This document shows, one piece after another, positions 1 through 64,000 of a stretch of 64,000 nucleotides of DNA. The position numbers were made by a program, and so were the translations under genes. The stretch is taken from assembly GCF_000469585.1 (NCBI RefSeq), contig NZ_AWNK01000006.1:184178-248177 (forward strand), written 5' to 3'. Position 1 is the stretch's first letter; each line of letters begins with the position of its first letter. The stretch comes from Chrysiogenes arsenatis DSM 11915. GTDB taxonomy: Bacteria > Chrysiogenota > Chrysiogenetes > Chrysiogenales > Chrysiogenaceae. A model generated the notes under the pieces. The model was given only the letters and a program-made list of their open reading frames with translations. It ran no database searches and was not told where the DNA came from.

Positions 1-64
1 GGCGTGCAACTTCGCGGGTGATATTGAAAAAATATTGATCCCAATCGGGGCGTGCGTGTGGCAT
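1..64 (-). CDS. dCMP deaminase family protein, N-terminus only (cut by window edge)
   Basis: Only the first 21 codons are inside the window. They read MPHARPDWDQYFFNITREVA, which looks like the start of the zinc-dependent deoxycytidylate deaminase family (ComEB type), where a conserved R-P-x-W-D-x-Y-F opening precedes the zinc motifs. The catalytic HxE and CxxC motifs lie outside, so the call rests on this opening and on gene order. The ATG is 4 nt after the glyA stop, and the end of glyA supplies a GAGGA ribosome binding site, so the two are probably translationally coupled. Its role would be to make dUMP for thymidylate synthesis, next to a folate one-carbon gene. Confidence 0.6.
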   Translation of the reverse strand, partial: MPHARPDWDQYFFNITREVAR

Positions 65-68
65 TGGC

Positions 69-1331
69 TTAGTCCTCGAAACGTTTGACGAGATCAGGAT
101 AGAGTGGAAACTGACGTGTCAGGAGTTGCACGGCATGGCGCACTTCGGCATAAATATTTTCGTTTCCAACGTTATCAAGTACGCGCGCGATCAGCTTGGC
201 AACCTGAATCGCTTCTTTTTCTTTAAAGCCACGGCTGGTAATCGCTGGAGTTCCAACGCGAATACCGCTGGTTACAAATGGGCTACGCTTATCGAACGGC
301 ACTCCATTTTTATTGACGGTAATGTCCGCAAATCCAAGCGCTGCTTCGGCGTCTTTTCCGGTGATTTCGCGATCCGAAAGATCAATCAACATCAAGTGAT
401 TATCGGTGCCACCGCTGACGAGCTTGAAGCCGCAGCCGACAAGTTCTTTTGCCATCGTATTGGCATTATCTTTGATCTGCTGCTGATAGACGCGGAATTC
501 ATCGCTCAGGGCTTCTTTGAACGCCACGGCTTTGGCAGCGATGACGTGCATCAATGGGCCGCCTTGCATGCCGGGGAATACGCGCGAGTTGATTTTCTTT
601 GCCAGTTCTTCGTCGTTCGTCATCACCATTCCGCCACGCGGTCCACGCAGGGTTTTGTGGGTTGTTGTTGTAATGATGTGAGCGTAGCCCACGGGCGATG
701 GATGGAGTCCAGTGGCAACCATGCCAGCAATGTGCGCGATATCGGCAATCAGGGTTGCGCCGACTTCATCGGCAATAGCGCGGAATTTTGGGAAATCAAG
801 TGTCCGTGGATAGGCGGAAGCGCCACAAACGATGATGCGCGGTTTGTGTTCTTTGGCAAGGCGATGCACTTCGTCATAGTCAATCAGGTTGGTGTCGGGG
901 GTCACGCCATACGCCACGATGTTATAGAGTTTACCAGAAAAATTCACAGGGCTACCGTGGGTAAGGTGACCACCATGCGCCAGATTCATCCCCAGAATGG
1001 TGTCGCCTGCTTCGGCCACGGCCATGTAGGCGGCCATATTGGCTTGCGATCCGGAATGAGGCTGGACGTTCACGTACTCGACACCAAAGAGCTTTTTTGC
1101 CCGCTCGATAGCAAGGTTTTCCGCTTTATCAACCGAAAGACAACCGCCGTAATAGCGCTTGCCGGGATACCCTTCGGCGTATTTGTTGGTAAGTGTTGAA
1201 CCAGTCGCTTCCATCACGGCTTGCGAGACAAAGTTCTCGCTGGCAATCAACTCAATGCCATGTTCCTGACGGAGGGTTTCTTCTTGCAAGATGTCAAAAA
1301 TTTCACGGTCGCTGCTCTTGAGAAATTTCAT
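69..1331 (-). CDS. glyA: Serine hydroxymethyltransferase
   Basis: A 420-residue PLP enzyme converting serine and tetrahydrofolate to glycine and methylene-tetrahydrofolate in the cytoplasm. The family length is right. The PLP-lysine motif [14 protein letters not shown], the early ELIASENF and the [13 protein letters not shown] segment are all present. An upstream in-frame extension exists, but the start at 1331 is preferred because GAGGTG lies 6 nt before the ATG and the protein then begins [12 protein letters not shown], as family members do. It is the middle gene of a ribE-glyA-dCMP deaminase operon; the gap from ribE is 43 nt. Nothing in the sequence looks odd. Confidence 0.97.
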
Positions 1332-1374
1332 ACCATTCACCTCGATATATTTTAGATAAAGGAAAAAACGTGTG

Positions 1375-2037
1375 CTATGCGAATCCATTTTGGCGCAGTG
1401 TTTCGAGCGAAAGCCCGACTTTAGCGCGGGAACCAGTACCGTTTGGTTGCACCAGTCGCTCAACATATTTGGCAATCACGTCACATTCGACGTTTACCGT
1501 ATCGCCAACCGTGCGAAGTGGCAAGGTTGTTAGCGTCTGCGAGTGCGGAATCAGCGAAATAGAAAATTCTCCGTTGGCGTCATCAAGATCAAAAATGGTC
1601 AGGCTGATGCCGTCAATTGCTGCTGATCCGCGTTCAATGCAGTACCGGATAGCGGCTGGATCCTGCAAGCGAAAGCGGAACATGCGTGCCGAACCGTCAG
1701 GGACAATGCGCACAATCTTCGCGGTGGTGTCGATATGCCCCGAAACGATGTGTCCATCAAACCGCCCATCCGCTCGCATTGCTCGCTCAAGATTGACTTT
1801 ATCGCCCGCCCGAAGCGAACCAAGATTCGTGACGCGCAGGGTTTCGTTGGCAATATCTGCCTGAAAGCCTGCGGGTTGAAACGTGATTGCGGTCAGGCAC
1901 ACGCCGTTCACAGCAATACTATCGCCGACCGCCAGCGAGTCTGTAATGCGTTGGCAAGAGAGGTGAATGCGCGCCCCTCCGCCGTGATGTTGCAATAAGG
2001 CAACGGTGCCAACTTCCTGTATGATTCCGGTAAACAT
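1375..2037 (-). CDS. ribE: Riboflavin synthase, alpha subunit
   Basis: A 220-residue enzyme that dismutates two 6,7-dimethyl-8-ribityllumazine molecules to riboflavin. It begins with the diagnostic [10 protein letters not shown] and shows the duplicated lumazine-binding barrel: the first repeat has [12 protein letters not shown] (around residues 37-48), the second has [12 protein letters not shown] (around 135-146). GGAGCG precedes the ATG. It heads the operon with glyA. I looked for the FMN riboswitch core upstream and did not find it, so control is not evident from the sequence. The ribBA, ribD and ribH genes are not in this window. Confidence 0.95.
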
Positions 2038-2093
2038 TTTCGCTCCATTCGTGTCAGGAAAGGCGCAAAATTAAACGATCGTTGGCCGAAAGG

Positions 2094-2151
2094 CAAGTGA
2101 AAGGAGAAAAACCGTTTTTTTATATTGTAGCAAAAAAACTCTTTTCACTTG
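2094..2151. repeat. Imperfect inverted repeat upstream of ribE
   Basis: CAAGTGAAAGGAG (2094-2106) pairs with CTCTTTTCACTTG (2139-2151) with one mismatch across a 32-nt AT-rich loop. It lies in the region between ribE (minus) and the small gene at 2407 (plus). It could be a terminator-like or operator structure. Nothing distinguishes these options here. Confidence 0.4.
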
Positions 2152-2269
2152 TTGACGTTTCTTGGTAGTATTTACTTGTTGGTAGGGAAGAAAGAGTTCT
2201 TTAATTACAAAAAGATGGCGTAAAATGCTGGTGTGTCCTTTGTGCCGAATGGGTCGAAGGAGTTACGAA

Positions 2270-2332
2270 ATGAGTTTTTTCGTAGAAATCTCGCCAAGTT
2301 TTACGAATTACAGCCATTTTTTTGACAAATAA
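2270..2332 (+). CDS. Possible 20-codon leader ORF
   Basis: ATG at 2270 is preceded by GAAGGAG with a 7-nt spacer, which is as good a ribosome binding site as most real genes here have. The reading frame gives MSFFVEISPSFTNYSHFFDK and stops at 2330-2332. It is followed by an 8-bp hairpin (2339-2365) and then by the 64-residue gene at 2407. It may be a leader peptide or chance. No homology can be judged at this length. Confidence 0.25.
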   Translation: MSFFVEISPSFTNYSHFFDK

Positions 2333-2338
2333 CAGTTG

Positions 2339-2365
2339 GTGGTCGGTTACAAAAGCGCCGACCAC
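2339..2365 (+). other. Hairpin in the leader of the small gene at 2407
   Basis: GTGGTCGG and CCGACCAC form a perfect 8-bp stem with an 11-nt loop, about 40 nt upstream of the ATG at 2407. There is no U-run after it, so it is not a plain intrinsic terminator. It may affect RNA stability or regulation. Confidence 0.4.
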
Positions 2366-2406
2366 ACGGTTGAAAGATCACGGGATCTATTCCAGAGGAG
2401 GGCTTT

Positions 2407-2601
2407 ATGCTGATGCACACCTTGGAACAAATTCGTATCAACCTGCTCAAGCGCCATGCAACTATGGAATTGAGCCAACGTCCTGAACTGATGAAAGACC
2501 TGTACGACTATGAGACGAAGCGCCAGGAACGGCTTCGCGATTGTACGGTTCCGCCGCGTCGCTTGACTGGCCGCGGTTTTGTGTGGGGAGCAGAAAGCTA
2601 A
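2407..2601 (+). CDS. Uncharacterised 64-residue protein
   Basis: A short, soluble, highly charged protein beginning MLMHTLEQIRINLLKRHATM, predicted to be largely helical for the first 45 residues and ending with a basic proline-containing tail (VPPRRLTGRGF). A very strong AGAGGAGG site sits 4 nt before the ATG, which is the main reason to believe it is expressed. There is no signal peptide, membrane segment or cysteine motif. I recognise no family. It stands alone between ribE and phoH, with its own long leader and a possible hairpin terminator behind it. Confidence 0.6.
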   Translation: MLMHTLEQIRINLLKRHATMELSQRPELMKDLYDYETKRQERLRDCTVPPRRLTGRGFVWGAES

Positions 2602-2643
2602 CCACTCCACTTTGCTACACACTACAACAATAGACTGGTTCGT

Positions 2644-2665
2644 TTAGCCGCGTTCGCGAGGCTAA
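2644..2665 (+). terminator. Hairpin after the small gene, weak terminator candidate
   Basis: TTAGCC and GGCTAA pair around an inner CG stem with one mismatch. The T-rich stretch only begins about 8 nt later and is interrupted by G, so termination is uncertain. Confidence 0.35.
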
Positions 2666-2838
2666 TACTGTTGGGTTTTGTTTTGACTCAACCGTATGTG
2701 CATCCGGAAAATGCACCCGTGTAGTTTTGTGCATATTCCACGCGCTACTGTAGATTGGCGAAAGCACGTATTTTCTCTTCCCCCTTTGCATTTTTTTGAC
2801 GTATAACCTCACTCTATAGTCTATCCTCGGGAGGGTTC

Positions 2839-4176
2839 ATGGGTCAGAAATATGTATTGGATACAAACGTTATACTTCTTAATCCCCACGCAATTTACAC
2901 CTTCGGCGATGCCGATGTCGTTATTCCAATTGCTGTTATCGAAGAGCTTGACCGCTTTAAGAAGGATATGGATCAAATCGGCCGCCATGCGCGCGAATTC
3001 AGCCGCATCCTTGATGACATGCGGCGCCAGGGGAGCCTGCACGATGGCGTCAACATTGATCAAGAGGGAAACCTCGGCAAACTCTACGTGCTCCTCCCAT
3101 CTGAAGAAAGCATCAAACAGCTTCCCGTAGCCCTGCGTGGCGATCTTGCCGATAACTACATTCTTGCCACGGCGATGGAACTCGACCGCAAAGGTGATGA
3201 TGTCGTATTCATCACACAAGATACCAACCTACGCATTAAAGCCGATGCCTGCGGCATCCCTTCCATGGAGTGTGAAACTGGCAAGGTTGATATAGATGAG
3301 CTTTACAGCGGCGCTGCCGAAGTTTTCACGAACGAAACCGTTATCAATACCTTCTATCGCGAGGGAAAAATTGGTATCGATGCACTCGATCTGGAAAACG
3401 ACCCTTATGACAATCAATTTTTCATGCTGCAAAACAGCGCGAATCCAGCCAATACCGCACTTGGACGCTACTCACAAGCCTTTCGTGAAGTACGCAAGAT
3501 ATTCAGTGAGTATGGCGATGAGGGGATTTGGGGACTGCAACCGCGTAACCGCGAGCAGCGCTACGCCTTTGACCTTTTACTTGATGACTCTATCAAGCTG
3601 GTGACTCTTGTCGGCATTGCGGGCACAGGAAAAACCCTTCTTGCTATTGCGGCTGGCCTCCTAAAGGTCGCTGACGAAAGCAAATACAAAAAACTTCTTG
3701 TATCGCGCCCTGTGTTTCCTATGGGCAAAGACCTCGGTTACCTTCCAGGGAGCCTGAAAGAAAAACTCCATCCATGGATGGCACCTATTTACGACAACGT
3801 AGATTTCCTGATCGGCTCTCCTGAATCTTCAATAAGTCGTCGTGGTTATGAAGAACTTTTAGAGCAGAATGTCATGGAAATTGAGGCACTTACCTACATT
3901 CGCGGCAGAAGTCTCCCCTTCCAGTACTTGATTGTTGACGAGGCGCAAAACCTTACTCCGCACGAAATCAAAACGATCATTACGCGTGCCGGACAAGGGA
4001 CAAAAGTTGTATTTACCGGCGACCCATATCAAATCGATAACCCGTATGTCGACTCTAGCTCAAATGGATTAAGCTATATTGTTGAACGCTTTAAAGGGCA
4101 AGCAATCGCTGGCCACGTTACCCTGCGTAAAGGAGAGAGGAGCGAGTTAGCAGAGCTAGCCGCCAATATCCTGTAG
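2839..4176 (+). CDS. PhoH2-type protein (PIN ribonuclease domain plus PhoH ATPase)
   Basis: A 445-residue two-domain protein. Residues 1-130 form a PIN nuclease domain, opening with KYVLDTNVILLNP and with acidic residues in EELDRFK and TQDTNLR. Residues about 230-445 form a PhoH P-loop ATPase, with Walker A GIAGTGKTLLA and Walker B LIVDEAQNLTPHEIK followed by FTGDPYQID. PIN-PhoH fusions have been characterised as RNA-unwinding, RNA-cleaving enzymes, often with a small antitoxin-like ORF upstream. The 64-residue gene lies upstream at a distance of 237 nt, but I see no proof that they are paired. GGGAGGG precedes the start. The tonB-like gene follows after 51 nt. Confidence 0.92.
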   Translation: MGQKYVLDTNVILLNPHAIYTFGDADVVIPIAVIEELDRFKKDMDQIGRHAREFSRILDDMRRQGSLHDGVNIDQEGNLGKLYVLLPSEESIKQLPVALRGDLADNYILATAMELDRKGDDVVFITQDTNLRIKADACGIPSMECETGKVDIDELYSGAAEVFTNETVINTFYREGKIGIDALDLENDPYDNQFFMLQNSANPANTALGRYSQAFREVRKIFSEYGDEGIWGLQPRNREQRYAFDLLLDDSIKLVTLVGIAGTGKTLLAIAAGLLKVADESKYKKLLVSRPVFPMGKDLGYLPGSLKEKLHPWMAPIYDNVDFLIGSPESSISRRGYEELLEQNVMEIEALTYIRGRSLPFQYLIVDEAQNLTPHEIKTIITRAGQGTKVVFTGDPYQIDNPYVDSSSNGLSYIVERFKGQAIAGHVTLRKGERSELAELAANIL

Positions 4177-4227
4177 TCGGCACTCGCCGAAACTCACTTG
4201 GTATTTGGCACGCTCTAAACTCGGCCT

Positions 4228-5034
4228 ATGCGTTTTTTTGTTTTTACTGTTATTTCGGTTTGCATACATCTTCTGTTGGCATTGGCCGTGTTAGCGCCAA
4301 CGCCAACAGAATCGCCTGTGCGCGCCGACCAACCAATAGACGTCGATTATCAGGTGGTGACGGCTCCCCCAAAGCCACTCCCGCCCAAACCTCAACCGCC
4401 AGAACCAGCGCCTGATGTCATCCCTGAACTGCTGCCAGACACGCTGATCGATCACTCTTTGCCGAGCAAAGGAAAACCCACAGGGGCTCCGCCTGCACCA
4501 CCCAAAGCGGCCGCGCCCCCCGCGACGCGCGCGCGCATCGGCATGGAACAACTTTTAGCGCCAGAACGCACAAAACCGAGCCAACCACAACCAAAGTTCG
4601 ACCCATATCGACTGGAAGAAAGTGACCTGCAAGCACTCGCCGACATACTTAACAAAGAATCGACCCCGGAGATACTCGGAGCCGAAACCAGCGAAGTGAT
4701 TCACTTCGACGCTATTTCACAAAAAGCGCGTCATGTTTCGTTTCTCTGGCAGATGAAACGGAAAATAGAAAACGTCTGGGTGTATCCACGGGAGTCCATT
4801 GAACGCGAGGAACAGGGAGCAGTATTGATACGCTTTCACGTCAATCAGGACGGATCACTCGACGGAGTCGAATTGATACAGAACCCAAGCCAGTCAATTT
4901 TTCTGGCCAATGCCGCGGTGAAAGCCGTGCGCGATGCCGCCCCCTACTTACCACTGCCAGAACCATTGGAAAGGCTCACCATCAATGGCGTGTTCGTGTA
5001 CCACTTTGGACGGTATTATATTTATTATCGGTAA
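4228..5034 (+). CDS. TonB family protein (energy transducer or periplasmic linker)
   Basis: A 268-residue protein with one N-terminal membrane anchor (residues about 2-23), a proline-rich periplasmic span (about 45-110, many PKP and PEP units) and a C-terminal TonB-like domain (about 170-268) containing VYPRESIEREEQGAVLIRF and a closing FGRYYIYYR. Such proteins carry proton-motive energy from ExbBD to outer-membrane transporters, or act as cell-envelope TolA/TonB relatives. ExbB, ExbD and a receptor are absent here, so the partner is unknown. No clear ribosome binding site precedes the ATG, which suggests coupling to phoH. Confidence 0.8.
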   Translation: MRFFVFTVISVCIHLLLALAVLAPTPTESPVRADQPIDVDYQVVTAPPKPLPPKPQPPEPAPDVIPELLPDTLIDHSLPSKGKPTGAPPAPPKAAAPPATRARIGMEQLLAPERTKPSQPQPKFDPYRLEESDLQALADILNKESTPEILGAETSEVIHFDAISQKARHVSFLWQMKRKIENVWVYPRESIEREEQGAVLIRFHVNQDGSLDGVELIQNPSQSIFLANAAVKAVRDAAPYLPLPEPLERLTINGVFVYHFGRYYIYYR

Positions 5035-5051
5035 GGGGCGACCTGTTTCAC

Positions 5052-5080
5052 TTGAAATATCAGATGGGCTCACATAGAGT
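5052..5080 (+). promoter_or_regulatory. Sigma-70 type promoter for the superoxide reductase gene
   Basis: TTGAAA, 17-nt spacer, TAGAGT, ending 44 nt before the ATG of the desulfoferrodoxin gene. Spacing is ideal and both hexamers deviate modestly from consensus. Confidence 0.45.
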
Positions 5081-5124
5081 ATCAATGTTACGTATTCAAG
5101 ATATGAAGCGAAGGGAGATTTAGC

Positions 5125-5505
5125 ATGGCAAAACATTTAGGTATCTACAAATGCGAAATTTGCGGCAATGTGGTCGAAGTTGTTCACGCCTCAGGCGGCA
5201 AACTGGTTTGCTGCGGCGAGCCGATGGTACATTTATTTGAAAACACGACGGATGCGGCGAAAGAAAAGCACGTGCCCGTACTGGAAGTTGTGGATGGAGG
5301 CGTACGCGTTTCGGTTGGTAGCGTCATTCACCCGATGGACGAAAAGCATTATATTGAGTGGATTGAACTCATTGTCGACAATAAAGCGTACCGTGAGTTC
5401 CTGAAGCCCGGCGACACTCCCGTAGTTTTCTTCCCCGTGACTGGCAGCACCATGACGGCGCGCGAACACTGCAACCTTCATGGCGTCTGGGCCGCTACAA
5501 ACTAA
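5125..5505 (+). CDS. dfx: Desulfoferrodoxin, class I superoxide reductase
   Basis: A 126-residue iron protein that reduces superoxide to hydrogen peroxide in anaerobes, in the cytoplasm. The N-terminal desulforedoxin domain has Cys10, Cys13, Cys29 and Cys30, which bind the Fe(Cys)4 centre I. The C-terminal centre II ligands are His49, His69, His75, Cys116 and His119 (last pair within CNLHG), and Glu47-Lys48 provide the catalytic EK pair. All ligands are present. AAGGGAG precedes the ATG. It is a single-gene unit with its own promoter and a strong terminator. It points to an anaerobe facing occasional oxygen. Confidence 0.97.
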
Positions 5506-5512
5506 TCACACG

Positions 5513-6745
5513 CTACGGACTGCACACACTTTTGCTCGCACCATCTTGGTGCGAGCTTTTTTCGTTGGCGAATACTTCAATCACCGCATCGCACACGTAG
5601 CGAATATCGCCATCGCTTAACCCATAATAGAGTGGCAGGCTCAAACACTGCCGATAATAGCTCCATGCATGCGGAAACAACGCTTGGAGATCTGCTATCG
5701 ATTTTCCCTGCGCATAACATGGCTGCACCGGCACAGGGATATAGTGAACCTGCGTACCAATGCCACGCTCATGCAGTGCACGCATCAGGCGCGCCCGCTC
5801 TCCATCGCAGGAAAAGGCAAATCGGACGGGAGCAAGGTGAAACGCATGCCGGGGGATTTCGCTACGCGTATAGGCACATTCAATCCCAGCAATTGGTTCC
5901 AAGTAATCAAGGTAGTGTGCGGCAATCTCGCGCCGACGCTCAACAAAGCGCTTCAGCTTCGTGAGCTGAGACGTTGCCAAAGCGGCATGGATATCAGAAA
6001 TCCGGTAGTTAAATCCCGGAGCATCGAATTCGTGATACCACGGAAAAGGATTTCCAGCCGCACTGGCCGCCAATTGCGGGTGGGAAAACCCATCGCGCAC
6101 GATAGAATGGTGGCGTAATTTCTTCATTTCTGCCGCAAGTCGAGCGTCATTCGTGGTAATCGCCCCACCCTCGCCAGCCGCAATATGCTTGACCGGGTGA
6201 AAAGAAAATACCGCGGCTTGGCTGTACACACAGTTGCCAACACGGTTCCCCTCGGGATCGATACCACCAAGCGCATGACACGCATCTTCAACAACCACTG
6301 CACCAAAACGGGTCGCCAGTGCGGCAATTTCACACATCGGCAATGACTTTCCGGCAAGATGCACGGCAACTATCAGCTTATGCGGTGCCGTTGAGCTTCC
6401 TAAGGCTTGCTCAAGCGACGGGAGCGAAAGTAGCCCATCTTGTGGGGAAACATCGACAAATACGGGAGTAGCTCCAGCATGAACAAACGATGCCGCACTG
6501 GCGGCAAACGTGATAGCAGGGACAAATACTTCCCATTGTCGATCGACGCCCAGCGCCATAGCAACCAGATGCAGCGCGGCGGTGCCATTACAACACGCCA
6601 CCGCGCACGTGGCACCCGTCGCCTCCACCAGCGCTGTTTCAAGGGCTTCTATTGCCGGTCCGGTTGTCAGGTAGTCCGATCGGAGCACCGCCCGTACCGC
6701 AGCAATATCATCTTCATCAATCCATTGGCGACCGTAGGGTAACAT
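5513..6745 (-). CDS. pseC: PseC-type sugar aminotransferase (pseudaminic acid pathway)
   Basis: A 410-residue DegT/DnrJ/EryC1 fold PLP aminotransferase. The opening MLPYGRQWIDEDDI and the SDYLTTGP segment are typical of PseC, which aminates the UDP-4-keto sugar on the way to pseudaminic acid. The PLP lysine is in FSFHPVKHIAAGEGG. It follows rnhA by 3 nt and lies downstream of flgK and flgL, which fits sugar supply for flagellin glycosylation. Other pse genes are not in the window. The last codons run through the hairpin that terminates the convergent dfx gene. A different nucleotide-sugar aminotransferase remains possible. Confidence 0.82.
   Translation of the reverse strand: MLPYGRQWIDEDDIAAVRAVLRSDYLTTGPAIEALETALVEATGATCAVACCNGTAALHLVAMALGVDRQWEVFVPAITFAASAASFVHAGATPVFVDVSPQDGLLSLPSLEQALGSSTAPHKLIVAVHLAGKSLPMCEIAALATRFGAVVVEDACHALGGIDPEGNRVGNCVYSQAAVFSFHPVKHIAAGEGGAITTNDARLAAEMKKLRHHSIVRDGFSHPQLAASAAGNPFPWYHEFDAPGFNYRISDIHAALATSQLTKLKRFVERRREIAAHYLDYLEPIAGIECAYTRSEIPRHAFHLAPVRFAFSCDGERARLMRALHERGIGTQVHYIPVPVQPCYAQGKSIADLQALFPHAWSYYRQCLSLPLYYGLSDGDIRYVCDAVIEVFANEKSSHQDGASKSVCSP
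5534..5562 (+). terminator. Intrinsic terminator of dfx
   Basis: GCTCGCACCA and TGGTGCGAGC form a perfect 10-bp stem with a 3-nt loop, followed by six T. It lies inside the 3-prime coding end of the convergent pseC gene. Confidence 0.92.
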
Positions 6746-6748
6746 AGG

Positions 6749-7204
6749 TTACTTCCCCTTATGACGTTCTGCTTCGCTTTTGGCGATCGCATCGCAACGC
6801 TCGTTATAGTCGTGTCCGGCGTGCGCTTTTACCCAATGCCATTCGAGCTGATGTTGCTGTGTAAGACGATCGAGATCTTCCCAAAGATCGCGGTTGAGTA
6901 CTTCTTTCTTCGCCGCCGTCTTCCAGCCATTTTTTTTCCAGTTATGGATCCAGCGGGTAATGCCATCGCGCAGGTAGGTCGAGTCGGTGTGAATGGTCAC
7001 ACGGCAGGGGTGGCGCAACGATCCAAGCGCGCTGATAACCGCCTGCAACTCCATGCGATTATTTGTGGTCTGCGCTATGCCGCCTTGTACAATCTTCTCA
7101 TGCAACATACCGTTGGCATCGAAATAACACAAGATAGCGCCAAAGCCGCCGGGGCCTGGATTCCCAAGACAAGAACCATCGGTATAAACAGTTACTTCCT
7201 TCAT
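6749..7204 (-). CDS. rnhA: Ribonuclease H I
   Basis: A 151-residue endonuclease that removes the RNA strand of RNA-DNA hybrids. It opens [20 protein letters not shown] and carries the DEDD active site as Asp9, Glu52, Asp74 and Asp138, with a His-containing [11 protein letters not shown] end segment. An upstream in-frame extension exists, but the start at 7204 gives the family N-terminus and falls 4 nt after the flgL stop, so translation is probably coupled. A housekeeping gene placed inside a flagellar operon is unremarkable. Confidence 0.96.
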
Positions 7205-7208
7205 CGCG

Positions 7209-10200
7209 TTAAATGAAGTTGAGCAGTGTGAGTTTTGATGATTTCCCATACATCGCAAGCGCCGACTCGTACGTGGTTTTATTGCGCTCCAGCGTACTGG
7301 CTACTTCGATCATATCTTGCGTGGTTCCCTTCAGCTCAGCGGTAATAAAATCTTTGCGCATGATCGAGAAACTTTCGTAGCGCTCATGGGTCAGCTCAAG
7401 CCGATACGCTGTTGATCCAACATGACTCAGCGCACTGAGAATTTGATCGAGCCCATTCTCCAAATGGTTGATTTCCCCTTGAGCGCCAACGCCAACCCGT
7501 GTGGAAAAACGATCTTTGCTCACAACTGCCCCTTCGCCCATGGTAATGCTCACACCATCGCGGATATACACCTCGTCGAACGCAGAGTGAACGTACACTT
7601 TTCGAATATGATTTCCCTGAGAATCGGTGATTTTATAATCGACGCCGGCACCCGGCTTGCGCAGACCAAAGAGATTTTGCGTACTATCGTCAATACCAGT
7701 AATATCTTTACCACCTTGCTTGAATGACAACGTCATGGGCGAGAGTGCGGTGTTAATCTCCGCCGTAATCGGCGATGAGCCTGGGCCACCAAAATGGTCA
7801 TCCAGCCGCTGTTGCAAAGATGTGGTCATGGCGGTCGTAATCTCGTTCGCCGTTCGCGCACTTCCATCGGCGTTTTTGGTGAAATCGAGCTTTAGGGTTG
7901 CCGAAGCGCTTTGAGGCTTGGTTAAGTCTTCCACAACCAGACCAATATTTTCGCCAAGGTAAGGGATGTTAATGGTTCGCTTGTCAAACTCATAGTGGTT
8001 ATAATTGACCTCAAACCCAAAATTCACGGCAGCGTCGCCACTCGCTTGGGCGTACGATCCCCCGAAAAGGCCATTATCCCGGCCAAGCTCCCCATAAGGC
8101 TGTCCGCTTGGGTTCACCGTTACCGCATTCACGTTGGAGTTCCCATTCGTGAGCACCTTAAAACTCACCGGCTCATTCTTCTTGGGATCACCGGCAAATT
8201 GCACTTCGATCCCATTATTGACGGCGGTTTGATTCTTCTTTAGCTCGCTATTGATATAGTCCGTTATTTCACTCAGGCTGCTGAAAATACCATTCGTCGG
8301 GCTATTGCTAATGTTGATCGAAATATTCGCAGAGCCGCCATATGCAGGGTCATAGTACGCGATATTCAGCGTCCCCATGGCACTCAAATGGTAACGCTCA
8401 GTCACGGGGTTATAGGCGCTCAGTGTCCCATCAGTAGACGATACGTCGGAACTCCGCGTATATTCACTGCGCTGTTTAATGCCGGAAGTTGAGCTATTGG
8501 TCTCATAGACTTTATCTACCTCAAAATTCCACTGGGAGTTATAATTACCGGTAAACTCCCCTACTAACGCCGGTTGCGCGACAGAACCAAAGCTCCAGTC
8601 GCTCGGAGCTTTTATTCCCCCTTGCCCAAGATCAAGCGCCAATGCTTCTTGCAAATTACTGATGCTGCGGAAAACATCGACTCCTGAACCATTGATAATC
8701 GTAGCAGACGAACCAAAGGCCAGCCCGCCGTTCCCTTTCAACTGAATTTCGCTGATATTCTGATAATTCGACACAACAGTGCCAAGCGGAATGCGAATAC
8801 TTAAACCATTGGCAACATAAATCTCTTCCCCGAAATACGGCGAATCACCTACCGTCGCCTTATAGGCGTCCAGCGGGTAATTTTCTAGAAGTTTATTGCC
8901 GTATTTATCCTCAACGGTAAGTGTAATTCCATTATCCTGCCCAACAATCGCTGACGGGTTTGGCGCATTGAGCTTAATACTCCACTGATTGTCGTCGCGT
9001 GCGGCATATTTTCCGCTGATGTAGTAGTTATTCAGTTCGCTGCCAAGCGGGTTCACATAGCCAAGTGAAGTGGTATGCTTCACCCCTTCGTTATTACTTA
9101 CCACCTGTATTTCAAACTTTGTCGCGCCGGGGTGCTTGTCGAGAAAGGCTAACTTCCCGTTTTCCGTAATGAAGGCATCAATGGTATTGCCGTACAAGTT
9201 TTCGATAAATTTCAACATATCTTCAACGGGTTTATTTTCGTCAATCACGTACGTGGTGTTTAAGCCCGTTGTCGTAATAACGTTGTGGTCGAAACCGAGC
9301 GAAGAATAGGGATCGGCAACAACGGAAAAGCTAATGTCATCGCCAATCGCACGCGTTTCCAGCATGAGGTTCGAACCATCGGCAATAACGTTAAAGCTAT
9401 TCTCTGAGATAAGCTGGAACGATAGTAAATCGCCAGTGCTGAATTTTGAGTCAGGCGAAAGCGTAATCGTCGCCCCATTTACTAAGCTCGAGCGGCCATC
9501 TTTCGAGATAAAAATTGTTTGCTGCAAATTCCCATGATTATCCAGCACATCAAAGAATCCGCCCTTTATTGTCGGATCGGAGAAATCTATCGTGCTGGCG
9601 GAGGAATAATTCTCGGGGATCGCTGTTGTGTCGGCCACATCAACACCCGAGCGGAAGCGGAGCACCACCGACTCCCCCGGACCATTATAACCGGTCAGGT
9701 CAACATAAGGGGCAGGGTGTGTGCCACCGCTAAAATCGGCAGTTACCACATTGCCAGCGTTAAATGTTGCCACACCAAGTGAGTTATCAAAGTGCAACGA
9801 TAGCCCTGTATCGGGCACCTGAACCGGATACGAATAGGCATCAGCACCAAGTGAAATAGTGCCAGTACGCACTCCCATATTCGTTGTGATGGCATAATTC
9901 AGGTCGGCTGGAGTATCGCCGGGGCTAAATGTTGCCGATGCGCTGAACTCGATGTTGAGAATCGTCTCGCTCTGTCCGGTAGTAGGGTTTGTGTACTGCA
10001 GATTATCGTACTGCAAGCGCATACCGCTCAGGTCGCCACCTACTAAGTCTCCCGCAGTATCCGAAAGCGCCATAGCCGGTGCGCCGCTCATGGTAAAGTC
10101 AAAAGTCGATCCTGCACTGAAGGCTTGATTGCTTAAAAAGCCGATATTCAAGCCATAATCATTCCCACTGATTTTCCCATCATCCTTCAGTGAATACTTA

Positions 10201-11780
10201 AAGCCAACCATTGGATTATCAATCGTCATCGTACCCAAAAATGAGCCTGAAGCACTCGTTAAACTTGCCGTATCGCTATACTCTGTCTTCTGTTCAAAGC
10301 CGAAAATCTGAAAGGTCAGCGTGTTACTTGCACTCACGGGAACTGTCATGTCATTGACCGCTTTGATCGTAATCTGCTGATGTTGATCGTAGGCAATATT
10401 CCCCGTTACAAACAGGCGGTTCGTAATGACACCGCCATTGTCAAATGTTGTAGGTATGTCTGTGCCAGCAGCATTTTTGCCTCCCTGAAACATGACCGGC
10501 TGGTTCGCATTTGGATTGATGGTTTCGTTGATCGAAGTCTGCAACGCAAACGCCAAGCGATCATGATTTTGATAGCCACCGGGAGGCAATGTCACGTTTT
10601 TAGAAAAGCTATCCAGCGTGCTTGTGCTGTAGTTGAGTGCCAATGTGCGTTGGTCTACTGATGTGTTAATTTGGCTTAACAAAGCATTTTTGGGCGAAAG
10701 AACCGTGGCCGAACCAATGCGGTTCCCTGAATGGTCAAAACCACTGATATCGATGGTGTTCCCCGTCTGCACGTTAGCTTTATCTATTTCGCTAAAGAGA
10801 GAAATGTTTTTCAACGGTTGACCGGAAGTATTATTGCCGAAGGTTGTTTCAATATATTTTGCCGTTTGGGCGAAAATTTCCCCACCCGTAACGTTAATAT
10901 CAATTTGGTCGCCGGGACCAATTTGAGATTTAATTTTTCCGTCATCACCTTGATACGACAAGCTATCGCCTGGACTATAACTGAACATAATCCGCTGGCC
11001 GTCGCGGTATCCTTCAGGAATTTCAACCGCAATGCCGCGACCAGTATCAATAAAATCGCCCGGATTTGCCTGATAACGCGAAACCGTAGTCAGACGATTC
11101 ATGTTGTCGTTTCCACTATCATCCGACCCGTTTGAGTCCAAGGCAATCGATTCACCCGTCGCAACATTACGCAAAGACGCTATCGCAACACGGCTTTGAT
11201 TGTCATAGTTGATCATGATCTCATAATCGCCTTTTTCGAGCTCAGGGAGATCGGAGAAGACTTTCTTCGTGTACAATACGGCGCCAGCCGTACCGATATA
11301 GGTACCTTGACGTAAAATTTGGAGCTGTTGCTTGGTCTCTTCAAAAGGTTTTGTGCGCGTCTCATACCCTGCAAAAATATAGCGATCCAAGTGTTTCGCA
11401 TTGGCAAGGTTAATCAACTCATTTTTCAGCGCATTAACGTCATTACTCAGTGCAATACGTGCTTCCGGTGACATGGAGTCAGAAGACCCCGCTATAGCAT
11501 ACTCGTTTTTCAGGCTGCGTGTGATAGAACTCATGGCCTGCAATTCACCATCAGCCAAATCCAGCCACGCTTTCGAGCCGGTAATATTCCGCTGATACTG
11601 CGCCGCAAGGTCAATACTATTTTGGAATGACAGCGAGTTGGCCACACGCAAAGGCGAGTCACTCGGCTTGAGAATTTGCCGATTTCCTGCAATTTGCTTA
11701 TTATTTTCAAGCATTCTGGAAAGGCTACGGTTTACCCCTTCCAAAAAATTCGAAGTCATCATATTTCCTGTGACACGCAT
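7209..11780 (-). CDS. flgL: Flagellar hook-associated protein 3 (FlgL), giant form
   Basis: A 1523-residue hook-filament junction protein; typical FlgL is 300-420. Residues 1 to about 145 are the conserved D0/D1 coiled-coil region ([20 protein letters not shown] and later [20 protein letters not shown]). The last 100 or so residues are the matching C-terminal helix ending [11 protein letters not shown]. The roughly 1250 residues between are beta-rich, Gly/Ser/Thr/Asp/Asn-rich and nearly free of cysteine, and should form surface-exposed domains on the filament base. The second ATG (11780) is chosen because AGGTG lies 6 nt before it. flgK lies 66 nt upstream and rnhA follows at once. No frameshift is seen, so the length seems genuine. 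Confidence 0.9.
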
Positions 11781-11846
11781 AGCATTCACCTACAGTACGT
11801 TTGCGGCATTACAAGCCCAAGTTCTCAGTGTCGATCGTTTCTTTAC

Positions 11847-13559
11847 TTATCGTCCCATTTGATTAACAATCTTATCAAGCAATCCATCAATCGTCGTAAT
11901 AAAGCGCGCCGACGCTTCAAACGCCCGCTGGAACTTGAGCATATTGGTCAACTCTTCGTTTTCGTTGACTCCCGAAAAGCTTTCGCGCCGTAGGTTTAAC
12001 TGCTGCGCCACCATGGCGTTCGCTTCAAGCGAGTCGCGATTCATCAGGGTATCCAAACCAACTTTACCGACAAAACTATTATAGAATTCATCAAACGTCA
12101 CACTACCTTTGCTCATAGCCAGCGAGTTGCGCAACTCGGCAATCACGTTCGCGTTTTGGTTGTCGCCTGGTTGCCCGGTAATGCTGGTTGCCAGTTTTGA
12201 CGCATCGTGCTTCACGTAGCTGTTGATGTCGATATTGCGGGAATCATTCCCCGTAAAGAACGTATTCAGACCCAAGGCCACCAACGCATTACTGCTGTCG
12301 TTGAAAAAGGCGAACGTGTGACCATTCATCCCCTGAATTTCCATTTGATTTTGGTTATTGATCCGTACTGAAAACTGCCCACCCTCAGAAAGGCCGTCAA
12401 TTCCATCCATACGCACCGCAAGAGAATGCAGAGAATCGGTGGCATTGACACGAATTTCATGCGTACCGACTTCTTCACCGTTCGGCCCAAAAATTTTCAT
12501 CTGAAAACTGCCGTTCTGAATAGGAAACGGAATATTTGATTGATTCAGTTGTGTGCGCGAATTCGATGGAAAATACTGTGTCGATACAGCACCAAACGGT
12601 TGCGTCACCAACCCACTGGAGTGTGCTTTATTCACCGTTTGAATCAAGCCACTCGCAAGCTCATCTATTTTATCAACATAACCGGGAATCATCTTATCGC
12701 GCACTTCAAGATAGGCACCAATCTTTCCACTGGTGACACGCTGAGTGATATCTTCTGTATAATTCGGCCCGACATATAGGAGCTTTCCTTCACTATTCCC
12801 CGTTATTTGATGCTGCAGCTTTGAGGCATGCGACCGGTCGACCAATGTTTTTCCGGCAAAAAAGACAGCGGCTTGACCATCTGGGGTCACATCGACATTG
12901 ATTTCAATCAGCGAAGCTAGCTCATTCAGAAGATTATCCCGCTTATCAAGCAAATCGAACGATGGATTTCCCATCGCCCCCATTTTGCCAATCTGGGTGT
13001 TCAGTGATGCTAGGGAGTCGAGCATCGCGTTGACATCACCAACCATCGACGTAATCCGTGTCGACGCCTGCGTCTGCATGTGTTCCAAATCACTGCGAGT
13101 GGTTTTTATCGTATTAATCAGGTATTCCGTACTCTGTACAACGTTTGAACGCTTTGACGCCGCTTCCGCTGAAGTATCGGTCGGCGAGTTCGCCAAATCA
13201 CTCCATGAGTTCCAGAATTTCGTCATGGCATCGTTCAGTCCAAGACCATCCGTTTCATTGAAGAGCATTTCGATTTCTTGGTACGAGAAATCCTTCGCTG
13301 ACATTTCGCCGGTTTTTGTAAGTGTGTTGCGAATAGTAGACTGAAGGTATTCATCATGAATCCGCTGGATTTCAGATATATTTACCCCTTGCCCAAATTG
13401 GAGCGTCGTGGTGCGTAACGCTTGATTTGACGCAAACACCACCCGCTGGCGATTGTAGCCTTCGGTATTCATATTCGTCAGGTTGTGACCGATCGTCGTG
13501 AGAGCACTCTGGTGTCCGAGCACTCCCGTAAGACCGATATGTAGGCTTCCAAAACTCAT
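11847..13559 (-). CDS. flgK: Flagellar hook-associated protein 1
   Basis: A 570-residue protein joining hook to filament. It begins MSFGSLHIGLTGVLGHQSAL with the conserved HNLTNMNTEGYNRQR segment shared by rod, hook and HAP proteins, and ends with the characteristic ENEELTNMLKFQRAFEASAR helix. AAGGATGG precedes the ATG. Length is within the family range, in contrast with its giant partner FlgL. It lies between flgN (its probable chaperone gene) and flgL. A short hairpin with a T-run in the gap before it may modulate expression. Confidence 0.96.
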   Translation of the reverse strand: MSFGSLHIGLTGVLGHQSALTTIGHNLTNMNTEGYNRQRVVFASNQALRTTTLQFGQGVNISEIQRIHDEYLQSTIRNTLTKTGEMSAKDFSYQEIEMLFNETDGLGLNDAMTKFWNSWSDLANSPTDTSAEAASKRSNVVQSTEYLINTIKTTRSDLEHMQTQASTRITSMVGDVNAMLDSLASLNTQIGKMGAMGNPSFDLLDKRDNLLNELASLIEINVDVTPDGQAAVFFAGKTLVDRSHASKLQHQITGNSEGKLLYVGPNYTEDITQRVTSGKIGAYLEVRDKMIPGYVDKIDELASGLIQTVNKAHSSGLVTQPFGAVSTQYFPSNSRTQLNQSNIPFPIQNGSFQMKIFGPNGEEVGTHEIRVNATDSLHSLAVRMDGIDGLSEGGQFSVRINNQNQMEIQGMNGHTFAFFNDSSNALVALGLNTFFTGNDSRNIDINSYVKHDASKLATSITGQPGDNQNANVIAELRNSLAMSKGSVTFDEFYNSFVGKVGLDTLMNRDSLEANAMVAQQLNLRRESFSGVNENEELTNMLKFQRAFEASARFITTIDGLLDKIVNQMGR

Positions 13560-13575
13560 GGCGCACCATCCTTAT

Positions 13576-13612
13576 AAAAAAAAGGGCCGATGACATTCCT
13601 GCCACACAGCCC
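13576..13612 (-). terminator. Weak hairpin with T-run between flgN and flgK
   Basis: On the minus strand GGGCTG and CGGCCC pair (one G-U) across a 17-nt loop and eight T follow. The stem is short and the loop long, so partial termination inside the operon is the most that can be inferred. Confidence 0.35.
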
Positions 13613-13615
13613 GCA

Positions 13616-14095
13616 CTATGCTTTCTGACTCAGAAGAACCGCATTGCGCTTCCCTGAAACCTCACCTTGCGGTGAGTATTGCTTGGAACTCTTTAGCTCT
13701 GTATCGATCAACGATAAAAACTGCGAGTTCAACTTTAACGCCGTTTGAAGCAATTGCCGATTTACTTTCGATTCACGATCTATCCGCTTAACGCATTCTC
13801 GTAACGACCGTACCGATTCGGTAAACGTACCACCGTCCGGTTCCCAAAGCGCCGCAAGCGCGCTCAAGGTAACTTTACCGTCCGGCTGCTCTTGAAAGTC
13901 ACCCAGATGTGACTCTAGTGTTTCTTCGAGCAGGCGTATTTTCAGCACCACAGTTTCCATCAGCTTGGTAAATCGCTCTACTTCACTGACGCTTCCGCGT
14001 ATAATATGCTCCCGATTTTCGGCAAGCAGCGCCTCTAATTTCTGGTAGTGACCGAGTACTTCCGTTAAGAGTGCACTCATTTTGCACTCATCCAT
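13616..14095 (-). CDS. flgN: FlgN-like flagellar export chaperone
   Basis: A 159-residue all-helical protein with no motif apart from long amphipathic helices, as in the FlgN family that escorts FlgK and FlgL to the export gate. The call depends largely on position between flgM and flgK. GAGG lies 8 nt before the first ATG (MDECKMSALL). An ATG five codons later is an alternative start. Confidence 0.75.
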   Translation of the reverse strand: MDECKMSALLTEVLGHYQKLEALLAENREHIIRGSVSEVERFTKLMETVVLKIRLLEETLESHLGDFQEQPDGKVTLSALAALWEPDGGTFTESVRSLRECVKRIDRESKVNRQLLQTALKLNSQFLSLIDTELKSSKQYSPQGEVSGKRNAVLLSQKA

Positions 14096-14134
14096 TGCTC
14101 TACCTCACATTTCTTGGGTTGAGCGAAGGGAACC

Positions 14135-14431
14135 TTACCGGATTATGTTAGCCAACTTACTCGCCAGATTCTCGAGGTCAATTCGGTACTCGCCCCGCTC
14201 GATAGCTTGCTTGATCTCTTTGATCCGCTCGCCACGAGTTTCTGGAGCTTCGCTGGCAATCTTCGCAGCTCGCATCGCTTCGAAGGAGGTTCCTGAGAGT
14301 TGAACCTTATCCCCCTTGCTTTCTGCGGCAGCAACATCGCCAGTGCGACCGTTCCCTGACTTGTTTTTATCGGCCCGGTTATTTTTGAGATAGGCGTCAA
14401 TAGCCGGACCGCCAAAGCCGCTGATCTTCAT
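14135..14431 (-). CDS. flgM: Anti-sigma-28 factor FlgM
   Basis: A 98-residue protein that holds the flagellar sigma factor FliA inactive until it is exported through the finished hook. It begins MKISGFGGPAIDAYLKNNRA. The last 50 residues (KVQLSGTSFEAMRAAKIA onward, then RGERIKEIKQAIERGEY) are the sigma-binding helices. AAGGAGG lies 6 nt before the ATG; a longer upstream frame runs through the promoter and is rejected. It is first gene of a flgM-flgN-flgK-flgL unit behind a sigma-28 promoter, so FlgM should restrain its own transcription. Confidence 0.92.
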   Translation of the reverse strand: MKISGFGGPAIDAYLKNNRADKNKSGNGRTGDVAAAESKGDKVQLSGTSFEAMRAAKIASEAPETRGERIKEIKQAIERGEYRIDLENLASKLANIIR

Positions 14432-14466
14432 TTCATGCCTCCTTGTTAAATTCCTGCCTGTATCTC

Positions 14467-14493
14467 CTATCGGACAAAAAACATAAAACTTTA
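14467..14493 (-). promoter_or_regulatory. Sigma-28 (FliA) promoter of the flgM operon
   Basis: On the minus strand TAAAGTTT, 11-nt spacer, TCCGATAG. This matches the enterobacterial FliA consensus TAAAGTTT-N11-GCCGATAA at 14 of 16 positions. Transcription should start about 30 nt before the flgM ATG. Confidence 0.88.
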
Positions 14494-14504
14494 ATCTTTT
14501 TTTC

Positions 14505-14531
14505 AAAAAATTTATCACACTTTTCGTGTGA
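14505..14531 (-). terminator. Intrinsic terminator after flgJ
   Basis: On the minus strand TCACAC, GAAAA loop, GTGTGA, then TAAATTTTTT. The stem is short (6 bp) but the T-run is clear. It separates flgJ from the sigma-28 promoter of flgM. Confidence 0.7.
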
Positions 14532-14545
14532 CGCAAAGTTTTGTT

Positions 14546-15448
14546 TTACCGATAGTTGGCAGAATTTTTCGGTAGACTGGCATGTAAAGCCGGATTGATC
14601 GCTTGAGAATCTTTGCGGATTTCGAAATGCAGGTGCGGGCCTGTACTTCTTCCCGTCGATCCCACGAGTGCGATGGTGTCTCCAGCCTGAATCTGATCCC
14701 CCTCACGCACCAGTAAAGCACTGGCGTGAGCGTAGCGGCTCTCGAATCCTCCAGCGTGTTGCACGATTACGACATTGCCGTAACCTCCCATATCTCCCGC
14801 AAACGTTACCGTTCCTGAACCAACAGACTGAATCGGCGTCCCAATCGGCGCTGCAATATCTACTCCTTGGTGCATCCGCTTTTCTCCCGTAAAAGGATCC
14901 TTGCGCATGCCAAATTCAGAAGAGATTTCCCCAGTCGAAATAGGTGCCGTGAATTTTCTTCCATACTGTGCATACTGATCATTCAGCTGCTGAGCTGAAC
15001 GAATCAACCCTCCATTGTCCAAAGAAGACATCTTCGGAAACTGATCAGGGCGCATCGGCGGTAAAGAAGAAAAGCCAGTGTTCATCCGTTGTTCAATAGC
15101 TCGGCGCATTTGCGGATCGTCAGGAACGTTACTCAGGGATTCTTTGGCCAGCTGTTCGTACATCGAACCTGCTAACCCCAACCCCCCTGGTCGCTGTGTA
15201 CTGGCAACCTTGGCATACTCTGTATCCAACATTGACGTAAACAACGACTCGGCATGGGACTTTTCAAAAAGCCCCCCTTCTGGTATCGTCTCACGCATCG
15301 TCGTCAACATGGTGTTCACCAAGAATGACTCGAACTGTTGACATGTTGCCAGCAACTCTGCCCGACGCTCGTCGGTCAAGGTATCGTTGCGTTCTCCAAT
15401 GCCGTACAGTGATGCTCGTGGTACTCCCGAAAGGGCCGCCGGTATCAT
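14546..15448 (-). CDS. flgJ: FlgJ-like rod-binding protein fused to an M23 (LytM) peptidase
   Basis: A 300-residue protein. Residues about 20-110 are the FlgJ rod-binding domain (CQQFESFLVNTMLTTMRETIPEGG). Residues about 165-285 are an M23 endopeptidase with zinc ligands in HQGVDIAAPIG and HLHFEIRKD, and the usual GxGNVVIVQHAGG loop. In enterobacteria the C-terminal half of FlgJ is a glucosaminidase; here a peptide-crosslink hydrolase takes its place, so the gap for the rod would be cut in peptide stems. No signal peptide is seen; export through the flagellar apparatus is expected. GAGG precedes the ATG. It ends a rod-gene unit and has a sigma-54 type promoter. Confidence 0.88.
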   Translation of the reverse strand: MIPAALSGVPRASLYGIGERNDTLTDERRAELLATCQQFESFLVNTMLTTMRETIPEGGLFEKSHAESLFTSMLDTEYAKVASTQRPGGLGLAGSMYEQLAKESLSNVPDDPQMRRAIEQRMNTGFSSLPPMRPDQFPKMSSLDNGGLIRSAQQLNDQYAQYGRKFTAPISTGEISSEFGMRKDPFTGEKRMHQGVDIAAPIGTPIQSVGSGTVTFAGDMGGYGNVVIVQHAGGFESRYAHASALLVREGDQIQAGDTIALVGSTGRSTGPHLHFEIRKDSQAINPALHASLPKNSANYR

Positions 15449-15485
15449 CGTTTCAACCTCGCTTTATATTCATGAAAGGGAGACA

Positions 15486-15501
15486 TGCAATAAGCAGGCC
15501 A
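15486..15501 (-). promoter_or_regulatory. Sigma-54 promoter for flgJ
   Basis: On the minus strand TGGCCTGCTTATTGCA: GG and GC separated by exactly 10 nt, close to the consensus TGGCACG-N4-TTGCW. The start would fall about 27 nt before the flgJ ATG. It overlaps the leader of the divergent gene at 15505. Confidence 0.75.
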
Positions 15502-15504
15502 ACT

Positions 15505-15840
15505 ATGTCAGAACGAAAACTCGCCATTGAAAAAGCCCTTCAAGCCATACGCGAAAAACACGACACCGTGCGTCATTCCGAACGGTCAAGCTATATCAAA
15601 AAACGGTATCGCCTTGTCCCCACGCTGATCAAACTTCTCAGCACTCCAGAAAAACTTTCCCGCGAAGAACTGGCCGTACTGCTCCGCGAGCAATTCATTC
15701 ACATCCTTGCCAAGCAGGTAATACCAACCAAAAAAGCCTACGAACATCTGGCAGCCTACTTTCTCTATATTGAAGCCATGCACGGCACACCTGGGAAAGA
15801 ATACCTGCAAGCTATTGAAAGCGCCTTTGCTAAGGAGTGA
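15505..15840 (+). CDS. Uncharacterised 111-residue protein
   Basis: A basic, mostly helical cytoplasmic protein (MSERKLAIEKALQAIREKHD, later a KKRYRLVPTLIKLLSTPEKL segment). There is no signal peptide, membrane segment or metal motif. The start at 15505 is chosen over an in-frame ATG at 15472 because the protein then has a regular N-terminus, though AAGCAGG is only a weak site. It is 40 nt upstream of fetA and may be transcribed with it. No family recognised. Confidence 0.6.
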   Translation: MSERKLAIEKALQAIREKHDTVRHSERSSYIKKRYRLVPTLIKLLSTPEKLSREELAVLLREQFIHILAKQVIPTKKAYEHLAAYFLYIEAMHGTPGKEYLQAIESAFAKE

Positions 15841-15880
15841 ATACCATTCGGCACGAAACAAAAGCAGTGGAGAACTCCAG

Positions 15881-16498
15881 ATGAACACTGTCGCACTTCA
15901 CACCGTCCAACTCGGCAATGATCTCTTACGCCCTACAACTATCGAATTGCCAGCCGGAACTATCAGCTGCCTGAGTGGTGCTTCCGGCTCTGGCAAAAGC
16001 CGCTTTCTGCGCGCCTTGGCCGACCTTGAACCTCACACCGGCGACGTACACCTTGGCGATACCACACAATCCCTCTGTCCAGCACATCAGTGGCGCCAAC
16101 ATGTGCGTATGGTGCCCGCCGAAAGCCAGTGGTGGAGCGACCTTGTCAGTGACCATTTCCCAGCTCATTACACCGCTGAGGAGTTTCCAGCGCTCAGCCT
16201 CCCTGCCGAAGCACTCCACTGGCACATCAGCCGCCTCTCCTCCGGCGAAAAACAACGGCTTGGCCTGCTCCGCGCTCTGGCATATCCACTCCATGCCTTG
16301 CTGCTCGATGAACCGACCGCCAATCTTGACAGCCACACCGCCCACCAAACCGAAGTATGGCTGACACAAAAAATCCAGGACAACCGCTGGCCATGCCTCT
16401 GGGTATCGCACGACGAAGCACAGATTCAGCGCATTGCGGCACGCTGGTTCGCCATCAGTGAGGGAAAGATTGAAGAGGTGGTATCGTGGAAATCATAG
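15881..16498 (+). CDS. fetA: FetA-type ABC transporter ATP-binding subunit (metal export)
   Basis: A 205-residue ABC ATPase: Walker A GASGSGKS (residues about 29-36), signature LSSGEKQRLGLLRAL, Walker B LHALLLDEPTANLD, and the switch histidine in WVSHDE. Short length and pairing with a UPF0014 permease identify the FetAB (YbbLM) system, associated in E. coli with iron export and peroxide resistance. The next gene overlaps it by 13 nt. An upstream in-frame extension is ignored because GTGGAG and the conserved N-terminus support the start at 15881. Confidence 0.85.
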   Translation: MNTVALHTVQLGNDLLRPTTIELPAGTISCLSGASGSGKSRFLRALADLEPHTGDVHLGDTTQSLCPAHQWRQHVRMVPAESQWWSDLVSDHFPAHYTAEEFPALSLPAEALHWHISRLSSGEKQRLGLLRALAYPLHALLLDEPTANLDSHTAHQTEVWLTQKIQDNRWPCLWVSHDEAQIQRIAARWFAISEGKIEEVVSWKS

Positions 16499-17286
16499 AT
16501 CTCAGTTGGTGGAAACTCGCCTTGGCCGTGTCACTCATCAGCCTGCTGGCACTTTTTTCTTACTTCGCACAGCTCGATTTTGGCCGCAGCCTACTGATAG
16601 CCACCATACGCACCGTGGTACAACTCACATTGGTTGGGCTCGTACTGGAATTACTTTTTTCTCTTGGTAGCTTGTTGTGGGTAAGCCTGATGGCACTCAC
16701 CATGCTTCTCCTTGCTGGGCGCGAAGTCATGGCACGCCAACGCCGCCGCCTGACCGGAGGCTGGGCATACGGCATTGGCACTGTCTCAATGTTTGTTTCG
16801 TCATTTTCCATGGCTATTATCAGCCTACTGATCTTTATCGGCCCCGACCCATGGTACACACCGCAATACGCCATCCCGCTTTTGGGGATGCTGCTTGGCA
16901 ACACCATGAACGGCGTCGCACTGAGCCTTGACCGACTCACGGAAATGACGTGGCAACAACGACTTATCATTGAGAATAGATTGATGCTTGGTGAACACTG
17001 GACGCTTGCCATTGGCGCCATCCGCCGCGAAGCCATGCGCGCCGGGATGATCCCGATCATAAATTCCATGGCAGCTGCCGGTATCATCAGCCTACCAGGT
17101 ATGATGACGGGGCAAATACTCGCTGGAGTACCTCCAGCGCTGGCGGTAAAATATCAAATTCTGATCATGGTAGTGATTACCCTTGGCACAGGGTTTGGTT
17201 CTCTCCTAGCGGTCACTGTGGGAAGCAGACGACTGTTTGACGCAAGACAACGACTACGAATTGATCGCATGGAAAAAGTCAGGTGA
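16486..17286 (+). CDS. fetB: FetB-type ABC transporter permease (UPF0014)
   Basis: A 266-residue inner-membrane protein with about seven hydrophobic segments and the family block AGMIPIINSMAAAGIISLPG followed by MMTGQILAG. With FetA it should export iron or another metal. The start is GTG at 16486, preceded by GAGGTGG and overlapping the fetA stop. Its last 8 nt overlap the end of the convergent PP-loop gene, so the two transcripts meet tail to tail with no intergenic space. Confidence 0.9.
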   Translation: MEIIDLSWWKLALAVSLISLLALFSYFAQLDFGRSLLIATIRTVVQLTLVGLVLELLFSLGSLLWVSLMALTMLLLAGREVMARQRRRLTGGWAYGIGTVSMFVSSFSMAIISLLIFIGPDPWYTPQYAIPLLGMLLGNTMNGVALSLDRLTEMTWQQRLIIENRLMLGEHWTLAIGAIRREAMRAGMIPIINSMAAAGIISLPGMMTGQILAGVPPALAVKYQILIMVVITLGTGFGSLLAVTVGSRRLFDARQRLRIDRMEKVR

Positions 17287-18310
17287 TCAGCATCAACGCC
17301 TGAACTTTTGCCGCTTCTATTGCCTGCGGACGCAGCAATGTCCGCTCATCGCCTTCGTCGCAATACACGCCGTAGCCAGCATTACGGCTTTTCGGGGAAA
17401 AATATCCCACGATATCGACAGCAAGTTGACGGGATTCTTCCGTCACCGCTCCGCGAAAAATCGCCAGCGTGCCGATGCCACCTTCGAGCGAAAGAAACGC
17501 ATCGTCTGCTTGGCGCTGCGCCTTCAGCACATCGCATTCTTCACTGTTTCTGGCAACCACCAAACGCCCTTCGCCAAGGAGAAAGTGACGACCGACCGTC
17601 AACAGACGAATATTTTCCGGCGTAAAAGCCTCCCAGTTATTTTCCAGCAATTGCTTGATCCGCTCCGCACTTTGCGGAACCGTCAACGAGCACCCACCTG
17701 CAGGCGTTGGATATTCGGTAATTCCCAGCTCTTCGGCCAGTTTGATTTGCGGTTTGCGCGAACGACCATTGAACGCATAGAGCTGTTCGTGCGTGTAATA
17801 CCCTTGTTGCTCGGCATCGGTTGGTGGCAACAGCCGCCCACACAGCGGGCGGATAATTTTCCCTGCCAGTCCGGTAAGTTTTTCGAGACGTTCTATCTGG
17901 TGACGGGTTTGCGTCATCGGACGCTGCCCGAGCACATCGCCCGTCACAATTCCGACTGCCCCTTCAGCACGCATGATTTCAGACAATTTTTCCCAGAACA
18001 AAAACTTGCAGTCGATACAGGGGTTAACGTTCGAGCCATAGCCGAACTTCGGGCTTTTCACCATCGCAAGGTGTTCGGCAGTTACATCAATCTGGCGCAG
18101 CTCAACCCCCAGTGCTTCGGCACGCCGAAACTGATTGAGCCGCACCGCTTCCCCGTACTTTGACCAACCAAGAAATGGCGACGTAAATTGCACGGCTATG
18201 ACACGAAAACCGAGCGTTACCATCAACCGAGCGGCGAGCGTAGAATCAAGCCCGCCACTGTAGCCCGCAATAACCGTCGGGAGCGTCGTATGTTTGGGTA
18301 GCGTAGACAC
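17279..18310 (-). CDS. PP-loop ATP-pyrophosphatase, probable tRNA thiolation-type enzyme
   Basis: A 343-residue cytoplasmic protein with the PP-loop SGGLDS at residues 18-23, which adenylates a substrate in the MnmA/ThiI/TtuA group. Cysteines in NPCIDCKFLF (around 97-106) and a later PAGGCSLT could hold a cluster or carry sulfur. Family members are often annotated as tRNA 2-thiouridylase or methyltransferase, which is unproven. The start is GTG, overlapping the ppsR stop as TAGTG. It is last gene of the long dgt operon. Confidence 0.72.
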   Translation of the reverse strand: MSTLPKHTTLPTVIAGYSGGLDSTLAARLMVTLGFRVIAVQFTSPFLGWSKYGEAVRLNQFRRAEALGVELRQIDVTAEHLAMVKSPKFGYGSNVNPCIDCKFLFWEKLSEIMRAEGAVGIVTGDVLGQRPMTQTRHQIERLEKLTGLAGKIIRPLCGRLLPPTDAEQQGYYTHEQLYAFNGRSRKPQIKLAEELGITEYPTPAGGCSLTVPQSAERIKQLLENNWEAFTPENIRLLTVGRHFLLGEGRLVVARNSEECDVLKAQRQADDAFLSLEGGIGTLAIFRGAVTEESRQLAVDIVGYFSPKSRNAGYGVYCDEGDERTLLRPQAIEAAKVQALMLIT

Positions 18311-19137
18311 TATAAGTCAATCTCTCTTCCGTAAATATAGCTGACAATTTCACGCGCCGTTTCTTCGACCGACTTATTCGTCGTGTCGATCAAATGCCAC
18401 TGGCGATTTTTCCGGCACAGCTCATACATAAATTCGACCTCATCGAGTATCCGGTGAATGTCAGTGTACTTACTGGTTGTACCGTACCCCTGAATCCGAT
18501 TCGAGCGCACCTTCTGCAAGACCTCCGGATCCATCACAAGACAAACGACTTTGGCAGGATCTACTGTGAAAATCTCTGGCGGAACCCCAAGTTGCGGCAC
18601 AATTGGCACGTTCACCACCTTGTATCCCTGCTGCGCCAGAATAAATGAAGTCGGCGTTTTCGACGTGCGCGAAACACCTAAAACAACAATATCGGCATGT
18701 TCGATACCAACAAGGTTTTTTCCATCATCATGCGCCAGCGTATATTCAATAGCATCAATGCGACGAAAATAACGATCGTCAACTTTGCGAAGTGCGCCGG
18801 GTTCCTCGACGGGACTCATCCCCATAAAATTCGAGAGTTTACGCAAAGGAGTGCCGAGAATATCCAAATGACACAGCCCATTTTTATGGCAAAAATCGTG
18901 AATATGATCGCGCAGTTTCCGACTCACGACAGTGAAGGCGATAAAGCCGTTCACCGCAACCGCCTCTTGCAAAATAGGCTCAACCCCAGCAATCGACTCC
19001 GCTTTTGGCGAAAGGGTGAACTTCACCTGAGGATCAGGGAACTGCAAGATAACCGCCTGCAGCAGGTTAATCGCGCTTTGCCCGGTACCATCGGAAATGA
19101 TGAAAAAGCGAAGGGGTTGCTTCTCAGTGACACTCAC
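18310..19137 (-). CDS. ppsR: Pyruvate,phosphate dikinase regulatory protein (kinase/pyrophosphorylase)
   Basis: A 275-residue DUF299 protein that phosphorylates and dephosphorylates PEP synthase or pyruvate,phosphate dikinase on threonine, using ADP and phosphate. The opening FFIISDGTGQSAINL and the P-loop GVSRTSKTPTS (around residues 154-164) are diagnostic. The target enzyme is not in the window. The start is GTG within the GTGA overlap with the purU stop. An RGYGT-like end segment (NRIQGYGTTSKYTD) is present. Confidence 0.92.
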   Translation of the reverse strand: MSVTEKQPLRFFIISDGTGQSAINLLQAVILQFPDPQVKFTLSPKAESIAGVEPILQEAVAVNGFIAFTVVSRKLRDHIHDFCHKNGLCHLDILGTPLRKLSNFMGMSPVEEPGALRKVDDRYFRRIDAIEYTLAHDDGKNLVGIEHADIVVLGVSRTSKTPTSFILAQQGYKVVNVPIVPQLGVPPEIFTVDPAKVVCLVMDPEVLQKVRSNRIQGYGTTSKYTDIHRILDEVEFMYELCRKNRQWHLIDTTNKSVEETAREIVSYIYGREIDL

Positions 19138-20036
19138 GCGGTGGCATCCTGACAGACGCCATCATGGTACGGCGATTTTTTCCAGTACACCTTCCCCCAG
19201 TGCATGCTGAGTTCGCCATCGACGAACATCCGCACGGCTCTGGCCAGTATGCGCCGTTCCAATGCTTGCCCTTTGGCAACAACATCTTGCAACGTATCGC
19301 ATGACTTATCGATGGTAAAGGCCTCTTGATAGATAATCGGACCCCGATCCAAATCCATCGTCACAAAATGCGCCGTTGCTCCGGCAATGCTGGCTCCATT
19401 TTCAAACGCCTGACGATACGCACGCGCTCCGGGATAAGCAGGAAGCAATGACGGGTGAATATTGATGATCCGCCCTTCATAACGGAACGTAAATTCAGGT
19501 GAAAGGATTTGCATATAACGAGCCAGCACCAGCAGATCAACCGTGTATTCTGGTTTTTTTAATAGCTCAATAATAGCCGCTTCGTTTTCGGACTTGATGC
19601 GAGAATCAAAGCAGAAGAAGGGAATCCCTTCACGCTCAGCGAGCGGACGCAACTCTTCGTTATTGCCAATCATGACAGCCACTTCCGCTTTAATGCGGCC
19701 AGCTTTGATTTCGTCGATGATGGCCTGCGGCGTAGCGGCCTCTTTCGTCACCAAAAGCGCCATGCGACGAATGCCGGATGATTGGCGCGTATCAAGCCGC
19801 ACTTCCATATCCAGCGTTTTCCCTGCTTGGTGCAACATTTGCTCTAAACCAGCGAGCGAAACCGTTAGGCCAGTGACATTCGCTTTGACCTTCATCATGA
19901 AAAACTCTTCGCGTACCGTTTGTTCAAGGTCTTCAATATTCACGCCACAATCAAAGAGAAGCGAAGTGAAGGTCGCGATAACCCCTTTTTTATCTTTGCC
20001 GATAACCGATATTTCTACAAATTTGCGCGCTGTCAC
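19134..20036 (-). CDS. purU: Formyltetrahydrofolate deformylase
   Basis: A 300-residue enzyme hydrolysing 10-formyl-THF to formate and THF. The N-terminal ACT domain (residues about 5-85) precedes a formyltransferase-fold domain with the catalytic asparagine-histidine pair in INIHPSLLPAYPGARAY and the aspartate in TMDLDRGPIIYQ. GTG at 20036 is preferred because GGGGGA lies 8 nt before it; a TTG five codons upstream is an alternative. It belongs with purM and purN, which lie upstream in the same operon and draw on formyl-THF. Confidence 0.92.
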   Translation of the reverse strand: MTARKFVEISVIGKDKKGVIATFTSLLFDCGVNIEDLEQTVREEFFMMKVKANVTGLTVSLAGLEQMLHQAGKTLDMEVRLDTRQSSGIRRMALLVTKEAATPQAIIDEIKAGRIKAEVAVMIGNNEELRPLAEREGIPFFCFDSRIKSENEAAIIELLKKPEYTVDLLVLARYMQILSPEFTFRYEGRIINIHPSLLPAYPGARAYRQAFENGASIAGATAHFVTMDLDRGPIIYQEAFTIDKSCDTLQDVVAKGQALERRILARAVRMFVDGELSMHWGKVYWKKSPYHDGVCQDATA

Positions 20037-20117
20037 AGTGTCTTCCCCCAAAGAGTATTGTTTTTACATTGAACATGAACGCTCTTCTGACGCCTGTCGA
20101 TGTACGTGCCACACTCG

Positions 20118-21590
20118 TTAGCTCTCGTGGCGATTTGCCAGAATCCGCTCGATAATCCCCGTTGTCGATTTCCCTTCGACAAACGGAATGATGACCACTT
20201 CACCGCCATGCGCTTCGACCACCTCGCGCCCGACAACTTTATCCGGCGTATAGTCGCCACCCTTCGCTAGGCGGTACGGCTGAATCGCTTCGATCAAGCG
20301 CAACGGTGTATCTTCATCAAAAATAACCACATAGTCAATACACTCCAACGCGGCCAAAACGTGTGCCCGCTCATCCTGCCCGATAATGGGGCGACTCTCC
20401 CCTTTCAGGCGACGGATGGACGCATCGGAGTTCAGGCCGAGAATCAACAGATCGCCCTGATTGCGCGCGTCCTGCAAATAGGTGATATGACCATAGTGCA
20501 GGATATCGAAGCAGCCGTTGGTGAAAACAATTTTTTTCCCGCTCTGCTTCAGCCGCTCGACAATCGGCACGAGCGCATCGAGATCCTTGATTTTTGCACC
20601 GAGGTGATTTTGCTCCCAGCGGAGGTTTTCCAGAATTTCTTCCGGCGTTGCTACCGAAGTCCCCAGCTTGCCGACCACCACCCCTGCGGCCGCATTAGCC
20701 AGGCGAGCGCAATCCACAAACGGCAGACCACACGCATGGGCTACGGCCATGACGGATATCACGGTATCGCCAGCGCCGCTGACATCGAACACTTCGCGTG
20801 CCATGGTAGGAATGTGTTCGACGGCTCCACCGGGGAAAAACAAGCTCATCCCCTCTTCGCTGCGGGTAATCGTCATGACTTCCAAATCGAGTTCGTGCAG
20901 GAGCTTTTCCCCGGCCTGTTGCAGCGTTTGTGGCGAGTGAATCGCGATGCCCGATGCCAACGACGCTTCCTTGCGGTTTGGTGTGATGGTCGTCGCACCA
21001 CGATACAACGAATAGTCGTTCCCCTTGGGGTCAACAAATATTGGCACGCCTGCGAGTCTGGCCTGTTGAATAATTCCTTGCGTTAATTCCTGAGTGAGCA
21101 GCCCTTTGCCATAGTCACTAAGAATCACAACCTGAAAGCGGCTGATATGCGCGGTGACCCAGCGCAGCAAGAGGTCAACCGCCGAAGCTTCAATTGGCTC
21201 CCGACTTTCCCGGTCGATGCGTACCATCTGCTGGTGCGCCGCCATCACGCGCGTTTTGCGCGAGGTGCGTCGTCCATTTTGTACGGCAATGCCGCTGATA
21301 TCGACGCCGAGCGCGGCAATCATGTTGCGCAGTACGGTGCCGTTATCATCGTTCCCGACAACGCCAACTACCGCACTGGGAACTCCCAATGCGGCGAGGT
21401 TATGCAGAACATTGCCGGCACCGCCCAAGCGGGTATCTTCACGCAGGACATCAACGACGGGCACCGGTGCTTCGGGAGAAATCCGCTCGGCATTGCCCCA
21501 AAGATACTCGTCAATCATCAGGTCGCCCACAACGAGCGTATGTATGTTGGGAAACCGCTTGAGGGCGGCTTCAAAGGTGCGGTATGTCAT
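20118..21590 (-). CDS. hldE: Bifunctional heptose 7-phosphate kinase / heptose 1-phosphate adenylyltransferase
   Basis: A 490-residue two-domain enzyme of ADP-heptose synthesis for the lipopolysaccharide core. Residues 1 to about 330 are a PfkB-type sugar kinase, with RLGGAGNVLHNLAALG and the anion-hole motif DVSGAGDTV. Residues about 350-490 are a cytidylyltransferase-fold adenylyltransferase with TNGCFDILHYGH and KGGDYTPDKVVG. Both active sites look intact. The start overlaps the M16-like stop as ATGA. This is the best evidence that the cell has a heptose-containing outer membrane. Confidence 0.96.
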   Translation of the reverse strand: MTYRTFEAALKRFPNIHTLVVGDLMIDEYLWGNAERISPEAPVPVVDVLREDTRLGGAGNVLHNLAALGVPSAVVGVVGNDDNGTVLRNMIAALGVDISGIAVQNGRRTSRKTRVMAAHQQMVRIDRESREPIEASAVDLLLRWVTAHISRFQVVILSDYGKGLLTQELTQGIIQQARLAGVPIFVDPKGNDYSLYRGATTITPNRKEASLASGIAIHSPQTLQQAGEKLLHELDLEVMTITRSEEGMSLFFPGGAVEHIPTMAREVFDVSGAGDTVISVMAVAHACGLPFVDCARLANAAAGVVVGKLGTSVATPEEILENLRWEQNHLGAKIKDLDALVPIVERLKQSGKKIVFTNGCFDILHYGHITYLQDARNQGDLLILGLNSDASIRRLKGESRPIIGQDERAHVLAALECIDYVVIFDEDTPLRLIEAIQPYRLAKGGDYTPDKVVGREVVEAHGGEVVIIPFVEGKSTTGIIERILANRHES

Positions 21591-22930
21591 GGTTGCGTGC
21601 TTCTCACGGAATCGGGAAAACCCAAAAGTGCGGTGGGTGGTAACACTGCCCCTTCAGGTGCACCATAGGCAAGAATCGCTGGCGGCTGCGCAAAAATTTG
21701 CTGTGCGCAGGCGTGTACTTCCTCCGGTGTCACGGCGGCAATGCCATCGCTGTAGCGGTCGTCAAACGCTACCCCAAGCCCCATCAGTTGGTAAATCCCC
21801 TTGAAGTGCGCCATATCGGCTGCGCTTTCGTGCGCCATGGCAAAATTGCCAATGATGTAATTGCGCGCCCGTTCCACTTCTGCTTCGTCTGGAACTTCTG
21901 CCGTTATGCGACGCAGTTCCGTGGCAATCCCTTCAAGGGCAGTGATGAATTTATCTTGCGATGTTCCCATGACAATATCAAATGATGGATTGGCCGTTTC
22001 AGTACCAAAACCGGAATGCACGGAGTAGGCGAGCCCCTGCTTTTCGCGCAGTTCGCCAAACAATCGACTGCTCATGCCACCACCGAGCACGGCGCTGAGC
22101 ACCTTTGCCGGAAAGAAGCACACTTCGCGTGGCAGCGGGGCGCGATAGCTGACAAAAATCTGCGCCTGATTGAGAGCGGCAGGAACCGCAGTCGCAAGTG
22201 GCTGTTCTGGGAAGTCGCGCAAAGCGTCGGCGCGAGCAGAACGCTCCGGCAGCGCTTCGACCAGTGCCAGAATCTCCGTCTCGGTAGCGTTTTCTATATC
22301 ACCGCTCAGGATAAATACTGCCCCTGCCGTGTGCTGAATGTGCGCGGCATAGTAGGCGCGAACATCGTCAAGCGTCAGTGCCGCGGTAAGGACATGATCG
22401 CCATGGAGACTCATGGCACGCGGCGTGGCGCGGTAGCGCTCCCGTTCGAACAGATAACGCCCATAGGCGGCGGGTGAGCTTTGGCGATTGGCAATGGTCG
22501 CAAGTACCTGTTCTTGCAAAACGGGGAAGCGTACTGGATTCAGTGTGGCTTCGCGAAACATGGAAAGTATATAGGTTGCGGCTCTGCTGGCATCTTCACG
22601 CAAAACAGTAGCACTGATATTTCCACTGCGCAAAGACGCGGACGCACTGATGGAACCACCGGTTTCTTCCAGCGAATAGATCTCTTGCTTCGTAAAACGT
22701 TCCGTCCCTTCCAGCAGGAGCGCATAGGCCAGTGATGCCACGGAGTTATCCGTATCCTGTACCACAACGCCACCAGGAATCAGCAGGCTGAGCGATATAA
22801 TGGGTATAGTATGGTCAGGGATCGTGACGAAAGTAATACCGTTTGCCAATTCGCGGGTCGTTGTCGCCTGCACCATTGCTGGCAGCGCAAGCAACAGCAT
22901 GAGCAGTGAAATCAATCCAATTCGATTCAT
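21587..22930 (-). CDS. M16 family (insulinase-like) protein lacking the zinc motif
   Basis: A 447-residue exported protein with a signal peptide (residues 1-22, cleavage near VQA-TT) and two M16 domains. At the place where active members have HxxEH it reads SVASLAYALLLEGTERFT, so the zinc ligands are missing. The second half keeps the R/Y pair in GGGMSSRLFGELREKQGLAYS, as in the non-catalytic partner of two-subunit M16 proteases. No catalytic partner gene lies next to it. It probably acts as a pseudo-peptidase or needs a partner encoded elsewhere. AAGGGG precedes the ATG. Confidence 0.85.
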   Translation of the reverse strand: MNRIGLISLLMLLLALPAMVQATTTRELANGITFVTIPDHTIPIISLSLLIPGGVVVQDTDNSVASLAYALLLEGTERFTKQEIYSLEETGGSISASASLRSGNISATVLREDASRAATYILSMFREATLNPVRFPVLQEQVLATIANRQSSPAAYGRYLFERERYRATPRAMSLHGDHVLTAALTLDDVRAYYAAHIQHTAGAVFILSGDIENATETEILALVEALPERSARADALRDFPEQPLATAVPAALNQAQIFVSYRAPLPREVCFFPAKVLSAVLGGGMSSRLFGELREKQGLAYSVHSGFGTETANPSFDIVMGTSQDKFITALEGIATELRRITAEVPDEAEVERARNYIIGNFAMAHESAADMAHFKGIYQLMGLGVAFDDRYSDGIAAVTPEEVHACAQQIFAQPPAILAYGAPEGAVLPPTALLGFPDSVRSTQP

Positions 22931-22944
22931 ATATTTCCCCTTCG

Positions 22945-23553
22945 TCAGCGCCGCCGGACGCGGCGCCCATCAACGTAGACTTTTCCGTGAACAACGAGTT
23001 CTAACGCTTCCGAATAGGCGATATGTTCCTGTTCCAGAATACGGGCGCACAGAGAAGCTTCGTCATCGTCATCGAGCACCGGCACCACTTTTTGCAGCAG
23101 AATCGGCCCACCGTCGAGTTCATTGGTTACGAAATGTACCGTACATCCGGCCACTTTTACGCCATAATCAAGCGCCTGTTTCTGCGCATCCAGCCCGATA
23201 AAGGCAGGAAGGAGCGAGGGATGGATATTGAGAATTCGTCCAGCAAATGCGTCAATGAAGTCTGCGCCAAGAATCCGCATATAGCCCGCGAGGACAATCC
23301 ACTGCACGCCACGCTCGCGCAGCAGTGTGACCATCGCCTGTTCGCAGGCCCCTTTGTCGGCGTAATCCTTCTGACGAAAAACTGCCGTCGCGATGCCCAT
23401 GTCGCGCGCGGCTATCAGCCCAGGGGCGTCACTTTTATTGGAAAGCACCACATCGATCGCGCAGCCAGTCACTATGCCTGATTGAATATTGCGCGCGATG
23501 GCCAGAAAGTTCGAGCCGCGCCCAGACAGGAGGACGGCGATTTTTTCAGCCAT
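22945..23553 (-). CDS. purN: Phosphoribosylglycinamide formyltransferase
   Basis: A 202-residue enzyme of purine synthesis moving a formyl group from 10-formyl-THF to GAR. It has LLSGRGSNFLAI for phosphate binding, the catalytic NIHPSLLPAFIGLDAQ and the later HFVTNELDGGPILLQ with the catalytic Asp. ATG at 23553 overlaps the purM end by 8 nt; a TTG two codons upstream is less likely. It is homologous to the C-terminal half of PurU, encoded in the same operon. Confidence 0.96.
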   Translation of the reverse strand: MAEKIAVLLSGRGSNFLAIARNIQSGIVTGCAIDVVLSNKSDAPGLIAARDMGIATAVFRQKDYADKGACEQAMVTLLRERGVQWIVLAGYMRILGADFIDAFAGRILNIHPSLLPAFIGLDAQKQALDYGVKVAGCTVHFVTNELDGGPILLQKVVPVLDDDDEASLCARILEQEHIAYSEALELVVHGKVYVDGRRVRRR

Positions 23554-24592
23554 ACTCAACGACTCCCTCGCCAGCGACGATCGAGCCGATCACCACCGGC
23601 GCTTCTCCGCGCTGACGAAGAATTTCGAGCGCTGTATCGACTTCATCTTTTGGCAGAACAAAGAGATAACCGCAACCAAGATTGAATGTTTTTGCCATTT
23701 CTTCGAAAGGAAGGTTACCGAGTTTCTGCAAAAGGTCGAATACTGGCAATGTCGGGAGTGACGCCACTTCGACACGCGCGTTCACATTGGATGGGAGGAT
23801 ACGCGGAATATTTTCGGTCAGTCCGCCGCCGGTCACATGCACCATGCCACGCACGGCCACTTTTTCCAGCACAGCGAGCACGCTTTTCACATAAATGCGC
23901 GTTGGGGTCAGTAATACCTCGCCAATCGGCACATCAAAACCTTCCGGCACCCAGTCGAGCGTTTTACCGTGATGGGTCAGAATGAGTTTACGTACGAGAC
24001 TATAGCCGTTGGAATGGACGCCGCTGGAAGGCAGCGCGACGATGACATCGCCGGGGATGATGGTGCTGCCGTTGATCACGCGATCTTCGTCAACGACGCC
24101 AACCACAAAGCCGGCCAAGTCGTATTCACCATCGGGGTAAAAGTCGGGCATTTCGGCTGTTTCGCCGCCAATCAAAGCGGCGCCTGCCTGGCGACACCCT
24201 TCGGTAATACCCGCAATGATATCAAGGTTTTTGATGGACGCGAGTTTACCACATGCCAGATAATCAAGGAAAAAGAGCGGTTCGGCACCCAACACCAGTA
24301 CGTCGTTGACACACATTGCGACGAGGTCGATCCCGACGGTGTCGTGTTTGTCCATCATCTGCGCGATTTTTAATTTTGTCCCAACGCCATCAGTTCCCGA
24401 CACGAGACATGGCTTCCTATAACGGCTGGTGTCAAGGCGAAATAGTCCCCCAAAGCCGCCAAAGTTGTCGACGACCCCTTTGGTGAAAGTCGAGCGAACC
24501 ATCGCCGAAATCCCTTTGACAAAAGCATTACCGGCATCGACATCGACACCGGCATCCTTATACGTTACCATTTTTTGCGGAGCTTCACTCAT
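23546..24592 (-). CDS. purM: Phosphoribosylformylglycinamidine cyclo-ligase
   Basis: A 348-residue ATP-dependent enzyme closing the imidazole ring to AIR. It has YKDAGVDVDAGN at the start, the GTDGVGTKLKIA nucleotide-binding loop, and ALIGGETAEMPDFY and HVTGGGLTENIPR further on. The full family length is present. The start overlaps the preceding stop as ATGA, and purN overlaps the end. Confidence 0.97.
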   Translation of the reverse strand: MSEAPQKMVTYKDAGVDVDAGNAFVKGISAMVRSTFTKGVVDNFGGFGGLFRLDTSRYRKPCLVSGTDGVGTKLKIAQMMDKHDTVGIDLVAMCVNDVLVLGAEPLFFLDYLACGKLASIKNLDIIAGITEGCRQAGAALIGGETAEMPDFYPDGEYDLAGFVVGVVDEDRVINGSTIIPGDVIVALPSSGVHSNGYSLVRKLILTHHGKTLDWVPEGFDVPIGEVLLTPTRIYVKSVLAVLEKVAVRGMVHVTGGGLTENIPRILPSNVNARVEVASLPTLPVFDLLQKLGNLPFEEMAKTFNLGCGYLFVLPKDEVDTALEILRQRGEAPVVIGSIVAGEGVVEYG

Positions 24593-26061
24593 AGCTTATC
24601 TATCCTTATTTTTTTCAGGCGTTCAATTTCTTCTTGCACTACTTCCCGCGCGACACGGGGGAGAATTTCCTGTATCTGTTCCTGTACAAGTGTACGGAGC
24701 GAATCTTCTAAATTGTTCCGCACCATTTCGTCAAGATACTCATTATCAATCACTACCCGCAATTCGGTGAATGGCCCTTTAGGTTCACTAAAAAACACCT
24801 TCGGGGTAAATTCGTCCGGTACTTTGAGTTCGAGTTCGCTCATATGCACTTGCGGATTGATTTCAATGCGTGGTTCGAACTGGAATGTTTGGGCGGCAGC
24901 GGCTGGCCGTGAAGGGGCAGGTGCTCCGGAAGCCGCCTCATCGTCAAAGTCAAAGTCGGCATCACGGCTGGCGGAGCGTGCCAGAGCAAAGTCTTCATCA
25001 TCGGCAACTTCGGCTTCCGGTTCGTCATGTCGTGCCGGTTTGGCCTGCGGTGCGGCGGGAGTAGTCTCGATTTCATATTCATCAAGCAGTGATTGGTCAA
25101 TCGTCGCGGGGCCGCTCAGGTTCAGCTCAGGCAGCGGCTCGTCGCCATAATCGCCACTATCCTGCATGGCAAGTTCTTCAAACGAGCTGATGGTATCCAT
25201 GATGTCATCATTCGCCGATGACGCCGTTGTGCTAGCAATAGGCTCTTCTTCTGCTGCTGCTTCTATTTCTGTTTCCGGCTCTTCTTCGACCGCGGGATCG
25301 TCATCGCCAAAATCGATATCGGCAAACTCATCGTCATTGGCAACATCGACGCTTTCGGTCACTTCCTCTGCTGCATCATCATCGTCTAGGAGTGATGTGT
25401 CTGGCATCTCGGGTATATCAAGGTCATCAAGTCCATCGATATCATCAAGGGAGTCGAGCAGATCATCCGAAATTTCCTCGTCAGCGCCCTCGTCAAGGAG
25501 TAGGTCTGCCTCCTCCTCAGCCGCTTCATCCGGCATTTCGAGCGCTGCATCCGCCTCATCAAGTAATCCGGAAAAGTCATCGGCAGAGAGTTCACCGGTG
25601 TCCGCGTCATCATCATCTTGGAATAAATTGCTGATTTTATCAGACACTTCGCGATCGACAACGCTAATTCCATCCATATCGTCGAGTAAGCCAGCAAAGT
25701 CATTGCCGCCACCCGTCTGCAAGGCAAGTTCATCGTAGCAGGCAATGAGATCTTGCGCTTCAAACGGCTTTTGCACAACACGGTCAACTTCATCAATATC
25801 GCCCACTTCGCTAAAATCACTTTTAAGCAGAACAACGGGAATACCACTTGCCGACTTGACTTCGCCAACCAACGCTTCGGTAGCGTCGTGAGAATCGGCA
25901 AACTCAGCATCAAGAAAAAAGAGTTCCGGTTTATGCTCTTTAATGAGCGGAAGGATATCGGCTTCGGTGCCAGCAAAGTACAGCTGATACTCATCGCTAA
26001 ACGTGAGTTCAAAAAGCTTGCGCAGGCTTGGACTTTTGTCGGCAATCAGAATGGCACTCAT
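24589..26061 (-). CDS. Receiver-domain protein with a long acidic linker
   Basis: A 490-residue protein. Residues 1-115 are a CheY-like receiver with Asp51 (FFLD) as phosphoacceptor and Lys in VVQKPFE; only one of the two usual N-terminal acidic residues is present (IADKSP). Residues about 120-390 are extremely rich in Asp and Glu with Ala/Pro patches, probably disordered. The last 75 residues form a basic helix ([20 protein letters not shown]). There is no DNA-binding or enzymatic output. The layout recalls polarity or motility scaffolds such as FrzS, but that is only a resemblance. The start is ATG at 26061 in the overlap with the dgt stop. Confidence 0.75.
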
Positions 26062-27077
26062 GAGACCCCCCACGGTTTTGGTAGGAAAACAGCGTGATAC
26101 TGATCTAAAAGATAGCGATCGGTCATTCCTGCTACATGGTCACAGACCCTTCGTGCAGGTGAATCGCCATCCACGCTGATTGATGGGAGGGAGTTTATAT
26201 GCGAAAGGTAGTATTCGTAAAGTTCTTTTATAATCTTATAGGCCTTATCAAACTCAGTTTGAATAAACGGGTGAGGATAGACGTTTTCGTACATAAAATT
26301 TTTTAGCTCCTCAGTGGCCTGATTGATAGCTGAACTCATCGTAATCCGCTCATAATTCGCCGCTAAGGTCGCGGTAATAATATCGGTCACCATCGTATGA
26401 ATGCGTGCCCCATGGGTCGCACCAAGAAGATCCACTACCGCTTTGGGAAGTGCTGCCGAATCGAGCAGTCCGGCGCGCAAGGCATCGTCAATGTCATGAT
26501 TCAAATACGCCACCGCATCAGAAACGCGGACAATTTGCCCCTCCAGCGTCATAGGGCTTTTATCCGTTAGAATTTTCCCTTTCCCTTTGGAGTGCCGCAA
26601 AATACCGTCGCGCACTTCGGCGGTCAAGTTTAATCCCTGCCCTTCACGTTCTAAAATGTCCACTACGCGCAGACTTTGCACCGCATGATGAAACCCTCCA
26701 GCGTAAATATCTGCCAGCACTCGCTCCCCAGCATGCCCCATCGGGGTATGACCCAAATCGTGCCCCAGCGCAATCGCTTCGGTGAGATCCTCGTTCAGTG
26801 CTAACGCACGGGCGATAGTGCGGGCAATCTGCGCCACTTCCAACGTATGCGTCAGACGAGTGCGATAGTGGTCATTGGACGGCGAAAGAAATACTTGCGT
26901 TTTATGCTTTAAACGACGAAAGGATTTACAATGGAGAATGCGATCTCGATCACGTAAAAAATCGGTGCGGAAATCGCAGGCCAGTTCTTTATGCAAACGC
27001 CCCGCGCTTCGGCTTGCGAGCATAGCGGCCGGATGCAGGGTGAGCGATTCGCGGTGTTCAAGTTGGGTTCGTATCAT
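26058..27077 (-). CDS. dgt: dGTP triphosphohydrolase-like HD protein
   Basis: A 339-residue member of the deoxynucleoside triphosphatase group. The HD metal site is visible as [40 protein letters not shown] and [13 protein letters not shown]. It probably trims dNTP pools. The N-terminus [17 protein letters not shown] matches short-form family members, which supports 27077 as the start although no ribosome binding site is visible. It heads the nine-gene operon down to 17279. Its -10 element ends only 6 nt before the ATG. Confidence 0.92.
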
Positions 27078-27083
27078 CCAGCT

Positions 27084-27111
27084 AGATTACTGTATTTTGT
27101 GGCGCTGTCAA
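27084..27111 (-). promoter_or_regulatory. Sigma-70 promoter of the dgt operon, nearly leaderless
   Basis: On the minus strand TTGACA, 16-nt spacer, TAATCT, then AGCTGG and the dgt ATG. The start site predicted 6-8 nt after the -10 element falls on or beside the initiation codon. Confidence 0.65.
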
Positions 27112-27138
27112 GAATTGGAAAACAATTTGAAATAACTG

Positions 27139-27167
27139 TTGACTTTATAAATGCCGATTGCTATAAG
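27139..27167 (+). promoter_or_regulatory. Sigma-70 promoter of the tRNA pair
   Basis: TTGACT, 17-nt spacer, TATAAG, ending 13 nt before the first tRNA. It sits back to back with the dgt promoter. Confidence 0.85.
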
Positions 27168-27180
27168 TCCCCCTCGTTGT

Positions 27181-27257
27181 CGCGGGGTAGAGCAGCTAGG
27201 CAGCTCGTCGGGCTCATAACCCGAAGGTCGTCGGTTCGAATCCGGCCCCCGCAACCA
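27181..27257 (+). tRNA. Initiator tRNA-fMet (anticodon CAT)
   Basis: A 77-nt cloverleaf with CCA encoded. The acceptor stem CGCGGGG pairs with CCCCGCA leaving the C1-A72 mismatch that marks bacterial initiators. The anticodon stem TCGGG/CCCGA holds the three consecutive G-C pairs needed for the ribosomal P site. The anticodon loop is CTCATAA. The T-loop is GGTTCGAATCC. Confidence 0.97.
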
Positions 27258-27268
27258 ACTTTATCCTC

Positions 27269-27345
27269 GGCGGTGTACCTCAGCTGGTTAGAGGACCCGG
27301 CTCATATCCGGGGTGTCCGGTGTTCGATCCACCGCACCGCCACCA
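27269..27345 (+). tRNA. Elongator tRNA-Met (anticodon CAT; Ile2 possible)
   Basis: A 77-nt cloverleaf with CCA encoded. The acceptor GGCGGTG pairs with CACCGCC. The anticodon arm is CCCGG-CTCATAT-CCGGG. The D-stem is CCTC/GAGG, so the usual G10-C25 pair is turned into C10-G25. A CAT tRNA could be an isoleucine tRNA after lysidine modification, but the GGCGGTGTA opening and GTGTCCGG variable region are more like methionine elongators. It lies 11 nt after the initiator tRNA. Confidence 0.9.
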
Positions 27346-27359
27346 TTCAGCCAACACAG

Positions 27360-27390
27360 AACTAGCGACGCAACTCGCTAGTTCTTTTTT
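27360..27390 (+). terminator. Intrinsic terminator of the tRNA operon
   Basis: AACTAGCGA and TCGCTAGTT form a perfect 9-bp stem with a 6-nt loop, followed by C and six T. Confidence 0.93.
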
Positions 27391-27489
27391 GTCTGCACTC
27401 CAAAAACTTTCTTACGCCACGTGTTACTTTTTTATCGCGCTTATGATATACGCAGAGAGTCCAATTCTGAGTGTTCAAAGGAGTCCGTT

Positions 27490-28449
27490 ATGGTGCGCAG
27501 CTTTGTTAAAATCGGCGATACAATCCAACTCATAGAAGGTATTGAATCTCTGATGGCAAGTCAGTCGCAAAATGATCAATTCCTCTGGATCGACCTTTTG
27601 AGCCCGACACCAGAAGATGTGCGCATTGTCAAATCACTGTTCAAAACCTTTATCCCTTCGCAGCAGGAAAGCCAAGAAATCGAAATCAGCTCACGTTACT
27701 GGGAAGAAGATCGACGCATAGAAATCAACAGTTACTTTTTGATTACCAACGAAAACAACCCGCATAACGAAACCGTCTCCTTTATCTTGCAAGATAAAGT
27801 ACTCTTTTCTGTCCGCTATAAAGAACTAAACAGTTTCCACGAATTACACCGCAAGTTGATTAACTCACCCAACGATTTCCGCGATGGCGACGACGTATTC
27901 TGTAAAGTTCTTGATATCCGGATTGATATCGATGCTGATACCATTGAGTTCCTCTCTAAGGATCTTGCAAAAATCAGACGACTGGTATTTACCGATTACG
28001 CCAACGACGATGAGGAAATCCTGCAAAAAATTGCATCATACGAAGATCTCAATATGAAAATGCGTGAAAACCTCACCGATAAACAACGCATCCTTACCTC
28101 AATACTGAAATCAAAAAAATTCAAAGAGTCGCTGAAAAGCGAAGTGCTCATCATGCTCAAAGACATAAAATCACTGATAGAACATACCGATTTTAATTTT
28201 GAACGGCTTGATTACCTACAAAACGTTTTCCTTGGCCTGCTGGGAATTGAACAGAACAAAGTCATCAAAATCTTCACTATCGTGAACGTTATTTTCCTGC
28301 CACCGACACTGATTGCCAGCATCTATGGTATGAACTTCGACTTTATGCCGGAGCTTCACTGGGACTACGGCTACATCTTTTCCATCGTACTCATGGTATT
28401 CGCCGCCATCATGCCGCTCGTCGTATTTAAGCGCAAAGGGTGGATTTAA
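27490..28449 (+). CDS. corA: CorA family magnesium/divalent cation transporter
   Basis: A 319-residue inner-membrane channel. The cytoplasmic funnel (residues 1 to about 255) is charged and helical. Two transmembrane helices close the protein, the first followed by the selectivity motif YGMNFDFMPE, and the chain ends with basic residues KRKGWI. AAAGGAG precedes the ATG at 27490. It is a single gene convergent with fliC, with only 17 nt between stops and no clear terminator in that gap. Confidence 0.93.
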   Translation: MVRSFVKIGDTIQLIEGIESLMASQSQNDQFLWIDLLSPTPEDVRIVKSLFKTFIPSQQESQEIEISSRYWEEDRRIEINSYFLITNENNPHNETVSFILQDKVLFSVRYKELNSFHELHRKLINSPNDFRDGDDVFCKVLDIRIDIDADTIEFLSKDLAKIRRLVFTDYANDDEEILQKIASYEDLNMKMRENLTDKQRILTSILKSKKFKESLKSEVLIMLKDIKSLIEHTDFNFERLDYLQNVFLGLLGIEQNKVIKIFTIVNVIFLPPTLIASIYGMNFDFMPELHWDYGYIFSIVLMVFAAIMPLVVFKRKGWI

Positions 28450-28466
28450 AATATTTTATACTTCAC

Positions 28467-31040
28467 TTACCGCTGCTGAAGTAATTGCATCAACCCCTGT
28501 GGCAACTGATTCGCCTGCGCCAGCATCGCTTGTGCCGCCTGACTGAGCATCTGCATAGAGGTGAACTTTGACATCTCCTCCGCCACATCAGTATCGCGGA
28601 TACGAGCTTCTGACGATTGCAGATTTTCTTCAGCCACACTCAAGCTGTTGATGGTGTGGTCAAGGCGGTTGGCAATCGCACCAAGCTTGGAACGCTCTGC
28701 CGAAACAAGGCTGATCGCCTTATCGATACTGGAAATGGCCGACTGAGCTGCCTCTTGCGACACCACCACGACATTCTCCAACCCTAAAGATTTCACATCC
28801 ACCTGCCCGATACTGGCATTCATCGTCTGCCCTTCGTTCGCGCCGATCTGGAAATCCATCGAACTATCAACCAAATGAATGTACATAGAGGTTGGTACAT
28901 TGGCTGAGGTGAACCGAACTTTTGCCGTAGTCGGATCCCACTCACCATTCACGCCAATGCTCCCTTGGAATTTCACGTCAATCCCTTGGATAACGTTTTC
29001 CATCACCCCATCGCCAACCACATCGCTCCCAATCGGGCTTCCTGTATGAGCATCAAACACACTGACTTGGTACACATTTTCTTGAGCTTTTTGCAGGCGC
29101 TGCAGGTTCAAACCGTCAATGACCCGCTGATCCGCAACCAAGCTGATTTCCCCTTGTACACCATTAAGCAAAGAGCGAATCAATAACGTCCCCTCAACTG
29201 CGGCATGGGTATTGGCAATCGCCGACCCTTTTCCGATAAAGTCAACACTGTGCGCATCGGTAGCAGTACTTCCAAGCGTAATGCCAAGACCAGAGACTTT
29301 TGACGTAATTGCCGTTTGAAATTTGATTTCAAGATCGCTCAGCGTGTCATCGGCTTCAAGGTAGATATCAACCGTCTTCCCATTCCCGTACAGGGTTACA
29401 CGCTGTGAAATATCAAAAGCATTCGTACCATCAGGCGTTGTAAACGTCTCGATATCGATCAATTTTGTGTAGCTTGAAGCGATCCCGCCCACACCACGAA
29501 TCTCCATATTCAAATCATTATCCACCATCGTTCCCGCCTGATTCGACTTGAGCGCCAGGGAGATAGAACCAATGGTTAATGAACCGTTACTTTCGTCCAA
29601 TTGCGCCAGATGATAGGTGATCTCTTTGTCGCCAGCCGTGAGCGCCGTGCTCTGCAATCCACCCGCCGTATACGTTACATAGTAGGCACCGCGAATTTCG
29701 CGTGGCGCACCTGTCGCCCCATCGTCAAAGCGCTCGTCAATCTTGATCGCTCCAGCCCCTATCGACATGGTGTCATTCAACGTCTCACCAGCATCAAGGC
29801 TCAATAACACTTTATCACCAGCCTTGATTTGGCTGCCGCTTCCAAAATAGAGGAGATTTTGACCGGCGATGGCCGTGTCAAAAATAGAGTTCACCGCACC
29901 GGAGCCACCTGTGGTAAGCACTTGCCAGCCGGAAACATCGTTTGCAGCAAGGTGTAAGCCACCGTTGGCGCTCATCGTAGCGTCCGCCCACTGACCCGTT
30001 TCGCCTGTTTTCACGTCAATAAAGCGTATACGTGCCGCTCCGGTAACCGCCCCAGCCGTTCCACCTGATGAATTCACCGCAATATCATGCATAAATTCGA
30101 CTTCTAAATATCCGTGTACGCCCGCCACCACGTTGATCCCTGAGCTCAGCACCAGAGAGTTATCTTGCAATACCGCCGTTTGCGACGAAGCCGTGCCACG
30201 GATACTGAAGCTCGACCCAACCTGTTGGTACATCCCCATCACGCCTGCCATGTCAGTGCCTGACGACCAGACTTCGCCCACCGGAACCCCAGAAATCCCC
30301 ATCGTCGCGCCGCTACTTTGGGCGGCCACGTTAATGCGATACGTCCGCTCGTCAATCGATCCAGAGCGAACCCCCTGCGCATCGATGATGGCGGTAATAC
30401 CCGAAGAATTCACCGCACCATTGGCACCACTGACACCCGCTGCGGTCAAAATATCGCCAGCGAAAGCTCCAGCACGCAACGTCATAATGTCAGACTTGAG
30501 CACCTGATTTGCGCCAACCTTGGTTGTCACATCAAGACGGTAGTTGCCACTGATAACGCGATCGCGGACAATCGCTTCGATTTTATCGCTATCAGAAGTT
30601 GACCAGCGTGCCGTAGCATCGCCATTCAAGAGCTTCTTTGTATTGAATTCGGTAGAAGTTGAGATACGGTCGATCTCATTTTTGAGCTGAAGAACTTCTT
30701 TTTGAATCTCTTCGCGGTCGTTAGAAGTGTACGTTCCGTTTGATGCCTGAACCGCAAGTTCACGCATCCGCTGCAAGATAGCGGTCGTTTCGCTGAGGGC
30801 ACCTTCCGCCGTCTGAATCAGCGAAATACCATCTTGAGCGTTGGAAACCGCGCGGGCAATCCCCCGAATCTGTCCGCGCATTTTTTCCGAAATTGCCAAA
30901 CCAGAAGCATCGTCAGATGCCCGGTTGATGCGCATGCCAGAGGAAAGACGTTCGAGAGATTTTGCCAAACTTCCCTGATTCACGCGGAGCGCGTTCTGGG
31001 AATTCATCGAGGCAATGTTGTTATAAATTGAGAGGGACAT
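28467..31040 (-). CDS. fliC: Flagellin, large form
   Basis: An 857-residue filament subunit; common lengths are 270-550. Residues 1 to about 145 ([40 protein letters not shown]) and the last 95 or so ([20 protein letters not shown] onward, ending in LMQLLQQR) are the conserved D0/D1 helices that bind FliS and TLR5. About 610 residues of variable D2/D3-type sequence lie between, rich in Gly, Ala, Ser, Thr and Asp. AAGGAGG precedes the ATG. A sigma-28 type promoter is upstream. No second flagellin gene is in the window. With pseC nearby, glycosylation of the exposed domain is plausible. Confidence 0.95.
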
Positions 31041-31089
31041 CGGGGTATCCTCCTTGAGTTTTCCACTGGCATCCTTGCCGGTGAATTAC

Positions 31090-31116
31090 TTTTCGGATGA
31101 TGTCCGAAATACTTGA
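31090..31116 (-). promoter_or_regulatory. Sigma-28 (FliA) promoter of flagellin gene
   Basis: On the minus strand TCAAGTAT, 11-nt spacer, TCCGAAAA. Six of eight positions match in each half against TAAAGTTT-N11-GCCGATAA, with exact spacing. The leader would be about 40 nt. Its -35 half overlaps the right arm of a long inverted repeat. Confidence 0.7.
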
Positions 31117-31153
31117 GATATTTTTCGGATAGAATCTGAAAAATATCTCAAGT
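31111..31153. repeat. Perfect 16-bp inverted repeat between mcp and fliC
   Basis: ACTTGAGATATTTTTC and GAAAAATATCTCAAGT flank an 11-nt loop. It could be the terminator of the upstream chemoreceptor gene, without a classic trailing T-run, or an operator over the flagellin promoter, whose -35 half it overlaps by 6 nt. Confidence 0.85.
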
Positions 31154-31191
31154 ACACTACCTAAAATAACTTATATCGACAACATCCCTCG

Positions 31192-32862
31192 TCACACATA
31201 CGCACTCGCCAACTGATTACGGCTGTCGATAATAAATGCACAGAGGTTGCGCTGCACTTCCGCCGCTAATCGCGCCAAGTCGTTGGCCGCAAACGCCACC
31301 TCTTCGGAAACTTTCGCCGATTGCTCCGTTGCCGAAGAGATACACTGAATATCGTCGCTGACTTGATCGGAAGCCTTGTGAATTTCTCCCATAGCATTGG
31401 CATTCTGCGCAATCAGTTGATCAAGTGCCAGAATGCTGTTTAATACAACCTGAAATGAATTATTCGTATCACGCGACAGCGAAACGCCCTGCTGCACCTT
31501 ATTGTTGATAACATCCATAGCTTCAGTAACTTGCGTAACGCCACCCTGAATGGTTTTGACAATATCGATAATCTCCGCTGTCGATTGCGCACTCCGTTCC
31601 GAGAGTTTACGCACTTCGTCAGCAACCACAGCAAAGCCACGCCCAGCGTCGCCCGCTCGCGCAGCTTCAATCGCCGCATTGAGTGCCAAGAGATTGGTTT
31701 GATCGGCGATATCGCTGATAACCCGAATCACCTCTTCCACCCGCTTCGTATTCAACACCAACTGTGCGGTGAACTCAGTCGTTGTAACGACCTGCGTCGC
31801 AATCCCTTCCATCTCTTGCGCCGTCTGAGCCACCTTGCCACCACCATCACGCGCCGCATTCAGCGCTTGAACGGCATTGGTGCGCACGCGCTGATTATTT
31901 TCGCCTAACCCACTCACCGTCTGCGACATTTGCAGCGAAGCCGAAGCAATCTGCGATACGCTTTCAGCCTGTAAATTCATGGTTTGCGACATTTGTGAAG
32001 AAGAACTGCTCAGTTGTTCACTCGCCGACGCCACCCCTTCGGTACTCTGCCGCACACCGACAATAATATGTTGAACCTTTTCGATAAACTGGTTTACATA
32101 CCCCGCCACCTGCGCCAGTTCATCTTTGCCGCTCAGTGGAATACGCTTTGTCAGATCACCATCACCCGTAGCTAAATCGCGTGCCAGTGTTGCAATCGTC
32201 GACGTTGAACTGATGATAGTTTTCAAAATAAGCACCATCGGTACACCTGTCAGGAGCAACAGCACCCCGACAATCAGCGCCATCCGCTTCACTTCCGCCC
32301 ATAACAGAGCATTGATGTCGTCAATATACACTCCCGTCCCAATCACCCAACCCCAAGGCTCAAAACCAATTACATACGAAGCCTTTTCCACTGGACGATT
32401 AAAGCCCGGCTTCGGCCAAAAATAGTTCACCAGCCCCTGACCATCGCGACGTACCACTTCAACCATATCCACAAAAAGTTTCTTCCCGTTCGGGTCAGCA
32501 AAGTTACCGAGATCGGTTCCGTCAAGCTTTGGATTCGTCGGATGCATTACCATACGCGGCTGCATATCGTTGACCCAAATATAGTCGTTATCGCCATATC
32601 GCACAGCGCGCAACGCACGCAGCGCGTGATCTTTTGCCTGTTCCACACTGATTTCGCCCGCCTCTGCCTGCTGCCAATAATTCTGCACGACACTGTGTAA
32701 CGCTTGGGCCATTCCCATTACGGCATCGTTTTTAATCGTGTGCATATTGCGATTCAGCGCACTGAGCGAAACAGCCAGTAAGATAAACGTGCCAACCGCT
32801 GCCATACACATAAAAACCAAAAGCCGCCCTTTGATCATCTGTGGAAAAAATGGTAACTGCAT
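31192..32862 (-). CDS. Methyl-accepting chemotaxis protein with Cache sensor domain
   Basis: A 556-residue chemoreceptor: TM1 at about 12-32, a periplasmic single-Cache domain (about 40-190) with [15 protein letters not shown] and [18 protein letters not shown]2 at about 195-215, HAMP, and the cytoplasmic signalling hairpin with the invariant tip [21 protein letters not shown]. The start at 32862 has GGAG 6 nt before it. The Cache domain closely resembles that of the histidine kinase at 45959. There is no CheR-docking pentapeptide at the end. A sigma-54 type promoter lies about 77 nt upstream. Confidence 0.93.
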
Positions 32863-32938
32863 ACTCTGCTCCTTTTTCGGTAACATGTGAGAGCGTGGTG
32901 ATTGCTGAATGCCGATCACACGACCCTGCACTCTCTAT

Positions 32939-32954
32939 TACAAGGAGCATGCCA
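32939..32954 (-). promoter_or_regulatory. Sigma-54 type promoter of the Cache chemoreceptor
   Basis: On the minus strand TGGCATGCTCCTTGTA. GG and the -12 dinucleotide have exact 10-nt spacing, though the usual -12 GC is GT. The surrounding 26 nt (32930-32955) match the block at 35648-35673 at 25 positions, which supports a functional element. Confidence 0.65.
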
Positions 32955-33087
32955 ACCAGTAACTCTTTTATTAAAAAGCGATTACCACAAAACCACCCCC
33001 AATATTTGATTGACAGCTAGCAAGCAAAATATGGTTACCGGCATCGCATCTCTCTTTTTTATAATGAGTTGAAAGAGCGTCAACGCC

Positions 33088-33123
33088 AAAAGCCCCCGTC
33101 AAGCGTACTTGACGAGGGCTTTT
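33088..33123 (-). terminator. Terminator-like hairpin carrying the GTCAA-N6-TTGAC core
   Basis: AAAAGCCC, C, CGTCAAG, CGTA loop, CTTGACG, A, GGGCTTTT. It lies 33 nt after the stop of the chemoreceptor gene at 33157 and reads as a terminator on either strand. Its core CGTCAAGCGTACTTGACG (33097-33114) recurs at 35813-35830 and 36841-36858. Confidence 0.75.
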
Positions 33124-33156
33124 GCGAATGCGAGAATCGCGCGCTTACCGTTCGGA

Positions 33157-34791
33157 TTATCTTCTGGCAACCATTGCAGGCGATGATACCTGAAAGAATG
33201 AGACACTTTGTTGAACATCGGACGCCAGTGCGGCTAGGTCACTTGAGGCACGGGAAACCTCTTCCGAGGAACGCGCAGTCTGTTCTGACGCCGAAGCTAT
33301 CGCTTGAATATCTTCCGTAATCTGATCTGCGGTAACCGACATCTCTTCAACGGAAGCCGCATTCTGTATGATCAACTCTTGCAGCGTTTCCATGCCACCA
33401 ATGATTTCGGCAAAAGCCGCATCAGTTTCCTGCGCTAACACATTCCCATTTTGCGCTTTCGTGTTGACCAAATCCATCGAACTGACCACTTGGTCAACCC
33501 CACCTTGCATACTGACAACAATGGTATTGATTTCGCTGGTCGACTGCGCACTTCGCTCTGCCAGCTTACGCACTTCATCCGCAACCACCGCAAACCCTCG
33601 CCCGGCGTCTCCGGCACGCGCGGCTTCTATCGCCGCATTCAGCGCCAGCAGGTTTGTCTGCTCCGCAATGTCGTCAATCATACGGATGACTTCCTGCACC
33701 CGACCCGCTTTTTCTTCTAGTGAACGGGCATAATTTGACGCTTCCGCCACTTGTTGCGCGATGGAAATCATCTCTTTGGCCGACAATTTTACTTTCTGTC
33801 CCCCTTCGCGCGATAATTCAAGCGCCTCTACCGTGCTCTGCTGAATAGTATTCATATTGCCAGCAATGGCGCTTGATGTTTGCGCCATTTCCGTCGACGC
33901 GGAAGCGATTTGCGAAACCCGCTCGGCCTGTAAACTCATGCCAGAACTCATCTGCACCGAAGCGCTGCTTAACTCTTCGCTCGCAGATGCCACGCCCGTA
34001 GCCGTTTCATGAATTTGCTCCACGGTAGCGCGCAAACTTTCCACCATGCGATTCAACGCTAAGACCAGCAAACCAACCTCGTCGCGCTGTTTCACCGGAA
34101 GTGTCCGCGTCAGATCGCCCTGCGAAACGGCTGTGGCAAAATCTACCGAGTGATTTAATGGCCCGACAATCGTGCGAGTAATAAACCCCGCAATGAGCAC
34201 ACCAACAACAATCGCACCAAGTAACAATCCTATGGTTAACCATAAGTTGCGCTCATAACGACTCTGCGCACTTTCATACTCCACGCGCGCCACATTGAGT
34301 TGCACCTCGATAAGTTCGGCAAATTTATCCGTCAAGGGTTCTACCACTTGATAGAGTTCATCGTTGGCAAATGCCGCCAGTGCGCGCCCATCGCTATCAT
34401 AAAGAATTTTTTTCAATTTTTGGATGCTTGCCTCAGCGCGAGGCATCAAGGGACGGATCTGATCGATCAGCCGTGTTTCTTCTGCCACTAACTCCGTCGC
34501 TAAATAGCCACTCCACAACTTCGCAATCGCCTCTTCCGCATTTTCCACTAACTTTAATGCCGCGGCCATGGAGATATTGGCATTACGTGATTTATGGGTC
34601 GCATCGACAATATTGATCGCATACAGATCAGAAATCTGCTTTAAATCGCGCAGAGGAACAACGCGGTCGTGATACACGGTGTGTAATCCATCCTGACTCT
34701 CTTTCATGCTGGAAAGCCCAATTCCACCAACGACCACTAAAAAAACTACAAACGAAAATACCAAAACCATCTGCCTGTGCACGACTCGCAT
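33157..34791 (-). CDS. Methyl-accepting chemotaxis protein with four-helix-bundle sensor
   Basis: A 544-residue chemoreceptor: TM1 at about 8-28, an all-helical periplasmic domain (about 30-185; [20 protein letters not shown]) of the 4HB_MCP type, TM2 at about 187-207, HAMP, and a signalling domain with [21 protein letters not shown]. The cytoplasmic half is almost the same as that of the receptor at 43913, so these two are recent paralogues with exchanged sensors. It lies 28 nt after the HD-GYP gene and is probably in its operon. GGGGGG precedes the ATG. Confidence 0.93.
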
Positions 34792-34819
34792 AGAACCCCC
34801 CTACCCACATCTTCTCCAC

Positions 34820-35485
34820 TCATACCGCCCATAGGTCACGCGCGGGTGCGTCATCTAACTCACGACGAACCGACCACATATCTTCCTCGCAGTGGTAAAA
34901 TGCTGACACGACTGAAGGGTCAAACTGCCGCCCCATTTCGGCGGCGATAATCGTACGACACTGCGCTGGTTGATACTCATCCTTATAGCAACGTTTACTA
35001 CTGAGCGCATCAAAAACATCCGCTAACGCTACAATTCTGGCTGCAAAGGGTATCGATCCCCCACGAATCCCGTGTGGATAGCCAAGCGAATCATACCGCT
35101 CGTGATGATAAATCACGATATCGCGCGCCATATTAAATGCCTCGTGATCAACAAATTGATCGACCATATTTTCCAGCATATCGGCACCCAGCGTAGTATG
35201 CGTCTGAATTTGACGAAATTCATCCCGACTCAGCTTCCCCGGCTTCGTGAGAATTTCCGGCGAAATAGCGAGCTTCCCGATATCGTGAATGGCGGCAAGT
35301 GGAACAATATAGTTCCGCAACTGCGTGGTAACTTCGGGATGCCCCATCTCCCACAATTGCTCCGTCAGTATTCCGGCGTAATGTTGAACGCGGCGCACAT
35401 GTTCTTGCGTTTCGGTGCAATAGCCAATCGCCAGTGCATTCAATCCATTGCGCTTCGCTTTATTCGTAAACGGTGACGTAACCAT
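34820..35485 (-). CDS. HD-GYP domain cyclic-di-GMP phosphodiesterase
   Basis: A 221-residue protein that is little more than an HD-GYP domain: HVRRVQHYAG, the metal pair in AAIHDIGKLAISPEIL, KPGKLSRDEFRQIQTHT, YHHERYDSLGYPHGI with the GYP motif, and ALADVFDALSS. It should hydrolyse c-di-GMP to GMP. It has no receiver or membrane segment. The start at 35485 has GGAGGGGGG before it; a longer frame upstream is rejected because it runs through the promoter region. It is followed by a chemoreceptor, which suggests that c-di-GMP removal and taxis are expressed together. Confidence 0.9.
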   Translation of the reverse strand: MVTSPFTNKAKRNGLNALAIGYCTETQEHVRRVQHYAGILTEQLWEMGHPEVTTQLRNYIVPLAAIHDIGKLAISPEILTKPGKLSRDEFRQIQTHTTLGADMLENMVDQFVDHEAFNMARDIVIYHHERYDSLGYPHGIRGGSIPFAARIVALADVFDALSSKRCYKDEYQPAQCRTIIAAEMGRQFDPSVVSAFYHCEEDMWSVRRELDDAPARDLWAV

Positions 35486-35656
35486 ACTATCCCCCCTCCG
35501 CCCTCCTAAATGACGATTATACCTTCTGCGTACACGTGTTGACTGCTCTTTGTTCGCTCCCAAAGACACTATACTGAGTGTCGCATCGGCTTGACTGGTT
35601 GCTGTGCACATAAAGCACCTCTCCAAACTGGAAGTAATTCCTATGCGACTCTCTAT

Positions 35657-35672
35657 TACAAGGAGCGTGCCA
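35657..35672 (-). promoter_or_regulatory. Sigma-54 type promoter of the HD-GYP and chemoreceptor operon
   Basis: On the minus strand TGGCACGCTCCTTGTA: an exact TGGCACG-N4-TTG with the -12 C changed to T. It begins an untranslated leader of about 160 nt. It shares 25 of 26 nt with the promoter at 32939. Confidence 0.72.
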
Positions 35673-35727
35673 AACCGTAAACCACTCATTTTTAATACCT
35701 TACGCGAACAAAATGCCTCTCGAACGG

Positions 35728-35749
35728 TTGACCAATGCCAATTGACCAA
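35728..35749. repeat. Two direct TTGACCAA half-sites
   Basis: TTGACCAA occurs at 35728-35735 and again at 35742-35749, 14 nt apart, about 80-105 nt upstream of the expected sigma-54 start site. The half-site is the same as in the neighbouring dyads, so this may be part of an activator-binding region. Confidence 0.45.
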
Positions 35750-35803
35750 AAGCGCATTGCGACATAAGTCGTTTTTTCATAGTCACTTTCATGCGACCAA
35801 CAG

Positions 35804-35833
35804 AAAAAGACCCGTCAACATAGATTGACGGGT
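35804..35833 (-). terminator. Terminator of the kinase-like gene, with GTCAA-N6-TTGAC core
   Basis: On the minus strand ACCCGTCAA, 6-nt loop, TTGACGGGT, then CTTTTTC. It lies 30 nt after the stop at 35863. The core (35813-35830) is the same type as at 33097 and 36841, and it is also about 176 nt upstream of the next sigma-54 start. Confidence 0.8.
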
Positions 35834-35862
35834 GGTATAGTGATCGCATGTGGCACTTCTCT

Positions 35863-36621
35863 TTACGCGGGTTGCTGCATGCAAAAGAGCGGTACTATCA
35901 TTACTAACGAAAGCGTGGCACCGATCGCGTCATACGTATAACTCAATTCCGCACCTTCTATGGCCTGGCGTAGTAAACCGCGCAGGAGCCGTGCGCGGGA
36001 ATCAGATTCATCAATCACAACCGAGTGGGCAAGTATCTCAACCCGTATGGCATCAGGCTGTGATGCTAAGCGAAAGCATAGCATTGGCACCACATCGGGC
36101 TGGCGATCCTTTACCGCAGCCACCATACGGTTCAACCATGCCAAAATGCCCAGTGCGGCATGAAACAGCTTGGCGGAATCGGCAAGCACATAGTTTTTCC
36201 GTGCAAGCAGGGCACACGCCTCATTGTGCGACGCTCTCATGTGCCGCGAAATATTCAGCCGCTCTGCCACCGCAACTGGTTTACCGCAGAGCTCCAGCAC
36301 AATATTATTGTGCCGCAACAGAGCAGCAGAGGCATCAAGCACCATCTCAATAACACTATTCAGGTCAACCGGTTCGGGATCTCTGCCAAGCGCAAAGGTA
36401 TGCTGAATGGTATCAAGACACTGCAAAATTTCCTGAATCCCCTCACTGGCTTTTTTCGGCCATAATCCAGCGGATTCATTTGCCTGAAATGTGTTATCAA
36501 GCGCCAAGGCAACAATATTGGACGGCTGGCGCAATCGTTGCAGCAGCAACGCCATAACGTCGTGTTGGTGGCGTTGCAGCTCTTCAATCGAAAACAACGC
36601 TGTATAATGTGGTGCCAACAT
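35863..36621 (-). CDS. Histidine-kinase-like protein without catalytic boxes
   Basis: A 252-residue soluble protein. The segment VDLNSVIEMVLDASAALLRHNNIVLEL resembles the end of a kinase dimerisation region, and the last 100 residues resemble a decayed ATPase fold. I find no H-box histidine in context, no N-box, and no DxGxG or GxG loops. It could be a kinase-derived adaptor, an anti-kinase or a decaying gene, yet it has GGGAGG 6 nt before its ATG and its own consensus sigma-54 promoter, which favour function. It lies between the sigma-54 activator and HD-GYP genes. Confidence 0.6.
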   Translation of the reverse strand: MLAPHYTALFSIEELQRHQHDVMALLLQRLRQPSNIVALALDNTFQANESAGLWPKKASEGIQEILQCLDTIQHTFALGRDPEPVDLNSVIEMVLDASAALLRHNNIVLELCGKPVAVAERLNISRHMRASHNEACALLARKNYVLADSAKLFHAALGILAWLNRMVAAVKDRQPDVVPMLCFRLASQPDAIRVEILAHSVVIDESDSRARLLRGLLRQAIEGAELSYTYDAIGATLSLVMIVPLFCMQQPA

Positions 36622-36675
36622 GGCATGCCTCCCGTTGCAACGTAGGGGAGTGAGTTCCCGAAACGCGCATCAGAA

Positions 36676-36691
36676 GTGCAAAGAGACTGCC
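36676..36691 (-). promoter_or_regulatory. Sigma-54 promoter of the kinase-like gene
   Basis: On the minus strand TGGCAGTCTCTTTGCA, with GG-N10-GC exact and TTGCA intact. The start site would be near 36665, giving a leader of about 45 nt. Confidence 0.8.
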
Positions 36692-36738
36692 ATCAATGTT
36701 TCTTTGTTTACTAATAGTTACAAAAAGACAAACGTTCA

Positions 36739-36764
36739 TCGGGGTCAACCTATATTGACCCCGA
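36739..36764. promoter_or_regulatory. Perfect 10-bp-arm dyad, candidate activator site
   Basis: TCGGGGTCAA and TTGACCCCGA flank CCTATA. Its centre is about 85 nt upstream of the predicted sigma-54 start near 36665, a usual enhancer position. No T-run follows on the minus strand, so a terminator role is less likely. Confidence 0.6.
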
Positions 36765-36824
36765 CACGAAAAAAACAACATCAGAAATGGTTACTTAACG
36801 ATAAAAAAACGACTTACAACGATA

Positions 36825-36858
36825 ATCAACCATCATTGACCGTCAATCAGCGTTGACG
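36825..36858. promoter_or_regulatory. Two abutting dyads of the GTCAA-N6-TTGAC type
   Basis: ATCAACCATCATTGAC (36825-36840, imperfect) and CGTCAATCAGCGTTGACG (36841-36858, perfect) abut each other and overlap the stop codon of the response regulator gene. They sit 167-185 nt upstream of the sigma-54 start near 36665. Confidence 0.55.
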
Positions 36859-38273
36859 CTCCCATTTCCTTTTTTCAACTTCTGACTGAGCGCCTGTTTC
36901 GATATTCCCAGCAATGAAGCGGCTTTGCTCTGCACACCATCCGTAAGTGTCAACGCTGCGCTGACCGCAAAATCCTCAACCTCCTTCAGGGTGGGAAAAT
37001 ACCCGAAAACGCCGCTTAACACACAGCCATTCCCCGCACCGCCAACCGGCTCACCTTCTAACGACGAGTGCAGCTCGGAATGCTCACGAATATTCGCTGC
37101 CATGTGCACCAGCTCCAGCCGCTCACCACACCGCGCAACAGCATCAAAAACCAACGTCTCTAACTCGCGCACGTTTCCCGGAAAGGCGTAACTGCGCAAA
37201 AACGAAACCAACTCAGGAGCAATCGTTGGCGCGGGGCGTTGATAACTTTCCGCTGTCCGCTCAACAAAATGGTTCAGCAACAGTGGGATATCTTCTGGAC
37301 GGTCACGCAACGGTGGTATAATGACAGAGTGCGTCCGAATCCGGTACAACAAGTCCTTCCGGAAAACCCCTTCCGTCGTCGCTTCAATTAAATCACGATT
37401 GGTTGCCAAAACAACGCGGGCATTGGTCGAACGCAACGAATCAGAACCCACCGGGTAGTAGCGACGATCCTGCAAGAGGCGCAGTAACTTCACCTGACTT
37501 GCCTCGCTCAGCTCTCCGATTTCATCCAGAAAAAGGGTTCCATTTTCGGCTTGTGCAATCAACCCTTCACGCGACCGTTCTGCGCCAGTAAAGGCCCCTT
37601 TCACATGACCAAATAGCGTGTCCGAAAACATCGTGTCATCTAGCCCCGCAATATTGACCGCCACAAACTGACCCGTCCGGCCAGACGCACAGTGCACGGC
37701 TTCCGCAAAAAGCTCTTTGCCCGTTCCGGTCTCCCCGTTAATCAATACTGGTTGAGGCGAACAGGAAATCGCTTCGATATAGCGGAACAACGCGTGCATC
37801 CGGCTACTCTGCGACACGATGCGCGAAAATGCTTTATTATGCTGAACTTGCGAGTTATCCAGCACCATATGCTGCAAAGAGCGCAACTGACCGCGCAAGC
37901 CGCTCACTTCAATCGCCTTCTCCACCGTCGCCAAGAGCCGTTTTTTATCTACCGGCTTGACAAGATAATCGAACGCACCACTCTTCATGCAGCCGAGCGC
38001 CGTATCGACATCATTGACCGCCGTCATCATCACCATAACCGTATCCGGCATCGCTAAACTCAGCTCGCCCAACAGCTCCTGCCCACTCATATGCGGCATG
38101 ATCAGATCAATAATCGCGACCTGCGAACGATGTTTTTGCGCAGCTGCCACTGCCAGTCTCGGATCAGAGACCAGTTGCAGATTGCGAAAACCGGCCGAAT
38201 AGAGCGCTGCTTTCGTAGAAAAAAGACTATCTTCTTCATCGTCAACAACAAGAATCGCAATATCCTGTTCCAT
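36843..38273 (-). CDS. NtrC-family sigma-54 activator response regulator
   Basis: A 476-residue regulator in three parts. The receiver (1-125) has the Asp11-Asp12 pair, phosphoacceptor Asp56 in IIDLIMP, and Lys in YLVKPVD. The AAA+ domain (about 145-370) has Walker A GETGTGKE, the sigma-54-contacting loop GAFTGA, Walker B GTLFLDEIGELS and the arginine finger region. The C-terminal Fis-type helix-turn-helix is near 440-470 (AASLLGISKQALSQKLKK). It should remodel sigma-54 polymerase when phosphorylated by the kinase gene upstream, 42 nt away. GAAGGAGGGG precedes the ATG. Sigma-54 promoters and dyads nearby are its likely targets. Confidence 0.95.
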   Translation of the reverse strand: MEQDIAILVVDDEEDSLFSTKAALYSAGFRNLQLVSDPRLAVAAAQKHRSQVAIIDLIMPHMSGQELLGELSLAMPDTVMVMMTAVNDVDTALGCMKSGAFDYLVKPVDKKRLLATVEKAIEVSGLRGQLRSLQHMVLDNSQVQHNKAFSRIVSQSSRMHALFRYIEAISCSPQPVLINGETGTGKELFAEAVHCASGRTGQFVAVNIAGLDDTMFSDTLFGHVKGAFTGAERSREGLIAQAENGTLFLDEIGELSEASQVKLLRLLQDRRYYPVGSDSLRSTNARVVLATNRDLIEATTEGVFRKDLLYRIRTHSVIIPPLRDRPEDIPLLLNHFVERTAESYQRPAPTIAPELVSFLRSYAFPGNVRELETLVFDAVARCGERLELVHMAANIREHSELHSSLEGEPVGGAGNGCVLSGVFGYFPTLKEVEDFAVSAALTLTDGVQSKAASLLGISKQALSQKLKKGNGSVNAD

Positions 38274-38315
38274 ACTGCCCCTCCTTCATCAATCAAATTC
38301 ATGGAAACCTATTCC

Positions 38316-40643
38316 CTACTTCCCGACTGGTAAGAGTAAACGGAACGTCGCCCCTGCCCCGACAGTTGACTCAACAACAATACTACCACCATGCTCTTCA
38401 GCGGTCGCACGTGAAATCGACAATCCCAAACCCGTGCCACCGCGTCCACGTTTGGTAGTATAAAACGGCTCGAAGAGGCGCGCCAGTGTTTCGGTGTCAA
38501 TACCGCATCCGTTATCGCGCACTTCGACAGCCAGCATATCGTCACCTTTCAATCGATATGTCGCCACGGTTATTTCCCCGCGCTTTTCGGGAACGGCTTC
38601 CAGCGCATTCATAATGAAATTAATGATGATTTGCTCCAACCGCGCCGCACTTCCGCGCACCGTTGGCAGATTTTCCCCTAACTCGAAACGTAAAGCCACC
38701 GCCCGTTTTTTCGTTTCGCTTGCCAGCATAGACGTTGCACCATGCACCACATCGTTGAGCTGCACCGGCTCGTTGAGGGACATCTTATCTTGCGTCGAAA
38801 AAGCTTTTAAGTGCTCAACAATCCCTTTAATGCGCTCCGTTGCACGATGAATACGCGCCAACATTTCTGGAACCTCATGACGCAATTCGGGGTACGTAAA
38901 ACCACCCGCACTAAAATCCTCCAGCGTCTCCACGTGTTGCGGTAAACTACGGATCATATCGCGCCAGATATCGTCTAACACCGACGTATTGAGCATGATA
39001 AAGCTATTGGGGTTATTGATTTCATGCGCTACTCCAGCGCTTAACTGCCCCAACAGGGATAGGTGCGCCGTGCGCATGGCATCCTGCTGCATCTGCACCC
39101 GCTGTGTGATATTGCGCGATATCGTAATAAACGTGGCAATCTCTTTCTTGGTGTCAAAGCTTCCGGGAGCCGCATTAACTTCCCACGTTGTCGCGCCGAG
39201 GGTAATTATTCCTGTACTTTTGCGCCTTCCTGCTACATAGGCTTCGATAGGACAGGTCTCGCAGGGCTCTGTGCGCCCTTGTAGTATCTCGTAACACCGC
39301 TTTCCGGGAAGCATTGATGCTGGCTGGCGATAAAACTCTGCGGCACCATCATTCGCCCACCGAATCACATATTCACGGTCAACTTCAACAATGGCATCGG
39401 GAATAGCATCCAGTAAAGCGCGGAATTGTTCCGAAAGCTTCTGGTAGCGCACCTGATTCGCGCGCAACGCATTTTCGATCATTTTCACGCGCGTTACATC
39501 CTGTATCGTTCCCATCATCCGTAGCGGCGTTCCCGAGTCGTCAAATTTCACTTCGCCCCGCTCGTGGACATACTTCAACGTACCATCAGCGAGGATAATA
39601 CGGTGATCGATGCTGTAGGGGCGTTTTTCCTCCAGCGCCAGCCGAACACTCTCTTCCACAAAATGACGATCTTCAGGATGAACGTACCCGAGAAACGCTT
39701 CGTAGGTTTCTTCAAATTCACGCGGAATCAGCCCGAAAATACGGTAGACCTCATCCGACCAGTACAGACTTCCGTCCTGAATCAGCCACTCCCAGTTGCC
39801 GATACTGGCAAGCTGTTGTGCCTCCAACAGGCGTGATTTTGTATCGCGAAAGGCCAAAAGCGCGCGAGCCATTCTGCCAAAATCCCCATCGGAATGTTTT
39901 TGCAGCGCTTCAATAGCGGGAAGCTCGGGCAAATGGTTCTTGTCGCGCGAAAGGTCAAACAGTGCATTGGCAATCACGCGCAACTTTTGACTCACGCTCG
40001 CGGTGATAAGCAGCGCCAACATCAGTATAAGAAAGAGTGCAACACCGCCGACTATCATAATTTGCGTTAGGTACTGCCGCGACTCACGTGAAATGCTCTC
40101 GATACGCACACTCGCGCGCTCCACAAAAAGCTGGCTGATACGGTGCGGATAGAGGGTGAAATTCGCAAAGTGCTGCCCTGCCGCATCAAGATAGTGGTGC
40201 GACATCGTGTAATCGACCGCGGCAATGTCAGTCGCTTGCAGCACAAAACGGCGGTATTCGTGAAACTCATGCACCAACGCGGCCGCACTCGACTCGTCAA
40301 TTTCCTGAAGTAAATCAGAGTGAGCGAGGTGCGCCACACGTTCACCAAATTGATTCAGCTCTTCGACAAACTCAGCATGCAGGAAATAGAGTTGCAACTC
40401 AGAGAGCGCTCTCTCTTCCGCCTTTTCCAGCGTTGCCACCACACGCATATGCAGCAAACTCATCCCTTCGCTGAACTTGGCCGCATCGCGAATAACTTGT
40501 AAATCATTATGCTGCAATGCAGAAGCGGACTGCTGCCGTTCATCTACGGTGCGAATGGACCAATACCCCAACGCCAATGTCAGCAGAATGACAAAAAGAG
40601 CTGGCAACAAAAAGAGTAATATCAGGTTGCGGCTAGCGCTCAT
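38316..40643 (-). CDS. Membrane PAS-PAS histidine kinase with novel N-terminal sensor
   Basis: A 775-residue kinase: TM1 at about 8-30, an all-helical periplasmic region (about 35-190), TM2 at about 195-217, a linker, PAS (about 285-395, with PAC), a second PAS (about 410-525) with a CETCPI cysteine pair, HisKA with LGQLSAGVAHEINNPN, and HATPase with NFIMNALEAV, RDNGCGI and GGTGLGLSI. The periplasmic domain and linker closely resemble residues 1-285 of the GGDEF-EAL protein. The start is ATG in the overlap with that gene (ATGA). It is the evident partner of the sigma-54 activator downstream. Confidence 0.93.
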   Translation of the reverse strand: MSASRNLILLFLLPALFVILLTLALGYWSIRTVDERQQSASALQHNDLQVIRDAAKFSEGMSLLHMRVVATLEKAEERALSELQLYFLHAEFVEELNQFGERVAHLAHSDLLQEIDESSAAALVHEFHEYRRFVLQATDIAAVDYTMSHHYLDAAGQHFANFTLYPHRISQLFVERASVRIESISRESRQYLTQIMIVGGVALFLILMLALLITASVSQKLRVIANALFDLSRDKNHLPELPAIEALQKHSDGDFGRMARALLAFRDTKSRLLEAQQLASIGNWEWLIQDGSLYWSDEVYRIFGLIPREFEETYEAFLGYVHPEDRHFVEESVRLALEEKRPYSIDHRIILADGTLKYVHERGEVKFDDSGTPLRMMGTIQDVTRVKMIENALRANQVRYQKLSEQFRALLDAIPDAIVEVDREYVIRWANDGAAEFYRQPASMLPGKRCYEILQGRTEPCETCPIEAYVAGRRKSTGIITLGATTWEVNAAPGSFDTKKEIATFITISRNITQRVQMQQDAMRTAHLSLLGQLSAGVAHEINNPNSFIMLNTSVLDDIWRDMIRSLPQHVETLEDFSAGGFTYPELRHEVPEMLARIHRATERIKGIVEHLKAFSTQDKMSLNEPVQLNDVVHGATSMLASETKKRAVALRFELGENLPTVRGSAARLEQIIINFIMNALEAVPEKRGEITVATYRLKGDDMLAVEVRDNGCGIDTETLARLFEPFYTTKRGRGGTGLGLSISRATAEEHGGSIVVESTVGAGATFRLLLPVGK

Positions 40644-42808
40644 GACGCCCCCAAGCGGGCAGAGTTTCGCAACCGTTGGGTGAACTCTTGCGCCGGAATC
40701 GGACGGCAGAAAAAGTACCCCTGAAATGCGCGGCACCCTTGCGACATCAGAAATTCCACCTGTGCCGCCGTCTCAACCCCTTCGGCAACCACCTCTAAAT
40801 TCAGGGCATGACTCATAGCAATGATGGTTTTGACAATCGCCGCATCTTCAGGGTTATCGTGAATATCGCGCACAAATGACTGATCAATTTTCATCTGATC
40901 GAGCGGCAGCCGCTTCAGATATTGCAGCGACGAATACCCCGTACCAAAGTCATCCATCGAAAACGTAATCCCGCTCCGCTTGATCTCCTGCATTTTGGCA
41001 ATCGTCTCTTCGACGCGCTCCAACACCGCGCTTTCGGTGAGCTCCAGCTTCAAGCGGTCGGCGCGAGCCCCGGTTTCATGTACTATCCGCCCGATATGTT
41101 TCACCAGCGCCGGATCTTTAAACTGCCGTGCACTCATATTGACTGCCAGCGTGAGGTGCGCTGACTCTGGCCGTTGCTGCCACGCTACCAATTGCTGACA
41201 CGCTGTTTCCAACACCCAATACCCGATCGGAACAATCAAGCCCGTCTCTTCGGCCAGTGGAATAAAATCAGCGGGCGACACCACACCTCGCACGGGATGA
41301 TGCCAGCGTAGCAATGCTTCGGCACCAAAAGGACGACCTTCGCCATCCACCTGAAGTTGGAACACCAAACGGAATTCCTTCTTTTCCAACGCTTGCTGCA
41401 AATCGTGTTCCAGCGACGTGCGATACTCCAGTGTGGCCTGAAGGGCGGGATCGTAAAAACGGATGGTATTGCGACCGGCATTTTTCGCCTGATACATGGC
41501 GGCATCGGCACATTTAAACAGCTCTTCCGCATCGTGCGTACCATCCTGAAACAGCGCAACACCAATACTCGGCGTCACGCGGTACCCCTCGCCGTCAATC
41601 ACATACGGCACACTTAACGACAGTCGCACCTGTTCTGCAAACAACTCTACTCGGTGTACCGCTTGGGCGCGATTCACTCCCAGAGTATCGAGCAGCAAAG
41701 CAAACTCGTCACCACCAAAACGTCCCATCGTCAACATTCCTTCAGCAACGGCCAACGTACGTAAACGAGCGGTAACTTCTTGTAAAAGTTTATCGCCAAT
41801 ACTATGCCCACGGGTATCGTTCACCGTTTTGAAATTATCGAGATCCAAATAGAGCAAAGCGCCATAATGGCCGGAACTGGTGCAGAATTGCAGAGCGTGG
41901 TTGATGTATTCACTCAATAAATGGCGATTCGGCAACCCCGTCAGCGTATCGTAGTGCGCCAGATAATGCGCTTGCTGCTCCGCTTCACGCCGCCGCACTT
42001 CGGCATCGCGAAGTGCCAGCAGAGCCTGCGCCACCTGCCGTACTTCACCCTTCGCTTGTTGCGCCAGAGCGTCGACTTCAGGGAGCGGTGGAAATTTTCC
42101 ATCGGACAGAGCAAGATCACTCAGCGCGTCGGTAATAACACGCAAATTGCGACCAATGAGTCGACCCGAAAAAAGTGCCGACAAAACCATGAACACTAAA
42201 CTGAGCCCGCCAGCCCAAGCGACCCAGGAAAAATAGTCGTACAGCATTTCCATGGCTTTTGCATGGCGAATGTCCGCTCTGGCGGACAAGAGTTCTGTAA
42301 TGCGGTGGGCATAGCTAGAAAAATTGATAAAGTGTTTCTGTGCCGCATCAATGTAATTTTCCGCCGTGGAAGGGTCGATAGCGGCAATATCCGTCGCCAT
42401 AATCACAAAATACTGATACCGCTGAAATTCCTGCAACAGCGCCACGGTGCTGCCATGATTTACTTCGCGTAACAGTTCTGACGCGGCAAGCGCTTCGGCT
42501 TCGAGCAAACGAGCTGACAACATATCAACAATTGTCCCATGACGGTAATACAGCTCAATTTCCGAACTTGCCCCTCGGCGGGCAAGTTCGAGTGTGGCAG
42601 TTATGTGCTTATGTAAATCCCCCACACTACGACTGAACTGTGCCGCAGCGTGAATGGTCTGTAAATCGCGCGCTTGCGACGCACTGACGTCAACATAGTG
42701 CCCTTTCAAAGTCGAAAACGACCAATACCCGAAGGCAAACGCCAGCATGACGACCAACATCGCCGGAAAAAGAAACGCGAACAAAAGGTTTCTGCTGGTC
42801 GCTTTCAT
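40640..42808 (-). CDS. Membrane GGDEF-EAL protein with novel N-terminal sensor
   Basis: A 722-residue c-di-GMP enzyme: TM1 at 8-28, helical periplasmic region (30-190), TM2 at about 193-215, a linker, GGDEF domain (about 283-450, motif RFGGDEF intact at 363-369) and EAL domain (about 465-715, with EAL at 497-499 and DDFGTGYSSL). Both active sites look complete; the RxxD inhibitory site before GGDEF is absent. The sensor shares ATDIAAID, YIDAAQKHF and YAHRITEL blocks with the kinase encoded next. It starts 3 nt after the phosphatase stop and overlaps the kinase start. Confidence 0.94.
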   Translation of the reverse strand: MKATSRNLLFAFLFPAMLVVMLAFAFGYWSFSTLKGHYVDVSASQARDLQTIHAAAQFSRSVGDLHKHITATLELARRGASSEIELYYRHGTIVDMLSARLLEAEALAASELLREVNHGSTVALLQEFQRYQYFVIMATDIAAIDPSTAENYIDAAQKHFINFSSYAHRITELLSARADIRHAKAMEMLYDYFSWVAWAGGLSLVFMVLSALFSGRLIGRNLRVITDALSDLALSDGKFPPLPEVDALAQQAKGEVRQVAQALLALRDAEVRRREAEQQAHYLAHYDTLTGLPNRHLLSEYINHALQFCTSSGHYGALLYLDLDNFKTVNDTRGHSIGDKLLQEVTARLRTLAVAEGMLTMGRFGGDEFALLLDTLGVNRAQAVHRVELFAEQVRLSLSVPYVIDGEGYRVTPSIGVALFQDGTHDAEELFKCADAAMYQAKNAGRNTIRFYDPALQATLEYRTSLEHDLQQALEKKEFRLVFQLQVDGEGRPFGAEALLRWHHPVRGVVSPADFIPLAEETGLIVPIGYWVLETACQQLVAWQQRPESAHLTLAVNMSARQFKDPALVKHIGRIVHETGARADRLKLELTESAVLERVEETIAKMQEIKRSGITFSMDDFGTGYSSLQYLKRLPLDQMKIDQSFVRDIHDNPEDAAIVKTIIAMSHALNLEVVAEGVETAAQVEFLMSQGCRAFQGYFFCRPIPAQEFTQRLRNSARLGAS

Positions 42809-42811
42809 ATC

Positions 42812-43456
42812 TTACTGCCAGGGTGGGGGGAGCAGCAGTTCATCCCACTGCTCGGGGCGAACGCTCCCGACATATTCGAAGGAATCCGCACCAAGCGGGC
42901 GCACTACCACCAACGTCCCTTCCGGAGGGAAATAGTTCATGATTTCGGCCATATTCGGCCCGTGAGCAACGAGTGCCCGGTTTTTCCCCGCCGTTGTCAC
43001 CGGCAATGACACCAGTTCGCGCGTACGCTGAATTACCGGTGTTTTTTCGACTCGAGTCATGGCAGCGGTATATTTCAGCAACTCTTCCACAACAATTTCG
43101 CGCTCCCCGAAAGCAGCCTGCGCACTTTCAATCGCCCGACAAAACGGACTCACATATATTTCGCCTACCGGAAAACCTGCCTGCGCAATACTTTGACCAA
43201 TAAACGCCATCTGTTTCCGCCCTTCAGTCGTCAACGGACGCTGCGTAGAACAATCATTCAGATCAACCGGAACCTGATCGGGAATAGCGGAGTCAGTTAT
43301 GCCATGACGCAAGTAGAGCACATACCCACCCTGTTGCACCGCATGAATCGTCTGCGCATCAAGTGGTGACTCCCGAAAGGTCTCCGCCAAAGAGGGGAGA
43401 ACCGTACCTACACACAACCCCAAAGCTACCAGACATTGAAGAACACGATGTGACAT
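42812..43456 (-). CDS. Periplasmic histidine phosphatase superfamily protein
   Basis: A 214-residue exported protein with signal peptide (1-24, SLA-ET) and a phosphoglycerate-mutase-like fold: Arg50-His51-Gly52 (LRHGITD) as the phosphohistidine site, Arg107 in SPFCRAIESAQ, and the second catalytic His165 in VAHGPNM. It is shorter than acid phosphatases or phytases and its substrate is unknown. It is first gene of the operon with GGDEF-EAL, kinase and sigma-54 activator. A periplasmic phosphatase at the head of such an operon could generate or remove the ligand sensed by the two membrane proteins, which is inference only. Confidence 0.85.
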   Translation of the reverse strand: MSHRVLQCLVALGLCVGTVLPSLAETFRESPLDAQTIHAVQQGGYVLYLRHGITDSAIPDQVPVDLNDCSTQRPLTTEGRKQMAFIGQSIAQAGFPVGEIYVSPFCRAIESAQAAFGEREIVVEELLKYTAAMTRVEKTPVIQRTRELVSLPVTTAGKNRALVAHGPNMAEIMNYFPPEGTLVVVRPLGADSFEYVGSVRPEQWDELLLPPPWQ

Positions 43457-43475
43457 TTCCCCCTCCTGATCAACA

Positions 43476-43493
43476 TAGTGATAAGAATCACTA
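43476..43493. promoter_or_regulatory. Palindromic operator over the signalling operon promoter
   Basis: TAGTGATAAGAATCACTA, 7-bp arms with a 4-nt centre, overlaps the -10 element and the predicted start site. A repressor bound here would block transcription. It has some likeness to metal-repressor (Fur-type) boxes, but not enough to name one. Confidence 0.6.
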
Positions 43494-43518
43494 TAAAATA
43501 GCTTGCGGCGCCAATCAA
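43490..43518 (-). promoter_or_regulatory. Sigma-70 promoter of the phosphatase-GGDEF-kinase-regulator operon
   Basis: On the minus strand TTGATT, 17-nt spacer, TATAGT. The start would lie about 27 nt before the phosphatase ATG. Thus the operon itself is not sigma-54 dependent. Confidence 0.65.
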
Positions 43519-43912
43519 CTTATTTTACAGAGTAAAATCATCAACAAGCCAAAAACAGATAACTTTTGCGATTATATGATACAAATAAACGCAATATGAA
43601 CAGCATAAAACACTCTCCTAACGGCGCTCTACTGTCATGATTGTGACAAAACAATGTCAGCAAAACCAATAAATACCAAACAAATCACTAAAGACTATTT
43701 TAACATCTGCTAAACATCTACAGAACATCGGATTACCAATAACTACTGGTAGAATCTCTTCAAAAGCTATTGCGCAACAATTCACTTTTATGATACCCAA
43801 TAATAGCTTTCCATACTAGAACCATGTTCTCTTCATGGTACTGTCGTAGCTCCCTTCGCGAAGGGGTACCCTAAAACCCTATTATATACTGCAAAACCCT
43901 AAGGACGACGCA
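43519..43912. other. 394-nt non-coding region with two small palindromes
   Basis: AT-rich, no gene found. It holds ACCATG and CATGGT around a 7-nt loop (43821-43839), a perfect 14-bp palindrome CCCTTCGCGAAGGG (43852-43865), and two copies of AAAACCCTA within 50 nt of the chemoreceptor start. A promoter for the receptor is expected here but I cannot assign its -35 and -10 elements with confidence. Confidence 0.5.
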
Positions 43913-45895
43913 ATGAAAAATCTTACAATGAGCACGAAACTTGGAAGTGGATTCGGAATACTGATCCTGATCTCATTAGTGGTAGCTATTATCGGTTACT
44001 CTTCGATGGCAACGCTCAACAAAGGAGCTGACACTGCCCTTTCCACCAGCAATGTCGCCGTGATGGCGCTGGAAGCTGCTGAAAACATCCAGATTTATCT
44101 GCGCAATGAAAACGCAACCCGTGCCGAAACAGCCGAAGAGTTGCTAAGACAAGGCGAGCTCGCCCTTCTCGCACTCCAGCGCGACACCGACCATCAAGCG
44201 TTGACTCGCTTCCTGCAAACCGCAATCGACGAAGTGAAAATAACCATCAGCGGATTTAAGGACTACCGTGTGGGAGTCCGTGAACGCAACGCCCTGTTTG
44301 ATGAGCTTATCCGCCTCGGTGTATTATCGCGCCAAACCTCACAGCAAATCAGCGATGGCATGACAGCGGGCATTGCCGAGCAACTACGCCTTACAAGCGA
44401 CCCAACCCAAATTAACCAAGCTCTTCACATGCTGCGCACAGAAGCGGGCATTGTGGAAAACATCAACCGGGTGCATTTTTATGTGCGCGAATACATCATC
44501 CGTGGTGACATCGCATCCATAGAGGCCGCCAGAAGGCTTGTTACGGATGAAATCATTGCTCGCTTTACCGAAATAGGGCAATGGATGCGCATACAAGGGA
44601 TTAACAGCGAAATGCAGCGCGCCGTTGAGCAGTCAACCACTATTATGCAGCAGTACCTTGGAGCACTCAATACGTGGGCAGAGCGGGTGCAGACACTTGA
44701 TCAGGAATATCAGGCCATCCGGCAAAATATTGGCGATATCAATCAGGCGATCAATCAAGCCCTGGCGGTGGGGAATCAGGTCATGGATAGCGAAACCGTC
44801 CGAGCCGAGCGGATTATCCTTATTGCCGCTGCCATTGCGATTGCTCTTGGCATATTCCTCGCTATTTCGATCACCCGTATGATCGTCGGCCCACTCCAGC
44901 AAAGTGTCAATTTCGCCAATGCGGTGGCCGATGGCGACTTGACGCGAACGCTCCCCATTCAGCAGCGCGACGAAATCGGCCAGCTTGTCCACTCACTGAA
45001 TACCATGGTTGGTAGTCTGCGCGACACCGTAGGGAATATTCAAGAAACGGCAACTGGTGTGGCTTCTGCCAGTGAAGAACTTAGCAGCGCTTCCGTACAA
45101 ATGAGTTCCGGCATGGCACTGCAAGCAGAGCGAGTTTCACAAATTGCTTCCGCGTCGCTCGAAATGTCGCAGACCTCGACGGAGATTGCGCAGAACATGA
45201 GTCAGATTCAAGGAAACACCTCAAACGCACTCGATTTATCGCGTCAAGGCGGCTCGAAGGTCAAACAGTCCGCCAAAGAGATGGAAAATATCGCCGAACA
45301 AGTTGATATTGCCTCTGGCCATGCCCGTTCGCTCGAAGAAAAAGCCGCCCGCGTGCAGCAAGTGATTGAAGTTATTAACGATATCGCGGAACAGACCAAT
45401 TTGCTTGCGCTGAATGCGGCGATCGAAGCCGCCCGCGCTGGCGACGCGGGACGCGGTTTTGCTGTTGTTGCGGATGAAGTGCGCAAGCTTGCCGAACGGA
45501 GCGCCAACTCAACCGAAGAGATCAGCTCCATAGTGGAAAGCATTCAGGGTGGCGTTGATCAGGTCGTCCGCTCTATGTCTCACGTTGACGAAAAGGCACA
45601 AATCGGCAATCGCTTGGCGCAAGAAACCGATGCCGCCTTTGCCGAAATCATTGGAGGCATGGAAAATCTACAGGAATTAATTGTACAAAACGCCGCCGCA
45701 ATTGAAGAAATGTCGGCCACGGCGGATCAAATCACCGAGGACATTCAGGCCATTTCGGCAGCTTCGGAACAAACCGCCGCTTCTTCGGAAGAAGTCTCGC
45801 GCGCCTCAAGCGATCTGGCACTGCTTGCCACAAACGTTCAGGAGAGCGTTGCCGTATTCCAGATCGAAGAGCGCAAGATGCTTCCCCGCGCATAA
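43913..45895 (+). CDS. Methyl-accepting chemotaxis protein with long helical sensor
   Basis: A 660-residue chemoreceptor: TM1 at about 10-30, an all-helical periplasmic domain of about 265 residues (length and predicted helices fit the bimodular HBM type, which binds small organic acids in McpS-like receptors), TM2 at about 300-320, HAMP, and the signalling domain with [21 protein letters not shown]. The cytoplasmic part is nearly the same as in the receptor at 33157, including an [11 protein letters not shown] end segment. AAGGAC precedes the ATG. It is transcribed alone, convergent with the Cache kinase. Confidence 0.92.
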   Translation: MKNLTMSTKLGSGFGILILISLVVAIIGYSSMATLNKGADTALSTSNVAVMALEAAENIQIYLRNENATRAETAEELLRQGELALLALQRDTDHQALTRFLQTAIDEVKITISGFKDYRVGVRERNALFDELIRLGVLSRQTSQQISDGMTAGIAEQLRLTSDPTQINQALHMLRTEAGIVENINRVHFYVREYIIRGDIASIEAARRLVTDEIIARFTEIGQWMRIQGINSEMQRAVEQSTTIMQQYLGALNTWAERVQTLDQEYQAIRQNIGDINQAINQALAVGNQVMDSETVRAERIILIAAAIAIALGIFLAISITRMIVGPLQQSVNFANAVADGDLTRTLPIQQRDEIGQLVHSLNTMVGSLRDTVGNIQETATGVASASEELSSASVQMSSGMALQAERVSQIASASLEMSQTSTEIAQNMSQIQGNTSNALDLSRQGGSKVKQSAKEMENIAEQVDIASGHARSLEEKAARVQQVIEVINDIAEQTNLLALNAAIEAARAGDAGRGFAVVADEVRKLAERSANSTEEISSIVESIQGGVDQVVRSMSHVDEKAQIGNRLAQETDAAFAEIIGGMENLQELIVQNAAAIEEMSATADQITEDIQAISAASEQTAASSEEVSRASSDLALLATNVQESVAVFQIEERKMLPRA

Positions 45896-45908
45896 ATCTT
45901 TCTGTGCC

Positions 45909-45942
45909 GCGCATCTGTCATCACCGTTTCCGGCAGATGCGC
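45909..45942. terminator. Inverted repeat between convergent genes, terminator candidate
   Basis: GCGCATCTG and CAGATGCGC, 9-bp perfect arms with a 16-nt loop, between the ends of the chemoreceptor and the Cache kinase genes. No T-run follows on either strand, so efficiency is doubtful. Confidence 0.45.
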
Positions 45943-45958
45943 TGCTTGTGTATCACTC

Positions 45959-47467
45959 TCACACAACGTCTGTAGTTCTCAGTGTAATACAAAACTCTGC
46001 GCCACCGTCAGTGTTGCGCGCCTGAATGGTTCCACCCATTTTGGCAACAATCTGCCGGCAGAGCGAAAGACCAATCCCCGTTCCATGCTCCCCTTTGGTT
46101 GAGGTGAAAGAATCAAAAAGAGCATCAGGAAGGAGTTCGTCGGGAATGCCGCCACCATTATCACGCACGGTGAAACGAAGCATACCTTCGCTGACACTGG
46201 CCGTGATCGTGATCATCCGCTCATCTACCTTGCGTTCCTGAAACACGTCGCGCGAATTATGGATCAGGTTCAAAAACACCTGCTTAAACTCATTTGGGCA
46301 ACCGTAGACCTGCGGGGATACTTCCGAAGGGAAAAAGGTTAATATAACCTTATCGCGCATCAGTTGCCCACGCATCAATTCCAGCACATCACGAATCTGT
46401 TGCTGCGGGCAAAAGTTTCTGGTCTTATCTGACGGCTTATAGAAGTTGCGGAAGTCGTCGACCGTCTGCGCCATATAATCAACCTGCTGCTGAATATGCG
46501 TGGTGGAGAACTCCAGCTCCTCTTTTGTCAGCTCACCGGAACGGTAGAGTTCTGCCAGATCAGCCGCCAGTAAATTGATGTTGTTGAGCGGCTGTTTCCA
46601 CTGGTGCGCTATTGCCCCCACCATACCGCCAATTTCGGCCAGCTTGGCCTGCTGAATCATCGCCTGCTGTTCTCGATGTGCTTTTTCGATGTACTGATTC
46701 ATATATTTGGCAACCTGTGCCAGTTCGTCTTCGCCACTGAGGGAAATCCGTTTCGATAAATCGGCATCACCAGCCGCTAGCTTGCGTGCTTTATCCGTAA
46801 TTGCCGCCGTAGACAGGACGATCATACGCACAATCGCAATCATAGGTACTGCCGTAACGAACAGCATGATGGCAATAATTATGGCCATGCGTTGCACTTC
46901 AACCCAGAGCATCGCGTTAATGTCGTCGATATAAACGCCCGTGCCAATTACCCAACCCCACGGCTGAAAACCCATGATGTACGAAGACTTAGGCACCGGA
47001 TCACCAAAGCCGGGCTTCGGCCAGTAATAATCGACATGCCCTTTTCCGTCGCGCTGCACAACAGCTAGCATTTCCATAAACAACCGTTTACCATGGGGAT
47101 CAGCGTAATGTGTTAAGTCTGCGCCATCAAGTTCTGGAGTAGTCGGGTGCATGACCATTCGCGGGTGCATATCATTGACCCAAATATATTCGCCATCGCC
47201 ATATCGCATTGAGTGCAGTGTACGCAAGGCACGTTGCTGTGCAACTTCGGTCGTTATTTCACCAGATTGCACCATCTGCCAATAGCTCTCAACAATGCTA
47301 TACGCCGCCTGGGTCATCTCTTCCACTGCACGATTTTTAATGCTGTACATGTTGTGGTTTAACGTGAAAAGAGAAATAGCAATCAGCGCGACAGTGCCGC
47401 AAATGGCCACACCAAAAAAAGCGAGGAGTCGACCCTTAATAGTTTTTGGGGAAAACGGCAATCGCAC
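45959..47467 (-). CDS. Cache-domain histidine kinase
   Basis: A 502-residue membrane kinase: TM1, single-Cache sensor (about 45-190; YIWVNDMHPRMVMHP and [16 protein letters not shown]), TM2, HAMP, dimerisation domain with H-box GAIAHQWKQPLNNI, and HATPase with NLIHNSRDV, DNGGGI and GTGIGLSL. No receiver follows and no response regulator gene adjoins. The sensor plus HAMP is a clear paralogue of the chemoreceptor at 31192, so one ligand may drive both taxis and gene control. The start is taken as GTG at 47467, with AAGGAG 7 nt before it; longer upstream frames lack a ribosome binding site. Confidence 0.9.
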   Translation of the reverse strand: MRLPFSPKTIKGRLLAFFGVAICGTVALIAISLFTLNHNMYSIKNRAVEEMTQAAYSIVESYWQMVQSGEITTEVAQQRALRTLHSMRYGDGEYIWVNDMHPRMVMHPTTPELDGADLTHYADPHGKRLFMEMLAVVQRDGKGHVDYYWPKPGFGDPVPKSSYIMGFQPWGWVIGTGVYIDDINAMLWVEVQRMAIIIAIMLFVTAVPMIAIVRMIVLSTAAITDKARKLAAGDADLSKRISLSGEDELAQVAKYMNQYIEKAHREQQAMIQQAKLAEIGGMVGAIAHQWKQPLNNINLLAADLAELYRSGELTKEELEFSTTHIQQQVDYMAQTVDDFRNFYKPSDKTRNFCPQQQIRDVLELMRGQLMRDKVILTFFPSEVSPQVYGCPNEFKQVFLNLIHNSRDVFQERKVDERMITITASVSEGMLRFTVRDNGGGIPDELLPDALFDSFTSTKGEHGTGIGLSLCRQIVAKMGGTIQARNTDGGAEFCITLRTTDVV

Positions 47468-47910
47468 GATTTGGCTCCTTGTATGCCACTTTAGAAAATT
47501 GGCAATTGAATAAAGATACCGAATATGCAAAGCGCACAAACGTACATCCAGCGAACATGCGTTACATAGCTGCGGAATATAATGCATTGATACTGACGAC
47601 GCAAAGTAATTGTGAAAAAATATAGCGGTTGCGCTGCAAGTGACTCCGTTCGCCTACTCTTCACCTGACAAGATACTACATGGTAACATTGAGATACCAC
47701 ATCATCTCTGGCTCGCCATCACTCACGATATCCGTTGACCTGATAATACAAGCAAGAGATAAGAACCCATTTCAAGCGCAATAGTTTTGCCACTGTACAA
47801 CATCACTATTTACATTATAATCTGTTGCAATAAAAGACTATAACCTTTCACTACACTCATTCATCTTCTCTTCACGAACCCGTGTATACATGATAAAAGC
47901 AAAAAATAAA
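47468..47910. other. Non-coding region of about 440 nt
   Basis: Separates the Cache kinase (minus) from the merR gene (plus). AT-rich with no credible gene, no tRNA and no clear hairpin. The kinase promoter must lie here, but no convincing sigma-70, sigma-54 or sigma-28 match was found. Confidence 0.4.
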
Positions 47911-47941
47911 TTGACTTTAACGTCAACGAATAGCATATAGA
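47911..47941 (+). promoter_or_regulatory. MerR-type promoter and operator upstream of merR
   Basis: The palindrome TTGACTTTAACGTCAA (47911-47926) includes the -35 TTGACT. TATAGA follows after a 19-nt spacer, the elongated spacing typical of MerR-family controlled promoters. The same palindrome type is at 61323-61340 before the thiolase operon. Autoregulation is likely. Confidence 0.7.
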
Positions 47942-47957
47942 GGGGAGTTGTTTTTCG

Positions 47958-47972
47958 CTATTCAACGAATAG
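47958..47972. repeat. Small palindrome in the merR leader
   Basis: CTATTC, AAC, GAATAG. Its right half repeats the TCAACGAATAG sequence found 39 nt earlier beside the operator. Confidence 0.4.
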
Positions 47973-48021
47973 TAAAAAGGATATAAGCAACCATATTCAT
48001 AATTTTGCTCGAGGTTGGCTC

Positions 48022-48450
48022 ATGAATAACACCCCAGAAAATCACGTTGATACGGATGAATTAACCCCCATTGGAGAACTTGCCAAACAACTGCGACTGA
48101 CCACGCGAACACTACGCTATTGGGAAGAAGTAGGAATTATTGAGTCTGCCGAACGCGACAATGGCACCATTCGCGGCTATACGCCGTATATGGTGCGGAG
48201 AATTCGACTCATAATGAAACTCAAAGAGTTGGGATTAACGATCAAGGAGATGCAGGATCTTTATCGCGTCTATGGAAACGCGAAAAGAACTGACAAGCTT
48301 ATTCCTGAGCTTATTAAAACCATTGATCAACATATTCGACTTGTTGACGCAAAAATGGCACGAATTGCCTCGCTGAGAGTCGACCTTGTCGAATATCGCG
48401 ACCGTTTATTTGAAAAATTCGCTCGGGTGAGCGAACAGCACACCGACTGA
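48022..48450 (+). CDS. MerR family transcriptional regulator
   Basis: A 142-residue dimeric regulator. The winged helix-turn-helix (residues 16-85) has IGELAKQLRLTTRTLRYWEEVGII and the GYTPYMVRRIRLI wing, followed by a long dimerisation helix. No cysteine-based metal site is present, so it is more like the acyl-CoA-sensing LiuR group than metal sensors. GAGG precedes the ATG. It stands at the far end of the catabolic cluster, and both its own promoter and that of the thiolase operon carry the same operator. I infer that it controls short-chain or branched-chain acid oxidation. Confidence 0.85.
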   Translation: MNNTPENHVDTDELTPIGELAKQLRLTTRTLRYWEEVGIIESAERDNGTIRGYTPYMVRRIRLIMKLKELGLTIKEMQDLYRVYGNAKRTDKLIPELIKTIDQHIRLVDAKMARIASLRVDLVEYRDRLFEKFARVSEQHTD

Positions 48451-48480
48451 CCTCTTTTGAACGCTGATGCGCAACACTCC

Positions 48481-48918
48481 TCAAGAGGCCGCCGTATCTT
48501 CCTCCATAGCTTCCAATATCACTTTCAGTTGACCGATAAGTTCAGGGCTAAGTTGTTTACCGATGTAGGAATTTATCTCTTGCTGTTGCAATGGTGCAAG
48601 CTTGCGAAGGTGTCGGCTCCCTTCGCGAGTAAGCCGAACAACTATTTCTCGCTTGCTTATCGGGGATGGCGACCGATCTACCCACCCTTTTTGGGATAAT
48701 TTTTCCACCAAACGGCTGGCATTGCCTGGTGTCACGTCTATCATACGCGATATTTCTTTCAGATTAAGCCCTTGCGGATGATCGCTTATTGTGTGGAGAA
48801 TTCTCATTTGCGCCGGACCAACATCAAACGTTTTTAGCAGCTTTTCGTCAATGGCGCGCAAATCGCGCAACACCAGTCCCATACTCCAATACAGATCAAG
48901 CGGGGTGGAAATTTTCAC
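48481..48918 (-). CDS. MarR family transcriptional regulator
   Basis: A 145-residue winged-helix protein: ILHTISDHPQGLNLKEISRM, recognition helix VTPGNASRLVEKLSQKGWV, the wing SPSPISKREIVVRLT, and a C-terminal dimer helix. Start GTG at 48918 has GAGG 6 nt before it; a GTG four codons upstream is less likely. It lies behind the terminator of the CoA-transferase operon and converges with merR. It may sense an aromatic or acyl compound, but its target is not visible. Confidence 0.85.
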   Translation of the reverse strand: MKISTPLDLYWSMGLVLRDLRAIDEKLLKTFDVGPAQMRILHTISDHPQGLNLKEISRMIDVTPGNASRLVEKLSQKGWVDRSPSPISKREIVVRLTREGSRHLRKLAPLQQQEINSYIGKQLSPELIGQLKVILEAMEEDTAAS

Positions 48919-48947
48919 AGTGCACCTCACATCGTTTTCGAATCAAT

Positions 48948-48993
48948 GAAAAACGTGGACATGACATCCTTCGCAATGAGTCATCATGTCCAC
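48948..48993 (-). terminator. Intrinsic terminator of the catabolic operon
   Basis: On the minus strand GTGGACATGA and TCATGTCCAC form a perfect 10-bp stem with a 19-nt loop, then GTTTTTC. It lies 50 nt after the CoA-transferase beta stop. Confidence 0.8.
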
Positions 48994-49042
48994 CGGAATA
49001 CAAGTAAAAAACACCCGAAGAAAGAACAGCTTCTGGCGGTTG

Positions 49043-49864
49043 TTAGCGCTTTGTTTTTGGAATAAATATTTCGTCAGGATCAAGGACGTCATGAATCAAA
49101 TGAAGCTCTTCACGCGTTGGTGGTGCCGTCAGCCCATTGACCCGAGAAATATCAAGTGGGAAATTACACAACTCCTGAATTTCCTCTGGTGTCATTCCTG
49201 GATGGCACGTATCAAGGTATATTTTCCCCGTTTCCTCATCAAAACGAAACACACCAGCGGTACTGATAATCGCAGAAGGGCCACCACGGTAGGCAGTACC
49301 ATATAATTCCCGGCGGTGAACGAATTCACCTCCAGGCCATTTCTTCACTCGCCAGCCCGGGCTTGTGATGTAGCTTACATTCTTCGTGAACCTCCGCTTT
49401 TCGTGCACCATAATAAATACGGTGCGCTTGGCGAACGAATTGATATCGGGATTTCCGCCGCTGCCAGTGAGTCGCAATTCAGGTGCTAAGTAATCGCCAA
49501 TAACCGTGGTATTGACGTTACCGTACTCATCCACTTCGGCTCCCCCCAAAAAACCAAGATCAACGTATCCACGCTGCGCAATACTAAAGGCATCGTAGAG
49601 CCCTGACGAGCGCGAAGCGCCCATTTCACAGCGGGCATCACCAACCGATGTGGGAATTTCCGGTGGACGTCCATCGAGTGTTCCTGCTTCAAAAATGAGT
49701 TTCAGATTTGGGGCGTGCGTTTTTTGCGCCAACATAATGGCAACCATCGGCAATCCGGTGCCAGCAAATACTATTTCATTATCTTGCACCTCGCGCGAGG
49801 CCGCGCAACAAAGTAGATCGGCCAATCCGTACTCTTCTGGCTTTGCGTAATCGTGAGTATTCAT
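49043..49864 (-). CDS. CoA-transferase subunit B (glutaconate CoA-transferase type)
   Basis: A 273-residue subunit of the class I CoA-transferase family (GctB/CatJ-like), with the catalytic glutamate in LIFEAGTLDGRP and the GGAEVDEYGNVNTT segment. With subunit A it moves CoA between acyl-CoA and a free acid. The start at 49864 has AAGGGGG before it and lies 1 nt after the subunit A stop. It is the last gene of the catabolic operon. Real substrates may be acetate, butyrate or isobutyrate; the glutaconate name is by family only. Confidence 0.88.
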   Translation of the reverse strand: MNTHDYAKPEEYGLADLLCCAASREVQDNEIVFAGTGLPMVAIMLAQKTHAPNLKLIFEAGTLDGRPPEIPTSVGDARCEMGASRSSGLYDAFSIAQRGYVDLGFLGGAEVDEYGNVNTTVIGDYLAPELRLTGSGGNPDINSFAKRTVFIMVHEKRRFTKNVSYITSPGWRVKKWPGGEFVHRRELYGTAYRGGPSAIISTAGVFRFDEETGKIYLDTCHPGMTPEEIQELCNFPLDISRVNGLTAPPTREELHLIHDVLDPDEIFIPKTKR

Positions 49865-49865
49865 A

Positions 49866-50828
49866 TCACGCCCCCTTCTTAGGCCGAACACTGTAGTTCA
49901 GCGCGGTATTCGCTTTTAACCCTAACATGCGCGACCAACCAAGTTTCTCGAGATAACTCATGTGGTCGTGCCCAAAAATCCACTCATCGGCAAACGCATC
50001 AAATCCTTCTTGTGTCCGCGTTTTTCCATAAAAATCTTTAAGAAAAGCGCCATCAACATCGTAACGCCCAAACATCCCTGTAGGATGAGCCCCAAACGGG
50101 CACTCCAGAATGTGATTTACTTCAAAGGTTGCTATCGTATTCTGATCGGCATTCCGACGCAGGTATTCTTCCGGGACAATTTCTTCGGCCATAACAATCG
50201 TAATATCGGCCGCACGTGCCGCTTCCGGGTCAGAGTAATACTGACCATTCACCCGTACCGTCCCCTCTTCGCCAACCTGTTGTACGCAGAGAATCGCAAT
50301 ATCGATTTTGGGAGCCGGCACAAGAACTTGCGACCCGGCACCAAAAAAGGGGTCTTCAACGAATTTATATTTATGTTTTGCAATCCGCTTACCGTCCCGC
50401 AATCCAGCCTTGCCAAGCATATCGTATTCAGGGTTATGGATATCGGTTCCCAGCGAGGTCTGCGTCACGCCATACGGCGCTCCTGAAGCGGCGGCGGCCA
50501 TGCGGAACATCATTTCGGCATGGCTATAGTCCTCAACGATTATCTCTTTCCGCCCAACTCTGCGCGACAGATTCGCACCATACTTTCCATACAACTCATG
50601 CCCAACCCAGCAAGACTCCCAAATATCAACACACCCCGCACCAACCAAAAACTCGGTGTGCGGGCCGCCATTCACCTCGATTAAGTGCAAATGCCGTCTG
50701 TGCTGACGAATGAGTTCAAAAACAATCGCCATGGGACGACGCCAGATGGTAAACCCGGAAAAAGTTAGACTACTGCCATCCTGAATAATCTCTGCTGCTT
50801 GTTGTATGGTAATCCGTTTGCTGTTCAT
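49866..50828 (-). CDS. CoA-transferase subunit A (glutaconate CoA-transferase type)
   Basis: A 320-residue subunit with the opening TIQQAAEIIQDGSSLTFSGF and the later PAPKIDIAILCVQQVGEEGTV segment seen in GctA-like proteins. It carries much of the CoA site, while the catalytic Glu is in subunit B. It follows the acyl-CoA dehydrogenase by 15 nt. A transferase, not an ATP-using ligase, thus seems to activate the acid entering this pathway, which saves energy in an anaerobe. Confidence 0.88.
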   Translation of the reverse strand: MNSKRITIQQAAEIIQDGSSLTFSGFTIWRRPMAIVFELIRQHRRHLHLIEVNGGPHTEFLVGAGCVDIWESCWVGHELYGKYGANLSRRVGRKEIIVEDYSHAEMMFRMAAAASGAPYGVTQTSLGTDIHNPEYDMLGKAGLRDGKRIAKHKYKFVEDPFFGAGSQVLVPAPKIDIAILCVQQVGEEGTVRVNGQYYSDPEAARAADITIVMAEEIVPEEYLRRNADQNTIATFEVNHILECPFGAHPTGMFGRYDVDGAFLKDFYGKTRTQEGFDAFADEWIFGHDHMSYLEKLGWSRMLGLKANTALNYSVRPKKGA

Positions 50829-50843
50829 ACGTATGCCCCCTTA

Positions 50844-52001
50844 TTACGCAAAATTCTTCAGAATTTCGCGTGCAATAATCAGCCGTTGAATTTCGTTTGT
50901 CCCCTCATATATCGTCGTGATTCGAGCATCACGCGCATATCGCTCAACAGGAAAATCTTGCGTATATCCATATCCGCCAAGCATTTGTATCGACTTATAG
51001 CACGCCTTATTGGCCGCTTCGGTCGCAAACATTTTTGCCATCGAAGCTTCTTTCGCAAATGAACGGCCAGTTTCTTTGCGGAATGCGGCCTGCATTAACA
51101 GCAAACGTGCCGCCTCAAGCTCAGTGTATCCGTCCGCAATCATCCACTGTACGGCTTGGAATCCGGTAATTTTCTGCCCAAATTGGCTACGATCAGCCGC
51201 GTACCGCGTTGCGGCATCCATTGCCGCGAGACCAATCCCAAGACCTAATGAACCAATACCGATGCGACCACCGGCTAACTCGGCAACGGCAACCCGGAAT
51301 CCATCGTTTGGCTTTCCCATAATGGCGCTTTTCGGAATGCGACAATCAGAAAAAATGACTTCATTGGTGGCCGATGCGTGTTGCCCCATTTTCTTTTCTT
51401 CTTTGCCAACAATAAGACCTGGTGTCCCTGCTTCGACCAAAAAACAACTGATCCCTTTTCCTTTTGCCGCAGCTTTATCGGTTACCGCCCATACAACAAA
51501 CACGCCCGCATACGGAGCGCTCGTAATAAATATCTTTGATCCATTCAGCACCCATGAATCGCCATCATCGAACGCGGTTGAAGTCATCCCCGCGGGGTCA
51601 GATCCCGCCCCGGTTTCGGTAAGCGCAAAACTTCCTGCTGCAAATTCACCAGAACATATTTTGGGAATATAGGCTTGCTTTTGCTCAGCCGAGCCTATGG
51701 CCTGAATAACTTCGGCCACCATGTTATTGACCGAAACGGTAACTGCCGTCGAAGCACAGGCTCGTGCAATTTCGGTCATAGCAACACTAAATGAAATAAC
51801 TCCTGCTTCCGATCCACCATACTCAGACGAAACATTCAGCCCCATAAAGCCAAGTTCCGCTAGCTTATTGAGATTAGCCAGCATCGGACTTCGATCATCA
51901 CTTTGATCAAGCTTGGCTGCTATCGGCTCAAGCTCGGCTTTGGCAAAATCACGTGCCGTACTTTGAATCAGTTTTTGCTCTTCGCTTAACTCCAGATACA
52001 T
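50844..52001 (-). CDS. Acyl-CoA dehydrogenase (short-chain type) 1
   Basis: A 385-residue FAD enzyme of the butyryl/isobutyryl-CoA dehydrogenase group. FAD/substrate motif FALTETGAGSDPAGM, the later FGQKITGFQAVQWMIADGYT, and the catalytic glutamate in TIYEGTNEIQRLII. Electrons go to EtfAB, encoded in the same operon. The other dehydrogenase (57236) differs clearly, so the two probably take different chain types, e.g. straight and branched. Confidence 0.93.
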   Translation of the reverse strand: MYLELSEEQKLIQSTARDFAKAELEPIAAKLDQSDDRSPMLANLNKLAELGFMGLNVSSEYGGSEAGVISFSVAMTEIARACASTAVTVSVNNMVAEVIQAIGSAEQKQAYIPKICSGEFAAGSFALTETGAGSDPAGMTSTAFDDGDSWVLNGSKIFITSAPYAGVFVVWAVTDKAAAKGKGISCFLVEAGTPGLIVGKEEKKMGQHASATNEVIFSDCRIPKSAIMGKPNDGFRVAVAELAGGRIGIGSLGLGIGLAAMDAATRYAADRSQFGQKITGFQAVQWMIADGYTELEAARLLLMQAAFRKETGRSFAKEASMAKMFATEAANKACYKSIQMLGGYGYTQDFPVERYARDARITTIYEGTNEIQRLIIAREILKNFA

Positions 52002-52047
52002 AGGGATCTCCTCATGGTACTGATGTTCGGGTTATGGTTGTCGTCAG

Positions 52048-52917
52048 TCAACGCCACTCTTTCACTATTTCAATCGGCACATCGTGTTCATGTGCCCACT
52101 CCTGCCAGAAAAGCGAACTCTCTGTCGCAAATATTGCCCGATAGCTCTCAGCACCGCTCAAGGAAAACGCGCCCTCAAGGCGCTCTTTAAAGTGTGGTTC
52201 AAGAGCGGCTACCGCAATCCAACCATCCTGTGTCTGGTACAGGTTATACTCAGGAATAGCTCCACCGAGACCACCATTCGGCAAGGTACTTCCGTACTTC
52301 AAAGGATCGACAAAGGGTAAAGCACATTCAACAAGCGACACTTGGCGATACGCTCCGGTACCGCTTTTTTCGCGTTGGAAAAGCAATCCAAGTACCGTCG
52401 TAACCACCTCGGCCGCACCGGAAATATCGGTCAGCAAACTCACTGGCATGTGTGGCGGAAATATCAAACCGAGCGCGGCCTGATAGGTGAGATCGTGACC
52501 CGCCACATGATCATTGGGCGCGGGGTAGCCTACGATAGAAACAACACAAAGGCGCGGATAACGGGCGCGTAACGATTCCCAGTCAAGTCCCAGCCGTTGC
52601 AGCGCTGCCGGGCGCGAAGCGGTAAGCAGCACATCGGCATTGCGTAGCAACGCATCGAGATCTGATTTCCCCGCCTCGCTTTTTAGATCAGCAGTAACAA
52701 CCGTTTGCCCTGCTGCCATGTGCTGATACCAGTAGGGACAGTAGTGCTGCATCGGATCACCCGTTGGAGGCTCAACCTTAGTGACATGCGCTCCCATGTT
52801 GGCAAGTTTTTCCGCAGCGGCAGGTCCCGGCAAATTAAGCGAAACATTCACCACCTTGCACCCGTGAAGTATCGTATGGAAATTCGCATCACTCTCTGAG
52901 AGTCGCGTATGTGTCAT
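52048..52917 (-). CDS. CaiB/BaiF family III CoA-transferase or acyl-CoA racemase-like protein
   Basis: A 289-residue family III protein: KVVNVSLNLPGPAAAEKLAN at the start, KVEPPTGDPM, DLKSEAGKSDL, and the catalytic aspartate in GHDLTYQAALG. Most relatives have about 380-430 residues; this one is short at the C-terminus, as in some alpha-methylacyl-CoA racemases. Racemisation of 2-methyl branched acyl-CoA would suit a branched-acid pathway, but CoA transfer is equally possible. Confidence 0.75.
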   Translation of the reverse strand: MTHTRLSESDANFHTILHGCKVVNVSLNLPGPAAAEKLANMGAHVTKVEPPTGDPMQHYCPYWYQHMAAGQTVVTADLKSEAGKSDLDALLRNADVLLTASRPAALQRLGLDWESLRARYPRLCVVSIVGYPAPNDHVAGHDLTYQAALGLIFPPHMPVSLLTDISGAAEVVTTVLGLLFQREKSGTGAYRQVSLVECALPFVDPLKYGSTLPNGGLGGAIPEYNLYQTQDGWIAVAALEPHFKERLEGAFSLSGAESYRAIFATESSLFWQEWAHEHDVPIEIVKEWR

Positions 52918-52945
52918 TGATTCGCCTCCATTGCGTTATGTACTG

Positions 52946-53473
52946 CTATTTTTCAATGCCGACACGGGCATCGACGCCCACTTGATAGTAATGTTTGATT
53001 TCTCTCATCTCCGTGACCAAGTCAGCTTTTTCTATAACTTTTTCGTCAGCATACCGTCCCGTTAAAACAAGTTCTGTGCAGGGCGGTTTTTTCGCAATCA
53101 GGTCGACAACATCGTCCACCGGAATCAACCCAAACCAGACGGCACAATTTATTTCATCGAGTATGACAACATCGTATCCTTCAAGAAATATGGCATGTTG
53201 AGCGGTTTTGAAAGCCTGTTGAGCGATAGTAATATCTTCCGTCTCAAGGTTTCCTTTCGTAATCCAAACGTCTCTTCCAGTTTGATGAACCGTAAGCAAT
53301 GGCGCAAATCTGTCCGCCGCAAAGTGCTCCCCGTAGGCTCCACCACCTTTGAGAAATTGCACCACACAGACACGCAGTCCGCGACCGACCGAGCGCAGAG
53401 CAAGACCAAAAGCCGCTGTTGTCTTCCCTTTGCCATTGCCGGTGTACACTTGCGTATATCCTTGCCGAAGCAT
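52946..53473 (-). CDS. cobO: Cob(I)alamin / corrinoid adenosyltransferase (CobO/CobA type)
   Basis: A 175-residue enzyme making the cobalt-adenosyl bond from ATP. The P-loop GNGKGKTTAAFG is at residues 12-23; VVILDEINCAV and VLTGRYADEKVIEKADLVTEM are family signatures. The start overlaps the etfA stop by 1 nt (TAATG). Its place inside a catabolic operon, apart from other B12 genes, is explained by the adenosylcobalamin-dependent mutase at 63202. Confidence 0.92.
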   Translation of the reverse strand: MLRQGYTQVYTGNGKGKTTAAFGLALRSVGRGLRVCVVQFLKGGGAYGEHFAADRFAPLLTVHQTGRDVWITKGNLETEDITIAQQAFKTAQHAIFLEGYDVVILDEINCAVWFGLIPVDDVVDLIAKKPPCTELVLTGRYADEKVIEKADLVTEMREIKHYYQVGVDARVGIEK

Positions 53474-54390
53474 TATGACGAAACTTTCGCTGTCAGCGCG
53501 GGGACAAATTGCATCACATCGGCAACGACCAACACGTCCGCAACCTCACCAATTGGCGCGTCGCGATCTTTATTGATCGCCACGATGAAATCAGATTTTT
53601 TCATCCCTGCCAGATGCTGAATGGCACCACTAACGCCACACGCGATATAGAGTTTAGGGCTTACCGTTTGCCCCGTAGTACCGACTTGGTGGTCATGCGG
53701 AACCCAGCCCGCATCAACGACGGGACGACTTGCGCCTAACTCCCCTTTCAGGGCTTTGGCAAGGTCGGCAATTATCGCCACATTATCTTTCTTACCAATG
53801 CCGCGACCTGCGGTGACAATAACTTCCGCACGCGACAAATCTACCCCTTTCGCTTCAGCTGCTTCGTACCCCACAAAAGTGAATGTCCCTTTTGATTCCG
53901 TCGCAACTTCAAGTGAAACAACCTTGGCGTCTTCGCTGGCTTTATGCGCCGTAAAAGCACCAGGTTGCAACGTTAACACCACTTGGGACTTCGCACTGCT
54001 CACCTTCCTTCGCATTTTTGCATTGCAGCAGGGAACCTCGTACTCGCTGCCGTCAACACCGATAACTTCGGAAATTTGTGCCACACCAAGTGCCGCCGCC
54101 ACACGCGGAGCCAAATCCCATCCATACGACGAGTGCAAGAACACGATCAGGTCGGGGTTTTCTTCGGCCGCTGCTTGCAGAACAAGTCGCGTATGCAGCT
54201 CTGGGTTGTACTCATGATAGACGTTAACGTCGGCCAGATAGAGCGTTCCCGACAGTGCGACACCCTGCCCGCGACGTCCCACCAGCACCATTGAAACGTC
54301 AGCGCCAAGATGCTTTGCAAAGCCAAGTAGTTCGTACGTGCTTTCTAATAATGTATTTTCGCGATATTCACCGACTGCCAATACTTTCAT
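53473..54390 (-). CDS. etfA: Electron transfer flavoprotein, alpha subunit
   Basis: A 305-residue subunit. The C-terminal FAD-binding half has VTAGRGIGKKDN, VVDAGWVPHDHQVGTTGQTVSPKLYIACGVSGAIQHLAG and VAINKDRDAPIGEVADVLVV. With EtfB it collects electrons from the acyl-CoA dehydrogenases. It is 9 nt after etfB. Confidence 0.96.
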   Translation of the reverse strand: MKVLAVGEYRENTLLESTYELLGFAKHLGADVSMVLVGRRGQGVALSGTLYLADVNVYHEYNPELHTRLVLQAAAEENPDLIVFLHSSYGWDLAPRVAAALGVAQISEVIGVDGSEYEVPCCNAKMRRKVSSAKSQVVLTLQPGAFTAHKASEDAKVVSLEVATESKGTFTFVGYEAAEAKGVDLSRAEVIVTAGRGIGKKDNVAIIADLAKALKGELGASRPVVDAGWVPHDHQVGTTGQTVSPKLYIACGVSGAIQHLAGMKKSDFIVAINKDRDAPIGEVADVLVVADVMQFVPALTAKVSS

Positions 54391-54399
54391 GGGAACCTC

Positions 54400-55176
54400 C
54401 TAGCGCAACACTGATGTTTTTTCTTTAAGTAGTGACACAACACGATCGACCATGGTTGCCACATCACCTTCCAGCACAAGGCCACCCGATTTTTTCTCTG
54501 GTGGATACACTTTTCTGGTGAGTGCCAGCGGTTCAATACACGTAAGTTCAGCAACCGGAATTTCACGAATTTCCTTCTTTTTGGCCTTCATAATGTTCGG
54601 CAATGTTGGGTAGCGCGGCGAATTCAACCCCAACTGGCATGTGAAGACTGCCGGAAGCGAGAGCGTAACGACACCTTTTGTCCCACCTTCTAGCTCACGC
54701 TTAACCTCTACATTGTCACCAACAAGGGAGAAATCTACGATGGTCGTGGCGCAGGAATACCCAAGTGCGCTGGCAAGGAGTACGCCCACTTGCGCCGAGC
54801 CGCGGTCTTGTGATTGCATGCCGGTAAAAATCAGTTTAAAGTCTTTGTCTTTGCAGAATTGAGCAATAGTTGCGGCTATTTGCGCGGGATCTTTCGTGTG
54901 TACCGCCGCATCAAGAATGTGCACCGCCTTATCGCATCCCATCGCAAGAGCTTTCTTCAGTGCCTCCACCACACGAGCCGGCCCTACGGAAAGAACCGTC
55001 AGTTCAGCTTCCGCGCCAAGTTTTTCCCGAACTTGTACCGCTTGCTCAACCGCGTATTCGTCATACTCGTTCATTCTGAATGCTAAATCACTTTCATCAA
55101 ACCATGTACCGTCAGCGTTCACACGAAAGCGCGACTCAAGGTCAGGCACCTGTTTCATACAAACCAGAATTTTCAT
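54400..55176 (-). CDS. etfB: Electron transfer flavoprotein, beta subunit
   Basis: A 258-residue subunit beginning MKILVCMKQVPDLESRFRV, with the adenine nucleotide-binding region LIFTGMQSQDRGSAQVG and the dehydrogenase recognition segment LPAVFTCQLGLNSPRYPTLP. AGGAGG 5 nt before the ATG at 55176 decides the start. Whether this Etf is plain or bifurcating cannot be told here; no partner beyond the Fe-S oxidoreductase upstream is seen. Confidence 0.96.
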   Translation of the reverse strand: MKILVCMKQVPDLESRFRVNADGTWFDESDLAFRMNEYDEYAVEQAVQVREKLGAEAELTVLSVGPARVVEALKKALAMGCDKAVHILDAAVHTKDPAQIAATIAQFCKDKDFKLIFTGMQSQDRGSAQVGVLLASALGYSCATTIVDFSLVGDNVEVKRELEGGTKGVVTLSLPAVFTCQLGLNSPRYPTLPNIMKAKKKEIREIPVAELTCIEPLALTRKVYPPEKKSGGLVLEGDVATMVDRVVSLLKEKTSVLR

Positions 55177-55195
55177 TGTTTCCTCCTGAGATGAG

Positions 55196-57196
55196 TTATT
55201 TCGAAAGTGAGAGTTTATTAACAACAACCTCGGCGAGATCCATAACTTTCAGGTTTTCTTCAAACCCGCCCGTTTTAATGCCATCTTCAAACATCGTCAG
55301 GCAAAACGGACAGTTCGCCACCAACAGTGGCACATTCGTTTCCGCTGCCATGCGTACTCGTTCGACATTGATTCTTTTGCCAAGCGTTTCTTCAGCAAGA
55401 ATTCTCCCGCCGCCAGCGCCACAGCAAAACCCATCAATGCCATGCTTTTCCATTTCCTGAATGGTACCGCCAACCTGTGCCAGAGTTTTGCGCGGTTCCT
55501 GCGTAATATCCTTATAACGACTGAGATAGCAGGAGTCGTGATAGGTCGCAGAAAACGCCTCCAGACCGCCAGCAATATCCAGTTTCCCTTCATCAATCAA
55601 CGTTTGTATAAATATTGAGTGGTGTTCGACAGGAATATCGAGCCCGAAATCTTTATAGTCGCGCGATAAGGTATTAAAGCAATGCGGACAGGTCGTCACA
55701 ATACGCGAAACACCATATCCTTTGATGGTTTCGACGTTTTCTGTGGCCTGCATCTGGAAAAGATATTCATTACCAAGCTTTCGCACCGGTTCGCCGCAAC
55801 ATTTTTCTTCTTTGCCTAGTATCCCAACACGGAGTCCAGCAGCGTTGCAGATCGCAATAAAGCTTCTGGCCACGTCGCGATTGCGCTTATCAAATGAAGC
55901 GTAACAACCTGCAAAATAAAGAATGTCGGCGGTTTCACCTTCACTCAGACGGGCAACATCAAGACCATCCGCCCAATCACCACGACTCGCATAGGCCAGC
56001 CCAAATGGGTTGCCATTGACTTCAATGTTGCCTATTGCAGTGCGAACTTCATCGCCAGGAAACTCACCTTCCATGAGTGAAAGACTCTGACGCATGCCGA
56101 TGATTTTATTGACATGCTCCACATTCGCGGGACAAATATCCTGACAGGCGCGGCAGGTTGTGCATGACCAGAGTACGTCGTGCGTCACACATTCCGCGAG
56201 GCTCGTTTGCGGATTTTCGCCAACAGCCACTTCGCCAATCTGCTGAATAAGTTTCATCGGAGAGAGCGGTTTATCGGTCACATACGCGGGACAACGATCC
56301 TGACACCGCTGACAGCTAATGCAGGCATCGGTGTCAAAAATATCCTTCCAAGTGAGATCATGAATGGTAGAAACCCCGTACTGCTCGATAGTTTCATCTT
56401 CAAGCGGTATAGGAGCGAGCGTCCCTTTCGCGCGTAAATCGCCGAGAAAGTAGTTTGCCGGAATGGTAAAAATATGCCGCAGCTTCGTGAAAGGGATGGC
56501 GACAATAAAGGCCAGCACAATCAGAAAGTGGAGCCACCAAAGAGCGCTGTGCAAAGCCAGTACGGTATCGGCATGCAAAGAGGTAAACAGTTGGCCGAAG
56601 ACAAGCCCTACCGGTGAATACCACATAAGCGTTGAAGCTTGTGGGATCTCTGTTGCCGCCATGCGTGCCCCTTCGACCAAAAATCCTGTGACGAGAATAG
56701 CAAAAAGCATACCGTGAATCGCGTAGTCGTCGCGAATCGATTCAATTTCCTTGGGTTGCGTAAAAAAGCGCCGAGCCATGAGAAACGCCAACATAACGAT
56801 ACCCACGGCTCCGGCAATATCAAGTACCAGTGAAAAAAGGAGGTAGAAGGTGCCTTTTAAAAAGACATATCCGAAAACCGGATCGGTGAGATCAGCCTGA
56901 AGCATAATCAACAGCGTTCCGATAAACAGCAACAGAAACGACCAGAAGAAAAATGCATGAAAACCGCCTCGCTTTTTCACCCGCAATACTTTTGTCTGCT
57001 GCAGCGCTAAACGGAGCATCGCGTGGATCCGCACCGCCGGTTGGTCAAAACGCTCAACATCCTTCCCTTGGCGGTAGAGTGCGATCCGGCGGTAAAAACC
57101 CCAAATACACAAAGCGATGGCAACAAAGCTCAGCAGATACATCGGCAGGATGACGCCCGAACCTATGTTCCAGTATATTTCACGAGTGAATTCCAT
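55196..57196 (-). CDS. Membrane Fe-S oxidoreductase, probable ETF:quinone reductase (EMO type)
   Basis: A 666-residue protein. The first 250 residues hold about six transmembrane helices resembling a NarI-type cytochrome b subunit. A ferredoxin-like region (about 290-375) has CISCQRCQDRCPA and CTTCRACQDICPA for two [4Fe-4S] clusters. The last 280 residues have two CCG domains (KCCGEPV, then TCPHC; FCCGAGGG, then NCPFC) as in HdrB/GlpC-like proteins. Such genes beside etfAB in anaerobes are proposed to move electrons from acyl-CoA oxidation to menaquinone. GGAGG 5 nt before the ATG at 57196 fixes the start. Confidence 0.9.
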   Translation of the reverse strand: MEFTREIYWNIGSGVILPMYLLSFVAIALCIWGFYRRIALYRQGKDVERFDQPAVRIHAMLRLALQQTKVLRVKKRGGFHAFFFWSFLLLFIGTLLIMLQADLTDPVFGYVFLKGTFYLLFSLVLDIAGAVGIVMLAFLMARRFFTQPKEIESIRDDYAIHGMLFAILVTGFLVEGARMAATEIPQASTLMWYSPVGLVFGQLFTSLHADTVLALHSALWWLHFLIVLAFIVAIPFTKLRHIFTIPANYFLGDLRAKGTLAPIPLEDETIEQYGVSTIHDLTWKDIFDTDACISCQRCQDRCPAYVTDKPLSPMKLIQQIGEVAVGENPQTSLAECVTHDVLWSCTTCRACQDICPANVEHVNKIIGMRQSLSLMEGEFPGDEVRTAIGNIEVNGNPFGLAYASRGDWADGLDVARLSEGETADILYFAGCYASFDKRNRDVARSFIAICNAAGLRVGILGKEEKCCGEPVRKLGNEYLFQMQATENVETIKGYGVSRIVTTCPHCFNTLSRDYKDFGLDIPVEHHSIFIQTLIDEGKLDIAGGLEAFSATYHDSCYLSRYKDITQEPRKTLAQVGGTIQEMEKHGIDGFCCGAGGGRILAEETLGKRINVERVRMAAETNVPLLVANCPFCLTMFEDGIKTGGFEENLKVMDLAEVVVNKLSLSK

Positions 57197-57235
57197 GACG
57201 GCCTCCATATACGAAGCAATATTTATATTGACCCT

Positions 57236-58375
57236 TTACGAGAGAAGCATTTTTGAAATAACGATCCGTTGAACCTCGCTGGTTCCTTCGTAGATCTCCG
57301 TGATCTTCGCATCGCGGTACATCCGCTCAACTTCATAGTCACAGATAAAGCCATACCCACCGTGAATCTGAATAGCTTCCTTGGTGACATAGGTGGCTGT
57401 TTCTGACGCAAGCATTTTGCACATCGCCGATTCCATGGAATAATTCTTCTGATTATCTTTCATCCAAGCTGCCTTATAGGTCATCAGCTTGCTGGTTTCG
57501 ATTCGTGCCCACATGTCGGCCAACTTAAATTGAATGGCTTGCAGGTTGCAGATGGGGGCGCCGAATTGCTTGCGTTCTTTCGAATAGTTCAGCGCTAGCG
57601 TAAAAGCTCCTTCGGCAATCCCAAGTGCTTGCGACGCAATCCCGATACGACCACCGTTAAGGGTTTCCATCGCAATTTTAAAACCTTGCCCTTCTTGTCC
57701 GAGCAAATTTTCGGCAGGCACGCGTACATCGTCGAGCCCAAAGGCCGTGGTGTAACTTCCACGAATCCCCATCTTGTTTTCATTTTTAAGGATTTCAACG
57801 CCAGGCGATTCCAAATCAACAATAAAAGCAGATACTCCTTTGTGCTTCAGCCCTTTATCGAATGTGGCAAGCACAACACCCGTGCCACGGTAGGCACCAT
57901 TGGTAATGAATATCTTTGATCCGTTTATGACAAATTCATCACCTTCACGGCGATAGGTTGTCGTAATGGCTCCCGCATCGCTCCCCGCATCCGGTTCCGT
58001 CAGCAGAAAACATCCGATTTTTTCCCCTGAAGTCAGATCGGGCAACCACTGCATTTTCTGCTCTTCCGTACCAAAGCGGTAAATCGGGTCGCATGCCAAC
58101 GACGTATGGGCAGAAATCAGTACTCCCGTCGAAGCGCACGCTTTGGAAACTTCTTCAACAACAATAGCGTACGAAAGCATGTCCATGCCGGCTCCGCCGT
58201 ACTCTTCTGGGATATAACTCCCCAAGAAACCCATTTCCGCAATGGCGTGCACCAACTCATTCGGAATTTCATGGTTTTCATCAATTGATACCGCCAGAGG
58301 TTTAATCTCTTTAAGAACAAAATCACGAACGGCATCTTGTAAAACTTTATGATCCTGGCTCAGGTCAAAATTCAT
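57236..58375 (-). CDS. Acyl-CoA dehydrogenase (short-chain type) 2
   Basis: A 379-residue FAD enzyme with FLLTEPDAGSDAGAI, FGAPICNLQAIQFKLADM and the catalytic glutamate in EIYEGTSEVQRIVI. It resembles butyryl-CoA dehydrogenase (Bcd) of clostridia. GAGGTG precedes the ATG. It lies between the enoyl-CoA hydratase and the Fe-S oxidoreductase genes, and is probably the straight-chain enzyme. Confidence 0.94.
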   Translation of the reverse strand: MNFDLSQDHKVLQDAVRDFVLKEIKPLAVSIDENHEIPNELVHAIAEMGFLGSYIPEEYGGAGMDMLSYAIVVEEVSKACASTGVLISAHTSLACDPIYRFGTEEQKMQWLPDLTSGEKIGCFLLTEPDAGSDAGAITTTYRREGDEFVINGSKIFITNGAYRGTGVVLATFDKGLKHKGVSAFIVDLESPGVEILKNENKMGIRGSYTTAFGLDDVRVPAENLLGQEGQGFKIAMETLNGGRIGIASQALGIAEGAFTLALNYSKERKQFGAPICNLQAIQFKLADMWARIETSKLMTYKAAWMKDNQKNYSMESAMCKMLASETATYVTKEAIQIHGGYGFICDYEVERMYRDAKITEIYEGTSEVQRIVISKMLLS

Positions 58376-58393
58376 TGCATCACCTCAGAAATG

Positions 58394-59176
58394 TTATTTC
58401 CCGACAAAGGTTGCCGGGCGCTTTTCAATAAAAGCATTCATCCCCTCACGTTGATCGTCCGTAGCGAACAACGTTCCGAAAAGTGCCGCTTCCAAGCGAT
58501 AGGCGTCATCGAGCGCCATATTTGCCCCGCTCTGCACCGCCTCTTTCGCACGCGAAACGGCCAATGGCCCTTTCGTGGCAATTTCACGTGCCACATCAAG
58601 AACCGTCGCCAGCAATGCCTCGGGTGGGCACACTTCATTCACGATTCCCCACGCCAAGGCTTTTTCTGCGCTAATAACGCGGCCAGTAAAAATAAGCTCC
58701 TTGGCACGCCCAGCTCCGATACGACGCGTAAGGTTTTGTGTACCTCCAAAGCCGGGAATTACCCCTAAACCCACTTCAGGCAGCCCAAATTTGGCTTTTG
58801 CTGAGGCATAGATAAAGTCACACGCGAGCGCCAACTCAAGCCCACCACCAAGCGCAAAGCCGTTGGCGGCGGCAATGATCGGCTTGGCTCCCTGTTGCAT
58901 AAGGCTGACGGTGCGCTGACCCGCGTGGGCAAAGGCACGACTCTCAGATGCGCTCATCTGCGCCATCGCTTTAATATCAGCGCCAGCAACGAATGACTTT
59001 TCTCCCGCACCAGTCAGTATAATGACGCGCACCGCTTCATCGTTCTGCAAGGCACTGATGGCCATTTCTAACTCTGAAATCACTTCGGCATTGAGGGCAT
59101 TGAGAGCCTGCGGCCGATTGATGGTAACGGTAGCAATCGAATCATCAGTCACTACCAAGAGATTCTGAAATGTCAT
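58394..59176 (-). CDS. Enoyl-CoA hydratase (crotonase)
   Basis: A 260-residue crotonase-fold enzyme adding water to crotonyl-CoA. Oxyanion and catalytic regions are FVAGADIKAMA, NGFALGGGLELALACD (Glu) and PEVGLGVIPGFGGTQNLTR (Glu). Length and motifs are standard. It is 18 nt before the dehydrogenase gene. Confidence 0.95.
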   Translation of the reverse strand: MTFQNLLVVTDDSIATVTINRPQALNALNAEVISELEMAISALQNDEAVRVIILTGAGEKSFVAGADIKAMAQMSASESRAFAHAGQRTVSLMQQGAKPIIAAANGFALGGGLELALACDFIYASAKAKFGLPEVGLGVIPGFGGTQNLTRRIGAGRAKELIFTGRVISAEKALAWGIVNEVCPPEALLATVLDVAREIATKGPLAVSRAKEAVQSGANMALDDAYRLEAALFGTLFATDDQREGMNAFIEKRPATFVGK

Positions 59177-59191
59177 ATCGCACGCTCCTCG

Positions 59192-60037
59192 TTAGTATTG
59201 GTAGAAACCACGACCAGATTTGCGACCGTAGTAACCCGCATTCACCATTTTTACGAGTAAAGGGCATGGGCGATATTTGGGATCTTTAAACCCGTCATAG
59301 AGGACATTGGCAATCGCCAAAACCGTGTCGAGTCCAATAAAGTCGGCCAACGTCAACGGCCCCATTGGCTGATTGGTGCCAAGTTTCATCCCCTTGTCGA
59401 TATCTTCAGCCGTCGCAATCCCTTCGTAGAGGGCAAAGGCCGCTTCGTTGATCATAGGGATCAAGATGCGGTTCACAATAAAGCCCGGATAATCCTGTGA
59501 AACCGCCATTTCTTTCCCAAGTGTGGTAATGGCCTCTGCAATGGTGGCAAAGGTTTCATCGCTGGTGGCATGGCCACGAATAACTTCAACCAACGCCATA
59601 ACCGGCACTGGATTCATAAAATGCATCCCGATAACACGATCAGGACGGCTGGTAGCGGAAGCAATTTTCGTAATCGGAATGGAAGAGGTGTTGGATGCGA
59701 GGATGGCGTTTTTGTTGGTTACGGTTTCATCAAGTTGCTTGAAGATAGAAAGCTTGAGCGATTCGTTTTCCGTAACGGCTTCAATCGCCAGATCAACCCC
59801 AGCTAAATCTGCCATACTGGTAGTCGAAGATATACGACCCATAATTTCCGGAATAACAGAAGACTCAATTGCCCCTTTTTTGGCCTGACGCTCCAGATTG
59901 GCCTGAATGGTTTTCAACGCCTTGGCGAGTTGTTCTTGTGAAATATCGAAAAGAATGACGCGAAAACCTTTTTGTGCAAAAACGTGAGCAATGCCATTGC
60001 CCATTTGTCCGGCTCCGAGTACGCCAATATGTGTCAT
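59192..60037 (-). CDS. hbd: 3-hydroxybutyryl-CoA dehydrogenase
   Basis: A 281-residue NAD-dependent enzyme. It opens [20 protein letters not shown] with the dinucleotide loop at residues 8-13, and carries the catalytic [15 protein letters not shown] (His) and [20 protein letters not shown] (Asn) segments. GGGAGGATGTT before the ATG at 60037 decides the start against a longer frame. It lies 11 nt after the thiolase. Confidence 0.95.
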
Positions 60038-60048
60038 AACATCCTCCC

Positions 60049-61227
60049 TTATATTTTTTCTACAATGACCGCGACGGCTTCTCCGCCACCAATACACAAC
60101 GTTGCCAATCCATAACGCACATTGCGCCGGTGCAGTTCACGAACAACGGTGATGGCCAGACGGGTCCCGCTCACGCCTATCGGATGACCAATGGCGCACG
60201 CGCCACCATTGACGTTCACTTTATCGATAGGTATTTTGAGCTGCTTCACCGCGAGGAGTGCTACGGAGGCAAACGCTTCGTTAATTTCGAAAAGATCAAT
60301 GTCGTTGATACTGATACCTGCTTTGGCGCATACCTTTTGAATAGCGCCGACTGGCGCTTCAGGGAAGTAATTTGGCTGCATACTATTGGTGGCCATGGCG
60401 ACGATCCGCGCTTTTGGCACTAGGCCGAATTGACGCACTGCCTCCGCGCTGGCAAGCAGTACGGCCGCCGCGCCATCATTGATAGTAGAAGCATTCCCCG
60501 CTGTAATCGTGCCATCTTTTTTAAAGACTGTTTTCAGCGTAGGAAGTTTTGCGATATCTCCTTTAAATGGCTCTTCATCTTCGCTAATAATGATTTCTTT
60601 CCCTTTAGCCAGTTTGACAAACGGGACAATTTCATCCTGAAAAATCCCTTCTTTGACCGCAGTTTGTGCCAACTGATACGAGCGCGCGGCAAACTCATCT
60701 TGCTCCGCACGGGTCAGCCCATTGCGCTCAGCACTCTCCTCGCCTATTTCTCCCATGTGACGACCGGAATATGGATCCTGCAGCCCATCATAAATCATCA
60801 GATCAAATATCTCGGAGTGCCCCATACGATACCCAGTGCGCCCTTTTTTGAGAATGTATGGTGCAGTAGACATACTCTCCATCCCGCCAGCAACCACCAC
60901 ATTGGCATCACCCAAGATGATGGAATTCGCCCCTAACATGATAGATTTCAAGCCACTACCACAGACTTTATTGATAGTTAGCGCCCCTGCGGAGTCTGGA
61001 ATGCCCGCGCCGCGCATAGCTTGACGTGCCGTCGCTTGGCCACAACCACCAGCCAATACATGCCCCATAATAACTTCACCAATCGCTTCTGGGCTGATTT
61101 TGGTGGCATCGAGCACCCCTTTGATAGCGCAAGCGCCCAAGGTTGGTGCATCTTGGTCAGAAAGAGCCCCATTAAACGATCCAAACGGCGTTCTTTTCCC
61201 TTCAACAATGAATACTTCTGCGCCCAT
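60049..61227 (-). CDS. Acetyl-CoA acetyltransferase (thiolase)
   Basis: A 392-residue thiolase with nucleophile Cys89 ([11 protein letters not shown]), the [15 protein letters not shown] segment with His, and the second Cys in LCIGGGEA. In this setting it cleaves acetoacetyl-CoA to two acetyl-CoA. The start at 61227 has AAAGGAG 8 nt before it; an upstream frame is less likely. It is first gene of the operon behind a consensus sigma-70 promoter with the MerR-type palindrome. Confidence 0.95.
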
Positions 61228-61310
61228 ACCTTTCACTCCTTTCGACAACCCACCGCGACTGTCAGGCGATTGCCGGTTCTTGTGTTGATCAAAGAGATAT
61301 ACTCTGCCCT

Positions 61311-61339
61311 CTTATAAATACCGTTGACGTTAATGTCAA
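61311..61339 (-). promoter_or_regulatory. Consensus sigma-70 promoter of the thiolase operon
   Basis: On the minus strand TTGACA, 17-nt spacer, TATAAG. The start would be near 61304, giving a leader of about 77 nt. The strength of the match suggests a promoter that must be held off by a repressor. Confidence 0.85.
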
Positions 61340-61340
61340 C
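61323..61340. promoter_or_regulatory. Operator, TTGAC-N6-GTCAA palindrome
   Basis: GTTGACGTTAATGTCAAC overlaps the -35 element and spacer of the thiolase promoter. It matches the palindrome at 47911-47926 before merR (TTGAC, GTTAAT or TTTAAC, GTCAA). Confidence 0.75.
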
Positions 61341-61462
61341 CGAAAACATAACGCATTTATATATTCATCGTGGAGCACTATTTTTTCCGCGATGTTTAGA
61401 GATACGAAATACGCTACCATGGAAAAATAAAAGCTAAAAACTACTCTTGCAACTCGCACTAA

Positions 61463-62632
61463 TTAGGCAAGATAGACTATCTCATCAGGAATGGCGGTAA
61501 TTTTCACACCACCTTTTTCGGTCACAATAAACGTGTTTTCAATGCCGATTGCGCCCCGTCCGGGTAAAACAAATTTTGGCTCAACGGCCACCACCTGATT
61601 TGCCCGCAGTGGAACTTTAAACCCTTGTGCCAAAACAGGTAACTCATCAAGTTCAAGTCCAACGCCATGCGCAACAAATTTCGCTTGCTCGCCGGGCATT
61701 CCCATAAAACTCTCACCGAGCCCCTCTTGATTTGCCATAGCGAGTGCTTCACTAAAGAGATCCTCGCAAATATTCCCCGGTATCAGCAGTTCTTGAATCC
61801 GTTTTTGTATTGCCAATGAGACGTCAAAAGCGCGCTTCAGCTCGGCATCAAGCGTGCCGATAACAAACATGCGTGTCATATCCGTAATGTAGCCGTTGAA
61901 AACACCCGTGTAGTCGATGAAAATCGGCTCATTAGCTTGAATCAAAGCAACTCCCGACCCATGCGGTGCGGCACTGGTTAAACCGCGCCCGGTAACCGCA
62001 CCATCAAAAAAACCTTCGCACGCCGCTCCCGCCGAGAGTGCTAATCCCATGAATAATTCCTGATTAAAAGCACGCATGCGGATATACCCTTCATTACCCG
62101 CCTTTCTCAGGCGATACTCAAATTCTGCGGCGACATCAACTTCGCGCATACCCGCCTTCAGAAACTGCGGAACCTGCTCAAATACGGAACAAAGCGACTT
62201 CGCACTCTGTGTTAGTAATTGCAGCTCGAACGGTGTCTTTTCGGAGCGAATATCTCGATAGGGGAGGGAGATATCGCAGAACTCTTTTCCCGGAAGCAAT
62301 TTGGAATAATACGCTTGTTGCTGCACTGGCAAGATGTCGTAGGAAAGTCCTATACGCATCACGCTTTCAGGAAAAGTTGCGGCAAATTCCTTACTCGGCG
62401 GAAACGGGCGGATATCCTCCAGTGGACTCTCTTGACAAGCACGCGTGTAACTTTTTTTGACGAGCAGGATCGGAACGCCTTCGGCAGGAACCCACAACAC
62501 TCCATTTTGCCGTGTGCCAGAGAAATAATAGATATCAATAGGAAGCTGAAAAAGCGCCCCGTCAATCTTTTGACCCTGTAGCGCAGACTGCAATTTTGCC
62601 ACGCGCACCATCGCTTCAGTACGTGTAATCAT
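61463..62632 (-). CDS. M24 family metallopeptidase (Xaa-Pro aminopeptidase-like)
   Basis: A 389-residue cytoplasmic protein with a creatinase-type N-terminal domain and a pita-bread C-terminal domain. Metal ligands are all visible: Asp in IDYTGVF, Asp in TDMTRMF, His in FVAHGVGLE, Glu in VEPKFV and Glu in IENTFIV. It may remove N-terminal residues from X-Pro peptides, or be a related hydrolase. It overlaps the nitroreductase stop as ATGA. Why it sits in an acid-oxidation cluster is unclear. Confidence 0.9.
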   Translation of the reverse strand: MITRTEAMVRVAKLQSALQGQKIDGALFQLPIDIYYFSGTRQNGVLWVPAEGVPILLVKKSYTRACQESPLEDIRPFPPSKEFAATFPESVMRIGLSYDILPVQQQAYYSKLLPGKEFCDISLPYRDIRSEKTPFELQLLTQSAKSLCSVFEQVPQFLKAGMREVDVAAEFEYRLRKAGNEGYIRMRAFNQELFMGLALSAGAACEGFFDGAVTGRGLTSAAPHGSGVALIQANEPIFIDYTGVFNGYITDMTRMFVIGTLDAELKRAFDVSLAIQKRIQELLIPGNICEDLFSEALAMANQEGLGESFMGMPGEQAKFVAHGVGLELDELPVLAQGFKVPLRANQVVAVEPKFVLPGRGAIGIENTFIVTEKGGVKITAIPDEIVYLA

Positions 62633-63180
62633 GCATCACCTCCAGTAGGCATTTCTTGGTTCCATGAATTGAGCATTGCAATCTCTTTCATCGCCTTACG
62701 CCCACGAGGCTTTGGATCTTGATCGGGATATCCCAGCGGCGTGATCCCCACCACGCGAATAGAAGGTGGGATTTGCAATACTTCGCGAATGCGTGCTTCG
62801 TCAAACCAGCCGATCCAACACGTTCCCAGCCCAAGTGCTGTTGCAGCAAGGCACAATTGCTGGAATGAAACGGCAACGTCTGCAACATAATATTCGATCC
62901 CGTTTTCAATGCCAGACTCCTGCGTATTCGCACAAACCACAATCACCACAGGCGCTTGCACAATCGCTTTGCGCCCGGGATTGTCTTCGGGAAATGCCGA
63001 GAGGATCTGCTCCTTGAGCGTTGGCATATCGATCACAATATAACGCCAGCATTGTAAGTTCTTCCAAGAAGGGGCAAGCCTCGCCGCTTCTAACACCTGC
63101 AGAATTGTTTCCTGTTGCACCGGTTGATTCGTATATTTGCGTATACTTCTCCGGTTTTTGATTACCTCGAAAATATCCAT
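62629..63180 (-). CDS. Nitroreductase family flavoprotein
   Basis: A 183-residue FMN protein: RRSIRKYTNQPV for FMN phosphate binding, APSWKNLQCWRYIV, and a LGLGTCWIGWF segment near the flavin. GGAGGAGATC before the ATG at 63180 decides the start. It lies 21 nt after the mutase gene. Substrate unknown; related proteins reduce nitro compounds, quinones or enoates, and a role in CoA-ester redox is possible only as a guess. Confidence 0.9.
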   Translation of the reverse strand: MDIFEVIKNRRSIRKYTNQPVQQETILQVLEAARLAPSWKNLQCWRYIVIDMPTLKEQILSAFPEDNPGRKAIVQAPVVIVVCANTQESGIENGIEYYVADVAVSFQQLCLAATALGLGTCWIGWFDEARIREVLQIPPSIRVVGITPLGYPDQDPKPRGRKAMKEIAMLNSWNQEMPTGGDA

Positions 63181-63201
63181 GATCTCCTCCACACAAACAC
63201 G

Positions 63202-64000
63202 TTACATGTTTCTCCGGTAGCGTCCGCCAACTTCAAAAAGCGCGCGAGTAATCTGGCCTAAAGAGGCATACCGTACCGTTTCCATCAGTTCGGCAAAGAT
63301 ATTCCCACCTGACGTAGCCACTTCTTGCAAACGTCGAATAGCTATAGCGGACTGTTCCTTGTTTGCTTCTTGGAATGCGCGCAGATTATTCACTTGTTGC
63401 TCTTTCTCTTCCGGAGTAGCGCGAGCAAGTTCTCCGACAGCGCCGTATCCTTCTTCACCAGCTCGTGGATTCAAGAACGTGTTCACGCCAATAATGGGTA
63501 GCTCACCACTGTGTTTTTTGTGTTCGTAGAGCATCGACTCTTCCTGAATCTTACTCCGCTGATATTGCGTCTCCATCGCACCTAACACGCCACCACGCTG
63601 ATCCAGCCTATCAAACTCACACAAAACCGCCTCTTCGACGAGGTCAGTCAATTCTTCGATAATAAAAGAACCTTGCTGCGGGTTTTCATTTTTGGCGAGA
63701 CCAAACTCTTTTGTGATAATCATCTGAATGGCCATGGCACGACGAACAGATTCTTCGGTCGGTGTCGTCACCGCTTCATCGTAAGCGTTGGTATGCAAAG
63801 AGTTGCAGTTATCATAGATCGCCATCAACGCTTGAAGCGTGGTACGAATGTCATTGAAATCCATCTCTTGCGCATGGAGCGAGCGCCCAGAGGTCTGAAT
63901 GTGATATTTCAGCTTTTGGCTCCGCTCATTGGCACCATATTTTTCGCGCATAGCAACCGCCCAGATTCTCCTAGCAACCCGTCCAATCACGGAGTATTCA
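63202..64000 (-). CDS. icmF: Fused isobutyryl-CoA mutase, C-terminal part (cut by window edge)
   Basis: The last 266 codons of an adenosylcobalamin-dependent acyl-CoA mutase; the frame stays open to the window edge. The segments [77 protein letters not shown] and the closing [10 protein letters not shown] are typical of IcmF, in which mutase and its G-protein chaperone are one chain, more than of methylmalonyl-CoA mutase. It interconverts isobutyryl-CoA and butyryl-CoA. The B12 and GTPase domains lie outside, so fusion is inferred. Confidence 0.82.

Follow-up and report, generated by a model that had tools for sequence, protein, structure and literature searches.

Four copies of the inverted repeat GTCAA-N6-TTGAC, all within 3.8 kb of a 64,000-nucleotide stretch of Chrysiogenes arsenatis DNA (hereafter the window), are very probably upstream activator (enhancer) sites. 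Judged from sequence comparisons, they would be bound by the NtrC-family response regulator encoded at 36843–38273, which is predicted to drive three adjacent sigma-54 promoters from them. This agrees with the main proposal of a first-pass annotation of the window, which had read the dyads as possible binding sites of an NtrC-like regulator. The proposal is supported by the rarity of the dyad in the genome, its placement in a sister genome, and the sigma-54-like promoters that accompany it in three phyla.

The regulator and its neighbouring genes

The proposed dyad-binding protein carries a receiver domain (PF00072, E 4.7e-22) in which D56 and K106 are conserved in the alignment, a sigma-54 interaction AAA+ domain with the GAFTGA motif (PF00158, E 1.9e-55; present as KGAFTGAE), and a Fis-type HTH (HTH_8; PF02954, E 5.3e-8) with the recognition helix LGISKQAL. 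Beside it lies the gene for a partner histidine kinase (38316–40736), which contains PAS domains and an N-terminal portion of approximately 290 amino acids without assignment. The proposed targets comprise a 252-amino-acid protein (35863–36621), for which a Pfam search returned no match, an HD-GYP-type protein (34820–35749 as the open reading frame is listed, with the real start probably at an ATG near 35484), an MCP encoded in the same unit as the HD-GYP gene (33157–34791), and a further MCP with an sCache_2 domain (31192–32931 as listed, with the real start probably at an ATG near 32861). Every gene of this module, including those for the regulator and kinase, is on the minus strand, and sigma-54 itself is encoded in the genome (PF04552, E 5.4e-55). 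A flagellin gene is located beyond the MCP gene at 31192–32931; this flagellin (28467–31040) is 857 amino acids long, and that at the same place in the sister genome is 343.

Distribution of the dyad

The exact dyads are GTCAAGCGTACTTGAC (33098–33113), GTCAACATAGATTGAC (35814–35829), GTCAACCTATATTGAC (36744–36759) and GTCAATCAGCGTTGAC (36842–36857), none of which is assigned to a strand. The last of these straddles the regulator's stop codon and forms a tandem, with a period of 17 bp, with the degenerate copy ATCAACCATCATTGAC (36825–36840; one mismatch). The first-pass annotation had listed the same four perfect copies, in ranges that add at least one paired base on each side of the exact 16-mers, along with this degenerate copy and a constant six-base spacer; each of these observations was recovered, and the module holds dyads with a spacer of six only.

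By chance, 0.06 copies of GTCAA-N6-TTGAC are expected per 64-kb window, and none of 100 shuffled sequences reached four. If any five-base arm and any spacer are permitted, 10 out of 60 Markov sequences, each 64 kb long, contain at least four copies of their commonest dyad, and therefore the raw count in the window is not decisive on its own. Instead, the reality of the dyad is settled by its clustering within 3.8 kb, its rarity genome-wide and its recurrence beside orthologues. The entire C. arsenatis genome (2,825,161 bases in 22 contigs) contains seven exact dyads, compared with two matches to a reversed control pattern. Four of these seven reside in the regulator module and the other three are all within open reading frames. 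When one mismatch is allowed, 85 sites are found versus 70 for the control pattern, which is mostly noise, so only the exact dyad is informative. A matrix trained exclusively on other genomes ranks the four window sites 1st, 2nd, 3rd and 6th in the window, although this ranking is partly built in because the training set consisted of exact dyads.

Spacing between dyads and sigma-54-like promoters

One sigma-54-like element precedes each of the three transcription units of the module, as judged with a matrix written from consensus frequencies. All three are on the minus strand. The element before the sCache_2 MCP gene, TGGCATGCTCCTTGTA (32939–32954), and that before the HD-GYP and second MCP genes, TGGCACGCTCCTTGTA (35657–35672), have nearly identical cores: they share TGGCAYGCTCCTTGTAATAGAGAG and both carry GT, rather than GC, at -12. 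The third, TGGCAGTCTCTTTGCA (36677–36692), precedes the gene for the 252-amino-acid protein. Dyad centres fall at about -178 relative to the predicted start for the MCP gene (distal dyad 33098–33113), about -176 for the HD-GYP unit (distal dyad 35814–35829), and about -86 and -184 for the 252-amino-acid protein gene (proximal dyad 36744–36759 and distal dyad 36842–36857), reproducing the distances reported at first pass. The MCP and HD-GYP units lack an intact proximal dyad, and the half-site or degenerate dyad found there instead is weak evidence for one. For example, ACCAATGCCAATTGAC (35731–35746), with two mismatches, may be a weak candidate for the proximal site of the HD-GYP promoter.

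This spacing recurs elsewhere. A correctly oriented sigma-54-like promoter lies 40–170 bp ahead of 25 of 41 distinct dyads from three phyla, compared with 1.1% of random positions in the same loci, although these dyads were collected around the regulators and their dyads and thus are no random sample. Proximal dyad centres cluster at -82 to -88 from the starts of the sigma-54-like promoters.

We envision that the kinase would phosphorylate the regulator, whose dimers would bind GTCAA-N6-TTGAC through the Fis-type HTH and oligomerise between distal and proximal dyads. DNA looping would then bring the regulator to the sigma-54 RNA polymerase to open the promoters of the MCP gene, of the HD-GYP gene plus the second MCP gene, and of the gene for the 252-amino-acid protein. 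The predicted effect of the regulator is activation, not repression.

The module in a sister genome

In a sister genome, taken to be that of Desulfurispirillum indicum S5, all four dyads present genome-wide are located within 2 kb just downstream of the orthologous regulator gene. The two regulators are 63–64% identical and the gene order of the module is shared. When the promoter regions of both species, five in all, are aligned, the distal dyads match in position, as do the -24/-12 elements.

The sister module (locus L038) differs in several respects. It includes a gene for a single-domain response regulator between the kinase and activator genes (L038:8529–8909) and a CheW-like gene between the HD-GYP and MCP genes (L038:15368–15892), both of which are absent from the module in the window. 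At the place of the 252-amino-acid protein, the sister genome encodes a protein of 404 amino acids that is only 27% identical over 101 amino acids. The kinases (38316–40736 and L038:6107–8542) are 49% identical over 514 amino acids, and their sensor parts at the N-terminus show no alignment: the sister sensor is SBP_bac_3, and that of the window kinase has no assignment. Because these sensor parts are unlike, the input signals of the two kinases may differ.

Dyads beside homologous regulators in other phyla

Dyads also follow homologous regulator genes in Deferribacterota, where they precede genes for an aldehyde dehydrogenase and a class-III (4-aminobutyrate-type) aminotransferase that are next to a branched-chain-type ABC transporter. 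In Desulfobacterota, the dyad is found after the regulator gene, no more than 160 bp from the helix codons, and the open reading frames behind it fit a branched-chain/amino-acid-type ABC transporter by their sizes and order only. Nine new regulator homologues came from 192 genomes belonging to the class of Desulfocicer, which were searched separately and at a later stage. In six of these, from Desulfobacterota genomes and with the helix LLGISKQAL, the regulator gene is immediately followed by a tandem pair of dyads spaced 19 bp from each other, and another with SKQAL (L160) has one dyad; neither the remaining SKQAL homologue (L161) nor the one with LLGVSQQAL is accompanied by a dyad.

Among 101 homologous regulators, a dyad is present within 2.5 kb for 10 of the 12 with the LGISKQAL helix and for 5 of the 89 with other helices (Fisher test p 9e-9, a guide only because the rows are related and not independent). 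Of the 14 sigma-54 activators encoded in the C. arsenatis genome, 12 have a readable C-terminus; LGISKQAL is present in that of the window only, and intergenic dyads occur only beside this same regulator. No exact dyad was found near the SKQAL regulators L039, L040 and L161. Dyads are likewise mostly absent beside Nitrospirota and Geobacter homologues with SRQAL or TRQAL helices, and therefore the site cannot be assigned to the helix family as a whole.

Five Deferribacterota loci (L058–L062) that are not beside the closest regulators carry dyads at -86 to -88 of strong sigma-54-like promoters, with a second copy at -158 in L061. Open reading frames next to the dyads in L058, L059 and L060 include one of approximately 412 amino acids and a small one of 133–151 amino acids. 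These dyads are probably sites of a paralogous regulator with an SRQAL or SRQAM helix.

When the DNA-binding domain is left out of the tree, the dyad label requires 5 changes, versus 13 with shuffled labels. The Chrysiogenota regulator pair falls outside the main dyad-bearing clade, which indicates that the pairing of helix and dyad is either old and often lost, or arose more than once. A single orthology for all dyad-bearing regulators is not borne out by this tree.

Terminator stems and other binding proteins as alternatives

The first-pass annotation had noted that two of the dyads form terminator stems and offered, as its second reading, a terminator family with a common core. If the dyads were primarily intrinsic-terminator stems, their nearness to sigma-54-like promoters would result simply from sharing short intergenic gaps. 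The best case for this is the dyad at 35814–35829, the terminator stem of the gene for the 252-amino-acid protein, whose stem is followed by CTTTTT and makes a good intrinsic terminator. The dyad at 33098–33113 lies at the core of a very strong hairpin that follows the second MCP gene (-30.8 kcal/mol, z -6.4), but the terminator scan did not call it, as its run of T residues forms part of the stem. Thus, of the two stems, the former stands as a terminator, and the latter as a strong hairpin. A GC-rich stem plus T run is therefore evident at 35814, arguable at 33098 and absent at 36744, where a stable hairpin has no T run behind it, and at 36842, where the fold is not notable and also lacks a T run. 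Indeed, this last copy and three of the four sister copies fold no better than about 1–2 sd beyond shuffled sequences, and the capacity to form a hairpin is not conserved. Across genomes, the GTCAA/TTGAC arms are constant and the spacer is always six bases long, whereas its letters vary freely, as protein recognition predicts. An exact-pattern search can only return constant arms, but looser searches of the regions next to the regulators (with any arm, or with GTCA/TGAC and any spacer) revealed no competing family and no hairpins with compensating arm changes. The refuting condition that the annotation had set, examined here in part by a genome-wide dyad scan, likewise gave no spread over gene ends, since exact copies are confined to the module and the interiors of open reading frames; distances to promoters are also narrow. 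Given the hairpin tests and the fixed arms, we reject a terminator family as the main reading and regard it as very improbable. Recognition by a protein is the best explanation for the common core, and use as a terminator would be a local addition. Two window sites double as hairpin or terminator, probably because lengthening the dyad with GC-rich sequence is enough for both roles where the gap between genes is short.

Protein recognition could also involve a repressor or a different activator rather than the adjacent NtrC-like regulator. GTCA-type arms do serve other regulators, such as FleQ with its shorter spacer (PMC6120874), and a PpsR site has the form TGTcaN8tgACA (PMC2654016). However, the dyads are tied to the regulator gene in three phyla, frequently no more than 160 bp from the codons of its helix, even though the neighbouring targets differ. 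Furthermore, rather than overlapping the sigma-54-like promoters, they are placed upstream of them at distances classic for activators. We consequently give the involvement of another protein very little credence, and favour the adjacent regulator as the protein that binds the dyads.

Relation to known systems

The arrangement itself is of the standard sigma-54 enhancer type. As with NtrC-type upstream activator sites, an inverted repeat occurs in one to three copies about 80–185 bp ahead of a -24/-12 promoter, and genes for a kinase and response regulator pair lie next to it. The module departs from these systems in its own site sequence and in its targets, which are chemotaxis receptors, an HD-GYP protein and a protein of unknown family.

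Sites of the FleQ/FlrA type resemble those described here in their GTCA/TGAC arms, their use by a sigma-54 activator and their link to motility genes. Known examples are GTCaNTAAAtTGAC for FleQ of P. aeruginosa (PMC6120874) and yGTCA-N6-TGACr for Desulfovibrio DVU2894 (PMC4641369). However, FleQ/FlrA-type sites read GTCA-N6-TGAC and span 14 bp, whereas all four sites in the module read GTCA-N8-TGAC and span 16 bp. A FleQ-type site is thus ruled out by spacing, and the module contains none. The window regulator also differs from FleQ/FlrA in its receiver domain and SKQAL helix. The only GTCAA form with FleQ spacing in the window, GTCAATCTTTTGAC, is far from the module at 62561–62574. When open-access full texts were searched for the 16-bp form, only the PpsR site came up, and no regulator of the kind encoded in the window.

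Neither the pairing of site and helix nor the switch of target genes from one phylum to another appears to have been described in open-access full texts. A more speculative reading, which we consider possible but somewhat improbable, is that three phyla have retained the pairing of LGISKQAL with GTCAA-N6-TTGAC but exchanged the target genes. In Desulfobacterota these would be an amino-acid-type ABC transporter; in Deferribacterota, a 4-aminobutyrate-type aminotransferase and aldehyde dehydrogenase together with a transporter of that type; and in Chrysiogenota, the chemotaxis receptors and the HD-GYP protein. Under the same reading, because two sites in Chrysiogenes are also terminators, incoming transcription could tune activator binding.

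These findings provide a testable DNA code for a widespread subfamily of sigma-54 activators that is undescribed in the texts searched, and they name probable target genes in little-studied phyla. A site and recognition helix that stay constant while the controlled genes change would offer a clean system for the study of regulon turnover.

Follow-up and report, generated by a model that had tools for sequence, protein, structure and literature searches.

A signalling locus of Chrysiogenes arsenatis with a putative sigma-54 regulon of its own and an exchangeable periplasmic input

Genes for c-di-GMP turnover, two-component signalling and chemotaxis lie side by side in Chrysiogenes arsenatis DSM 11915. 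Do they form one circuit, and does this circuit control its own neighbours? We analysed a stretch of 64,000 nucleotides (the window, to which positions refer unless another locus is named) and compared it with the genomes of Desulfurispirillum indicum and of G001, a third genus of the Chrysiogenaceae. With moderate confidence, and on the strength of sequence comparison, we consider that the locus as a whole would best be explained by a sigma-54 regulon confined to it and fed by a periplasmic input that can be exchanged.

Gene content of the operon

Four tightly packed genes on the minus strand open the locus. The first encodes a periplasmic histidine phosphatase (42812–43456; PF00300, E = 1.9e-6) with a predicted signal peptide. 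Three nucleotides after it follows the gene for a GGDEF-EAL protein (40640–42808) that carries an N-terminal sensor in residues 1–270, and this gene overlaps that of a PAS histidine kinase (38316–40643) by 4 nt (ATGA). A sigma-54-dependent response regulator (36843–38273) is encoded 42 nt further on. Given gaps of 3 and 42 nt and the 4-nt overlap, co-transcription of the four genes is likely, confirming the single operon of this composition that had been proposed by an earlier reading of the DNA without database searches (the sequence-only reading).

The kinase comprises the sensor module that it shares with the GGDEF-EAL protein, PAS_3, PAS_4, HisKA and HATPase_c domains. The regulator consists of REC, an AAA+ domain with Walker A and GAFTGA motifs, and a Fis-type helix–turn–helix (HTH_8); an RpoN gene is present in the genome. 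The translation of the GGDEF-EAL gene contains intact RFGGDEF and EALLRW motifs (Pfam E = 5e-41 and 1e-75), and the protein is 50% identical over 703 amino acids to a Gallionellaceae protein that is also encoded after a phosphatase gene. From such intact motifs we infer that the enzymes of the locus could both synthesize and break down c-di-GMP.

An sCache_2 histidine kinase (45959–47587, minus strand), the kinase core of which is 46% identical to the kinase that opens the D. indicum locus, is probably an outer member of the locus. The sCache_2 domain is a second sensor common within the locus, as it occurs on this kinase and on a chemoreceptor predicted to be under sigma-54 control (31192–32931).

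The shared sensor and its phosphatase

The N-termini of the GGDEF-EAL protein and the kinase are 40% identical over approximately 270 amino acids, which supports the earlier suggestion that both sense through a shared module. The sensor has no Pfam domain. Its structure model (pLDDT 85) is a double-transmembrane four-helix bundle. Among solved structures, NarQ and 4HB chemoreceptor domains resemble it most (VC1313, target TM-score 0.80), and every one of these matches has a weak E-value; a sequence search of the PDB with the sensor found no relative. In the phosphatase, the catalytic residues R50, H51, R107 and H165, which match the signature of histidine phosphatase branch 1, are invariant in 13 homologues. 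This invariance suggests an active enzyme, beyond a mere binding protein.

Searching a genome collection with the sensor identified four distant loci, in Gallionellaceae, a gammaproteobacterial MAG, Phaeospirillum and Magnetococcales, and the phosphatase gene lies directly upstream of the sensor gene in all four. Eleven more close homologues came from a search that used only the phosphatase and covered the families or class to which three of these four genomes belong. At each of these eleven proteobacterial loci the phosphatase is directly followed by the same sensor module, and an HD-GYP response regulator is adjacent in ten (REC-HD_5 domains were confirmed for those scanned). Several of the eleven are closely related and therefore represent about three lineages, not eleven independent events. 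There are also diverged phosphatase–sensor pairs, with PAS-GGDEF-EAL (L106 and L107), PAS kinase (L108) and chemoreceptor (L110) outputs. Most of the more distant phosphatase homologues (E of about 1e-40 or higher) have no sensor partner and lie beside unrelated genes, so we limit the claim of pairing to the close subfamily and the four diverged pairs. At L110 (8627–11072), the chemoreceptor encoded after the diverged phosphatase homologue carries a diverged sensor.

These loci bear on whether the phosphatase is simply a scavenger that happens to be encoded in the same operon, with the sensor binding its ligand alone. Histidine phosphatases are indeed widespread, and the unrelated surroundings of the more distant homologues are in keeping with such a role. 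However, the close subfamily precedes the sensor in 11 of the 11 loci that the phosphatase-only search recovered from three proteobacterial lineages, whatever the output domain, and we regard independent scavenging as unlikely.

We tentatively propose that the secreted phosphatase and the four-helix-bundle receptor may work together as a general-purpose sensor of two proteins, with an active enzyme producing or presenting the signal. In different phyla, such a unit could have been exchanged between c-di-GMP enzymes, hybrid kinases and chemoreceptors. In Chrysiogenes it could have been doubled, putting a c-di-GMP enzyme and a sigma-54 motility regulon under the control of a single phosphatase.

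Downstream genes and sigma-54 promoters

Downstream of the operon, and on the same strand, are genes for a degenerate histidine-kinase-like protein (35863–36621), an HD-GYP domain protein (34820–35611; PF13487, E = 7e-23), a chemoreceptor with a 4HB_MCP_1 domain (33157–34791) and the chemoreceptor with an sCache_2 domain (31192–32931), which is 55% identical to the syntenic D. indicum chemoreceptor. A large flagellin of 857 amino acids (28467–31040, minus strand; 57% identity in D. indicum) borders the locus in both genera. Outside these genes, a 494-amino-acid open reading frame at 24589–26073 has no Pfam match.

The HD-GYP protein contains the motifs HDIGK and HHERYDSLGYP, which match the HD, HHE and GYP signatures and predict c-di-GMP hydrolysis. 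In the degenerate kinase, which has no Pfam or NCBIfam match, the H-box histidine is replaced by Q (S in D. indicum), and the N and G boxes are absent in both genera. The profile match to the DHp region of kinases is weak (E = 6e-4); this protein and its homologue in the D. indicum locus both align with that region of AHQW-type kinases, with the histidine replaced. The match between the two homologues is weak but significant (E = 7e-6), and their genes occupy the same place behind the same kind of promoter. A kinase-like fold is weakly suggested by the profile match; an AlphaFold model from a two-sequence input was of low confidence (pLDDT 36).

The sequence-only reading placed a kinase-like gene, an HD-GYP gene and a chemoreceptor gene directly downstream, each behind a sigma-54 type promoter. 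We find −24/−12 elements, all on the minus strand, before the degenerate kinase (TGGCAGTCTCTTTGCA, 36677–36692), the HD-GYP gene (TGGCACGCTCCTTGTA, 35657–35672) and the sCache_2 chemoreceptor (TGGCATGCTCCTTGTA, 32939–32954). The chemoreceptor with its own promoter is therefore the sCache_2 one; for the adjacent 4HB chemoreceptor no separate promoter was seen, and it appears to be co-transcribed with the HD-GYP gene 28 nt before it. Because its promoter sits within the longest open reading frame, the HD-GYP gene should start at the ATG at 35611 or later, and the true start of the sCache_2 chemoreceptor is probably downstream of the listed GTG.

None of these promoters is individually significant by consensus, because chance matches are common in the window (57 matches with at most two mismatches, against 41 ± 7 expected). 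Their credibility comes from their conservation in D. indicum, where TGGCATGGATATTGCT is the counterpart before the degenerate kinase, and from the confinement of TGGCAYGCTCCTTGYA to the locus in both genomes. With at most one mismatch, TGGCAYGCTCCTTGYA has two occurrences in the C. arsenatis genome, one ahead of the HD-GYP gene and the other ahead of the sCache_2 chemoreceptor, and a single one in that of D. indicum, ahead of the syntenic chemoreceptor–HD-GYP operon. A near-match to the promoter in G001 (L031/L048) was set aside, as it lies outside any comparable gene arrangement in a genome that lacks the palindrome described below.

A palindrome at fixed distances from the promoters

Upstream of the promoters we identified copies of a palindrome, GTCAA-N6-TTGAC, as putative activator sites. 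Three precede the degenerate kinase, at 36842–36857 (GTCAACGCTGATTGAC), 36825–36840 (one mismatch) and 36744–36759 (GTCAATATAGGTTGAC), centred at about −182, −165 and −84 relative to its inferred start. Relative to the HD-GYP transcript, GTCAATCTATGTTGAC (35814–35829) is centred at about −174 and a degenerate copy with two mismatches (35731–35746) at about −91. At the sCache_2 chemoreceptor the distal palindrome alone is intact (GTCAAGTACGCTTGAC, 33098–33113; about −176 to the transcript). The D. indicum palindromes are centred at −167 and −84 for the degenerate kinase, and at −163 and −76 for the chemoreceptor–HD-GYP operon. Spacing is thus fixed across five promoters in two genera, at approximately 170 and often also approximately 85 bp upstream.

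The D. indicum genome contains four exact copies, and every one is in the syntenic locus: the degenerate kinase and the chemoreceptor–HD-GYP operon are each preceded by two. Four of the seven exact copies in the C. arsenatis genome (2.825 Mb in 22 contigs) are in the locus, and the G001 genome contains none. The remaining three C. arsenatis copies lie inside the coding sequences of a cytochrome, a mutase and a kinase, and were dismissed as chance occurrences. When the intergenic regions of C. arsenatis and D. indicum are compared, they match mainly at the palindromes and promoters, with only a few short, weak matches elsewhere. Sets of shuffled intergenic DNA contain approximately 0.002 palindromes each, whereas 4 are seen per genome in the real regions; the chance figure is post hoc because the motif was spotted in the same sequences before the genome-wide count; the genome-wide confinement of the palindrome in D. 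indicum is a stronger, independent check. The regulators of the two genera have a near-identical helix–turn–helix and recognition helix. The promoters, together with a palindrome that is specific to the locus and keeps its spacing in both genera, support the earlier idea that the cluster would control its own neighbours, and comparison makes a predicted regulon of the cluster's own well supported.

Two of the C. arsenatis palindromes lie directly past gene ends. GTCAATCTATGTTGAC is also the stem of a terminator-like hairpin (35810–35833) after the degenerate kinase gene, so a single sequence may act as activator site and terminator.

The palindrome might serve another activator, such as a FleQ-like flagellar master regulator, with the response regulator acting elsewhere. 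FleQ boxes have identical half-sites (GTCAAT and ATTGAC; PMC10723142), the flagellin gene borders the locus in both genera, and 13 other strong sigma-54 activator genes in the genome encode candidate binders. The FleQ box, however, is a 14-bp GTCAAT-N2-ATTGAC sequence with a gap of 2 nt between hexamers (PMC10723142), whereas all exact sites here span 16 bp, a spacing 2 bp longer. Furthermore, the palindromes surround only genes that adjoin this regulator and none was found upstream of the flagellin gene, and R185, the arginine after Walker A that FleQ needs to bind c-di-GMP, corresponds to E in the C. arsenatis regulator and R in that of D. indicum. We therefore judge control by a FleQ-like protein to be quite unlikely.

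Core regulon and input cassette

Gene order in D. indicum divides the proposed locus-specific regulon into two parts. The locus there begins with a kinase, an SBP_bac_3-PAS-PAS kinase, a small receiver, the regulator and the degenerate kinase, and continues with a dCache_3 chemoreceptor, HD-GYP, CheW (called by reading the translation), an sCache_2 chemoreceptor and, on the other strand, flagellin. The regulator is 63% identical to its syntenic counterpart, the output half of the kinase (residues 264–775) is 49% identical to the D. indicum kinase, and the HD-GYP protein is 53% identical over 94 amino acids to the HD-GYP part in the D. indicum locus (L027). In place of the shared sensor, the D. 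indicum kinase has SBP_bac_3. The sensor module is absent genome-wide from D. indicum, and the phosphatase and GGDEF-EAL genes are absent from its locus. Two genes of the D. indicum locus, for the small receiver (L026, 13553–13861) and the CheW-like protein (L027, 368–890), are absent from that of C. arsenatis.

The seven gene families of the sequence-only reading are therefore not one conserved unit. Synteny holds for the kinase output domains, regulator, degenerate kinase, HD-GYP protein and chemoreceptors, and does not extend to the phosphatase, GGDEF-EAL protein and shared sensor. Because D. indicum keeps the former without the latter, we describe the locus as a core regulon with an exchangeable input cassette. 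G001 lacks a close kinase orthologue and the degenerate kinase as well as the palindrome, and has a sensor hybrid kinase beside a phosphatase remnant, with an HD-GYP response regulator nearby. This remnant (L028, 14157–14345) is the C-terminal part of the phosphatase only, directly upstream of the sensor hybrid kinase, which suggests that the cassette was once complete there.

Synteny also bears on whether the kinase and regulator are an AtoSC-like pair, the targets of which would be the neighbouring acyl-CoA and CoA-transferase genes at 49–64 kb. We consider this very improbable. Although AtoC is the top NCBIfam match of the regulator and AtoS the second of the kinase, both fall short of the equivalog cut-offs (326 versus 714 for the regulator, 211 versus 646 for the kinase). 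Genes for CoA-transferase, acyl-CoA dehydrogenase, ETF and thiolase are nearby, and one palindrome occurs in the acyl-CoA cluster 0.6 kb beyond the end of the window, but this copy is within the mutase coding sequence. In D. indicum, none of the four palindromes is outside the locus, and CbiQ and ABC transporter genes are found just upstream instead. That the palindromes are mere transcription terminators in a chance run of common signalling genes is hardly credible: one is a terminator-like stem and signalling genes frequently cluster, but the D. indicum palindromes are followed by no T-run and are paired at fixed distances from promoters, and gene order is conserved between the two genera.

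Proposed mechanism

In the locus-specific regulon that we favour, the secreted phosphatase would be the partner of the four-helix-bundle receptor, and would probably make, remove or present its ligand. The receptor, duplicated onto the GGDEF-EAL enzyme and the histidine kinase, would couple both to one signal, which could thereby set c-di-GMP and gene expression together. The kinase would phosphorylate the response regulator, as the operon, the synteny and the conserved pair suggest. The regulator would bind the GTCAA-N6-TTGAC sites, the architecture of which is seen near −170 and −85, and would activate the RpoN promoters of the degenerate kinase, the HD-GYP and chemoreceptor unit, and the sCache_2 chemoreceptor. 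The likely outcome would be a decrease in c-di-GMP and an increase in chemoreceptors, favouring motility.

The induced degenerate kinase may feed back on the regulator or its kinase, a weakly supported guess. The precedent is the pseudokinase DivL, which is reported to read the phosphorylation state of a response regulator (PMC4211667).

The locus is a compact example, open to testing, of how a single periplasmic input may govern a second messenger together with a transcriptional programme that reduces this messenger and supplies chemoreceptors. The recurring phosphatase–receptor pair provides a way into an orphan sensor domain that Pfam lacks, as knowing what the phosphatase consumes or releases should indicate the ligand. 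Finally, for a phylum whose regulatory biology is almost a blank, the palindrome defines a predicted site of the regulator and a predicted regulon.

Comparison with known systems

None of the components is new in kind. How they are wired together, and the phosphatase–receptor pair that recurs, appear undescribed in the open-access literature that we searched, which yielded no account of either the pair or the cluster.

Systems of the NtrC family (AtoSC and ZraSR type) similarly combine a PAS kinase with a REC-AAA+-HTH_8 activator, RpoN promoters and upstream palindromic sites. The regulator locus shares this sequence architecture, with upstream sites at which binding is predicted and −24/−12 promoters, but differs in its site, GTCAA-N6-TTGAC, and in its candidate targets, which are the neighbouring degenerate kinase, HD-GYP gene and chemoreceptors. 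FleQ of Pseudomonas, a c-di-GMP-responsive sigma-54 activator, likewise links c-di-GMP, motility and sigma-54 and has GTCAA/TTGAC half-sites. Here, in contrast, the site is 16 bp long, the regulator has a phosphorylatable receiver and a kinase in its operon, and the position equivalent to R185 differs between the two orthologues.

On the input side, the periplasmic phosphatase TpbA of Pseudomonas aeruginosa acts on a membrane diguanylate cyclase, TpbB (YfiN) (PMC2691606, PMC4409338). TpbA is a dual-specificity tyrosine phosphatase, whereas the enzyme here belongs to the histidine-phosphatase superfamily and matches PF00300 only. The receptor here is a four-helix bundle that kinases also carry, and a diverged version of it occurs on a chemoreceptor. 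Systems of the TorT–TorS and LuxP–LuxQ type have a secreted partner that is encoded beside its membrane receptor. The secreted partner in C. arsenatis differs from these in having an intact phosphatase active site in place of a periplasmic-binding-protein fold.
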